The notes beneath the pieces were generated by a model, which had not been told where the DNA came from, did no database searches, and saw only the letters and a program-made list of their open reading frames with translations. The translations under genes and the position numbers were made by a program. Of a DNA stretch of 45,095 nt, positions 1-45,095 are shown in pieces; the first letter of the stretch is position 1; every line of letters starts with the position of its first letter. This stretch comes from Bacteroidales bacterium (GTDB taxonomy: Bacteria > Bacteroidota > Bacteroidia > Bacteroidales > WCHB1-69). The stretch covers positions 1-45,095 of the forward strand of contig JAEEQE010000023.1 in assembly GCA_016285145.1 (NCBI GenBank), in the 5' to 3' direction.

Positions 1-3000
1 AGGGAACCAACAGCCTTCCGTCCAACCGCGTTCAAGTGGATGCCACCACGACCTACTATGCGGCCAATGTGAACACGGGGACGGGCTGCCGCAGCACGGT
101 GGTTCCGATGACCGTCACCATCAAGCCTGTGCCGGCAAATCCTACGGTGAACGGAACATACAACTACTGTTTGGCTTCCAATGCGACCACCAATGTTCTG
201 CTTTCGGCCACACCGGCTCCGAACGCCAACTATTGCCAGTGGTTTGATGCCAACAAGAGACCCACCTATCAACAGGATTACACGCTTAGAAATGTGAGCA
301 GCAGCACCACCTACTATGTGGCCTCCTATTTGGACGGATGCTACAGCGACACGGTGGAGGTCAAGATCGAGATAAACACGAAGCCGGGTCAGCCGACAGC
401 GGACAATATCATGCTGTGTGCTGCCGGCGAGGTCACGCTGACGGGCACGCCGGGCGCCAACGGCGACGAGGTGCGCTGGTATGTGAACAACAGCCGCATC
501 GAGCCTTCCGCCACGGGAGCGGTGGTCTATAACGCCACGGGCAACACCACGCTGACGGCCACGACATACAACACGCAGACGGGTTGCGAGAGCGACGGCA
601 AGAGCGTTGCCTTGACGATTCATCCTGTTGTGGCTGCTCCCACGGCGACCACGCCGGTGTATGCCTGCGGCGGCAGCGCCACGCTGAGTGCCACGCCCGC
701 TTCGGGTGCCACATTGAAGTGGTATGACGCCAACCATACTGAAATGGCAGGCTTTGACGGCCAGGTGAGCGGTCTTACTGAAAATACAACCTATTATGTG
801 AGCTCTATGCAGGACGGTTGCGAGAGCGGGACAACGTCGGTGACGGTGATCCCGTCGGTGATTCCTTCCGCCTTGCAGATTTCCGGCGATGCGTCTCTTT
901 GCCAAGGCGAGAGTGCCGTGCTGACGGTGCAGCCTGCCGACGGCATGACGGTCCGCTGGTACGCATCCGAGACGGCCACGACGGCATTGTCCGAACAGAA
1001 TACTTACACGGTGAACACTCCTGCAGTGGGCAGCTACACCTACTATGTGGACCAGTACAATGCCACGACGGGTTGTGTCTCCCCGCGCACATCGTTCACC
1101 TTCGTGGTGAATGCCAATCCGGACGCTCCGGTGCTGAGCGACACGACGAATTGCGGCACGATGCAGATGACGCTGACGGCCACGCCGGCCTCTGGTTGTA
1201 TCGTGAAATGGTATTCCGATGCACAAGGGAACAGCGAGTTGGCGAACACTAACGTGACGGTGAGAAGCTCGACAACCTACTATGCGGCCAATGTGAACGA
1301 ACAAACGGGCTGCCGCAGCACAATCTCCTCCATGAATATTACCATCTACTCTTTCCCTCACGTTCCCGTTATAGCTCCTGTGGGTACGATCTGTTACGGT
1401 GACTCCGTCACCTTGACGGCACAGGTGGATGCCAGCACTATCCGTTGCCAGTGGAGGAACCGCAACACATATTATGAGGGAACAACCATCACCACCCCTG
1501 CGCTGACCACCACTACAGCTTTCCATGCAAAAGCCTTCAACGAGCATTGTAGCACTGGAGAAATCTCTGTGATTCTGACTGTCAATCCGAGACCGCAGGC
1601 TCCGAGTGTGACACCTACGGCTGTCTGTGAAGGTGAGAATATGGTGCTGACGGTGAACCCCGGCTCCGACATGGAGGCGCATTGGTATGCCAACGCCCAG
1701 GCTACGGAGGTGCTGGCCACGACCAGCAACCTGACACTCCCGAATCTGAATGCGGGCGACTCCACGTTCTATGTGAGCTTTGCCTATACCCAGACTGGTT
1801 GCGAATCGGGTAGGACGGCAGTTCAGACCACGGTCTATCCTTCTTATCCGAATGTCCATATCTATGAAACCGCTTGTGATGTCTATAACTGGGCCGGCTT
1901 GTCATATCCGAACAGCGGCCTGTTTGAGCGCACCTTCCATACCAGTCATGGTTGCGATAGTATTGTGACCCTCCATCTGACCATCAACCGCAGCAAGCAG
2001 ACGACGATTGATACGGTGGTGTGCGACCGCTTCGTCTGGAACGGTGAGACGTTCACGAACAGTGGTGTCCTCACGCATGTGTATGAGGCCGCCAACGGCT
2101 GCGACAGCACGGTGACCGTCAATCTGACGGTGAAGAAGTCCACACAGGCTACAGACCGTCTGTATGTGTGTGCCAATGCTTATCCGGTGGAATATCACGG
2201 CAGTTCCATTGATCGTGCCGGCACTTATACGATTGTGATTCCCAACTCGGTGGGATGCGACAGTGTGATCACCCTCACGGTGGTGACGAACCCGCAGCCT
2301 ACGATGGCGTCGGTGACGGACGCTTCCCGTTGCGCCGCCGGCGAGGTGACGTTGCGTGCCCAGGGTGGTACGAACGGCAACCAGTTGAACTGGTATGAGA
2401 CCGGAGCCACGCAGCCGTTCCATCATGGCAACAGTATGACGACTACGGTTTCTGCTACCACCACGTACTATGTTTCTTATTATAACACCAACACCGGTTG
2501 TGAGAGCGAGCGTATGCCGGTGACGGCCACGGTGAATGAGAATCCTGCCATGCCGACAGTGTCCAACCAGGTGCGTTGCGGTGCCGGCACGGTGACCTTC
2601 GCCGCCACGGTGGGCCAGAATGCCAACACCTGCCAATGGTTCCTCACCCGTAACAGCGCGGTGGTGCAAGCCACCTCGTTGGAATACACTGCCAATGTGA
2701 CCAACGCCTCCACCTCCTATTTTGTGGAAAGCTACAACACGGAGACGGGCTGTAAGAGTGAGCGTGCGGAGGTGACGGCCGTGGTACGCCCCGTGCCTGC
2801 GGTGCCGGTGCTCACTCCGATGACCAATTGTGGTCCGGTATCCTTCGTGGTGCCCGCCCCGGCAGAAGGCTATTACACATGGCATAACTCCAGCATCATC
2901 AATGACCGGACGGTGCAGAACATCGGTACCGGTTATCAGATGCCGACGATTGATGCCTCTACGACCGTTCAGGTGGGTCATGCTGTTGATTATAACGATA

Positions 3001-6000
3001 TTATCTGCGAAAGCGCCACTTCTGAACTCTCCTTTACCATCTATCCGGTGTATTCGCCGCGCGTCCTTCGCGACACCATCTGCCAGGATGCCCAATATGT
3101 CGGTTACGGCATCGCCGAGACCTTCAACACGCCGGGCTCCTTTGAACGTGTGGTCAACACTCATTCTTCCAATGGCTGTGACAGCCTTGTGACCTTGGTC
3201 TTGGAAGTGAAAGACAAGAAATATAATCAGATTTCAGAAGAGGTTTGCGACCAGTATGTTTGGAACAATCAGACCTATACTACATCCGGCACCTATACAC
3301 AGCAGTTCACTGCCGCCAACGGTTGTGACAGTATTGTGACTCTTACTCTTGTTGTAAATAAATCTGTTGCCAACGAGTTCACCATTGAAACGTGTGATTC
3401 CTACACATGGAACAGCCAAGTCTATTCAGCCTCGGGTAACTATGTGCAGCATTTCAACACGGTTCACGGTTGCGACAGTATGGTGACCTTGCATCTGACG
3501 ATTCATCCGTCGATGAAGGAATCGTTCACCGAGGTGGCCTGCGATTCCTATACATGGAATGATGAAACCTACACCGCTACAGGCGATTACCAACAGCATT
3601 TCTCCACGGTACACGGTTGCGACAGCACGGTGACACTGCATCTCACCGTCTTCCACAGCAGCAATGTGAACTATCAGGATGTGGTGTGTGCCGAGTCCCG
3701 TTATCAGGGTTATGGCTTTGATACTACAATTGCCGTGGCGGATGTTTATTATCTTGTTCATCACAACACCAATGTGGACGGCTGCGACAGCACCACCACG
3801 CTGCAGTTGACGGTGAACCCCGTTTACCGCAAGAATATCAGCACCACGATTTGCGAGACGGCTTCCTTCAATTTCAACGGAAAGATTCTGAATGTGGCTG
3901 GTACATACGTGGATACGCTTTCCACAGTGAACGGCTGCGACAGCATCATCACGCTGAATTTGGCGGTGGCTTCCGAATACCGCGACACCATCCATGCCGA
4001 CATCTGCCAGTATGAAACCTACACGCTTAACGGATTCCAGGAAAACACCACCGGATTCTATGTCCAGAATCTTATTGCTTCCAACAACTGCGACAGTGTC
4101 GTGGTCTTGGATCTGACGGTGCATCCGTTAGATACCACCTATCTGACCGATGAAGTTTGTCAGAATGTGGCATATAATAATTATGGCTTCGTCAATGTGG
4201 CAACCGATGTGGCCGGCACGTTCACGCACGAGCGCCATGTGGCCACCCGCTTCGGTTGCGACAGCACGGTGTTCCTGACTCTGACGGTGAAGCCGGTGTA
4301 TGAGTTTGCGTTCGTGGATACCATCTGTTTAGGCGAAACATATCAGCAGGATGGTTTTGACACGTTGCCGACGACGGTGGGCACGCATACAGTGGTGCGC
4401 CGTCTGCAGACCACGCAGGGATGCGACAGCGTGCGCGTGTTGACCCTGACGGTGAATCCGACCTATAATCACGATGTGTATGCGTCGATTTGCCAAGGTG
4501 ATGTTTATACATATAATAATGTTGAATATACTACCCAGAACGTTTATCCGGTCATGCTGACCACAGTCAATGGTTGCGACAGCCTTGTGAATCTGCACCT
4601 GACGGTGAATCCGACCTATTATTATGAGGCGACGGCCACCACGTGTGACAACGCCCCGTACGCTTGGGAAGGTCATGCCAACGTGACGATTCCGACCACG
4701 GCGGGCAGCTATATCCTTTGGGACAGCCTGCGTACCGTGAACGGTTGCGACAGCGTCTATAAGCTGACGTTGACGGTGAATCCCACCTACCTGATTCCGA
4801 TGGAGGATGCCGTTTGCAGCTATGAACTGCCGTACATGTGGCGCGGACGTGCGTTTGAGGCCGCCGGTGTCTATTATGATTCCCTGAAGACCGCTGTCGG
4901 CTGCGACAGTGTCTATCAGCTGACCTTGACAGTGAATCCCGCTTACTACAGCGAGATGACGGCCGTTACGTGCGACAATGATCCGTATGAGTGGGATGGA
5001 CACGCCAATGTGACGATCCCGACGGCGGCGGGCCAGTACGTGATTTGGGACAGCCTGAAGACCGCCGCCGGCTGCGACAGCGTGTTCAAGCTGGCATTGA
5101 CGGTGAACCCGACCTATCAGGAGGATTTGTATGAAGAGATTTGCCAGGGCGATGTGGTCAGTTTCAATAATAATGTATATGATGAATCGGGTGATTATGT
5201 GGCTCGGCTGCGCTCCCAAAACGGCTGCGACAGCATCGTGACCCTCCATCTGATTGTTCATCCGACGTATGTTAGAAGTATGCAGATAGAAGCTTGCCAA
5301 GGCGCTCTGCCGTATGTCTTCAACGATACAGTCCAATTCACGGAAAACGGCCAGCGCACGGTCCATCTCTATACGACCCATGGCTGTGATAGTATCATCA
5401 ATGTGACATTCAATGTGATTCCGTTCGAACGCCATACGGATGAGGTGACCATCTGCGACAATGCCCTTCCGTTCCCGTATCAGGATTCCCTGTTCACGGA
5501 AGCCGGTGTCTATGATGTGGTGCAAACTTTCGCCGACGGTTGCAACGTGATTACCACCCTGACATTGAATGTGAATCCCACCTACCTGCATTATGATACG
5601 GTCTATGCTTGCGCCAATAAACTCCCGTATATCTATAATGGAAACGTGGCTTTGAACGAGGCGGGCAACGACACGCTGCATTACACGACAGTGAACACCT
5701 GCGACAGCACAGTCATCGTTACCCTCGTTGTGGAGCCGAACCCGACCACGTCCGATATCCAATATGTGTGTCCGACAGAACTGCCGTTGCAATATGGTGA
5801 CAGCCTGTTCGCTACCGAGGGCTCCTATCTGGTGGTGTTCGCCCGCGAGAACCAGTGCGACAGCATGGTGAACCTGACCATTGAACTGAATCCGACCTAT
5901 TTCTTCGAATCGGTTGAAACGACGTGCGACAATGTGCCGTACGTATGGGAAGGCCATGCGAACATTACGATTCCGACAGCCGCCGGCACATACATCCTTT

Positions 6001-9000
6001 GGGATAGCCTGAAGACGGTGAACAACTGCGACAGCGTTTATAAGCTGACCTTGACGGTGAACCCGACATTCTATTATGAGGAGACAGCCACGACGTGCGA
6101 CAATGTGCCGTATGTTTGGGAAGGCCATGCCAATGTGACGATTCCGACGGCGGCAGGCACGTACGTGATTTGGGACAGCCTGAAGACGGTGAACACCTGC
6201 GACAGCGTTTACAAACTGACGCTGACGGTGAACCCGACCTTCTATTATGAGGCTGCTGCTTCAACGTGCGACAATGAGCCGTATGTTTGGGAAGGCCATG
6301 CTCGCGTGACAATCCCGACAACTGCGGGCACGTATGAGATTTGGGACAGCCTGAAGACGGTGAACACCTGCGACAGCGTTTACAAACTGACCTTGACGGT
6401 GAACCCGACGTTCTACTTTGAAGAGGCTGCCACGACATGTGACAACGTACCGTACGTTTGGGAAGGCCATGCCAACGTGACGATTCCGACGGCGGCGGGC
6501 ACCTACGTGATTTGGGACAGCCTGAAGACGGTGAACACCTGCGACAGCGTTTACAAACTGACCTTGACGGTGAACCCGAGCTATTATGATGTGATGAAAG
6601 CCGAGACGTGCGACAACGTGCCGTACGTTTGGGAAGGCCACGCCCGCGTGACGATCCCGACGACCGCTGGCTCGCACATTGTGTGGGACAGCCTGAAGAC
6701 TCAAGCCGGTTGTGACAGCGTTTTCCAGTTGTACTTGACGGTGAATCCGGCATACTACTACGAAAATGTTGGCGAGACGTGTGCCAACGAACCTTACGTA
6801 TGGGCAGGCCACGCCAATGTGACAATCCCGACGACGGCGGGCACGCACATCGTGTGGGATAGCCTGAAGACGGAGAACTACTGCGACAGCGTTTACAAGC
6901 TGACGCTGACGGTGCATCCGACCTATTATGATGAGACGACAGCCGAGACCTGTGACAACGAGCCGTATGCCTGGATTGGTCACGCCAATGTGACGATCCC
7001 GACGACCGCCGGCACGTATGAAATTTGGGACAGCCTGAAGACGGTGAACCATTGCGACAGTGTGTTCAGACTGACGCTGACGGTGTTCCCGACATACTCG
7101 TATGATGATACGGTGTATCTGTGCGAATACGAGCTCCCGTACCCGTGGCACGGCGCTGACCGCACCACAAGCGGTATCTATTATGACAGAAAACTGACCG
7201 CCAACGGCTGCGACAGCGTGTATAAACTTACGTTGGTCGTGTATCCAAGATTCTACAATGAAACATCTGTGACGACGTGCGACAACGAGCCGTACGTGTG
7301 GGAAGGTCACCCGAATGTGACGATCCCGACAACCGCTGGCACGTATGTGATTTGGGACAGCCTGAAGACGGTGAACAACTGCGACAGCGTTTACAAACTG
7401 ACGCTGACGGTGAATCCGAGCTATTATGATGTGATGAAAGCCGAGACGTGCGACAACGTGCCGTACGTATGGGAAGGCCACGCCCGCGTGGCGATCCCGA
7501 CGACCGCCGGCACGCACATCCTGTGGGACAGCCTGAAGACCGCTGCCGGCTGTGACAGCGTGTTCCAGTTGTACTTGACGGTGAATCCGGCCTACTACTA
7601 CGAGGAAGCTGCCACGACGTGTGCCAACGAGCCGTATGTATGGGCAGGCCACGCTAATGTGACAATCCCGACGACGGCGGGCACGCACATCGTGTGGGAT
7701 AGCCTGAAGACGGAGAACTACTGCGACAGCGTTTACAAGCTGACGCTGACGGTGCACCCGACGTTCTTCGTTGAGCAGATGGTCAACACGTGCGACAATG
7801 TGCCGTACGTTTGGAACGGTCACCCGAATGTGACGATTCCGACGGCTGCCGGCACGTACGTGATCTGGGACAGCCTGAAGACGGTGAACAACTGCGACAG
7901 CGTGTTCAAGTTGAACTTGACGGTGAACCCGACCTTCTATCATGAGGAGACGGTGACCCTGTGCGAATACGAGCTTCCGTACCCGTGGCACGGCGAGAAC
8001 CGTGTTGTGGCAGGCGACTACTACGACAGACAGCAGACGGTGAACGGTTGCGACAGCGTGTACAAACTTACGTTGGTTGTGTATCCGAGATTCTACAATG
8101 AAACAGCTGTGACGACGTGCGACAACGAGCCTTACGTCTGGGAAGGTCATGCCAATGTGACGATTCCGACGACGGCGGGCACGTACATCCTTTGGGACAG
8201 CCTGCAGACGGTGAACCACTGCGACAGCGTCTATAAGCTGACCTTGACGGTGAACCCGACCTACTACAATGAAACGGCTGCGACCACGTGCGCCAATGAG
8301 CCGTACGTATGGGCAGGTCATGCCAACGTGACCATCCCGACAACGGCGGGTACGCATGTTGTATGGGATAGTTTGACCACGTCTGCCGGTTGCGACAGCG
8401 TCTATAAGTTGACGCTGACGGTGACACCGACTTTCGTGACCAACATTATGGACACCATCTGTTTGGGCGATAGCTACCAGCTGTATGGCTTCGATACCTT
8501 GCCGCAGACTTACGGAACGGTGTATGCACAACAGCAACTCCAGACGGTGAATGGTTGCGATAGTGTGGTGAACTTGACGCTGACAGTGAACCGTACCTAC
8601 CTGTTCGTGACGGATGACTACACCTGCGCGAACACCCCGTACACTTGGCGCGGCCAAACCTACTCCGCATCCGGTACATACTACGACAACTTCACGACCG
8701 TGAATGGCTGCGATAGCGTCTATGTGCTTAACCTCACCGTCAACCCGACGTATGAAGTGGAAGTGGAGGATAGTATCATTGTCTATCAAAACTATACCGG
8801 TTATGGCATGGATGTCACCCCGACCGAGGTGGGCGACCAGCATTATCCGATCCATCTCTATACGGAGGACGGCTGCGACAGCATCATTAACCTGACCCTC
8901 CATGTGCTTCTGAACATTGGTGTGGAACACTATGATCAGGCCGACATCTCCGTTTATCCGAATCCTACCAGCAACATCGTGAACATCAAGGGTGAGAACC

Positions 9001-9173
9001 TGAAGCGGGTCTATGTCTATGATGGTCGCGGACGCCTGCTGCGGATAGAAGAGGCCGACAGCGATGTCTTTACCTCCGTCCAGATGGGCCAGTACGCCAC
9101 TGGATACTATGTACTTAGAATACAATTGACCGATGGTCAATATGTAAATAGAAAAATTATGGTAAGGCCATAA
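1..9173 (+). CDS. Giant repeat-containing surface protein with T9SS C-terminal sorting domain (5' end missing)
   Basis: The frame is open from base 3, so the gene starts upstream of the window; the GTG at 36 is internal. More than 3,000 codons are visible. The N-terminal part (to about residue 600, and again about 760-990) consists of Ig-like modules of roughly 80-90 residues with WYA/WYD and STTYYV...TGCES signatures, like the Ig-like modules of large Bacteroidota adhesins. The rest is mainly short modules, each ending in a GCDSVYKLTLTVNPTY-type motif; I count about 38 CDS motifs. Two cysteines per module suggest one disulfide each. The last 80 or so residues (from HYDQADISVYPNPTSN to NRKIMVRP) match the Por secretion tail, which directs export by T9SS and cell-surface attachment. 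Adhesion or a surface-layer role is inference; no catalytic domain is visible. Confidence 0.93.
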   Translation, partial: GTNSLPSNRVQVDATTTYYAANVNTGTGCRSTVVPMTVTIKPVPANPTVNGTYNYCLASNATTNVLLSATPAPNANYCQWFDANKRPTYQQDYTLRNVSSSTTYYVASYLDGCYSDTVEVKIEINTKPGQPTADNIMLCAAGEVTLTGTPGANGDEVRWYVNNSRIEPSATGAVVYNATGNTTLTATTYNTQTGCESDGKSVALTIHPVVAAPTATTPVYACGGSATLSATPASGATLKWYDANHTEMAGFDGQVSGLTENTTYYVSSMQDGCESGTTSVTVIPSVIPSALQISGDASLCQGESAVLTVQPADGMTVRWYASETATTALSEQNTYTVNTPAVGSYTYYVDQYNATTGCVSPRTSFTFVVNANPDAPVLSDTTNCGTMQMTLTATPASGCIVKWYSDAQGNSELANTNVTVRSSTTYYAANVNEQTGCRSTISSMNITIYSFPHVPVIAPVGTICYGDSVTLTAQVDASTIRCQWRNRNTYYEGTTITTPALTTTTAFHAKAFNEHCSTGEISVILTVNPRPQAPSVTPTAVCEGENMVLTVNPGSDMEAHWYANAQATEVLATTSNLTLPNLNAGDSTFYVSFAYTQTGCESGRTAVQTTVYPSYPNVHIYETACDVYNWAGLSYPNSGLFERTFHTSHGCDSIVTLHLTINRSKQTTIDTVVCDRFVWNGETFTNSGVLTHVYEAANGCDSTVTVNLTVKKSTQATDRLYVCANAYPVEYHGSSIDRAGTYTIVIPNSVGCDSVITLTVVTNPQPTMASVTDASRCAAGEVTLRAQGGTNGNQLNWYETGATQPFHHGNSMTTTVSATTTYYVSYYNTNTGCESERMPVTATVNENPAMPTVSNQVRCGAGTVTFAATVGQNANTCQWFLTRNSAVVQATSLEYTANVTNASTSYFVESYNTETGCKSERAEVTAVVRPVPAVPVLTPMTNCGPVSFVVPAPAEGYYTWHNSSIINDRTVQNIGTGYQMPTIDASTTVQVGHAVDYNDIICESATSELSFTIYPVYSPRVLRDTICQDAQYVGYGIAETFNTPGSFERVVNTHSSNGCDSLVTLVLEVKDKKYNQISEEVCDQYVWNNQTYTTSGTYTQQFTAANGCDSIVTLTLVVNKSVANEFTIETCDSYTWNSQVYSASGNYVQHFNTVHGCDSMVTLHLTIHPSMKESFTEVACDSYTWNDETYTATGDYQQHFSTVHGCDSTVTLHLTVFHSSNVNYQDVVCAESRYQGYGFDTTIAVADVYYLVHHNTNVDGCDSTTTLQLTVNPVYRKNISTTICETASFNFNGKILNVAGTYVDTLSTVNGCDSIITLNLAVASEYRDTIHADICQYETYTLNGFQENTTGFYVQNLIASNNCDSVVVLDLTVHPLDTTYLTDEVCQNVAYNNYGFVNVATDVAGTFTHERHVATRFGCDSTVFLTLTVKPVYEFAFVDTICLGETYQQDGFDTLPTTVGTHTVVRRLQTTQGCDSVRVLTLTVNPTYNHDVYASICQGDVYTYNNVEYTTQNVYPVMLTTVNGCDSLVNLHLTVNPTYYYEATATTCDNAPYAWEGHANVTIPTTAGSYILWDSLRTVNGCDSVYKLTLTVNPTYLIPMEDAVCSYELPYMWRGRAFEAAGVYYDSLKTAVGCDSVYQLTLTVNPAYYSEMTAVTCDNDPYEWDGHANVTIPTAAGQYVIWDSLKTAAGCDSVFKLALTVNPTYQEDLYEEICQGDVVSFNNNVYDESGDYVARLRSQNGCDSIVTLHLIVHPTYVRSMQIEACQGALPYVFNDTVQFTENGQRTVHLYTTHGCDSIINVTFNVIPFERHTDEVTICDNALPFPYQDSLFTEAGVYDVVQTFADGCNVITTLTLNVNPTYLHYDTVYACANKLPYIYNGNVALNEAGNDTLHYTTVNTCDSTVIVTLVVEPNPTTSDIQYVCPTELPLQYGDSLFATEGSYLVVFARENQCDSMVNLTIELNPTYFFESVETTCDNVPYVWEGHANITIPTAAGTYILWDSLKTVNNCDSVYKLTLTVNPTFYYEETATTCDNVPYVWEGHANVTIPTAAGTYVIWDSLKTVNTCDSVYKLTLTVNPTFYYEAAASTCDNEPYVWEGHARVTIPTTAGTYEIWDSLKTVNTCDSVYKLTLTVNPTFYFEEAATTCDNVPYVWEGHANVTIPTAAGTYVIWDSLKTVNTCDSVYKLTLTVNPSYYDVMKAETCDNVPYVWEGHARVTIPTTAGSHIVWDSLKTQAGCDSVFQLYLTVNPAYYYENVGETCANEPYVWAGHANVTIPTTAGTHIVWDSLKTENYCDSVYKLTLTVHPTYYDETTAETCDNEPYAWIGHANVTIPTTAGTYEIWDSLKTVNHCDSVFRLTLTVFPTYSYDDTVYLCEYELPYPWHGADRTTSGIYYDRKLTANGCDSVYKLTLVVYPRFYNETSVTTCDNEPYVWEGHPNVTIPTTAGTYVIWDSLKTVNNCDSVYKLTLTVNPSYYDVMKAETCDNVPYVWEGHARVAIPTTAGTHILWDSLKTAAGCDSVFQLYLTVNPAYYYEEAATTCANEPYVWAGHANVTIPTTAGTHIVWDSLKTENYCDSVYKLTLTVHPTFFVEQMVNTCDNVPYVWNGHPNVTIPTAAGTYVIWDSLKTVNNCDSVFKLNLTVNPTFYHEETVTLCEYELPYPWHGENRVVAGDYYDRQQTVNGCDSVYKLTLVVYPRFYNETAVTTCDNEPYVWEGHANVTIPTTAGTYILWDSLQTVNHCDSVYKLTLTVNPTYYNETAATTCANEPYVWAGHANVTIPTTAGTHVVWDSLTTSAGCDSVYKLTLTVTPTFVTNIMDTICLGDSYQLYGFDTLPQTYGTVYAQQQLQTVNGCDSVVNLTLTVNRTYLFVTDDYTCANTPYTWRGQTYSASGTYYDNFTTVNGCDSVYVLNLTVNPTYEVEVEDSIIVYQNYTGYGMDVTPTEVGDQHYPIHLYTEDGCDSIINLTLHVLLNIGVEHYDQADISVYPNPTSNIVNIKGENLKRVYVYDGRGRLLRIEEADSDVFTSVQMGQYATGYYVLRIQLTDGQYVNRKIMVRP
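4630..8430 (+). repeat. 171-bp (57-residue) tandem coding repeats
   Basis: About fifteen modules carry the signature TCDN-PYVWEGHANVTIPT followed by WDSLKT and CDSVYKLTLTV. Successive TC(D/A)N codons fall at 6093, 6264, 6435, 6606, 6777 and 6948, exactly 171 bp apart. Shorter variants without the GHANVTIPT segment are interspersed, for example the CEYELPYPWHG type at 7119 and about 7959. Confidence 0.93.
6541..8220 (+). repeat. 840-bp super-repeat, two tandem copies
   Basis: Positions 6541-7380 and 7381-8220 align in perfect register at an offset of 840 bp. Each copy contains the same ordered set of five modules, four of 57 residues and one of 52 (4 x 171 + 156 = 840). Module-specific spellings recur in order: DVMKAET, TCANEPYVWAG, SLKTENY, LCEYELPYPWHG, VVYPRFYNET. 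Bases 6816-6916 are identical to 7656-7756 over 101 bp, which points to a recent segmental duplication. Confidence 0.9.
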
Positions 9174-9202
9174 TTTTAAGGGTAAATTTGTTTTCATTGG
9201 AA

Positions 9203-9238
9203 GCATGGGTGCGAGAAATCGTACCCATGCTTTGTTTG
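9203..9238 (+). terminator. Rho-independent terminator with GAAA tetraloop
   Basis: Arms 9203-9214 and 9219-9230 form a 12-bp stem (one G-T wobble) closed by GAAA at 9215-9218. TTTGTTTG follows. It lies 30 bp after the giant gene's stop and is a good stop for that transcript. The T-rich tail overlaps the -33 element of the next promoter. Confidence 0.8.
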
Positions 9239-9265
9239 TATTTACCGACAAAATATGTACCTTTG
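9235..9265 (+). promoter_or_regulatory. Bacteroidota sigma-ABfr-type promoter for the SDR gene
   Basis: TTTG at 9235-9238, a 19-bp spacer and TACCTTTG at 9258-9265 fit the Bacteroides consensus TTTG-N19-21-TAnnTTTG. The start codon at 9290 lies 24 bp further on. Confidence 0.75.
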
Positions 9266-9289
9266 CACTTTCAAAAATTATACGCTGAA

Positions 9290-10069
9290 ATGGAAAGTAA
9301 AAAACAGTATGCTATTGTGACGGGTGCCAGTTCGGGCATCGGATTCCAGTATGCCAGGGTGCTGGCGGAAAAAGGTTATCCGTTGATTATGGTCAGCAAT
9401 GAGGATGCCATCGTGGAGAAGGCTGAACAGGTGCGGGAGGAGTTCGCCGTGGAGGCCATCCCGCTGGTACGCGACTTGGGCACGCCGGACGCTGCTAAGG
9501 AACTGCACGGATATTGCCGCTCGCAAGGCTGGCCGGTGGAGGTCCTTGTCAATAATGCCGGCGTCTATCATGATCGCGATTTTCTGGATGACTCGGAGGC
9601 TTTCAACGAGCTGATTCTACACCTTCACATGACCACTCCCGCTATGTTGACCTATTATTTCGGGCAGGACATGGTAAAACAAGGCAAGGGTTATATTTTG
9701 AATATGAGTTCCATAACCTCGGAAATCGCCGTGCAGCGTCTGGCTACCTACAGCGCCACCAAGGCCTTCCTTAAAAACTTCTCGCGTTCGACGCATGTGG
9801 AGTTGTATCATAAAGGCGTGTATGTCACGGCAGTCCGTCCAGGAGCGGTGAATACGGGCTTGTACAACATACGGCAGTGGGCCACAAAGATCGGGCTTGT
9901 GCTTGGCTACATCACCACGCCGGAGCGGCTGGCACGTCGAGGTGTGCGCGCCCTCTTCCGAGGCCGCGCACAGGTCACGCCCGGCGTGTGGAACCATATC
10001 CTGCTTTTCCTGGTGGCCCTGCTGCCCACGTGTGCCTTGCGCCTGATCCGCCGTTGGAAAATCTTCTGA
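9290..10069 (+). CDS. Short-chain dehydrogenase/reductase (SDR) family oxidoreductase
   Basis: A 259-residue classical SDR. It shows the NAD(P)-binding TGASSGIG motif near residue 12, NNAG, a catalytic serine in NMSS, and YSATK with the catalytic Tyr and Lys. The substrate cannot be told from sequence. The C-terminal 24 residues are hydrophobic and end in a basic stretch (RLIRRWKIF), suggesting membrane association as in SDRs acting on lipid-like substrates; that part is inference. The ATG at 9290 was chosen because it begins the Rossmann fold and sits just after a consensus promoter; the frame also extends upstream through that promoter, which argues against an earlier start. It is followed at 64 bp by the methionine sulfoxide reductase gene, possibly in the same transcript. 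Confidence 0.9.
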   Translation: MESKKQYAIVTGASSGIGFQYARVLAEKGYPLIMVSNEDAIVEKAEQVREEFAVEAIPLVRDLGTPDAAKELHGYCRSQGWPVEVLVNNAGVYHDRDFLDDSEAFNELILHLHMTTPAMLTYYFGQDMVKQGKGYILNMSSITSEIAVQRLATYSATKAFLKNFSRSTHVELYHKGVYVTAVRPGAVNTGLYNIRQWATKIGLVLGYITTPERLARRGVRALFRGRAQVTPGVWNHILLFLVALLPTCALRLIRRWKIF

Positions 10070-10133
10070 TAACACGGTGGCCCCTCAAAGGGCCATAGAT
10101 TTATGGAACAATATTCGATTTATAGAGAGAACG

Positions 10134-10583
10134 ATGACAAAAGCTGAAAAATACAAATCCTTGCTGCCGCAGATAGCGGCCTTGGTGGAAGGCGAAACGG
10201 ATATGATTGCCAAGATGGCAAATGTGGCAGCCGCCCTGCATGAGACGTTCGGATTCTGGTGGACCGGATTCTATCGTGTGGTGGGGGAGGAACTGGTGCT
10301 CGGACCTTTCCAGGGACCCCTGGCCTGCATCCGTATCCCGTTCGGTCGTGGTGTGTGCGGCACTGCATGGCAACGGGGCGAGACCGTTGTTGTGCCGGAT
10401 GTGCATGCCTTTGCCGGGCATATTGCCTGCTCGTCAGCGTCGAACAGCGAAATTGTGGTGCCTCTCTTCCGCAACGGCGCTGTCATTGCTGTACTCGACA
10501 TCGACAGTACCGATTACGCCACCTTCGACGAAACCGACCGCTGCTATTTGGAACAGATGATGTCTTTTATGACAAAAGAGTAA
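10134..10583 (+). CDS. msrC: Free methionine-(R)-sulfoxide reductase (GAF domain)
   Basis: A 149-residue single GAF-domain protein of the fRMsr/YebR family, which reduces free L-methionine-(R)-sulfoxide in the cytoplasm using a cysteine relay. The three diagnostic cysteines are present at residues 65, 75 and 99. Their spacing (9 and 23 residues between) matches E. coli YebR Cys84, Cys94 and Cys118. The GPF-GP, RIPFGRGVCGTAW and VLDIDS motifs are also typical. The frame is open upstream to a GTG at 10077, but the ATG at 10134 gives the family length and is preceded by GAGAGAAC. An oxidative-stress repair role fits its place just before the stress-signalling genes, although that link is only positional. 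Confidence 0.92.
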   Translation: MTKAEKYKSLLPQIAALVEGETDMIAKMANVAAALHETFGFWWTGFYRVVGEELVLGPFQGPLACIRIPFGRGVCGTAWQRGETVVVPDVHAFAGHIACSSASNSEIVVPLFRNGAVIAVLDIDSTDYATFDETDRCYLEQMMSFMTKE

Positions 10584-10607
10584 TATTCAATGTTTAATGT
10601 TTTTTCT

Positions 10608-10615
10608 TACTTTTG
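10608..10615 (+). promoter_or_regulatory. -7 element (TACTTTTG) upstream of the SpoIIE/HATPase gene
   Basis: TACTTTTG matches TAnnTTTG. No good TTTG lies 19-21 bp upstream. The leader to the ATG at 10668 would be about 45 nt. Confidence 0.45.
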
Positions 10616-10667
10616 CAGCGTGAATGATAATAAAAAACCGTAAAGATACCGAACGTCTATTCAGAAT

Positions 10668-12710
10668 ATGCCCTCCAGAAAATCATACGCGGGATTGTGG
10701 ATCATAGTGGTTGCGGCGGTGGTGTTGGAAGCCATCTCCTGCATCCAGTATTTTTACAGCCGTGCGGGTATTCGTGCCGAAGCGGAGCAACGGGCACAAA
10801 GTGAATTGCGCCGTGCCGAGTTGGAAATCAATGTGGTGATGGTGGAAATGGAAGCCGCGGCAAAGATGTTGGCCGCTGTGGCGGAACAGCATCTTGACAA
10901 CCCTGATTCCGTAGCCGCGGCCACCCGGATGCTGTTGCAGACCATCCGGAATGTGAGTAGTGCCGGCATAGCCTGCCAAGCATACCTCTTCCCGGAGAAA
11001 GGACGTTGGTACGAGATGTGTAGCAGCCGCCAGCCGGATGGCACGATCTATACGCGCCAGATAGGAGGGGCAGACCATGATTATTTCCAGACAGAGTGGT
11101 ATCACAATGGCCTTGATTTCCAAGGCTGCAAATGGAGTGAGCCCTATATGGACGAATATGGAGCCCGCACGATGGTGGTCAGTTGTACGTATCCTGTCCG
11201 CAACGGGCAGGGAGAAGTGGTGGCGGTGGCCTGTGTGGACGTGTCGCTGAATTATCTGCAACGCATGTCGGAGTATTTGCAAATCTACAAAGACAGCTAT
11301 TATTCCATCCGCTCAGGCAATGGTTTGGTGATTGTCTCCGGTGAGGATACGGTTCCAGGACGCGACTATCAGATTTACAATGAAGATATTGACAAAACGG
11401 GATGGAAGATATCGATCATCATTCCGGAAGATGTCATCTTCGCCGATCTTAATCGTGTGGGTATGATTGTCGGATTGCTGATGCTGCTTGGTCTGGCATT
11501 GCTCATTTTTATTGTATGGTACATCGGTCGCAGCAATAAGCGTCTCATTCTCTCCATAGAAAAGAACCAGCGCATGGAGAACGAACTTCATGTCGCCCGA
11601 ACGATACAGATGGCGATGCTGCCGAAAGTGTTCCCTCCGTTTGGCGACCGTCCGGATCTCAATCTCTTTGGCATCGTCAATCCAGCCAAGGAGGTGGGTG
11701 GCGACTTGTATGATTTCTTTGTGCGGCAAGAAAAACTGTTCTTCTGTGTCGGCGATGTGAGTGGCAAGGGAGTGCCTGCCGCACTGCTGATGGTGATGAC
11801 CCATTCGATGTTCCGCAGCGTCACGGCGCACGAGGAGAACGCGGCCGCCATCGTCAGCGAGATGAACAAGGCCATCGCCAGACAGAACATGGAGAACATG
11901 TTCCTCACGCTTTTCCTTGGTGTGCTTGACTGCAAGACAGGCAGACTTGACTACTGCAATGCCGGACATAATGCTCCCGTACTGAGATCGGAAGGCCAAT
12001 GGAAGAAAGTTGATGTCGTGGCGAATTTCCCGTTGGGCATTGTGCCCGACTTTAAATACGAGGCGCAGACGACGCAGATGGCGTACAACGACCTGCTGTT
12101 CCTTTACACCGACGGCCTGACCGAAGCGGAAAACAGCAGCCATGAACTGTTCAGAGAACATCGGATGCTGCAAAGCCTGTCTTCCATGGCCTATGACCGT
12201 CCGCGCGAAATCATCGAAAACATGCAGTCGAGTGTGGAGGCCTTCGTGGACGGAGCGCAGCAGAGCGATGACCTGACCATGCTCGCTATCCGGTATCAGA
12301 CACCGGCTATTGTCATGCGCAACGACATACAGCAGATTTCCACACTTGCCGAATGGGTTGACGGGCTGGGGGTCCCTGACGAACTGAACATGCCGGTGAA
12401 CCTTGCATTGGAAGAGGTGGTGAGCAATGTCATGCTGTATGCCTACCCGAACAAGAACGGGCAGGTGATCGTGGAATTTGCCAAGCATGTCGCCATGGAC
12501 GCGAAATCCTCCACGCTCATCTTTACAATCACTGACAGCGGCGTTCCCTTTGATCCGACGCAACAGAAGGAAGCCAACATCACCTTGTCGGCGGAGGAAC
12601 GGGAAATAGGTGGTTTAGGCATCCATCTTGTACGCCAGCTTATGGACGAAATCCATTATCGCCGCGAAGAGGGCAAAAATATCTTGACGCTGATAAAAAA
12701 GATCAAGTGA
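10668..12710 (+). CDS. Membrane sensor with SpoIIE-type PP2C phosphatase and C-terminal HATPase (anti-sigma kinase-like) domain
   Basis: 680 residues. A first membrane segment (about residues 7-29), an extracytoplasmic Cache-like sensor region (about 30-260), a second membrane segment (about 265-290), then a helical linker. A SpoIIE/RsbU PP2C phosphatase follows at about 310-545, with GGDLYD, GDVSGKGVPAALL, CNAGHN, DGLTEA and SDDLTML. The C-terminus (about 550-680) is an RsbW/SpoIIAB-like GHKL domain with N-box ALEEVVSNVMLYAYP and DSGVPFDP and GGLGIHLV boxes. In known partner-switching systems such a kinase phosphorylates a STAS antagonist and the PP2C domain removes the phosphate. Here both sit on one sensor protein, and a STAS gene lies 3 kb downstream. 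The signal sensed is unknown. Confidence 0.9.
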   Translation: MPSRKSYAGLWIIVVAAVVLEAISCIQYFYSRAGIRAEAEQRAQSELRRAELEINVVMVEMEAAAKMLAAVAEQHLDNPDSVAAATRMLLQTIRNVSSAGIACQAYLFPEKGRWYEMCSSRQPDGTIYTRQIGGADHDYFQTEWYHNGLDFQGCKWSEPYMDEYGARTMVVSCTYPVRNGQGEVVAVACVDVSLNYLQRMSEYLQIYKDSYYSIRSGNGLVIVSGEDTVPGRDYQIYNEDIDKTGWKISIIIPEDVIFADLNRVGMIVGLLMLLGLALLIFIVWYIGRSNKRLILSIEKNQRMENELHVARTIQMAMLPKVFPPFGDRPDLNLFGIVNPAKEVGGDLYDFFVRQEKLFFCVGDVSGKGVPAALLMVMTHSMFRSVTAHEENAAAIVSEMNKAIARQNMENMFLTLFLGVLDCKTGRLDYCNAGHNAPVLRSEGQWKKVDVVANFPLGIVPDFKYEAQTTQMAYNDLLFLYTDGLTEAENSSHELFREHRMLQSLSSMAYDRPREIIENMQSSVEAFVDGAQQSDDLTMLAIRYQTPAIVMRNDIQQISTLAEWVDGLGVPDELNMPVNLALEEVVSNVMLYAYPNKNGQVIVEFAKHVAMDAKSSTLIFTITDSGVPFDPTQQKEANITLSAEEREIGGLGIHLVRQLMDEIHYRREEGKNILTLIKKIK

Positions 12711-12745
12711 AAAAACCGATAAACAATTTTTTTCAAATACGGCAA

Positions 12746-15718
12746 ATGGGAAAGAATAACAATATGACATCTATGCAACAGCAGAAGGCCGCTGCAAAAT
12801 TCGCGCAGGACTGGGCGTGCAAAGGTTATGAGAAAGGCGACACACAACGGTTCTGGTTGGAATTATTGCAAAAAGTGTTCGAGGTGGGAGATCCGTACAA
12901 ATTCATAGAATTTGAAGACCAGGTGATGGTGGATAGTACGAACTTCATGGACGGTTATATTCCCAGCACAAAAGTACTTATCGAGCAAAAGAGCATAGAG
13001 AAGGAACTCGGCAAGCCTACCAAACAAAGTGATGGTTCATGGCTCAATCCTTTCCAACAGGCGAAGAAATATGTTGTCGGCTTACCCTTGTCAAGACATC
13101 CCCGATGGATTGTGACGTGCAATTTCGCTGAGTTTTGGGTTTATGATATGGAACAACCGAATGGAGAACCTCAGAAAATCGCGCTCAAGGACCTTGAAAA
13201 AGAGTATTACCGTCTCTCGTTCCTTGTGGATAGTGGCAATGCACACCTCAAACGTGAAATAGAAGTCAGTGTAAAGGCAGGAACGTTAGTTGGACAAATA
13301 TATGACCTGCTGTTGAAACAATACATTGATGCAGATGAGCCAGAGACACTGCGCAGTCTCAATGTGCTGTGTGTACGTTTAGTGTTCTGTCTCTATGCCG
13401 AAGATGCCATGCTTTTTGGCAGAAAGACCGCTTTCCATGATTACCTTGCCCAATATAAGGCAAAGGACATGCGTCGTGCGCTTATCGACCTTTTTGATGT
13501 GCTTGACACGCCTGAAGCCATGCGTGATCCCTATATGGAAACCGCTCTCAAAGCTTTCCCGTATGTTAATGGCGGATTGTTCAGTCACGATGAGCGATTA
13601 CAGATTCCGCAGTTTACAGACGAACTGAAGGATTTGATTCTCGCAAAAGCTTCCTGTGATTTCGATTGGAGTGAAATATCGCCTACTATCTTCGGTTCGG
13701 TGTTTGAAAGCACGTTGAACCCCGATACCCGAAGGAAGGGTGGAATGCACTACACCTCTGTTGAAAATATCCACAAGGTTATCGATCCGCTCTTTTTCAA
13801 TGCTCTAAAAGAGGAGTTTGAGGCCATTAAGAATATTGCCCAAGAGAAACAGCGGCTGTTAAGGTTTGGTGCTTTTCAGGATAAACTTGCAAATCTTACT
13901 TTTTTGGACCCCGCCTGCGGTAGTGGTAATTTCCTGACGGAAACATATTTAAGTCTTCGGCGGTTGGAAAACAAGGTGATTCTGGAGCTGACGAAAGGAC
14001 AGTCTCGGCTTGGGTTTGAAGAGACGAATCCAATCAAAGTGAACATTCACCAGTTTTACGGCATTGAAATTAATGATTTTGCTGTTTCTGTAGCGACCAC
14101 AGCATTATGGATAGCCGAGAATCAAATGCTAAAGGAAACGGAAAGTATTGTGGATTTCAACATTGACATGCTGCCCTTAAAAGCGTATCACAACATAAAA
14201 GAAGGCAATGCGTTACGCCTCTCATGGACGGAATGGTCGGTTGAAAAGGAGAGGAATGTTGTGATTGCAGGGAAAGCAAATCTATATTCATTAGAGGATA
14301 TTCCTGTGGGAATAGCAAGAGAACCTGTTGCCCGCTATGGTGAAGTTGATTTATACAGTGATGAGATTAAAATCAGCCCCATAAAACAACAGGAGGAAAC
14401 TTGTCACGTTGACTTTGATTACATCATGGGTAATCCGCCATTCGTGGGTGCACGTCTCATGTCAGACGAACAGAAAGATGACCTGATTAGTGTTTTCGGC
14501 AAGAAATGGAAGAATATTGGCAATATGGATTACGTTTGCGGCTGGTACCTCAAGACCGCTCGACTCATGCAAGCCAATACAGCCCTTCGGGCGGCACTCG
14601 TTTCTACTAACTCTATAACCCAAGGCGAACAAGTGGCTATCCTCTGGCGGCCAATTTTTGAGCAATGCGGGGTTCATATTGACTTTGCCTACCGAACGTT
14701 TCGTTGGAACAGTGAATCAAGCATGAAAGCACACGTGCATTGTGTTATTATAGGGTTTAGTTGTGCGGATGTTAAGGACAAGACTATCTATTTTAATGAA
14801 TCTCAAATCTCAAATGCTAAAAACATTAACCCATATCTGATTGATGCGCCTGATGTTTTTATTGAGAGCCGAAAGAAACCAATCTGCGATGTGAAAAAGA
14901 TGGTATTTGGCAGTATGCCCAACGATGGAGGGAATCTTATTCTCTCGGAAGAGACAGCGGCTGACATCATCGAAAAGGAGCCATTGGCGAAAAAGTTTGT
15001 CAAGTTGTTTATCGGTGCAGAGGAGTTCATTAACAACAAAAAGCGCTACTGCTTGTGGCTCAAAAATTCAGAACCTGATGAACTCCGAAAGATGAGACTT
15101 GTGGCTGAAAGGGTGGAAAAGGTAAGGAAAATCCGCTCAGAAAGTAAACGTAAGGCTACGAAAATATTAGCTGATACGCCTTGGTTGTTTGGCGAAATAA
15201 GGCAACCTGAGAATGGAAAATACCTTTTGGTACCAAGTACATCATTAGAAAAACGAAGGTATATTCCGATGGGTTTCTTTAGTTGTGATGTGATTTCAAG
15301 CAATGCAAATTTATTAATCCCCGATGCTGGTTTGTACGAGTTTGGCGTTATGAACAGCAATGTACACAATGCATGGATGCGTGTTGTCTGTGGAAGACTT
15401 AAAAGTGACTATCGCTATTCTGCAAACATTGTCTATAACAATTTTCCGTGGTGTAGCCCAACAGATAAGCAAAGAAAAAAAATCGAACAAACGGCCCAAT
15501 CCATTCTTGATGCAAGAAATAACCATCATCAATCAAGCCTTGCTGATTTGTATGACGAGACTTTTATGCCTGCCGACCTTCGCAAGGCACATCAGGAAAA
15601 TGACCGTGCTGTGATGGAAGCCTATGGTTTCGACAAAAAAATCATTTCCCAAGATGACGAAATGCTGATTGTTGAGGAATTATTCAAACTTTATCAGGAA
15701 TTTACCAGTAATATATAA
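12746..15718 (+). CDS. MmeI-like single-chain restriction-modification enzyme (type IIL/IIG)
   Basis: 990 residues in one chain. The N-terminus carries a PD-(D/E)XK-like nuclease signature (Asp69, Glu80, Lys82 in VLIEQK) closely matching the MmeI D70/E80/K82 site. A helical spacer follows, then a gamma-class N6-adenine methyltransferase with motif I DPACGSGNF at about 388 and motif IV NPPF at 563. The C-terminal third looks like the target-recognition part. Such enzymes methylate one strand of their site and cut at a distance. ATG 12746 was chosen; GTG 12707 overlaps the previous stop and ATG 12764 (after GGGAAAG) is also possible. The gene is visibly more A+T-rich than its neighbours and separates the phosphatase/kinase gene from the STAS gene, which suggests acquisition by transfer. 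Motifs look intact, so it is probably active. Confidence 0.88.
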   Translation: MGKNNNMTSMQQQKAAAKFAQDWACKGYEKGDTQRFWLELLQKVFEVGDPYKFIEFEDQVMVDSTNFMDGYIPSTKVLIEQKSIEKELGKPTKQSDGSWLNPFQQAKKYVVGLPLSRHPRWIVTCNFAEFWVYDMEQPNGEPQKIALKDLEKEYYRLSFLVDSGNAHLKREIEVSVKAGTLVGQIYDLLLKQYIDADEPETLRSLNVLCVRLVFCLYAEDAMLFGRKTAFHDYLAQYKAKDMRRALIDLFDVLDTPEAMRDPYMETALKAFPYVNGGLFSHDERLQIPQFTDELKDLILAKASCDFDWSEISPTIFGSVFESTLNPDTRRKGGMHYTSVENIHKVIDPLFFNALKEEFEAIKNIAQEKQRLLRFGAFQDKLANLTFLDPACGSGNFLTETYLSLRRLENKVILELTKGQSRLGFEETNPIKVNIHQFYGIEINDFAVSVATTALWIAENQMLKETESIVDFNIDMLPLKAYHNIKEGNALRLSWTEWSVEKERNVVIAGKANLYSLEDIPVGIAREPVARYGEVDLYSDEIKISPIKQQEETCHVDFDYIMGNPPFVGARLMSDEQKDDLISVFGKKWKNIGNMDYVCGWYLKTARLMQANTALRAALVSTNSITQGEQVAILWRPIFEQCGVHIDFAYRTFRWNSESSMKAHVHCVIIGFSCADVKDKTIYFNESQISNAKNINPYLIDAPDVFIESRKKPICDVKKMVFGSMPNDGGNLILSEETAADIIEKEPLAKKFVKLFIGAEEFINNKKRYCLWLKNSEPDELRKMRLVAERVEKVRKIRSESKRKATKILADTPWLFGEIRQPENGKYLLVPSTSLEKRRYIPMGFFSCDVISSNANLLIPDAGLYEFGVMNSNVHNAWMRVVCGRLKSDYRYSANIVYNNFPWCSPTDKQRKKIEQTAQSILDARNNHHQSSLADLYDETFMPADLRKAHQENDRAVMEAYGFDKKIISQDDEMLIVEELFKLYQEFTSNI

Positions 15719-15730
15719 TTAACGAAATAC

Positions 15731-15736
15731 AAGGAG
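15731..15736 (+). promoter_or_regulatory. Shine-Dalgarno-like AAGGAG before the STAS gene
   Basis: AAGGAG lies 3 nt before the ATG at 15740. Strong SD sequences are uncommon in Bacteroidota, and this spacing is tighter than usual, so its use is uncertain. Confidence 0.4.
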
Positions 15737-15739
15737 CTT

Positions 15740-16042
15740 ATGAAAACCGAAATCGTAACCGACGGCAACCGGCTTGTCGCCAAATTCTACGGCAGGCTTG
15801 ATACTGCCGCCGCTGTGCAAACCGCCGAGGAGGTGAAACCTCTGCTGGAAGCCGCAAACAAGGAGATTGTCCTGGACTGCAGCGAGCTCGAGTATATTTC
15901 CTCGTCGGGGCTGCGCATCTTCCTTGGTATCCGCAAGGAGGCCGCCAACCACGGCAGCAATGTCGTTGTACGCAACATCAACGCCGACATCCGCCAAGTC
16001 TTCATGATGACCGGCTTCATCAGTTTTTTTGAAATACAATAA
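15740..16042 (+). CDS. STAS-domain anti-sigma-factor antagonist-like protein
   Basis: A 100-residue single STAS domain of the SpoIIAA/RsbV type. The phosphorylation loop reads YISSSGLRIFL. By alignment to SpoIIAA (DSSGL), Ser55 is the likely phosphoacceptor, with Ser in place of the usual preceding Asp. The expected role is to bind and sequester the HATPase kinase when dephosphorylated. The likely partner is the SpoIIE-HATPase fusion encoded upstream, whose kinase and phosphatase domains could both act on this serine; that pairing is inferred from family knowledge and position. It starts 21 bp after the restriction-modification gene and ends 2 bp before the alarmone synthetase gene, so it is almost certainly co-transcribed with the latter. 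Confidence 0.9.
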   Translation: MKTEIVTDGNRLVAKFYGRLDTAAAVQTAEEVKPLLEAANKEIVLDCSELEYISSSGLRIFLGIRKEAANHGSNVVVRNINADIRQVFMMTGFISFFEIQ

Positions 16043-16044
16043 AT

Positions 16045-17127
16045 ATGGATCCGCATACTGAAATTATCTTGGCGGAATACGACCGTCAGTTGCCGTTTTT
16101 CCGGCGATTGGAACGCATCGTGCAAATCACGCTGCAGGATATCCTGGATAGCAACGGTCTGGCGGTGACGGCTGTCAGCACGCGTGTGAAGACACGTGAA
16201 AGCCTTGCCGGCAAGTTGGAACTCAAAGGGGGTAAGTACCATTCCATCAGAGATATCACGGACATCCTTGGGGCGCGTATTGTAACCCTTTATACGGATG
16301 ATGTGGACCGTATAGCCGCCATGGCGGAGCAGCTCTTCGATATCGATTGGGAAAATTCCGTTGATAAACGCCGCCTGCACAACACGGACAGCTTCGGCTA
16401 CAATTCGTTGCACTATATCTGTCGGCTGCCCAAGACGTTGGTTGACGAGCCAGACTGGCCGCAGTTGAACGAGGTGCGTTTTGAGCTGCAGTTACGGACC
16501 ACCCTCCAGCACGCGTGGGCATCCATCAACCACGATATCGGCTATAAGACGGGTGTGGAGATACCGCATATCTATATCCGTCAGATAAACCGTTTGGCCG
16601 GTATGCTGGAGATGGCGGACGACGAGTTCAGCCGCATCCGCACGGAGATCAACAACTACCGCCGGCGCGTGCAGATGCTTGTTCAGAATGGGGAACTCGA
16701 CGATGTGCAGTTGGATGGCGACACCTTCCGAAGCTATTTGGAAGCGCAGCCGTTCGGAATGCTCAACCACCGTATTGCCGCCATCAACCAGGCGGAGATA
16801 CAAGAGGTGCCGTTGAATGGATATCTGCGTGTGTTTGTGGCACTTGGCTGCAAGACACTCGGCGATGTGGACCGCATGCGTGCGCAATATACAGAGCATG
16901 CTTACACACTCGCACGTCATCAGCTCGGCAACACCGATCTCGACATCCTTTCCTCATCCGTCGGCATACAGAATATCTGTATCGTCTGTATCCTCGCCAA
17001 TGGCGGTGGCAAGATAGGCCTCACAAGACTCTTCAACGCCCTTAACGGCGAAAACCCGCAAAATGAATTGTTAGCGGAAATGACTTATAACCAGGCATTG
17101 AATTTATCTTTTATGCAAAATAAATAA
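16045..17127 (+). CDS. RelA/SpoT-domain alarmone synthetase-like protein
   Basis: 360 residues. A RelA/SpoT nucleotidyltransferase domain spans about residues 40-175, with RVKTRESLAGKL, HSIRDITDILGARIV, YNSLHY and the catalytic Glu147 in ELQLRT, followed by AWASINHDIGYK. These keep the residues that transfer pyrophosphate from ATP to GTP or GDP. No HD hydrolase, TGS or ACT domain is present, so it is a synthetase-only protein, longer than a typical small alarmone synthetase. The C-terminal half (about 190-360) is helical then alpha/beta and I do not recognise it. It begins 2 bp after the STAS gene and shares one base with the next gene. It could make (p)ppGpp or act as a toxSAS-type enzyme on nucleotides or tRNA; sequence alone does not decide. 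Confidence 0.85.
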   Translation: MDPHTEIILAEYDRQLPFFRRLERIVQITLQDILDSNGLAVTAVSTRVKTRESLAGKLELKGGKYHSIRDITDILGARIVTLYTDDVDRIAAMAEQLFDIDWENSVDKRRLHNTDSFGYNSLHYICRLPKTLVDEPDWPQLNEVRFELQLRTTLQHAWASINHDIGYKTGVEIPHIYIRQINRLAGMLEMADDEFSRIRTEINNYRRRVQMLVQNGELDDVQLDGDTFRSYLEAQPFGMLNHRIAAINQAEIQEVPLNGYLRVFVALGCKTLGDVDRMRAQYTEHAYTLARHQLGNTDLDILSSSVGIQNICIVCILANGGGKIGLTRLFNALNGENPQNELLAEMTYNQALNLSFMQNK

Positions 17128-17966
17128 TGGAAGCCATAAAAATTGACCTCAACGATTACATGCGCACGGGCGAAGGAGCCAATGGCGCCAGTTACGATCA
17201 CAAGACGGACAAGAGCATCATGCTCAAGTTGTATTTCCATAATTTCGAGGCCGCCCAGGTGGAACTGGAAATGGCGCAGAAGGTGTATGCGATGGGAGTG
17301 CCCACACCCGAGCCTGGCGATCTGGTGACCGACGGCAAGGCGATGGGCATCCGTTTCCGCCGTATCGAAGGCAAGAAATCCTATTCGCGGGCCTGCGGCG
17401 ACAATCCCGAGCGCACAGAAGAGTACGCCCGGGAGTTTGCGCAATTGTGCAGGAAACTCCACGCCATCCATGTGGACACCATTCAGTTCGAGAATGTCAA
17501 GGATCGTCTGTACAAGATGCTGGCAGACAATCCCTTCTTCTCCGACGAACAAAAACAGAAGATACACGATTTCATCGCGGACGCACCCGATGCCGACACC
17601 GCCATCCACGGCGACCTGCAGTTCAGCAACGGTATTTTTGTGGAAAAAGAGGGCGTGCGCACGCCTTATTTCATCGATCTCGGCGATTTCTGCTATGGCT
17701 ATCCGATGTTCGACATCGGCATGGTTTATCTCTGTTGCTGCCTCAATAACGAGTCATGGACACGGGATGTGTTTCACATGTCCAATGCCACGGCCAGACG
17801 GTTTTGGAAAGCCTTCGCACCAGAATATTTCGGTCCTGATGCAAACCTCGACGAGATTGAGAAAACCGTCCGCATCTATGCCGGCTTGAAGACGCTTATC
17901 ATTGAGCGCGACACCCATCGCCCTATGCCTGAGTTCCGAGCCATGCTGGAGGGAACGGTGTATTAG
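17127..17966 (+). CDS. Aminoglycoside phosphotransferase-fold kinase (TIGR02172-like)
   Basis: 279 residues with the APH/choline-kinase fold. The catalytic loop HGDLQFSN (His-x-Asp...Asn) lies near residue 158, and the metal-binding FIDLGDFCYG follows. The N-terminal lobe has an invariant-type lysine (MLKLYF). It resembles the TIGR02172 family of small-molecule or protein kinases with no established substrate, so I name no substrate. The ATG overlaps the alarmone synthetase stop (TAATG), indicating translational coupling. The shared operon suggests that the kinase acts with the alarmone and STAS components, but this is inference from arrangement. A repeat-filled 160-bp gap separates it from the HD hydrolase gene. 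Confidence 0.82.
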   Translation: MEAIKIDLNDYMRTGEGANGASYDHKTDKSIMLKLYFHNFEAAQVELEMAQKVYAMGVPTPEPGDLVTDGKAMGIRFRRIEGKKSYSRACGDNPERTEEYAREFAQLCRKLHAIHVDTIQFENVKDRLYKMLADNPFFSDEQKQKIHDFIADAPDADTAIHGDLQFSNGIFVEKEGVRTPYFIDLGDFCYGYPMFDIGMVYLCCCLNNESWTRDVFHMSNATARRFWKAFAPEYFGPDANLDEIEKTVRIYAGLKTLIIERDTHRPMPEFRAMLEGTVY

Positions 17967-17973
17967 AGATAAA

Positions 17974-18100
17974 GTTTAGAGTTTAGAGTTTAGAGAAAGC
18001 CCATAACACCTTAACTCCTTAGTTTCTTAACTTCTTAACTGATGTCAACACTCTAAGATCAAACCGCCAACGGCCAACAGCAAACGGCTAACGGCCAAAC
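17974..18100. repeat. Intergenic patch of 7- and 8-bp degenerate tandem repeats
   Basis: The 160-bp gap holds three short arrays in a row: GTTTAGA x3 at 17974-17994; an 8-bp unit CTTAACTN x4 (one degenerate copy) at 18010-18041; and a 7-bp unit GCCAACG-like x5 at 18066-18100. No ORF or clear promoter was found between them. Confidence 0.85.
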
Positions 18101-18126
18101 TATTTAACGGAGATAATTATAAAAAA

Positions 18127-18699
18127 ATGTCAAATAAATTCATGGATACAAGCCTGCTTGATCGGGCGATTGTTTTTGCGGTTAAGGCGCACCACAACAG
18201 TGAGCGGCGCGGCAAGGGCTTTCCGTATATCGTGCATCCGATGGAAGCCGTTGAGATAGTGGCTACCATCACGCCCGATCAGTGCCTTCTGGCTGCCGCG
18301 GCGCTGCATGACACCATTGAGGATACAGACGTGACGGTGGAGCAGATTCGTACGGAGTTCGGCGACCGTGTTGCGGACCTCGTGCAGGCCGAAAGCGACC
18401 AGTTTGTAGAAGGAGTGAGCGAAGCGGAGAGTTGGCATGATCGCAAACAGGCGGCAATCGACCGGCTGGCGGCTGCCCCGCACGACGCGAAGATCGTGGC
18501 GTTGGGCGACAAGCTGAGCAATATGCGGGCCATTTGGCGCGATTATCAGATTAAAGGCGATGAATTGTGGAAGATTTTTCATGTGACGGACAAAGCCTCG
18601 CATGAATGGCATTACCGCGGCCTGGCTGCATCGCTGAGAGAATTGGACGACACCTTTGCTTATAAAGAATATGTGCGGTTAATAGATGAGGTTTTTTAA
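18127..18699 (+). CDS. HD-domain (p)ppGpp hydrolase-like protein (small alarmone hydrolase)
   Basis: 190 residues forming a stand-alone HD domain of the SpoT/MESH1 type. Metal-binding and catalytic motifs are in place: HPMEAVEIV, ALHDTIEDT (the HD pair with EDT) and GDKLSNMRAI. Such enzymes remove the 3'-pyrophosphate from (p)ppGpp; related ones serve as antitoxins to toxSAS proteins. The N-terminal stretch DRAIVFAVKAHHNS is also typical of the family. It lies about 1 kb downstream of the synthetase-only gene, so synthesis and hydrolysis are encoded by separate proteins in one neighbourhood. It ends 10 bp before the start chosen for the symporter. Confidence 0.87.
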   Translation: MSNKFMDTSLLDRAIVFAVKAHHNSERRGKGFPYIVHPMEAVEIVATITPDQCLLAAAALHDTIEDTDVTVEQIRTEFGDRVADLVQAESDQFVEGVSEAESWHDRKQAAIDRLAAAPHDAKIVALGDKLSNMRAIWRDYQIKGDELWKIFHVTDKASHEWHYRGLAASLRELDDTFAYKEYVRLIDEVF

Positions 18700-18709
18700 A
18701 AATGAAAAT

Positions 18710-20353
18710 ATGAATCCTGCTTTTCACACTATTGACATTATAATTTTTGCAGCCTACCTTCTGTTGATTGTGGGGTTGGGCATCTGGATTTCCCATCGGA
18801 AGAAGAATAAAGAGAAAACCGCTGAGGATTATTTCCTGGCGGGCAAGTCGCTGCCGTGGTGGACGATAGGCGCGTCGTTGATTGCTGCCAACATCTCGGC
18901 GGAGCAGTTCATCGGCATGTCGGGTTCGGGCTTCGCGGGTGGTTTTGCCGTGGCCTCCTACGAGTTCATGGCCGCCCTCACCCTCATCATCGTGGCTAAA
19001 TTCTTCATGCCCGTATTTGTGAAACAGGGCATCTACACCATTCCCCAATTTGTGGAACAACGCTATTCCCGGAATCTCAAGACCATCCTCGCGGTGTTCT
19101 GGTTGGGGCTTTTCATCTTCGTGAACCTCACTTCTGTACTCTTTCTCGGTGCCAAGGCCATCGACACCATCATTGGGGTGGGGGATGGCACGCTGATTAT
19201 GCCCGCTATTATCGGATTGGGCCTCATCGCAGCCCTGTATTCCATCACCGGAGGTCTCTCTTCCGTGGCCTGGACCGACATCTTGCAGGTTTTTCTGCTT
19301 GTGCTGGGCGGTTTCATTACTACTGTGGTTGCTCTGCAAGTGATAAGTCCCGACGGGACTGTGACACAAGGTGTGCGCCATCTTACGGATGTGGCGGGAG
19401 ACCGTATGCATCTTATTCTGCCCAAAGACAACCCCGAATACCACAATCTGCCCGGCATTGCGATGCTGATTGGCGGGCTATGGGTGGCGAATCTGTATTA
19501 TTGGGGCTTCAATCAGTATATCATCCAACGTGCTTTTGCGGCCAAGTCGCTGCCCGAGGCGCAGAAAGGTCTGGCGTTCGCGGCGTTTCTCAAGCTGCTT
19601 ATTCCCTTCATCGTGGTCATCCCCGGCATTGTCGCCTATGTAATGTATACAGAAGGACATTTCGGCGCGGTGGAAGCTCTTACCAAGGCTAACGGCGCAC
19701 TTAACAACGACAACGCGTACCCGTGGCTCATCAGCACCTTTGTCCCTACTGGACTTAAGGGATTGGTCCTTGCTGCGTTAGCGGCGGCCATTGTCTCTTC
19801 GCTGGCCTCCATGCTCAACTCGGCATCCACCATTTACACTATGGATATCTACAAACCCTATATTGCCCCGACGGTGAAGGAGAAAACAGGAAAGGATGTG
19901 AGTTTGGTGCTGGTGGGACAAGTCTCTGCCGGCCTTTTCCTCATTATAGCCTGTCTCATAGCCCCGCTGCTCGGCAGTGTGGGCCAGATGTTCCAATACA
20001 TACAGGAGTACACCGGTTTGGTGAGTCCGGGCATCCTCGCTTTGTTTTTGTTGGGTTTGTTTTGGAAGAAAACCACCAACAAGGGCGCTATCACAGGTGT
20101 GGTGCTCTCGATTCCCATTGCGTTGGCACTCAAATTCTTACCTTTGGATATGCCGTTTATAGACCAGATGTTCTACACCTGTCTGCTCACCATGGCCATC
20201 ATTGTGATGGTGAGCTTGTGTACATGCGAGAAGGAGGACGATGCGCGTGCCATTTCCTTGAGCGCAGACATGTTCCAGACCAAGCGTGACTTCCACATTG
20301 CGGCATATGCGATATGTGTGTTGTTAGTGGTAATCTACGCAGTGTTTTGGTAG
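18710..20353 (+). CDS. Sodium/solute symporter (SSS family, SGLT-like)
   Basis: 547 residues and about 14 hydrophobic segments. It matches the sodium:solute symporter family: the YFLAGKSLPWWTIGASLIAANISAEQFIGMSGSGFAGG region after the first segment, GGLSSVAWTDILQ, and WGFNQYIIQRAFAAKS, where vSGLT has its sugar-gating tyrosine region. The C-terminal half carries SSLASMLNSASTIYTMDIYK, the Na+-site segment in SGLTs. The likely substrate is a sugar or similar solute, but neighbours give no catabolic clue. ATG 18710 was chosen over 18686, which would overlap the preceding gene by 14 bp and add only a charged octapeptide. It is probably read through from the hydrolase gene. Confidence 0.9.
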   Translation: MNPAFHTIDIIIFAAYLLLIVGLGIWISHRKKNKEKTAEDYFLAGKSLPWWTIGASLIAANISAEQFIGMSGSGFAGGFAVASYEFMAALTLIIVAKFFMPVFVKQGIYTIPQFVEQRYSRNLKTILAVFWLGLFIFVNLTSVLFLGAKAIDTIIGVGDGTLIMPAIIGLGLIAALYSITGGLSSVAWTDILQVFLLVLGGFITTVVALQVISPDGTVTQGVRHLTDVAGDRMHLILPKDNPEYHNLPGIAMLIGGLWVANLYYWGFNQYIIQRAFAAKSLPEAQKGLAFAAFLKLLIPFIVVIPGIVAYVMYTEGHFGAVEALTKANGALNNDNAYPWLISTFVPTGLKGLVLAALAAAIVSSLASMLNSASTIYTMDIYKPYIAPTVKEKTGKDVSLVLVGQVSAGLFLIIACLIAPLLGSVGQMFQYIQEYTGLVSPGILALFLLGLFWKKTTNKGAITGVVLSIPIALALKFLPLDMPFIDQMFYTCLLTMAIIVMVSLCTCEKEDDARAISLSADMFQTKRDFHIAAYAICVLLVVIYAVFW

Positions 20354-20362
20354 TATGAGAAG

Positions 20363-20396
20363 CCCTTTCTGGAACAGGGAAGGGTAATACGTTTTT
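20363..20396 (+). terminator. Possible terminator after the symporter gene
   Basis: CCCTTTCTG and CAGGGAAGGG (20363-20384) form an imperfect hairpin followed a few bases later by GTTTTT. It lies between two convergent genes. Confidence 0.45.
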
Positions 20397-20415
20397 AACA
20401 GATTATTCTGAAGAC

Positions 20416-21939
20416 CTACTCCTCAATAGAGAACTTGTTGAGGTAGAAGCCATTCTTGCTGAGGCCGGAGACATAGAAATTCTCATCATCGGCAAATTCG
20501 ATGCCGCGCATCACCTGATCGCCGTTGGGCAGGACGCGCTGCGTGATTTCCTGATCTGGTGTGAGGGTCATCAGCACACACTTGTCAGAGGTGTTCATCT
20601 TCAGTCCACCCATGTTGCACACGGTACCGTTGCCAGGGTAGGGGATGTTCTTCGAGTCATCGTTGAAGAGGAAATAGAGGTTGTTCTTATGCGTGAAGGC
20701 GGAGTAGGAGATGTTGTGCAGTTTCCAGTCTTCCGGAACGCGGGTGCCGGCGCCGATCTGCTGTTTCTCAATCATGGAGAAGGCGGAGGTTCCGTCGGCT
20801 TTCAGTGTGGCAATCAGAATGTTCTTGGTCAAAAGTTGATAGGTGGTTGAGTGGGTGTTCATATCATAGATCTCTTTGACGAAATGGTGCTCGCCACAGA
20901 GGGCAAGGCTGCCGTTCTCCAGCTCGAAAATGTCGTCCGCCGTGATGGAGTATTGTTGGTTTCCCAGTACGCGGGCCAGTCGGGCGGGAGCGTTCTTCTG
21001 CGCGTAGTTGCTGCTGAAGTCGAAACTCTTGGCCTCGGAGAATGTCTCGGATTTGGTGTCGAAACGGTAGAAGAAGTAGCCGTTCGATTGCGTCATGGTG
21101 TTCTGGTAGGTGTTGGTAAAGAAGCCGGCAATGACCAGATCGCCGCTGGAGAGCACCTTGCCTGTGAAGTTCTGCGGTTTGCCGAAAGTGGCGTCGGCGG
21201 TGAAGGTTTCCGAACCGCTGCTGTTGGTCTTGATGACCAGGAATTGAACGTCCGACACTTTGTTGCCCTTGACATTGCAGGTGTAGGCCGGCACGTAGAT
21301 GTTGCCGTCGTCGTCCACCGACAGGTTGCCCAGGGCGAACGTCTGTCCTTTGAATTGCGGCTTGACAGGCCCGTTCCACACGAACTCACCCTCGTCGTTG
21401 ATGACCACGGCGTGGAGGTTCTCCAACATGCTGTTCTTTCCGGTGACCATGATCATAGCGGCCATCAGCTTGCCGTTCGGGGATGTAGCCGTCTTGTAGG
21501 AGGGCCAGTAGTGGGCATTGGCTGTCGTGTTCACGGAGTTGATGTCCGTGACGGAAACAACTTGGTCCTTTTTGTCAAAGGCGGCGATGGAGAAGGTGAC
21601 CAGATCTCCTTTTTTGTTGACGCTGCGATAAAGGGCCACAATCTGGTCATCGGTGTTCAAAGCACCCAGCAAAGTGTGCATGCCGGACAAACTTACGGTG
21701 ACATCTTCGAATTTCATGGTGTTTTTGTCCACCACATAGAGGTGCTCGGTGTTGGTCTTGGATTTGGTGGGTACGCCCACGTAGAAATAGTTGTGGTCGG
21801 CGTCTTGTCCTACGGGCGTGCCCACAATGTTTGGGCGCATGATCCACATATTGGATATAGGCTTGGAAAGCATGGCCTTTTGTGCCTGAAGGTTAATAAT
21901 GGAAAGGAACAGACACAAGATGATAGCGATTTTTTTCAT
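20416..21939 (-). CDS. Secreted protein of unknown function, possibly beta-propeller-like
   Basis: 507 residues with a clear signal peptide (MKKIAIILCLFLSIINLQAQ, cleavage after AQA/Q). The mature part is a series of beta-rich segments in which phrases such as DDDGNIYV, DDENFYVSG and HKNNLYFLF recur, as in repeat-bladed proteins. I cannot assign a known domain and see no catalytic motif or sorting tail. It is convergent with the symporter and divergent from the subtilase. A TATCTTTG element lies 44 bp upstream. A periplasmic or outer-surface role is likely from the signal peptide only. Confidence 0.8.
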   Translation of the reverse strand: MKKIAIILCLFLSIINLQAQKAMLSKPISNMWIMRPNIVGTPVGQDADHNYFYVGVPTKSKTNTEHLYVVDKNTMKFEDVTVSLSGMHTLLGALNTDDQIVALYRSVNKKGDLVTFSIAAFDKKDQVVSVTDINSVNTTANAHYWPSYKTATSPNGKLMAAMIMVTGKNSMLENLHAVVINDEGEFVWNGPVKPQFKGQTFALGNLSVDDDGNIYVPAYTCNVKGNKVSDVQFLVIKTNSSGSETFTADATFGKPQNFTGKVLSSGDLVIAGFFTNTYQNTMTQSNGYFFYRFDTKSETFSEAKSFDFSSNYAQKNAPARLARVLGNQQYSITADDIFELENGSLALCGEHHFVKEIYDMNTHSTTYQLLTKNILIATLKADGTSAFSMIEKQQIGAGTRVPEDWKLHNISYSAFTHKNNLYFLFNDDSKNIPYPGNGTVCNMGGLKMNTSDKCVLMTLTPDQEITQRVLPNGDQVMRGIEFADDENFYVSGLSKNGFYLNKFSIEE

Positions 21940-21983
21940 AGATTTATTTTTATTAGTTTATTGATGATTTTCTAATTGGGGTG

Positions 21984-21991
21984 CAAAGATA
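21984..21991 (-). promoter_or_regulatory. -7 element (TATCTTTG) for the secreted protein gene
   Basis: CAAAGATA on the plus strand reads TATCTTTG on the minus strand, matching TAnnTTTG, 44 bp before the start at 21939. No matching -33 was found. Confidence 0.5.
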
Positions 21992-22093
21992 TGTTTTTCA
22001 TTTAGTAGGATGCTAAAATGCTGAATGGTTGCAGTATGTTTGTGTTTTTTTTTCTTATAAAAAACTACATGTCGTTTACAATAGAAAAAATGG

Positions 22094-22101
22094 TACTTTT
22101 G
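22094..22101 (+). promoter_or_regulatory. -7 element (TACTTTTG) for the subtilase gene
   Basis: TACTTTTG lies 13 bp before the ATG at 22115, implying a very short leader. The -33 region is weak. Confidence 0.55.
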
Positions 22102-22114
22102 CATTTTTAAAGAA

Positions 22115-23797
22115 ATGATGTTCCGACATATTCTATTTTCCTTCTTCTTGTTATTGATGATGGCCGTGCCTCAGTGCATTCAGGCCCAATCGCCCGCGAA
22201 ATACTGGATCCGTTTCAAGGATAAGGCGGGGACACCATATTCCGTACAATATCCTGAGGAATTTCTCTCTCCGCGTGCGATAGAGTTCCGCCAGAAGCAT
22301 GGGATTGCCATCGATGAGACGGATCTGCCGGTGAATCCGGATTACATACGTCAGGTACTCGCCACCGACAGTGCCAACCGTCTGTGTGTGCAATCGCGGT
22401 GGCTGAACGCCGTAACCGTGTATGTGGAAAATCCTCAAGCGGTTATGTCGATTTCGGAGTTGCCGTTTGTAGTGGAGATGGAACGTACTATATGTATGTC
22501 GCAGCCAGAGGTTGACACGCTGCCGGCGGTACGCTACTCATCTAAGTCAAAACCCAGTTGCCATTATTATTCGGATGTGCGTCATCATAAGGATTTCGAC
22601 TATGGCAAATCCGACGGGCAGATCCGGATGAACAATGTACATTGGCTACATCGGATGGGATTCCGTGGGGAGGATATGCAGATGATGGTGCTGGATGGCG
22701 GCTTCCGCAATGCCGACACGTTGGGGGTTTTCAAGCGTTTGCGTAAAGATCACCGCCTGTTGGGCGCATGCAATATGGTGAAGGCCTCGGACAACATGTT
22801 CCGCACGGCCACGCATGGCACAACGGTGCTCTCGTGCATTGCCTCATACAAGCCCGGTGTGCTGGTGGGTACTGCTCCGATGGCTCAGTTCTACTTGTGC
22901 CAGACGGAAGACGGCCGTACAGAGAACAAGATTGAGGAAGACAATTGGGTGGCCGGCATCGAATTAGCAGACAGTTTGGGGTGTCAGGTGCTGAATTCCT
23001 CCCTGGGCTATACGAAGTTTGACGATTCCACCCAGCTGCGCACATACGAAGATATGAACGGCATGGTGAGTCGTGCTTCGATGGCGGCCACCATGGCTGT
23101 GTCGAAAGGCATGATTGTGTGCAACAGCGCGGGCAACGAAGGCTCCAAGGACTGGAAACATATTGGTGCTCCAGCGGATGCGAACGGCATCCTGACTGTC
23201 GGGGCGGTGGATTTCAATGGCAGCTATGCCTTTTTCAGCTCTGTAGGTCCGGCAGCGGATGGACGTGTGAAACCGGACGTGTGCGCCGTGGGCTTCGGCA
23301 CGTGGACGGCCAATGCCGGCGGTCGCGTCAACAAGTCCAGCGGCACCTCGTTTTCATCGCCGCTGATGGCGGGCATGGTGACCTGTCTGTGGCAGGCCTT
23401 CCCCGACAAGTCCAACGTGGAAATCATGGAGGCGGTGCGCATGAGCGGCAGCCTGTACGACAAGCCTGATGAAAAGATGGGCTATGGAATCCCGGATTTC
23501 CTGAAAGCGTACAATACTCTTCGCCAGCCAGCTCCCAATAGCAATATCATTTTCGACACCTTTGTGGCGAACGAAAATGTGATTACACTGCACATTGAAG
23601 CCGAGAGCAAGCCGTATGTTGCTCTGCCGAAGCCTGTCGCTCAAAAGACTCATTCTCCTCTGATTGTGTATGAGAATGGTCTTTACCATGTTACCGTTGA
23701 GTTGCCTCCATTGCCGAAGTCCAAGCGTTTCCGTGTAATGGATTTGGCGGTTCAGATCGAAAATGAAATGTATTTTTATACTATTGCACAAGAATGA
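22115..23797 (+). CDS. Secreted subtilisin-like serine protease (S8 family)
   Basis: 560 residues. A signal peptide (to about residue 24, ending in QA/Q) is followed by a propeptide-like region (about 25-150). The S8 catalytic domain has Asp194 in VLDGGF, His234 in THGT and Ser412 in GTSFSSP, plus the oxyanion-hole Asn in SAGNEG. All triad residues are present, although Asp is followed by Gly-Gly rather than the common Ser/Thr-Gly. The C-terminal 100 residues are beta-rich and lack a T9SS sorting tail, so it may stay in the periplasm or be exported otherwise. ATG 22115 was chosen; ATG 22118 is equivalent. The tiny lipoprotein gene follows within 10 bp. Confidence 0.93.
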   Translation: MMFRHILFSFFLLLMMAVPQCIQAQSPAKYWIRFKDKAGTPYSVQYPEEFLSPRAIEFRQKHGIAIDETDLPVNPDYIRQVLATDSANRLCVQSRWLNAVTVYVENPQAVMSISELPFVVEMERTICMSQPEVDTLPAVRYSSKSKPSCHYYSDVRHHKDFDYGKSDGQIRMNNVHWLHRMGFRGEDMQMMVLDGGFRNADTLGVFKRLRKDHRLLGACNMVKASDNMFRTATHGTTVLSCIASYKPGVLVGTAPMAQFYLCQTEDGRTENKIEEDNWVAGIELADSLGCQVLNSSLGYTKFDDSTQLRTYEDMNGMVSRASMAATMAVSKGMIVCNSAGNEGSKDWKHIGAPADANGILTVGAVDFNGSYAFFSSVGPAADGRVKPDVCAVGFGTWTANAGGRVNKSSGTSFSSPLMAGMVTCLWQAFPDKSNVEIMEAVRMSGSLYDKPDEKMGYGIPDFLKAYNTLRQPAPNSNIIFDTFVANENVITLHIEAESKPYVALPKPVAQKTHSPLIVYENGLYHVTVELPPLPKSKRFRVMDLAVQIENEMYFYTIAQE

Positions 23798-23804
23798 CAC
23801 AATT

Positions 23805-24038
23805 ATGGAAACATCCAACAATAGGATAACCCCAACAATGATTCTCATCTTTGTCCTGATGGTTTTCGGGATAATGTCGCTTTCGTCCTGCACTGCATTG
23901 GACCGTTGGCTTTTCCGCGCCTCCGATTATTCCGTTTTCCCGTCTAAAAATGAGGATGACAGTCTGATTCAGGAGTGGGATTTGTATTGGGATGATCTGG
24001 ATTACGACATCTGGTATGATGAGAATGAATACGAATAG
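23805..24038 (+). CDS. Small acidic lipoprotein
   Basis: 77 residues. A hydrophobic N-terminus (ITPTMILIFVLMVFGIMS) leads to the lipobox LSSC, so Cys would be lipidated. The C-terminal 30 residues are strongly acidic and rich in Trp/Tyr (DDLDYDIWYDENEYE). I know no family for it. The frame is open back to 23763, inside the subtilase gene, but the ATG at 23805 places the signal sequence correctly. Starting 8 bp after the protease stop, it is likely co-transcribed and could be an accessory or membrane partner of the protease; that is inference. Confidence 0.7.
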   Translation: METSNNRITPTMILIFVLMVFGIMSLSSCTALDRWLFRASDYSVFPSKNEDDSLIQEWDLYWDDLDYDIWYDENEYE

Positions 24039-24040
24039 GG

Positions 24041-24131
24041 GAGAGTTTAGGGTTTAGAGTTGAGAGAATGTGATGGATTGATGAAGAGAAGAGTTAAGAA
24101 ATTCGATTTGCGGTTTGCGATTTGCGATTGA
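24041..24131. repeat. Second patch of 7-bp tandem repeats
   Basis: GTTTAGG/GTTTAGA/GTTGAGA phrases begin at about 24045, followed by CGATTTG, CGGTTTG, CGATTTG and CGATTGA at 24104-24131. The first phrase resembles the array at 17974-17994. Confidence 0.75.
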
Positions 24132-24787
24132 TTGAAAAGAAAAACAATCAGGTTAAAAATGCTTAAAATAGACACCAACAGTTGGTATCAATGCCCCGAT
24201 GGAATAAAGCCACAAATCATTAAGAATTTGAGACCAGCTTTGTTTTCCCATTCCCAAAAAATCACAATAATGGAACGGCAGTATTAGAAGCAGCAAATAT
24301 GCAATAAACACACCGATGAGTACAAACATTTTTTTTGCTTTACTTTGGTGAAGCCCTTTTTTTTCTCCTTCTCCCATTTTTCAATTCGTTATTTGTCGTC
24401 AATATTCCAGAATATGCACCTAAACCTATACCAAGATTAATTTATTTTCGAAATCATCATCTAAATTCTATTTTACAATTCCGCCAGTATGACGTCGGCT
24501 CATCGATATTCCTTTGCAAGGGCAAAAATACAAAATATTCGAAATCTGCTCGTAACAGGGAACACCTTTTCGGATGGTTTTGTTTGCTTCCGTCACAGGT
24601 TGTCATTTCCCTTTCGCGGCGTGCACACCTTTTCTCCGTGGCACGCGCCTGCCGCGCCGCGATAATACATGAACACGCACAATTTCTACAGATATGCAAC
24701 GCCTAACGGCGTTAGAGGTGAGGAAAAAGAACAGAGACCATAGAACATAGAACTGGGAACATAAAACCGAAAACGCAAATCGCAAAC
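24113..24787. repeat. 14-bp inverted repeats flanking a 0.65-kb segment
   Basis: GTTTGCGATTTGCG at 24113-24126 recurs as its exact reverse complement at 24774-24787. The pair brackets the small membrane protein gene and the gene-poor stretch next to it. Confidence 0.65.
24153..24377 (-). CDS. Small two-segment membrane protein of unknown function
   Basis: 74 residues: a lysine-rich N-terminus (GEKKGLHQSKAKK), one strong membrane segment (about 17-35) and a weaker second one (about 52-72). I recognise no family. The base composition is A+T-rich compared with flanking genes. A TATTTTTG element lies about 145 bp upstream on the minus strand. It sits inside a segment bounded by 14-bp inverted repeats. 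Coding status is supported by length, membrane topology and start context only. Confidence 0.5.
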   Translation of the reverse strand: MGEGEKKGLHQSKAKKMFVLIGVFIAYLLLLILPFHYCDFLGMGKQSWSQILNDLWLYSIGALIPTVGVYFKHF

Positions 24788-24797
24788 TCCTCCTTGA
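24378..24797. other. Gene-poor stretch
   Basis: About 420 bp with no convincing gene on either strand. It holds a minus-strand TATTTTTG promoter-like element (24523-24530), a locally G+C-rich patch at about 24615-24665, a short hairpin AACGCC-TAAC-GGCGTT at 24698-24713, and the right-hand copy of the 14-bp inverted repeat. ORFs of 60-123 codons here have no recognisable features. Confidence 0.6.
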
Positions 24798-26204
24798 TTA
24801 CGGCACTAAGCCGAGCTGGCGGATGTAAACCTCGATTTCGTTGACGAGAATGTTTTTCCGGATAACCCGTTTGTCCTTGTCTAACAGATACATATACGGG
24901 ATAGTCCGCGTTTCGTACAGGTCCTGGTTCTCGATGGACTGGTCGAAGTTCCAACCGTGCAGATAGTTGGCGGCGGCTTCGGATTGCAGATAGTGATTCC
25001 AAAGTGCGCGGTCATTTTCCAAATAGATGGTGAGGACCTTCAGCCTGCCGCTTGCGATGGCTGCGTCCAAAACGGCGAATTGTTTCATGCGGCGGCGCAC
25101 TTCCCGGCAGGTGCTGCACGACGGGTTGTGCAGGAACAGCAGCATATACTCGCAGTGTGTCTCATATAAGCTCGTGGTGTCGCCTTGGGGGGTAAGATAG
25201 CGGAAATTGGCCGCCTGCGTGCCGTCCACATTCTTGTTGATGGTCTTCAGCTCGTGCTCGTAGTAGGTCTTGCGCACCTGCTCAAGGTCGGGACGGGTGC
25301 GGAGGATGTGCTGCAGCATCTTGATGTAGGTGTGCTCCACCTTGTAGTCCGACATGTAGAATCCGAGGTCGCGCTCCAGTCGGTCGAAGAACAGCAGATG
25401 CGATTCGGGGTTGACTTGTGCCTTTTCAAGCGCCTTCACGACGAAAGTGTCCAGCTCGGGCCGGTCCCATTGATAGACCAACTCGCGGCAGTAGTATGAA
25501 AGCTTGTCCTCAGCCATGGGCGAGTTGAAGATGCGTGGGTCGTTCCACGGGAAGTTGTCGAAATAGTGCTCCATGACGAAGGCCTGGATCATGGGTGGAT
25601 TGCCGTAGAAAGACGGCGGAAGTTCCGGCATCGCGCGGTTCAGTTGGACGATGGAGGCTAACAGCGATTTAGGATTTTGTTCGCAAATCTGTTTGATGTA
25701 CAGTTCGCGGGCCTGCTGGATGCGTTGCGCGCGGACGGTCAAAGAGTCCACGATGCTGCGTAGCATGTATTGCGGAAGTTTCTGCGCATCCCGAAACTCC
25801 TTGTCTAACGCCGCCAACTGTTGGTCAAACGACTTCATCATCCGGTTGTATTCCTGATATTGTGTGTTTTCGGGACTCTTGGAAAATACTAATCCTGTGT
25901 CGCACAATGTGATATACATCTGCTGCTTGCTGGAGGAAAGTAGGATGACTCCTCGGTGTGTGGTGTCGGTTGTGATCCAATATACACCGGGCTTGAGGGC
26001 GCTCTTTTCCTTAAATTGGACCTCGTTCTGATATGGACGCACCAGGTGAGTCCCGGATTTCTTCTTCCAATTGAAACTTTGAATCCGCACGGAATCGCAG
26101 GTGATGCCTGCCAGTTTGATTCGGATATCCATCTGGGCGAAAACGGGTTGCCCGATCAGGATACAGCATAAGATGATGGGTGTTAAAAAGATGTGTTTGC
26201 GCAT
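24798..26204 (-). CDS. Secreted thioredoxin-fold (TlpA-like) protein, copy A
   Basis: 468 residues with a signal peptide (to about residue 23, VFAQ). An N-terminal beta-rich domain resembling DUF4369-type modules (about 25-110) precedes a helical middle (about 110-310, DUF5106-like). The C-terminal thioredoxin-like domain has the active-site-type motif CSTC (about residue 362) and a TIPYMYLLDKD segment with the expected cis-proline. It is the same length as the upstream gene and clearly paralogous, e.g. FDNFPW-DPRIFN and NYLHGWNFDQSI. It starts 6 bp after that gene's stop, so the two form a duplicated pair in one transcript. A periplasmic disulfide reductase or peroxidase-like role is plausible. 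Confidence 0.85.
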   Translation of the reverse strand: MRKHIFLTPIILCCILIGQPVFAQMDIRIKLAGITCDSVRIQSFNWKKKSGTHLVRPYQNEVQFKEKSALKPGVYWITTDTTHRGVILLSSSKQQMYITLCDTGLVFSKSPENTQYQEYNRMMKSFDQQLAALDKEFRDAQKLPQYMLRSIVDSLTVRAQRIQQARELYIKQICEQNPKSLLASIVQLNRAMPELPPSFYGNPPMIQAFVMEHYFDNFPWNDPRIFNSPMAEDKLSYYCRELVYQWDRPELDTFVVKALEKAQVNPESHLLFFDRLERDLGFYMSDYKVEHTYIKMLQHILRTRPDLEQVRKTYYEHELKTINKNVDGTQAANFRYLTPQGDTTSLYETHCEYMLLFLHNPSCSTCREVRRRMKQFAVLDAAIASGRLKVLTIYLENDRALWNHYLQSEAAANYLHGWNFDQSIENQDLYETRTIPYMYLLDKDKRVIRKNILVNEIEVYIRQLGLVP

Positions 26205-26210
26205 GGCGGA

Positions 26211-27617
26211 CTAGTTAAGGATGTGTAATTGTTTGATTTGGTCTTCCAAGTCATTTTCCATCACGTTCTTGCGAAGTATTCTTTTGTTTTTGTCCAGGAT
26301 AAACATGTAGGGGATGGCTCGGGTGTCGTACAAGGCATTGTCGGAGATGCTTTGGTCGAAGTTCCAGCCGTGTAGGTAGTTGGGGTTGGCTTCTGGTGAA
26401 TGGATGTAGTTGTTCCAGACTTCGGTCTCATCTTCAAAATAGACGGTGAGTACTTTCATCTTGCCGCTGGCGATGGCTTTGTTGAGGAAAGGGAAGTCTG
26501 CTATCATCTTCCGCACTCGCTGGCAGGTGGGACAGGTGGGGTGCTGAAGATAAAGCAGGAGGTATTCGCTCTGAATGTCATAGAGGGTGGTCGTGTCGCC
26601 GGTGCTGGTCACGATACGGAAGTTGTTGGCCCGCTCGCCCTCATTGTTTTTGTCAATGGCATTCAGCTCATAAGTGTAATGCCGTTTGTCCAGTTCGGAA
26701 ATGCCTTTGGTGGCGAGCATGTCCTTGAGCATGGTGATATATACGCGTTCGATGCGATAAGGTGAAGCATGATCGCCGAAAACCTTCTCCAACTTTTCAA
26801 AGAAGATACGATGGGAGGTCGGGTTCGCTTTGGATGCACGGAAGGCAGACAGGATGGCGGAATCCAAGATGGGATGGTTCCTTTGTTGCAGAAGCAGCGA
26901 CTGGAATTCTTTTGTCTTGTTGTCGCCCAGGGGGGTGTTGAAGATGCGGGGATCCTCCCACGGGAAGTTGTCGAAGTAGTGCATCGTGTAGTATTCCATC
27001 ATCTTGTAACGGTTGTTGATTATGTCTTCCGGTGGTGTTTGGATTTCGGTGGATGTTTGGATGATGGAGGCTAAAAGCGTTCCTTTGTTGGTGGCTGCCA
27101 TCTGGGCTTGGTACTCTTTCTGGGCTTTCTGGATTCGTTTTGCCTTGACATTCAACGAGTCCACCAATGTCTTCAACATATATTGCGGCATGCTTCGCTG
27201 GGCATCTTGATACTCTCGGTTAAGGGCCTCCATTTGTTGCTCAAAGTCATGCATCTGCTTAAGATACAGTGCATATTGCTCGTTTTCGTGATTTCCGGAA
27301 AACTTGATTTCCTGTTCTCCAATGGTGACGTTGAAATTTTGGTTTTTTGAGGATGAGAGGATGAAGGCGCCCGTCATGGAACTGTCGCAGAGGATGAAAT
27401 ACAATCCAGGTTCCAGAGGTGTCTTGTTTTTGAATGCCAGCGTTTTAGAATAGGGGAGGGTGGTGAGCGTGTAATAGCCGGTATCGGCCTGATACCCTTG
27501 TATCATGACCGTTTTGTATTCCCGGGATGTGTTGAATTGGATGGAGATGTTGGTCTGGCCGGAACAACATCCAAGCATGATGAGAAAAACCGTAAACAGA
27601 AACAGGGCTTTGCGCAT
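26211..27617 (-). CDS. Secreted thioredoxin-fold (TlpA-like) protein, copy B
   Basis: 468 residues, same architecture as copy A: signal peptide (MRKALFLFTVFLIMLGCCSGQ), beta-rich N-terminal domain, helical middle and thioredoxin-like C-terminal domain. The active site reads CPTC and the cis-proline segment AIPYMFILDKN. A GCCSG stretch at the end of the signal sequence could be a lipobox, so this copy may be a lipoprotein while copy A is cleaved as soluble; this is uncertain. It follows Nnr by 12 bp. The different CxxC dipeptides (PT here, ST in copy A) would be expected to shift redox potential, consistent with specialisation after duplication. Confidence 0.85.
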   Translation of the reverse strand: MRKALFLFTVFLIMLGCCSGQTNISIQFNTSREYKTVMIQGYQADTGYYTLTTLPYSKTLAFKNKTPLEPGLYFILCDSSMTGAFILSSSKNQNFNVTIGEQEIKFSGNHENEQYALYLKQMHDFEQQMEALNREYQDAQRSMPQYMLKTLVDSLNVKAKRIQKAQKEYQAQMAATNKGTLLASIIQTSTEIQTPPEDIINNRYKMMEYYTMHYFDNFPWEDPRIFNTPLGDNKTKEFQSLLLQQRNHPILDSAILSAFRASKANPTSHRIFFEKLEKVFGDHASPYRIERVYITMLKDMLATKGISELDKRHYTYELNAIDKNNEGERANNFRIVTSTGDTTTLYDIQSEYLLLYLQHPTCPTCQRVRKMIADFPFLNKAIASGKMKVLTVYFEDETEVWNNYIHSPEANPNYLHGWNFDQSISDNALYDTRAIPYMFILDKNKRILRKNVMENDLEDQIKQLHILN

Positions 27618-27629
27618 ATTGGTATAGGG

Positions 27630-29213
27630 TTAAGATTCTTTGTTTTGGATGATATTGAAAAAAGCTTTGCCGAAGTAACGCGGCAAGTCGGAGGCGATGA
27701 GCGAGGCCGGGTGGTTGTCTTGTGCGTAGAGGTCGCCGGCGAGACCGTGGATGTAAACGCCGAGGATTGCGGTGGCTGCCGGCGAATAGTCTTGGGCCAG
27801 CAGGGCTAGCAGCAGACCGGTGAGCACGTCGCCAGAACCAGCGGTGGCCATGCCCTCATTGCCTGTGGTGTTGTAGAATTGATGACCATCGGGCATGCTG
27901 ATGAGGGTGTGGTGACCTTTCAAGATCAGGATGATGTTGTATCTCTGGGCAAATGTTTTAGCTTTTTCTGCCCGGTCAAAGCTGTCGGTGGATGGTCCCG
28001 CCAGCCGCTCAAACTCTTTGAGGTGCGGTGTCAGGATGCTGTTGGCCGGAAGGAAGGGTAGCCAGGCTTTGTTCTCGGCTATGATGTTCAGCGCATCTGC
28101 GTCAATGATGAGTGGAGATTGGATGCGGTCCATGATGTCTTTGAGGACGGAACCCGTCTGTGCGTCGCGGCCCAGTCCAGGCCCGATGGCTACGGTGCGG
28201 ATGTCCGTTTGCAGTGTGTCCCATTGGATGTTGCTGACGTGATGATTGTTGATGTCCCTGTGTAGGATGGCTTCCGGAAGTGCGGCGGGGAATGTTTGTG
28301 TGGCAAGGGCGGCGGTGTGGACCGTCACTTTGCCGATGCCTCCGCGAAGGGCGGCTGTGGCAGCCAAGATGGCAGCCCCGGGCATATCGGCACTGCCGGC
28401 AATTAAAAGACCATGGCCGAAAGTCCCCTTGTGGGCGTATGGATTTCCGGGACGGAACAGCATTTGTGCCGTGTCATGCGAGATGTGTTCCTTGTCCCAT
28501 GAAAGGTCTGGTGGCACGCGCATGCCAATATCCATGATTTCGACGTTCCCGCAGAATGGGTACGCCTCCGGATGGAAAAACACTTCTTTGGGGAACTGCA
28601 TGGTCAGGGTGGTCTGGGCCATGACGATGTTGTCGAAGGCCGGCACGGCATGGTCTGCATAGAGCCCGGAAGGGATGTCGATGGCGATGGTGTGGGCGTG
28701 TGATGCGTTGATGGCGCGGATGGCTTCAGCATAAAGCCCGCCGACGGGCTTGTTCAGCCCGATGCCGAAAAGAGCGTCCACAATAAGGGCTTCTTCCGGA
28801 ATCTCTATGGGTTTATGAGGGTCGAAGATGCTTGAATGGGCGTGCTGGTTACTTAGTACAAGGGCATCCCAACGCTGCTGGTTGATGCGCATGTCACTGG
28901 TGGTGCGGGAGTTATCCTCAAAACATAGAATGACATGGATGTTGCAAGTTTGCAGACTGGCATATAGTAATTGCCGGGCAATCACAAGCCCGTCTCCGCC
29001 ATTGTTCCCCGGTCCGCAGAAGATGTAGATGTCCGGAATGTGGGTGGCAGGAAATGTGGCAAGGATATGCTTGGCACATGCCGTGCCCGCCCGTTCCATC
29101 AGGTCGGTGGACGAGATTGGCTCGTGGAGCATCGTGTATTGCTCGCATTGGCGTATAGCTGCCGCTGTCAGGATACAGGGCGGCTGTTGCAGTTGTTTTT
29201 CTCTCATATCCAT
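27630..29213 (-). CDS. nnr: Bifunctional NAD(P)HX epimerase / ADP-dependent dehydratase
   Basis: 527 residues. The N-terminal YjeF_N epimerase half (about 1-215) has GPGNNGGDGLVIARQL, VDALFGIGL and IDIPSGL. The C-terminal ribokinase-like dehydratase half (about 225-527) has KGTFGHGLLIAGS, GPGLGRD, ILTPHLKEF and the signature NEGMATAGSGDVLTG with catalytic Asp. Together they repair hydrated NADH and NADPH. The frame continues upstream into radC, but ATG 29213 gives the normal length; ATG 29207 is also possible. A TACTTTTG element (29222-29229) sits directly before the start. Confidence 0.94.
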   Translation of the reverse strand: MDMREKQLQQPPCILTAAAIRQCEQYTMLHEPISSTDLMERAGTACAKHILATFPATHIPDIYIFCGPGNNGGDGLVIARQLLYASLQTCNIHVILCFEDNSRTTSDMRINQQRWDALVLSNQHAHSSIFDPHKPIEIPEEALIVDALFGIGLNKPVGGLYAEAIRAINASHAHTIAIDIPSGLYADHAVPAFDNIVMAQTTLTMQFPKEVFFHPEAYPFCGNVEIMDIGMRVPPDLSWDKEHISHDTAQMLFRPGNPYAHKGTFGHGLLIAGSADMPGAAILAATAALRGGIGKVTVHTAALATQTFPAALPEAILHRDINNHHVSNIQWDTLQTDIRTVAIGPGLGRDAQTGSVLKDIMDRIQSPLIIDADALNIIAENKAWLPFLPANSILTPHLKEFERLAGPSTDSFDRAEKAKTFAQRYNIILILKGHHTLISMPDGHQFYNTTGNEGMATAGSGDVLTGLLLALLAQDYSPAATAILGVYIHGLAGDLYAQDNHPASLIASDLPRYFGKAFFNIIQNKES

Positions 29214-29221
29214 AAAGCCTG

Positions 29222-29229
29222 CAAAAGTA
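29222..29229 (-). promoter_or_regulatory. -7 element (TACTTTTG) immediately before nnr
   Basis: CAAAAGTA on the plus strand reads TACTTTTG on the minus strand. It lies only 8 bp from ATG 29213 (14 bp from ATG 29207), implying a very short or absent leader. No clear -33 at 19-21 bp. Confidence 0.5.
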
Positions 29230-29235
29230 CATTTT

Positions 29236-29940
29236 TTATAATAAATTGTTCTCCACAAAACTGAAGTATCTGCTTTTATGAATAATGACATGATCCATCA
29301 GCTGGATGTTGAAGATGTTGGCCGCTTGTTGGATCTGTCTGGTCAGTTGAAGGTCGGCCTGACTGGGTTTGACGGAACCCGATGGGTGGTTGTGGCATAA
29401 GATGATGGCGGTGGCATCCTGCATGATGGCCTGTTGGAGGATGACGCGGACATCGACGAGCGTACTCGTCACCCCACCTTTCCCGATTTGGCACACGTTT
29501 AGGATGCGGGAGGCGGCGTTGAGAAGGACAATCCAGAACTCTTCGTGTTTCAGGTGTGCGTTTCGTGTCTGCATGATTTTCACGATGTCGGAAGAGTCGC
29601 GGACCCGTTGCCGTTCTCCCACATTCTCCGCCTGCATCCGCCTTCCGATTTCAAAGGCGGTGAGGATGGAAATGGCCTTGGCCTTCCCGATGCCTTTGAT
29701 GCCGGTGAGCTGTTGCAGGGACATGTCCGACATGTTGTTGAGTTTGTTGTCGCAAGTGTTGAGCAAGCGCTTGGCCAAGTCCACGGCGTTGTCTGTGGCA
29801 TTGCCCGTGCGGAGCAGGATGGCAATCAGCTCGGCGTCAGAGAGTGCGGAAGCGCCGTTAGCAGCGAACTTTTCGCGAGGACGGTCTTGTTCGCACCAAT
29901 CCGGAATGGTGAGCCGGTCGGCAGATTCACTCGCTTTCAT
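29236..29940 (-). CDS. radC: RadC family JAB-domain protein
   Basis: 234 residues with the family layout: an N-terminal helix-hairpin-helix region (LSDAELIAILLRTG, LTGIKGIGKAKA) and a C-terminal JAB/MPN metalloprotease-like domain with JAMM motif HNHPSGSVKPSQAD. Historically linked to DNA repair, its true role is unsettled. ATG 29940 was chosen over the TTG at 29943; it overlaps the DUF58 stop by one base (TGATG), indicating translational coupling. Confidence 0.93.
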   Translation of the reverse strand: MKASESADRLTIPDWCEQDRPREKFAANGASALSDAELIAILLRTGNATDNAVDLAKRLLNTCDNKLNNMSDMSLQQLTGIKGIGKAKAISILTAFEIGRRMQAENVGERQRVRDSSDIVKIMQTRNAHLKHEEFWIVLLNAASRILNVCQIGKGGVTSTLVDVRVILQQAIMQDATAIILCHNHPSGSVKPSQADLQLTRQIQQAANIFNIQLMDHVIIHKSRYFSFVENNLL

Positions 29941-30875
29941 CAAACCGTGTGTGAACGCTTCAGCAGGTAGGGTAGGAGGATCTGATCGAACCCTTGGGTG
30001 ATGTCGGCCGGTATGACATCAATCTGATATTGTCCGCATTTGACTTTGATTTCGTGGAAGAAATCGTGAATGGTGTTCTGGTAGAACTCGCGGATGTTGT
30101 TGGCATGGACCTTTATTTCATGTCCGGTCTCCATGTCCACGAATTTGTACAGCCGGTTCTCGAAGGCGAAGTCGTATTCGAGGCTTTTGTCAAAAGTGTG
30201 GAACAGCAGAACCTCGTGTTTGTTGTGGCGAAGATGTCCCAACGCCAGCATCATTTCGTCCAAATCGCGCTGGCTTTCCAGCATGTCGCTGAAGATGATC
30301 ACCAAGGAACGGCGGTGGATCTGTTCGGCAATTTGATGGAGCGTGTCGGTGACCAGTGAATTCCGATGGACATCTTGACCGATGGGCTGGAGAATCTTCT
30401 CCAATTCGCGGTAGATCATCTTCTGATGTGCATCCCCGCCCCGTGCATGGGTGTGAAGCTCCAGCTTGTCGGAGAACACGCTTAACCCCACTGCGTCCCG
30501 CTGACTCTTGAATATCTGCATCAACACAGCCGCCGCATAGACGGCGAAGAAAATCTTGTTGGGTGAGGCCAAAGAGTATTTCTCCCGAATGGGAAAGTAC
30601 ATGGACGAGGAATTGTCGATGATGAGGTGGCATCGGAGGTTGGTCTCCTCCTCATAGCGTTTCACGAACAACTTGTCCGTGCGGGCGTACAACTTCCAGT
30701 CAATATGGCGTATGGGTTCCCCCGTGTTGTATTGGCGGTGCTCGGCGAACTCCACCGAGAAACCGTGCATGGGGCTCCTGTGCAGTCCGGTGATGAAACC
30801 TTCCACCACTTGTTTGGCAACAAATTCAACGTGGTCGTATTGGGTGATTTTCGTCAGATCTATCGTATAAGCCAT
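29940..30875 (-). CDS. DUF58 domain-containing protein
   Basis: 311 residues. The DUF58 signature is clear: EFAEHRQYNTGEPIRHIDWKLYARTDKLFVKRYEEE. It is followed by a von Willebrand A-like half with DNSSSM (MIDAS-like DxSxS) and FSDML. Such proteins usually accompany a MoxR-type AAA ATPase and membrane VWA proteins; none is present here, so this copy is detached from the typical cluster. The start ATG 30875 is preceded at 19 bp by a TACCTTTG element. It overlaps radC by one base. Function in the cell is not established. Confidence 0.9.
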   Translation of the reverse strand: MAYTIDLTKITQYDHVEFVAKQVVEGFITGLHRSPMHGFSVEFAEHRQYNTGEPIRHIDWKLYARTDKLFVKRYEEETNLRCHLIIDNSSSMYFPIREKYSLASPNKIFFAVYAAAVLMQIFKSQRDAVGLSVFSDKLELHTHARGGDAHQKMIYRELEKILQPIGQDVHRNSLVTDTLHQIAEQIHRRSLVIIFSDMLESQRDLDEMMLALGHLRHNKHEVLLFHTFDKSLEYDFAFENRLYKFVDMETGHEIKVHANNIREFYQNTIHDFFHEIKVKCGQYQIDVIPADITQGFDQILLPYLLKRSHTV

Positions 30876-30894
30876 GTCCTCTTCATTTTGGCGG

Positions 30895-30902
30895 CAAAGG
30901 TA
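30895..30902 (-). promoter_or_regulatory. -7 element (TACCTTTG) for the DUF58-radC unit
   Basis: CAAAGGTA on the plus strand reads TACCTTTG on the minus strand, 19 bp before ATG 30875. The -33 is not recognisable. Confidence 0.55.
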
Positions 30903-30929
30903 CACATTTTTTTGTTGGCACTCACCATA

Positions 30930-32591
30930 CTATTGATTTTGAGTGAAACGCAACCATTCCTGTTCGAAGTCTGCCCTGAAACGGAAACTGTAAGGGTCGT
31001 CTTCAAAAATGTGGTCAAGGTCGTAGAAAATGGGAGCCTTACCCTTCTCGTATAAAAGAATGCCTGCATCATCGGAGAATCCGACTGATAAGATGTTGGA
31101 GCGTGGATTCCGGACGCTCCGACTGCAGGCCAGGAAGTAAAGCCCGAAGGGCCTTTCCAGATACTGCCTGATGTTCTTTGCCATCTCCCGCTGTTGCAAG
31201 GCTCCCGGTATGTAGTCATGAAGTATGCCGATGTGAATGAGATTCGAATCCGTTGAGTTGAGCATTCCGAGCAGGCTTTTCATGCAGGCGGAACAGGATA
31301 ATGCTTTGGTGACCAGAAAAACGTTCTTCTGCGCAGGTAACTCCTGAAGCGATAGAAGATTCCGTTCCCCATCGTGGAGAATGGCTCGTGTTTCCAGTCG
31401 GCTGTTTTTGTGACGCATTGTTCTGATCTTGATGATAGGCTCGTTCCGCTTGAAGAACTCCTCCTGTCGGAGCCGGTACTCCGCCGGTGTAAGACCCGTC
31501 CAGCTTACGGCGCTCTCAGCACAAATCTCTATTAACATGTCGTTCCAGCTGATACGGGCCTTGTCCACGTCGGATTCAAATAGGAAGAAAGGAAACCGCT
31601 CCCCGCCGTACACATCCCGACAGGTGTCTTTTTTTTGGAACAGATAGGTGTTCCCAGATGGATCAAGATAGGCGTATTGCAGGTGCGATTTCCTTGTTGC
31701 CGTGTCGTATTGTGTGTAGTATAGCAGATGTCCCCCACCAATGGGAAAGTCATACTTCGGATAGGAATACCGCCAGATTTCATTCATGGTGGCACGAATC
31801 CGTTCGATGCCGTATGGTACGGAAAGGGATTTGCGAATGTATTCCTCTTCAAAAGGATGCCATTCGGGAATGTCGAAGACAAAGTCTTGGATCCAGCTGC
31901 CATCCAGCCCGTATTGGTGGAGTAGGGGGAATCGTGTGCTTAGGAAGAAAACATGTTGTTGATCGTGGAAAAAATAACGGTTTGGACTCGCTTGGACGAC
32001 ATGAGGCGCTTCGTAGGATAGTACTCGCACTAGTTCCTCTTGTCCCCCGCGGAGCGGACGACGAAACCATTTGTACCCCGTATCATGCTCTTCTTCAAAA
32101 TAATGAAGCGTGTCATGGAAAATGTATGCTGCCTTAATGTTGGTGTGTTGGAACATGGTGTCGAATGTCACAGTGTCTGAATCTCCCCGATGGTAGAGGA
32201 TAATTTGGTCTTGTGTCGAAACCACGACTCTGTTCGGGTAAATGCTGAAATCGTGAATCCAATACCTGCCGGCAGCCTCTTCCTTCTTTTTAACCGTTGG
32301 GGGTAAGGGAATATGGATGGAAGATGCCACAAAATTGTCCAAGCGAACGCTATGGATGACGGCTGTGTAATTGCGCGATGCTTGTTGGTACGATGTCATG
32401 TCCGTGTAGTAGAACGTGCCGTCGCTTACCCTGCATTTCAGATGCGAGAGGTCGGAAGGAAATGTTCCAGCCCCCAAGACTACAGCCGTGTCCCAGTCAA
32501 AGAGGGTGCCAATCCATGGCTGGCATCGGACGGTTGCACAAACCAGGATGCCGATTGTCGTAAGGATAATTTTGTGCGGTTTCATCGTCAT
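30930..32591 (-). CDS. Secreted protein of unknown function with C-terminal CSAC motif
   Basis: 553 residues with a signal peptide (KIILTTIGILVCATVRC/QPW). An arginine before the cysteine makes a lipobox unlikely. The central part (about 40-380) is rich in beta-strand and aromatic residues, consistent with a propeller-like fold such as the 6-bladed propellers common in Bacteroidota, but I cannot assign one. The C-terminal region has LVTKALSCSACMKSLLGML, which looks like the start of a thioredoxin-type domain with a CxxC pair, followed by IGILHDY. It follows a small secreted protein gene by 12 bp in the same direction. The Met at 32585 is an alternative start. Confidence 0.78.
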   Translation of the reverse strand: MTMKPHKIILTTIGILVCATVRCQPWIGTLFDWDTAVVLGAGTFPSDLSHLKCRVSDGTFYYTDMTSYQQASRNYTAVIHSVRLDNFVASSIHIPLPPTVKKKEEAAGRYWIHDFSIYPNRVVVSTQDQIILYHRGDSDTVTFDTMFQHTNIKAAYIFHDTLHYFEEEHDTGYKWFRRPLRGGQEELVRVLSYEAPHVVQASPNRYFFHDQQHVFFLSTRFPLLHQYGLDGSWIQDFVFDIPEWHPFEEEYIRKSLSVPYGIERIRATMNEIWRYSYPKYDFPIGGGHLLYYTQYDTATRKSHLQYAYLDPSGNTYLFQKKDTCRDVYGGERFPFFLFESDVDKARISWNDMLIEICAESAVSWTGLTPAEYRLRQEEFFKRNEPIIKIRTMRHKNSRLETRAILHDGERNLLSLQELPAQKNVFLVTKALSCSACMKSLLGMLNSTDSNLIHIGILHDYIPGALQQREMAKNIRQYLERPFGLYFLACSRSVRNPRSNILSVGFSDDAGILLYEKGKAPIFYDLDHIFEDDPYSFRFRADFEQEWLRFTQNQ

Positions 32592-32603
32592 ATCACTTTG
32601 GAA

Positions 32604-33089
32604 TTATGGGATTCGAAAACTTAAGGGTGTCACATAGATGTACATGGTACATCCTCCGCGCGAATCATACTGCCAAGTGCCTTTCACCGCGTAAGTCTCC
32701 ATTCCGCGATTGCCGGTGATGGCAATCTTCTTGGATTGCGTTCCATTCACCACCCCTCTTTCCGCATTGCGCTCGCTTGCCTCGATGATTTGATTGATGG
32801 CATCGGCAAAAACGGGACTGACGGTGGGATTGCCAATAATGTTTGATGTGTACATGGACAAGGCATTGTTCCTGGGAACACGGCAAGCACTGTAACCCGA
32901 TCCGGTGCAATCCAGCGTGGCAGGATGCGTCTCGTCTTGCGCCGGTGTGTACAAAATATCGTTGTAGAGGTTGAGGAATGCCCATGGGCCTCCGTCGCTC
33001 TTGTGGATGATGATGGTGGGCAGGTCTCCCTTTGCCCATACGGAGCATGCTAAAAACAAGGCTCCGAAAAGTAAAAGTACTCGTTTCAT
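32604..33089 (-). CDS. Small secreted protein of unknown function
   Basis: 161 residues with a signal peptide (MKRVLLLFGALFLACSVWAKG). The mature part has three cysteines (GSGYSACRV, CTGSG, RGGCTMYIYV). No known domain was recognised. The frame runs upstream to 33293 as a very basic 68-residue stretch, but ATG 33089 begins the signal peptide and is the credible start. This leaves a leader of about 200 nt from the nearest promoter-like element. It appears to be the first gene of a two-gene unit with the CSAC-containing protein, suggesting that the two act together outside the cytoplasm. Confidence 0.72.
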   Translation of the reverse strand: MKRVLLLFGALFLACSVWAKGDLPTIIIHKSDGGPWAFLNLYNDILYTPAQDETHPATLDCTGSGYSACRVPRNNALSMYTSNIIGNPTVSPVFADAINQIIEASERNAERGVVNGTQSKKIAITGNRGMETYAVKGTWQYDSRGGCTMYIYVTPLSFRIP

Positions 33090-33295
33090 TTTTTTTCTGT
33101 TTTTTTCGTTTTTGATTCTTTTAATAATTGTTCCTCCTGTTTCGTGGATGCGGCTTCCGCCTTTTACGCCCCGATTCTTGCCCCTTGGACTTGTTTCGGA
33201 GTGGTTCGATCTCTGTAGGCTTCCTTTCTTTTTCCTGTCATGCTCTCGTCCTACTCGGGATTGCCAGCCCTTCGTCATCTCTCTTGAACACACGG

Positions 33296-33303
33296 CAAAT
33301 ATA
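33296..33303 (-). promoter_or_regulatory. -7 element (TATATTTG) for the small secreted protein unit
   Basis: CAAATATA on the plus strand reads TATATTTG on the minus strand. A CTTG sits 21 bp further upstream as a poor -33. It implies a leader of about 200 nt to ATG 33089. Confidence 0.45.
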
Positions 33304-33480
33304 CAACCACCCCGTGCCCCTTGTCAAGAGCGAAATGAAATTTTTTTCATTGTGATTTACAATAAGTTAAAAATTAGCTATTTCAAAATTAACAATCAAT
33401 TGTTAAGATTGTAATTTGATTTCGGAGAAATTTGCCCTTTGTGCGTCATATTTGAACAAGGCGGATAACGGATTATTCCG

Positions 33481-33488
33481 TATCTTTG
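33481..33488 (+). promoter_or_regulatory. -7 element (TATCTTTG) for the M3 peptidase gene
   Basis: TATCTTTG lies 46 bp before ATG 33535. TTTG at 33451-33454 is 26 bp upstream, longer than the usual 19-21 bp. Confidence 0.5.
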
Positions 33489-33534
33489 CCGCCGTAATCC
33501 GATGGATGAATTATACAATAAAACATTATATAAT

Positions 33535-35658
33535 ATGAAACGAAACTTGTGTATTATGACCGCTCTTATTGCCACGAGCATCCTGGCATCCTCCTGCAAG
33601 TCGAAGGAGGATCAGTCGAATTTGAAAGACAACCCCTTCATGCAGGAATGGAACACGCCGTATGGTGTTCCTCCGTTTTCTGAAATCAAGACGGAACACT
33701 ATCTTCCAGCTTTTGAGGAGGGAATGCGTCAGCAGAAAGAGTGGGTGGAAACCATCGTCAACAATAGTGAAGATCCTACTTTCGGCAATACCATTATCCC
33801 ATTGGAATACAGCGATGAATTGCTGAACAAGGTTAGCATGGTTTTCTTAAACCTGATGGAATGTTGCAATAGTGACGAAATGGAGCACTTGGCTGACACC
33901 ATTCTTCCTATGTTGTCCGCGCACGGTGATGATATCATGTTGAATGACAAACTGTTCAAACGAGTGAAATATGTATATGAACATAAGGACAAGGAGAAAC
34001 TCAATGCGGAGCAACTGCGTCTTCTGGAAGAAACTTATAAAGGGTTTGTACGTGGCGGTGCCAATGTGCCGGCCGACAAACAACCCCGTTTTCGGGAGAT
34101 TAATGAAAAGTTGGCGACGCTGACGCAGAAATTCGGCAATAATGTGCTGAAAGCCACGAACAAATACAAGTTGGTGGTTTCTGATTCCTTGCGTTTGAAA
34201 GGCCTGACGGCGGAACAGTTGGTTAATGCCCGCGAAGTGGCCGACGCTGATGCGAAAACCAAGGGCAAGTATGCTTTCACATTAGATATGCCTACCTTGG
34301 AGCCCTTCTTGATGAACTGTGCGGATCGTGAACTACGGAAGGAGATATGGACGGCCTATTCTACGCGTTGCCTCGGTGGCGAACTTGATAATTCAGCCAT
34401 TATCAATGAAATAGTTAACTTGCGAATTGAGCGGGCCCACATCCTCGGTTACAACCATTACGCCGATTATGTGTTGGATGACTGTATGGCCAAGAATGCC
34501 GAGAATGTCTATCAGCTGCTCAATCAGGTTTGGCAACCCGCGTTGGCCAAAGCCAAGGAGGAGGCCTCTCAGTATCAGGCAATGATTCGCAAGGAGGGTG
34601 GGCATTTCGCGCTGGAACCATACGATTGGCGCTATTATGCCGAGAAAGTCCGCCGCGAGAAATACGACTTGGATGACCAGCTGATCCGTCCATATTTTTC
34701 ATTGGATACCGCTCAAAAGGGCTTGTTCATGGTTTGCAACAAACTCTATGGCTTGACCTTCAAGGAAAATAAGGATATTCCTGTTTATCAGGAGGATGTG
34801 AAAGTTTATGAGGTGATTGACAACAATGAGGTGATCGCCATTGTGTATATGGACTTCTTTCCGAGAGAATCCAAGCGTAGTGGCGCTTGGATGACCAATT
34901 TCCGCGAGCAGTACTGGACCCGTGACGGTCAGAATGTCATACCGATAGTCTCTCTGGTGTTCAACTTCACGAAACCTTCCGGAGACAAGCCTTCCATGCT
35001 CAACGTGGATGAGTTGCAAACTTTGTTTCATGAGTTCGGTCATGCGCTGCACAGCATCCTGTCGCGCTGCCACTATCGCTCTCTTTCTGGTACGAACGTT
35101 CCGCGCGATTATGTGGAGATGCCCTCTCAGTTCATGGAGCATTTTGCCACGGAGCCGGAAATCCTCAAGATGTATGCGCATCATTACCAGACAGGTGAGG
35201 CTATCCCTGATGAACTGATCCGCAAGATGGAGGCTTCGGCCACTTTCGGGCAGGGCTTCATTAACACGGAACTCTTGGCGGCTTCCTTGTTGGATATGGA
35301 TTATCACACGCTGACAGAGAAGACGGATATCCGTCAGCCGGATTTCGAGAACCAGCAGATGGCGAAGATCGGTTTGATTTCGTCCATCATTTCCCGATAT
35401 CGCAGTCCTTATTTCCAGCATGTCTTTTCCGGTGGTTATGGGGCTGGCTACTACAGCTATACGTGGGCGGCGGTACTGGATAATGATGCTTTCGAGGCCT
35501 TCCGTGAGCATGGCGTTTTCGATCAAGCTACGGCTACGGCCTTCCGCACCCATATTCTGGAGCGGGGCAACACCGACGACCCGATGAACTTGTACGTGGC
35601 GTTCCGCGGTCGCAAACCTTCCATTGAACCGTTGCTGAAGAATCGCGGCCTCATGTAG
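33535..35658 (+). CDS. dcp: M3-family metallopeptidase lipoprotein (Dcp-like)
   Basis: 707 residues. A lipoprotein signal (MKRNLCIMTALIATSILASSC) ends in a good lipobox, so the enzyme is probably anchored in a membrane facing the periplasm or surface. The zinc site is HEFGH at residues 499-503, with the downstream glutamate in DYVEMPSQFMEHF. The N-terminal NPFMQEW...PPFSEIKTEHYLPAFEEGMRQQ resembles Dcp peptidyl-dipeptidases, which release C-terminal dipeptides from short peptides. The frame opens at 33502, but ATG 33535 places the signal peptide at the N-terminus. Confidence 0.93.
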   Translation: MKRNLCIMTALIATSILASSCKSKEDQSNLKDNPFMQEWNTPYGVPPFSEIKTEHYLPAFEEGMRQQKEWVETIVNNSEDPTFGNTIIPLEYSDELLNKVSMVFLNLMECCNSDEMEHLADTILPMLSAHGDDIMLNDKLFKRVKYVYEHKDKEKLNAEQLRLLEETYKGFVRGGANVPADKQPRFREINEKLATLTQKFGNNVLKATNKYKLVVSDSLRLKGLTAEQLVNAREVADADAKTKGKYAFTLDMPTLEPFLMNCADRELRKEIWTAYSTRCLGGELDNSAIINEIVNLRIERAHILGYNHYADYVLDDCMAKNAENVYQLLNQVWQPALAKAKEEASQYQAMIRKEGGHFALEPYDWRYYAEKVRREKYDLDDQLIRPYFSLDTAQKGLFMVCNKLYGLTFKENKDIPVYQEDVKVYEVIDNNEVIAIVYMDFFPRESKRSGAWMTNFREQYWTRDGQNVIPIVSLVFNFTKPSGDKPSMLNVDELQTLFHEFGHALHSILSRCHYRSLSGTNVPRDYVEMPSQFMEHFATEPEILKMYAHHYQTGEAIPDELIRKMEASATFGQGFINTELLAASLLDMDYHTLTEKTDIRQPDFENQQMAKIGLISSIISRYRSPYFQHVFSGGYGAGYYSYTWAAVLDNDAFEAFREHGVFDQATATAFRTHILERGNTDDPMNLYVAFRGRKPSIEPLLKNRGLM

Positions 35659-35673
35659 TCCGTCATACAATAA

Positions 35674-37737
<2,064 letters not shown>

Positions 37738-37775
37738 GAACTCTCACCACCCGTTAAACCCTCTTGTTTTTTTTG

Positions 37776-37783
37776 TATTTTTG
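37776..37783 (+). promoter_or_regulatory. -7 element (TATTTTTG) for the heptose kinase-like gene
   Basis: TATTTTTG lies 19 bp before ATG 37803, downstream of the ligA stop. No clear -33. Confidence 0.5.
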
Positions 37784-37802
37784 CAGCCCAAAATTTTTTG
37801 TT

Positions 37803-38813
37803 ATGGATATGGATAAAATCAACGAGGTCTTCGACCAGTTCCGCAACACGAACGTGTTGGTTATCGGCGATGTGATGATTGACTGCTACATCACCGGCAA
37901 GGTGACGCGCATCAGCCCCGAGGCGCCGGTTCCCATCGTCAATGCGCAAAGCCGTACCTACCGGCTTGGCGGTGCTGCCAACGTGGCCCTCAACCTCAAA
38001 TCGCTCGGTGCCCACCCGATTCTATGTTCGGTGATCGGCAGCGATAATAAAGCCAAGGTATTCTATGACCTGATGGAGGATTGTGATCTGGATTCCGTGG
38101 GGCTGGTTCCCATGTACGGCCGTCGCACGACGGTGAAATACCGTATCATCGGTAATAATGCCCATATTGTTCGCGTGGATGACGAGCGCGATGAACAGTT
38201 GAAGGAACGGGAAAAACGCCAGCTGATCACCACGGTGGAGCAACTTATAGACCATCATTCCATTGATGCGTTGATTTTTGAGGACTATGATAAAGGTCTT
38301 TTCTCCAAAGACCTGATCCAGGAGATCATCAATTTTGCCCATAAGAAGAATATCTTCATTGCTGTGGATCCCAAGAAACGGAATTTCAATAACTATTCCA
38401 ATGTGGATTTGTTCAAACCTAACTTGAAGGAATTGACCACTGGATTGAATCTTGAGGATAATGTGGAACTTACGTTGGATGATATTCATGACATCGCGAA
38501 GAAATTCGCCGCTGAAAAGAAAATCGGCAAGGTGATGATTACCATGTCGGCCAAGGGCATCGCATTCTACGACAACAGCAATGGACATTTCCATCATCAG
38601 AAGGCTTTCAAACGCCGTGTGAGCGATGTGTCCGGCGCAGGCGATACGGTCATATCGGTGGCCACCCTTTTCCTGCTCAAGGGCGAATCGGTGGAACTTA
38701 CGAGCCTGGCCTCCAATTTGGCCGGCGGACTCGTGTGCGAATATGTGGGCGTGGTCCCCGTCAATGTGGCCCAGTTGAAAAACGAGATTCTGAAGAACCA
38801 GCCCGTTGAATAA
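37803..38813 (+). CDS. rfaE1: PfkB-family sugar kinase, RfaE1/HldE kinase-domain-like
   Basis: 336 residues, a ribokinase-fold kinase. It shows GDVMIDCYITGKVTRISPEAPVPIV and RLGGAANVALNLKSLGA, which are diagnostic of the heptose-7-phosphate kinase half of HldE/RfaE. The anion-hole and base motif SGAGDT has Asp281. The nucleotidyltransferase half is absent, so this is the stand-alone kinase form. The reaction would be ATP-dependent phosphorylation of D-glycero-D-manno-heptose 7-phosphate for LPS core. No other heptose genes are in the window, so a different sugar phosphate cannot be excluded. Confidence 0.85.
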   Translation: MDMDKINEVFDQFRNTNVLVIGDVMIDCYITGKVTRISPEAPVPIVNAQSRTYRLGGAANVALNLKSLGAHPILCSVIGSDNKAKVFYDLMEDCDLDSVGLVPMYGRRTTVKYRIIGNNAHIVRVDDERDEQLKEREKRQLITTVEQLIDHHSIDALIFEDYDKGLFSKDLIQEIINFAHKKNIFIAVDPKKRNFNNYSNVDLFKPNLKELTTGLNLEDNVELTLDDIHDIAKKFAAEKKIGKVMITMSAKGIAFYDNSNGHFHHQKAFKRRVSDVSGAGDTVISVATLFLLKGESVELTSLASNLAGGLVCEYVGVVPVNVAQLKNEILKNQPVE

Positions 38814-38865
38814 TAAAATGCACACATTTCCGTTAGGCTGTTGTGTTGATAATTATTAAGATTAG

Positions 38866-39648
38866 ATGAAATCCTTGCAAAAATTCCTGCTGTTGGCGAT
38901 GTTGGTGTGTGTCACATCGGCATCTTGCGCGCAGTCGAGGGTCTTCGGCGTGCCCAATTTGCAGAAATATGACACCCGGCGCTTCCATTTCGGAATCCTG
39001 TTGGGAGGTTCCAGTCTGAACTACTATTCCAAAGTCAATCCCGACTTGACAGACTACTCCTACAGCATTGTGGAAACGAAAGGCGGTCTGGCCTTTAATA
39101 TCGGCATTGTCACGGATATGCGGATGGGCAAGTATTTCGACTTGCGCCTGATTCCGGCTATTACCGTTGGAGACCCGGTGGTGGTTTATTATAAAGCTAA
39201 TTACGAACTTATTGACCAACCCCGCACACAACATGTCTTTTTGGATATCCCTCTGCTGTTGAAATTCAAATCCTCCCGTATGGCCAACAATATCCGCGCC
39301 TACGTCATCGGCGGTGCCCAATACAGCCTCGATATGACTTCCAACGCAAAATACAATAAGGAAAATCACATGCATGCGAAAGCTGCACCTATGCTGAAGG
39401 CTAGTCATGATGAGGATAAAATATACCTGAACACCAAATTCCATGACTTTCTCGGTGTGGCTGGTGTCGGCTTCGACTTCTATTGCACCTACTTCAAACT
39501 CGCGGTGGAGCTTAAGATGTCGTTCGGGCTCCGCAACCTGCTGATCACGGACCCATCGCGGTATCCCTCGTATGTGGATCTCCAATATGTGGAATCGTTA
39601 CAATATCTGAAATCCAGAAATTTCCAATTATCTATTACTTTTGAATAA
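38866..39648 (+). CDS. porT: PorT-like outer membrane protein (type IX secretion system)
   Basis: 260 residues with a signal peptide (to about residue 22, SCAQ). The start of the mature part, NLQKYDTRRFHFGILLGGSSLNYY, matches the PorT/SprT family pattern (N-x-x-x-D...HFG-x-x-LG). The rest alternates beta-strands, as expected of a beta-barrel. PorT is required for T9SS function in Porphyromonas and Flavobacterium. The giant protein at the start of the window carries the sorting tail recognised by this system. It is followed by glyQS after 2 bp, suggesting co-transcription. A generic PorT-family barrel is the alternative. Confidence 0.78.
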   Translation: MKSLQKFLLLAMLVCVTSASCAQSRVFGVPNLQKYDTRRFHFGILLGGSSLNYYSKVNPDLTDYSYSIVETKGGLAFNIGIVTDMRMGKYFDLRLIPAITVGDPVVVYYKANYELIDQPRTQHVFLDIPLLLKFKSSRMANNIRAYVIGGAQYSLDMTSNAKYNKENHMHAKAAPMLKASHDEDKIYLNTKFHDFLGVAGVGFDFYCTYFKLAVELKMSFGLRNLLITDPSRYPSYVDLQYVESLQYLKSRNFQLSITFE

Positions 39649-39650
39649 AA

Positions 39651-41165
39651 ATGGCAAATAACGAAGAACTTTTCAAACAGATTGTCGCCCATGCCAAGGA
39701 GTATGGCTTTATTTTCCCTTCCAGTGAAATATATGACGGCTTGAGTGCCGTTTACGATTATGGTCAGAACGGTGTTGAACTGAAGAACAATATCAAACAA
39801 TATTGGTGGAAGGCTATGGTACAGTATCACGACAATATTGTCGGGTTGGACAGTGCCATCTTCATGCACCCCACCATCTGGAAGGCTTCCGGTCATGTGG
39901 ATGCATTCAACGATCCGCTCATTGATAACAAGGATTCCAAGAAACGCTACCGCGCCGACGTGTTGATCGAGGATCATATCGCCAAAATCGAGGACAAGAT
40001 CAACAAGGAGGTGGAAAAGGCCCGCAAACGTTTCGAGAATTTCGATGAGAAGATGTTCCGCGAGACCAATGGCCGGGTGCTGCAATACCAGAAGCAGATT
40101 GACGACATCACGGCCCGCTTTGCGGAGATGATGAACGCCAACGACCTGGCCGGCCTGAAGGCGCTGATTGAGGAACTCGGCATCGCCTGCCCGATTTCCG
40201 GCACGCGCAACTGGACCGACGTGCGCCAGTTCAACCTCATGTTTGCCACGAAGCTTGGTTCCGTTTCCGATGGCGCTGACACCATATATCTTCGCCCGGA
40301 AACCGCACAAGGTATATTTGTTAACTTCTTGAATATATACAAGACAGGTCGTATGAAGCTGCCGTTCGGAATCGCGCAGATTGGCAAGGCCTTCCGTAAC
40401 GAGATTGTGGCCCGCCAGTTCATATTCCGTATGCGCGAGTTCGAGCAGATGGAGATGCAGTTCTTCGTGAAACCCGGCGAGGAACTCAAATGGTTCGACT
40501 ATTGGAAGCAAACCCGTCTGCAATGGCATCAGGCTCTGGGAATTCCGGCGGAGAACTATCGTTTCCATGACCACGAGAAACTGGCTCACTATGCCAATGC
40601 CGCCACCGACATCGAATTTAAATTCCCGTTTGGCTTCAAGGAACTGGAGGGCATTCATTCCAGAACCAATTTCGACCTCTCGCAGCACGAGAAATTCTCC
40701 GGCAAGAAGTTGCGTTATTTCGATCCGGAACTCAATGAAAACTATGTGCCATATGTGATTGAGACTTCCATCGGGGTGGACCGCATGTTCCTGGCGGTGT
40801 TCAGCCATGCCTACACGGAGGAGACTTTGGAGGACGGCTCCACGCGCGTGGTGTTGCGCTTGCCGGTAAAACTGGCCCCGTACAAGGTGGCTGTGCTGCC
40901 GTTGGTGAAGAAAGACGGTCTGCCAGAAATTGGCCAGGAAATATTCAACACGTTGAAGAAGGATTTCATGGTTCAGTACGAAGACAAAGATGCTATCGGA
41001 CGTCGCTATCGCCGTCAGGATGCCATCGGTACTCCCTTCTGTATCACGATTGACAACCAGACCAAGGAGGACAACACTGTCACCGTGCGCGAGCGCGATA
41101 CCATGGCCCAGTACCGCCTGCCCATCGAGGGTCTGGCAGAGGAACTTTGGAAGAAGTTGCGCTAA
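39651..41165 (+). CDS. glyQS: Glycine--tRNA ligase (dimeric class II)
   Basis: 504 residues, the alpha2-type enzyme. It begins with the GlyRS signature YGFIFPSSEIYDGLSAVYDYG and has class II motif 2 (FRNEIVARQFIFRMREFEQMEMQFF region) and motif 3 (GVDRMFLAVF). The C-terminal anticodon-binding domain starts near LAPYKVAVLPLVKK. It charges tRNA-Gly and is essential. ATG 39651 follows porT by 2 bp. The internal region at about 110-170 is lysine/glutamate-rich and helical, as in bacterial homologues. It is convergent with the next gene, with a 24-bp gap. Confidence 0.97.
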   Translation: MANNEELFKQIVAHAKEYGFIFPSSEIYDGLSAVYDYGQNGVELKNNIKQYWWKAMVQYHDNIVGLDSAIFMHPTIWKASGHVDAFNDPLIDNKDSKKRYRADVLIEDHIAKIEDKINKEVEKARKRFENFDEKMFRETNGRVLQYQKQIDDITARFAEMMNANDLAGLKALIEELGIACPISGTRNWTDVRQFNLMFATKLGSVSDGADTIYLRPETAQGIFVNFLNIYKTGRMKLPFGIAQIGKAFRNEIVARQFIFRMREFEQMEMQFFVKPGEELKWFDYWKQTRLQWHQALGIPAENYRFHDHEKLAHYANAATDIEFKFPFGFKELEGIHSRTNFDLSQHEKFSGKKLRYFDPELNENYVPYVIETSIGVDRMFLAVFSHAYTEETLEDGSTRVVLRLPVKLAPYKVAVLPLVKKDGLPEIGQEIFNTLKKDFMVQYEDKDAIGRRYRRQDAIGTPFCITIDNQTKEDNTVTVRERDTMAQYRLPIEGLAEELWKKLR

Positions 41166-41189
41166 TTGTTATTGCAACTACCTTTATGA

Positions 41190-42062
41190 TCAATACGTTG
41201 TATTATTCTCATCTTTCAACACCTCCAGTCTCTTATCGAGTTCTCTGAATGTTGAAAGCTCTTGGGGCTTGATGGGGCCTGAATAGAAATCGTTGAATTT
41301 TGGAGCGCTTTTCGGGTCTGCTACCTCCTGCTCTCGGGTGTTTGTGAATTCTATCACCTCTTGTTCCGGTATGTCGATGGCCGCCATGTTGCGAAGGTTG
41401 TGGTGGCGCATTGTGGCCGCCATATAGGAGAGCCAAGACCTCCAGTAGTGAATGCCTTTTAGCGTGTGCCGGATTTTCTCGCAACGAATGCATTTGGCAG
41501 GTATGGTGCTGCCTTCGTAGTTGTCGGGATGGTCTTTGATGTCGCGTATGGTACCTTCCACTTCGGTCACCCAGCCGTTCCAACGTTCCTCCACCATGTT
41601 CATCGCGGAAAAACATTGCCCTACGTGGTCAATAAACAGCACGTTCCCCATATTCTTCCAGGTTTCGATGTTGTTCGAAAATATGCTTTCTGCCGACTTG
41701 TCGTATGTCAAGAACAAAAGGTCTGAAGATTGCGTTATCAGTCCGTTCAGCACCTCTTCCGGCAGCAATTCCAGTTCCTCTACGGGTTTGCTGAGCAACC
41801 AAGTGGCGGCACTGTCAGCCGGGGCTATATATACTGCTATTTCCTCCAGATTCCGGGAAAACTTTTCAATATTGCTCATCACCATCATCGCCGAGAGGCG
41901 GCGGTCCTTGGCGCGATGGTGTCTGTCCAGCAGATAGGCGGACACAATGGTGAAAAACAGAGAGATAGAGGTGGCGAGGACAATCATTCCAAGCTGCTTC
42001 AAGAAACTGCCTTTTAGGGAGTTTACATTGATTTTGGGTGGTCTGATGGGGATTTTTGCCAT
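41190..42062 (-). CDS. Membrane-anchored protein of unknown function
   Basis: 290 residues. A basic N-terminus (MAKIPIRPPKINVNSLKGSF) precedes one strong membrane segment (about residues 23-45). The rest is a mostly helical soluble domain with a CIRCEKIRH element (CxxC) around residue 195, which could bind metal or form a disulfide. I recognise no family. It stands alone, convergent with glyQS. The best promoter-like element is about 210 bp upstream, so the leader may be long and would include a palindromic repeat. Confidence 0.72.
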   Translation of the reverse strand: MAKIPIRPPKINVNSLKGSFLKQLGMIVLATSISLFFTIVSAYLLDRHHRAKDRRLSAMMVMSNIEKFSRNLEEIAVYIAPADSAATWLLSKPVEELELLPEEVLNGLITQSSDLLFLTYDKSAESIFSNNIETWKNMGNVLFIDHVGQCFSAMNMVEERWNGWVTEVEGTIRDIKDHPDNYEGSTIPAKCIRCEKIRHTLKGIHYWRSWLSYMAATMRHHNLRNMAAIDIPEQEVIEFTNTREQEVADPKSAPKFNDFYSGPIKPQELSTFRELDKRLEVLKDENNTTY

Positions 42063-42181
42063 ATTTCAATAATAAAAAACGGGGCATAGATATAATATTT
42101 TCGGATGTTGTCGGGAAAAATGCTCATATGACTCTCATCTGTTGTTCTCCTGCAGAAGTCGCTGATTTGCGCAGGAAAAAT

Positions 42182-42209
42182 GTGGAGACACAATGCATTG
42201 CGTCTCTAC
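42182..42209. repeat. 28-bp palindromic element (REP-like)
   Basis: GTGGAGACACAATG and CATTGCGTCTCTAC are reverse complements at 12 of 14 positions. The GAGACGCAATGCATTGCGTCTC-type palindrome recalls dispersed intergenic palindromes in Bacteroidota and cyanobacteria; only one copy is in the window. Confidence 0.7.
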
Positions 42210-42269
42210 AATTGCAAATGCCATCAATAAGATAATCATTTTTCACTTTTAGAGAATTAAATTCGGGTG

Positions 42270-42277
42270 CAAAAATA
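42270..42277 (-). promoter_or_regulatory. -7 element (TATTTTTG), possible promoter of the 41190-42062 gene
   Basis: CAAAAATA on the plus strand reads TATTTTTG on the minus strand, about 208 bp before the start at 42062. The long distance makes the assignment tentative. Confidence 0.35.
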
Positions 42278-42381
42278 CAATAGTCATCGGGAAATGATTT
42301 TCATTTAATGAGACATATCTTTTTTTCAAAAAAATGAAACGAATCCCTTCGGTTTGTTTGATTTTGCCGCCCGAAATCCAT

Positions 42382-43305
42382 TTAAAATGCAATTCTCACG
42401 AATACAGGATAATGATCGGATGGATTCTTCCGGATATATGTGTCAAATGTGATTTCTTGGGGCGCATCGGGCGACTTCAGCGATTTGCCAGAGACATGAT
42501 CTTCCGTCCAATAGCTGTTTGTGAGTATTCCGTACGCTTCCACCGGTGTGGCAGGCGATACAAACACATGGTCAATGCGACTGTTGGTGAAATATTCTGT
42601 CTTAAATGCGTTGAAGGTGCCATTTTCGGCAAAACGGATACGAGCCGCCTCGTATGAGTCCTTCAGCAGTCCTGATTTCGTGAAGATAGAATATATCTCG
42701 TTGTTCTGATCTACATTGAAGTCGCCGGTCAGGATGACAGGGGCTTCATTGGCGATTTCGCGGATGCGGGCGACGACGAGTTTCGCCGCCTCCCTCCGCG
42801 CCACGATGCCCACATGGTCCATGTGTAGATTGAAGAAATAGAAAACCTTTGCGTTATTCTGGTCTGCGCTGTTCAGGCGGAACTTGCCCCATGTGCAGAT
42901 GCGGATACAGGCGGCATCCCAGCCCAAACCTGGCTTGTCGGGATTCTCGCTAAGCCAGAAATTCCCATTGTCAAGGAGATCCAGTTTCTCTTTCTTGTAA
43001 AAAATCGCCTCATACTCGCCGCCTTTGTCACCATCGTCGCGGCCGATACCGATGTGATCATAGCCGTCCAGAGCTTTCCGCATATCCTGAAGTTGCGAAT
43101 ACAGAACCTCTTGTGTTCCAAAAATCAAGGGGTTCATGAAATTGATTTGATCGCAAATCACTTGGCATCGCTTGCTCCAAATATGACCGGAAACGCTATC
43201 GCTATTGTTTTTGTAACGTATGTTGTATGAGCCGACAAGATACTCTTGGGCTTCGATAGAAAGCATTAAAACTGTGAAAAACACAAAGAAGGCCAGTTTC
43301 CGCAT
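42382..43305 (-). CDS. Secreted endonuclease/exonuclease/phosphatase-family protein
   Basis: 307 residues with a signal peptide (MRKLAFFVFFTVLMLSIEAQ). The EEP fold motifs are all present: SYNIRY, the metal-binding glutamate in TQEV, NLHMDHVG, GDFNVDQN, SRIDHVFVS and the catalytic SDHYPV. Secreted Bacteroidota members act as nucleases, sphingomyelinases or phosphodiesterases; the substrate here is not evident. The frame opens at 43326, but ATG 43305 starts the signal peptide and lies 18 bp after a TATCTTTG element. Confidence 0.9.
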   Translation of the reverse strand: MRKLAFFVFFTVLMLSIEAQEYLVGSYNIRYKNNSDSVSGHIWSKRCQVICDQINFMNPLIFGTQEVLYSQLQDMRKALDGYDHIGIGRDDGDKGGEYEAIFYKKEKLDLLDNGNFWLSENPDKPGLGWDAACIRICTWGKFRLNSADQNNAKVFYFFNLHMDHVGIVARREAAKLVVARIREIANEAPVILTGDFNVDQNNEIYSIFTKSGLLKDSYEAARIRFAENGTFNAFKTEYFTNSRIDHVFVSPATPVEAYGILTNSYWTEDHVSGKSLKSPDAPQEITFDTYIRKNPSDHYPVFVRIAF

Positions 43306-43323
43306 AAGAAAATATTTAAAATG

Positions 43324-43331
43324 CAAAGATA
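43324..43331 (-). promoter_or_regulatory. -7 element (TATCTTTG) for the EEP-family gene
   Basis: CAAAGATA on the plus strand reads TATCTTTG on the minus strand, 18 bp before ATG 43305. The nearest CAAA (-33) is 27 bp further, too far. Confidence 0.5.
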
Positions 43332-43653
43332 CAAAGTTTCTTGAAAAATTTTTCTCGACAAATGCTTGTGGAAGATTGCTGTTATATCAAAATTGCCTTT
43401 TTTATAGCCAAAGAAATACATCCGATTTCCAATACAATGTTCATTGTTGGTTGCCGTTGGACCGTTGTTTTTCATTCGAAAAATGATCATGTGCTTATGG
43501 ATCGGATTATTTTTCGAAAATGATGGTTAAGTGATGGCAAAAACACAAAATAATTCTTACGATTTTGTTTTTATCATTGTTTTTTTAGAGCAGAAACGTG
43601 CGATACGTTGATATGATTTTTCGCCAAAATACATTTCGTCCCCGCATTTTACG

Positions 43654-43661
43654 TATTTTTG
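43654..43661 (+). promoter_or_regulatory. -7 element (TATTTTTG) for the membrane protein gene at 43769
   Basis: TATTTTTG followed by CCGCCGG, about 107 bp before ATG 43769. The leader would contain the 10-bp repeat. Confidence 0.45.
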
Positions 43662-43720
43662 CCGCCGGAAATATCATTGATATGAGAAATAATGAACCCC
43701 AATCAAATTTTGGGAAAAAT

Positions 43721-43750
43721 AATCTGCGATAATCAGCGAAATCTGCGGGG
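43721..43750 (+). repeat. Three-unit 10-bp leader repeat
   Basis: AATCTGCGAT, AATCAGCGAA and ATCTGCGGGG follow one another and end 18 nt before ATG 43769. The core is TCTGCG/TCAGCG. Confidence 0.7.
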
Positions 43751-43768
43751 AGATAAAAATCAGATAGT

Positions 43769-44182
43769 ATGCTCAAACTCGAAAAATTCCTGACATTATT
43801 CATTGCCATCGGCGCGGTGGCTGGCGCCGCGATGATGTGGATTGATCCCACGGGCGCAATGTGGGGCGGCGGGCCACTGTTAGAGATGTTGCGTGCGAAG
43901 ATGCCCTGGCCGGATGTATTCTTCCGAAACTTCATCCTGTCGGGTTTCGTGCTACTGGCACTGAATGGCCTCACCCAATTCGCGGCGGCGTACCTGCTCT
44001 TCAAAAAGCACCCGCTCGCGCAATGGACTGTCTTTGCCTGCAGTGTCATTCTGATGCTCTGGATCGTTCTCGAATGGTGGATCTGGGGCTTCAACGCCAT
44101 GAGCAACATCTACTTCGTGTTCGGACTCGTGGAAGCCGTGGCTGCAGTGGTGAATCTGAAAAATAAGAAAGAAGGCAAATAA
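43769..44182 (+). CDS. Small polytopic membrane protein of unknown function
   Basis: 137 residues with four predicted membrane segments (about 5-25, 52-75, 83-103, 107-127) and a short lysine-rich C-terminus (NLKNKKEGK). A conserved-looking loop MWIDPTGAMWGGGPLLEML lies after the first segment. I recognise no function. It is the first of two adjacent small membrane protein genes, each preceded by a similar 10-bp periodic leader repeat, which suggests related regulation or co-function. Confidence 0.75.
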   Translation: MLKLEKFLTLFIAIGAVAGAAMMWIDPTGAMWGGGPLLEMLRAKMPWPDVFFRNFILSGFVLLALNGLTQFAAAYLLFKKHPLAQWTVFACSVILMLWIVLEWWIWGFNAMSNIYFVFGLVEAVAAVVNLKNKKEGK

Positions 44183-44272
44183 GGACCTTGTTTTGAACAA
44201 GAGTCGCAGCACTACTGACCAACGACTGTTTTGTGCTTTTGTCGTTTTGAAATATTTTCAATAGGAGAAAAA

Positions 44273-44302
44273 ACGTCTGCGTATGTCTGCGCAATCTGCA
44301 GG
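44273..44302 (+). repeat. Second three-unit 10-bp leader repeat
   Basis: ACGTCTGCGT, ATGTCTGCGC and AATCTGCAGG end 29 nt before ATG 44332. The TCTGCG core is shared with 43721-43750. Confidence 0.7.
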
Positions 44303-44331
44303 AATAAGCATTGAGAAAACAACTACTAACA

Positions 44332-44829
44332 ATGAACTTGACCGTCATCATCATCGAAACCCTCGTCATGACCGCCGCGTTCACGGCCATGATTCTGATT
44401 CCGCTCGTGAAGAACCCCGTGTGGTGGATCCACGACTACCCGGAAGACATCCAAGAGGAGTACTTCAAGACACACGAGCGCGTGCCGTCGAAGTTCTTCA
44501 CCAAGACCGTGCTGCTCAAGAAGGGATTTGCTTTGCTCATCACCTTTGCCGTGATGCTCGGTCTGATGAAGCTGGCCGGCGCCTACAACTTCTGGTCGGC
44601 GTTCGCGCTGAGCTACGGCATCTGGCTCGTCATTGACTGGTACGATTGCTTCTTCCTCGACTGGGTGCTCTTCGCCAACATGAAGTCCGTTCGCCTGCCC
44701 GGTACAGAACAGATGGACGCGGCCTACCACCAGAAAAAATACCACTTCGTGCAGTCGCTGTGGGGCATGCTCATCGGACTGATCCCGTGCCTGATTGGAG
44801 CGGGAATCTATGCGTGCCTGTTAACATAA
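44332..44829 (+). CDS. Polytopic membrane protein of unknown function
   Basis: 165 residues with four predicted membrane segments (about 3-24, 58-80, 82-105, 140-163). The loops contain WWIHDYPEDIQEEYFKTH and WYDCFFLDWVLFANMK, with clustered acidic and aromatic residues. I recognise no function. The frame opens at a TTG (44311), but ATG 44332 begins the first hydrophobic segment. It follows the other small membrane protein by 149 bp and is itself followed after 11 bp by the 31-bp repeat array. Confidence 0.78.
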   Translation: MNLTVIIIETLVMTAAFTAMILIPLVKNPVWWIHDYPEDIQEEYFKTHERVPSKFFTKTVLLKKGFALLITFAVMLGLMKLAGAYNFWSAFALSYGIWLVIDWYDCFFLDWVLFANMKSVRLPGTEQMDAAYHQKKYHFVQSLWGMLIGLIPCLIGAGIYACLLT

Positions 44830-44840
44830 TATGACGGGAC

Positions 44841-45095
44841 GTTCCGTATGTTGCGTTGCCAACGCAACCCTGTTCCGTATGTTGCGTTGTTAACGCAACC
44901 CTGTTCCGTATGTTGCGTTGCCAACGCAACCCTGTTCCGTATGTTGCGTTGTTAACGCAACCCTGTTCCGTATGTTGCGTTGTTAACGCAACCCTGTTCC
45001 GTATGTTGCGTTGTTAACGCAACCCTGTTCCGTATGTTGCGTTGTTAACGCAACCCTGTTCCGTATGTTGCGTTGTTAACGCAACCCTGTTCCGT
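44841..45095. repeat. 31-bp palindromic tandem repeat array (continues past the window)
   Basis: Eight full copies start at 44841, 44872, 44903, 44934, 44965, 44996, 45027 and 45058, with a 7-bp partial ninth at 45089. Each unit holds an 8-bp inverted repeat GTTGCGTT / AACGCAAC around a 3-nt loop. The loop is GCC in copies 1 and 3 and GTT in the others; otherwise the copies are identical. There are no spacers. Confidence 0.95.

Follow-up and report, generated by a model that had tools for sequence, protein, structure and literature searches.

A conserved Bacteroidales operon whose gene content suggests a link between partner switching and alarmone metabolism

Related systems

Partner switching of the RsbU/RsbW/RsbV type and (p)ppGpp metabolism are usually separate circuits. 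Control of a nucleotide second-messenger enzyme by a STAS protein or partner switch is described for BgrV/BgrR, HsbA/HsbD and SiaC/SiaD; in SiaABCD, HsbA/HsbD and BgrV/BgrR alike, a small protein, STAS or DUF1987, controls a diguanylate cyclase through its phosphorylation state (according to the available part of PMC8457831). The operon described here lies in the window, i.e., the whole stretch of 45,095 nt that was analyzed (Bacteroidales bacterium, assembly GCA_016285145.1, contig JAEEQE010000023.1, positions 1-45,095 of the forward strand; genome label G000). In contrast to the diguanylate cyclase switches, its enzyme is a RelA/SpoT-type synthetase, accompanied in the operon by a hydrolase and a kinase, and the switch kinase and phosphatase form one protein in the window subtype. 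Compared to SiaABCD, the small protein is a STAS protein instead of the DUF1987 protein SiaC, and the enzyme carries a RelA_SpoT domain and not that of a GGDEF diguanylate cyclase. SiaA, for its part, is reportedly a PP2C phosphatase.

Rv1364c from M. tuberculosis is the best solved match to the PP2C region and the start of the kinase region of the window sensor (3ke6, E 2e-22). It is said to unite a PP2C and an anti-sigma kinase in a single chain, with a sigma factor as target. The window protein differs in its PDC sensor and in having the STAS as a separate gene. In SypE/SypA from Vibrio fischeri, a kinase and a PP2C also share one protein, and the STAS protein acts downstream of it (PMC10120452, available part). 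SypE contains a central receiver domain according to the same source, whereas Pfam gives only PDC/Cache, PP2C and HATPase domains in the window sensor. As far as the available text of PMC10120452 goes, a PDC membrane sensor and alarmone genes are not part of the SypE/SypA description, and the target of SypA is described as unknown.

On the alarmone side, Treponema denticola offers a parallel: its Tde-SAS (DsRel family) carries a helical extension at the C-terminus of a SAS catalytic domain, and its Tde-SAH is likewise a stand-alone HD hydrolase (PMC10434055). The extension of Tde-SAS, a TPR domain, serves as a brake according to that paper, whose main text does not contain the words STAS, SpoIIE or operon. 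No Pfam TPR model matches the corresponding domain of the window synthetase. The fold of SAS1/YjbM and SAS2/YwaC (RelQ, RelP) matches residues 7-205 of the window synthetase, with the active-site residues conserved. Their solved chains, ~180-200 residues long, cover only the N-terminal ~200 residues in the alignment, leaving the C-terminal domain without counterpart.

Genes of the operon

One strand of the window carries a membrane sensor, a STAS protein, a synthetase-only RelA/SpoT homolog (RSH), an APH-fold kinase and an HD hydrolase (Pfam and NCBIfam). An earlier note, made from the letters of this DNA, had read the same five genes as a candidate integrated stress module. The domain matches agree with the positions it gave, and the spacing that it reported is correct: 2 nt between STAS and RSH, and an overlap of 1 nt between RSH and APH. 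It overlooked, however, a restriction-modification gene between sensor and STAS. The gap between APH and HD is 160 nt.

Residues were checked in alignments of 67 sensor, 78 STAS, 80 RSH, 74 APH and 71 HD rows, window included, which omit ORFs without an ATG or without a stop on the contig; the alignments used for models and searches (A1-A6) are chosen subsets. The sensor (10668..12710, + strand) combines in a single polypeptide a PDC/dCache-like domain (MCP-like in Pfam), a SpoIIE-type PP2C domain (E 1e-51, about residues 355-543) and an RsbW-like HATPase domain (HATPase_c_2, E 6e-22, about residues 559-677). Its nearest solved sequences are Rv1364c (3ke6), SpoIIE, RsbW (6m36) and a chemoreceptor PDC. 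Thirteen metal, N-box and G-box residues are invariant in all 67 rows: Asp346, Asp363, Asp482, Asp534 and Asp535 of the PP2C, some of which presumably bind metal, and Glu582, Glu583, Asn587, Asp623, Gly625, Gly648, Gly649 and Gly651 of the HATPase, which we take to form the N and G boxes.

The STAS protein (15740..16042, +) is of the anti-sigma-antagonist type (STAS E 7e-16; TIGR00377 above cut-off), with Ser55 as predicted phospho-acceptor. Its S54-S55-S56-G57 motif is invariant (78/78 rows), and Ser55 is also present in 14 divergent STAS proteins and in a paralog on contig 26. The marks of RsbU, RsbW and RsbV are hence all found: a PP2C with its aspartates, a HATPase with N and G boxes, and the STAS serine.

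The RSH (16045..17127, +; RelA_SpoT E 3e-18) is a small alarmone synthetase without HD domain. Its active-site residues are intact in the family, as judged from a residue check of the alignment, and the predicted product is ppGpp. The catalytic domain is followed by a C-terminal helical domain of about 150 residues (about residues 205-360). The APH-fold small-molecule kinase (17127..17966, +; Pfam APH E 4e-15) belongs to the TIGR02172 family, with a score of 236.3 bits against a cut-off of 228.2. His161, Asp163 and Asn168 are invariant (74/74 rows), Asp184 and Asp196 present in 73. A sequence search for solved relatives gave no credible one, the only matches being recA fusions in which no stretch was significant; the term 'TIGR02172' did not occur in any paper of the literature searched. 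The substrate may lie in the alarmone nucleotide pathway. The HD protein (18127..18699, +; HD_4 E 3e-19) is a stand-alone alarmone hydrolase of the SAH type, and the solved chains nearest to it in sequence (7qoc, 7qoe, 4yf1) are of the stand-alone HD kind too. Among the residues that we take to be metal ligands, His61, Asp62 and Asp128 are invariant (71/71 rows), while His37 is identical in 70 rows and the remaining row has a gap there.

Two neighbors stand outside the conserved module. A sodium:solute symporter gene (18686..20353, +; Pfam SSF) overlaps the HD gene by 14 nt and is matched in L022 alone among the best 80 of 134 related loci. The overlooked gene (12707..15718, +; ~3 kb, 1003 codons) overlaps the sensor gene by 4 nt and encodes an MmeI-type (type IIG/IIL) restriction-modification enzyme. 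All five MmeI Pfam models (N-terminal, helical spacer, methyltransferase, TRD and C-terminal) score above their cut-offs, and the PADLOC REase_MTase_IIG match reaches 1145 bits. Its GC content of 42.7% (GC3 44.7%) differs from the 52-54% (GC3 62-71%) of the module genes. The sequence of L022 runs unbroken over the insertion site (window 12702 to 15698), and MmeI has no match in any of the best 80 relatives (L021-L100). The restriction-modification gene is an insertion of foreign composition and not a member of the module, and it is this gene that separates sensor from STAS in the window genome.

Conservation and variation of the gene set

From 134 relatives retrieved with patterns from the window's own protein, the best 80 were taken as related loci, so the sample favors close relatives; some of these loci may share their genomes with hits of the genome searches below. 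The genes are neighbors in other genomes too, as an integrated module supposes: all five occur in the same order in 64 of these 80 loci, and STAS adjoins RSH in 78. The STAS-RSH spacing has a median of 2 nt and is at most 20 nt in 63 of the 78. An HD neighbor is found in 71 of 77 judgeable loci; L042 contains another HD-domain gene, and in five none was found, where a long Rel elsewhere could substitute. Upstream neighbors vary (largest cluster: 4 of 48 loci), which makes the sensor gene the left edge of the module.

Sixteen further loci are more divergent. Fourteen of them still combine PP2C, HATPase and STAS with RSH and HD, though the gene order varies. PP2C and HATPase share one ORF in the window, whereas 12 of the 14 divergent loci having both encode them separately. 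Fusions join the putative output enzymes: HD with APH in four genomes (L119-L122) and RSH with HD in one (L127). In a tree of 24 of the 80 window-type RSH proteins, the 16 divergent ones and two outgroups, the HD-APH fusions fall in two separate clades. Two f101 loci without STAS nest among STAS-bearing ones, so that these STAS losses look secondary. Taken with the sigma factor search described below, the conserved order, the divergent clusters and the fusions bear out the earlier note's integrated module, and this comparative evidence supports the five genes being one functional unit.

The genome sampling covered the order and the phylum of the window. Relatives are patchy: they are present in 19 of 36 genomes of its genus, its own included. 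Of the 393 genomes in the order sample, 13 reach E 1e-20 or better, nine of them across almost the full model; the phylum sample has 10 matching genomes out of 395, and there the window's genome alone matches over the whole model. An origin from a mobile element was considered and set aside. None of 28 pattern matches on viral contigs was confirmed as a relative, and the 50 matching plasmid records all show <60% identity, none reaching 80% query coverage. In the two plasmid neighborhoods examined, whose gene tables are incomplete, no STAS gene is listed.

Possible control of the alarmone enzymes

The gene content of the operon suggests a link between the two usually separate stress circuits. 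In the reading that we prefer, and to which we give about an even chance, the operon is self-contained and its partner-switch input controls a dedicated alarmone synthetase/hydrolase output and not a sigma factor, with STAS as the mobile output, much as for the diguanylate cyclases under STAS control. It builds on computed features, namely the gene set and its linkage, the fusions, the intact active sites, the conserved Ser55 and a region-3 search that returned no alternative sigma factor.

The proposed phosphorylation cycle would start with an extracellular cue detected by the PDC domain. The membrane protein would supply both the STAS phosphatase and the STAS kinase, and its net activity would fix the phosphorylation of Ser55. 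Since a single membrane protein holds both kinase and phosphatase, STAS would be the part that moves. The proposed direction of control is from STAS to the synthetase: unphosphorylated STAS most likely binds the co-translated RSH and thereby alters its activity, a contact that is also proposed and would probably involve the family-specific C-terminal domain. The HD hydrolase would then reset the signal, and the APH-fold kinase would work in the same nucleotide pathway.

No earlier report of a partner-switch/alarmone operon was found in a limited literature search. If the reading is true, the logic known for c-di-GMP enzymes would extend to the stringent-response nucleotide, and alarmone levels could follow an extracellular signal without depending on the ribosome-linked long Rel. 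The Bacteroidales are abundant in gut and rumen, and the window genome encodes two RsbU/V/W-type sets, for whose role the conserved operon gives a concrete, testable answer.

A bolder version, a second alarmone circuit of the cell that is complete in itself and connected to the outside, seems rather improbable. Here, STAS phosphorylation would flip synthetase and hydrolase in opposite directions, while the HD-tethered kinase would modify the nucleotide, yielding an operon-specific second messenger instead of plain ppGpp. If true, this would be, to our knowledge, the first partner switch with alarmone metabolism as direct output.

Alternative explanations

A lesser but real chance is given to co-regulation without direct wiring, in which the switch acts elsewhere, be it on RpoD, an ECF system or an unknown protein, and the alarmone enzymes lie in its operon because one stress requires both. 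In 51 non-redundant rows (57 rows with every part, less near-copies), STAS distances follow those of the PP2C (partial rank correlation 0.68, matched in 0 of 300 permutations) and show no co-divergence with RSH (partial 0.00 for RSH-N, -0.02 for RSH-C). This absence counts against a direct co-evolving contact, although a frozen interface would look alike. However, STAS stays with RSH in two loci from which the PP2C is missing (L034, L096), STAS-RSH proximity is near-universal among the best 80 of 134 relatives, and the gene set survives reshuffling in the divergent loci. The divergent loci also contain the opposite cases. RSH and HD occur without partner-switch genes or a neighboring STAS in L123 and L124, as in L089 of the closer relatives; STAS adjoins the sensor and not RSH in L125/L126; and another gene, YegS/DAGK-like where searched, stands between STAS and RSH in L129-L133. 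In the window, the inserted restriction-modification gene between sensor and STAS likewise speaks against the preferred reading. The f101 RSH proteins, although without STAS, retain the C-terminal domain, which therefore need not be the STAS site. The earlier note's integrated module is supported, whereas its further idea of STAS as a gate on synthetase or kinase stays a hypothesis where contact is concerned.

The second RsbU/V/W-type set of the genome also favors co-regulation. At G000:C26, PP2C, HATPase and STAS occur without RSH alongside, so STAS sets in this genome can function without it. Joint inheritance of STAS and RSH across both module types was likewise considered, and the scores do not bear it out. 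Against the window-type profile, STAS proteins of the divergent modules score 79-93 bits, whereas those outside RSH clusters score higher (103 bits for the contig-26 paralog, up to 128 bits in G034), and by score the module STAS proteins of one RSH type are not nearest to those of the other; switch genes and RSH are hence not simply co-travelling. G034 is a genome without the RSH.

As for the target, a sigma factor output was looked for. The search covered sigma-70 region 3 (ECF-type factors lie outside it) and gave a single Sigma70_r3 match for the whole genome (94.8% complete), namely a protein of 286 aa that is RpoD-like by eye. Since this sole match lies on another contig, the earlier statement that no sigma factor is nearby holds for region 3. 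No cognate alternative sigma factor with region 3 was found in the genome, which speaks against co-regulation; RpoD or an ECF factor may nonetheless be the output. Chlamydial Rsb is described as acting on the primary sigma factor (PMC4552016, available part), so RpoD may be a target here too.

The direct control of the alarmone enzymes that we prefer also competes with a toxin-antitoxin or defense role, which we consider unlikely. The synthetase would be a toxSAS-like growth inhibitor, the HD protein its neutralizer and the partner switch the trigger. The PADLOC candidate model PDC-S33 matches the RSH synthetase domain, and SAH enzymes neutralize toxSAS products in the FaRel operon (PMC11782079, available part). 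RSH and HD adjoin and are fused once, and the patchy presence in the genus would fit as well. Very unlikely is the APH-fold kinase as the STAS-controlled output, with alarmone enzymes that merely supply or respond to its product: the HD-APH fusions and a YegS/DAGK-like kinase gene in the L129 and L130 clusters (similar-sized ORFs occupy the same place in L131-L133) would suit it, but APH is missing in 5 of 78 judgeable loci where STAS and RSH stay (L028, L037, L044, L070, L076) and is lacking from the cluster in 8 of the 16 divergent loci.

Sensory input

The PDC domain was considered as an amino-acid sensor. What we take to be the amino-acid-binding motif of chemoreceptors looked incomplete by eye, and therefore no ligand is claimed. 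The host setting of the operon is a rumen Bacteroidales, and amino-acid-type ABC transporter genes adjoin several relatives of the module.

Gene layout and an intruding restriction gene

As contig 31, the window belongs to an uncultured genome (2.73 Mb, 94.8% complete) whose nearest relatives are MAGs, largely ruminant and labelled Bacteroidales or Paludibacteraceae. On the forward strand it carries a PDC-PP2C-HATPase membrane protein (the sensor, 10668-12710), an MmeI-type restriction-modification (R-M) enzyme (12707-15718), an anti-sigma-antagonist-type STAS protein (15740-16042) and the synthetase-only RelA/SpoT protein RSH (16045-17127). Next on this strand come an APH-fold kinase assigned to TIGR02172 (17127-17966) and a hydrolase with an HD domain (18127-18699); a sodium:solute symporter follows directly. 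The gene coordinates of the earlier note, its 2-nt spacing between STAS and RSH and its 1-nt overlap between RSH and the kinase all proved correct; its gene list was incomplete, the R-M gene having been overlooked.

This R-M gene is an intruder of foreign composition, with a GC content of 42.7% (44.7% at third positions) compared with 52-54% (62-71%) for the five module genes. It is cleanly inserted between sensor and STAS in a conserved operon, its start codon overlapping the sensor stop by 4 nt. L022, a close relative, runs uninterrupted over the site: it matches the window to 12702 and resumes from 15698. None of the 80 related loci gave an MmeI match. The operon is thus split in the window's genome.

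Residues 205-360 of RSH (window 16657-17124) form a helical domain that is kept in the family (model pLDDT 89.7); it matches no solved structure convincingly and no Pfam family above the cut-off.

Conservation of the five-gene module

A scan with the RSH protein detected 134 relatives; the survey kept the best 80. The neighbourhood survey proposed in the earlier note found all five module genes in order in 64 of these 80 loci, which points to a functional unit. When loci cut by contig ends are set aside, STAS is present in 78/79 loci with enough sequence to judge, PP2C-HATPase in 75/78, APH in 73/78 and HD in 71/77. The closest spacing is that between STAS and RSH, with a median of 2 nt (20 nt or less in 63/78); the medians of the remaining junctions range from 11 to 24 nt. 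One locus (L089) keeps RSH, APH and HD, with STAS and PP2C absent. It is very probable that the five genes form one module.

No conserved genes were found upstream of the sensor, where the largest cluster covers 4/48. Of the 66 loci that have a same-strand gene after the last gene of the module, where the window has its symporter, 46 carry a member of a cluster of 267-aa proteins there and seven a member of a cytidylate-kinase-like cluster; the two 267-aa members searched, in L027 (12592-13395) and L064, are Y_phosphatase3 proteins.

RSH occurs in 19 of 60 related genomes, all belonging to the window's genus (19/36, the window's own included). In the order sample 13/393 genomes match, nine of them nearly full-length, with families f1, f41, f79, f81 and f101 represented. 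In the phylum sample 10/395 match, at full length in the window's genome only.

Shuffling and fusion in divergent loci

Sixteen divergent loci, with an RSH about 48-60% identical to that of the window, were read over 13-19 kb. PP2C, HATPase and STAS lie in the RSH cluster in 14 of them, HD in all 16 and APH in eight; STAS and HD are also visible in two divergent genomes outside this set (G003 and G007). The gene order is HATPase-PP2C-STAS-RSH-[HD-APH fused] in L119-L121, PP2C-HATPase-STAS-RSH-[HD-APH fused] in L122 and RSH-HD-APH-PP2C/HATPase-STAS in L125 and L126, and in L127 RSH is fused to HD. In L129-L133 an additional gene separates STAS from RSH; it is YegS/DAGK-like in L129 and L130, the two searched, and L131-L133 have ORFs of similar size at this position. 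RSH-HD adjoins amino-acid-type ABC transporter genes in L123 and L130 (after HD in the latter), and L124 has ORFs equal in size to those of L123.

A 42-protein RSH tree puts the HD-APH fusions in two separate clades and nests the STAS-less L123 and L124 in a STAS-bearing clade (support 99/98). This placement suggests that the fusion arose repeatedly and that the switch was lost secondarily in the STAS-less loci.

Output of the partner switch

The coupling of a partner switch (PP2C phosphatase, HATPase kinase and STAS) with an alarmone synthetase/hydrolase/kinase set is real and conserved, and has no earlier report among the open-literature matches listed. The titles and abstract openings listed likewise mention no alarmone synthetase as the target of a partner switch; subscription papers lie mostly outside this literature, so absence is unproven. 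Control of diguanylate cyclases by STAS or partner switches is established for BgrV/BgrR, HsbA/HsbD and SiaC/SiaD (PMC8457831). The module would work like these systems, yet is not one of their members. Because kinase and phosphatase are fused in one membrane protein, STAS would be left as the natural mobile output; SypE/SypA likewise combines such a fusion with STAS as the downstream component (PMC10120452). Also known are a small alarmone synthetase of Treponema denticola restrained by its C-terminal domain (PMC10434055) and toxic synthetases neutralized by hydrolases (PMC11782079).

The only region-3 sigma factor found in the window's genome is a 286-aa RpoD-like protein, so the usual alternative-sigma target was not found by the region-3 search of this 94.8% complete genome. 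On contig 38, away from the module, lies a long Rel that matches both HD and synthetase domains. The genome contains three HATPase_c_2 and three STAS matches. One of each belongs to a second PP2C-HATPase-STAS set on contig C26 (L135 5513-8025), adjoining an ABC ATPase, a WYL protein and a type I restriction subunit; the third HATPase_c_2 sits before a gene that by eye resembles an iron-sulphur protein, and the third STAS match lies inside a 573-aa frame.

A serious rival is that the partner switch controls something else and the alarmone enzymes merely share its operon. Binding of STAS to RSH over a co-evolving surface should show as a correlation of their distances above background. Over 51 rows, the partial rank correlation of STAS was 0.68 with PP2C (reached in 0/300 permutations) and 0.14 with HATPase (18/300), and no co-divergence was seen with RSH (0.00 for RSH-N, -0.02 for RSH-C). 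A window-type STAS profile searched across 43 genomes gave 79-93 bits for STAS beside divergent RSH (L119-L122, L127-L134), apart from G008 and G029 (129 and 132 bits). STAS proteins outside RSH clusters score higher, with 103 bits for the C26 paralogue and up to 128 (G034:C12, in a genome without RSH); all eight matches over 130 bits are in RSH-bearing genomes. Simple joint descent of the switch genes and RSH does not account for this pattern, which hints that the switch may have been exchanged, or recruited to RSH more than once. The score result counts against direct STAS-RSH action; repeated joining, if true, would in its own right favor a functional link. Two further observations fit direct action poorly: L089 has RSH with neither STAS nor PP2C, and the RSH proteins of the STAS-less f101 loci retain the C-terminal domain. 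Direct action of STAS on the alarmone enzymes is given an even chance.

Minor features

In the window, a 3045-aa ORF with many similar repeats (36-9173) is probably a surface protein, with a C-terminal tail that we take to resemble a secretion-sorting domain. A small protein with a GAF domain, encoded ahead of the sensor (10077-10583), is matched in L021 and L022 only among the 80 loci, and the 160-nt APH/HD gap holds a short imperfect direct repeat (18055-18096, two copies of 21 nt). The HD gene of L038 (12090-12636) is seemingly frame-broken, with the other four genes open, and L026 has a second PP2C-HATPase and STAS pair (13433-15744) downstream of the module, one ORF from HD. On contig C21 of the window's genome (L136 6141-9322) a PP2C protein lies beside iron-hydrogenase-domain and 2Fe-2S proteins, possibly a separate redox-linked phosphatase system.
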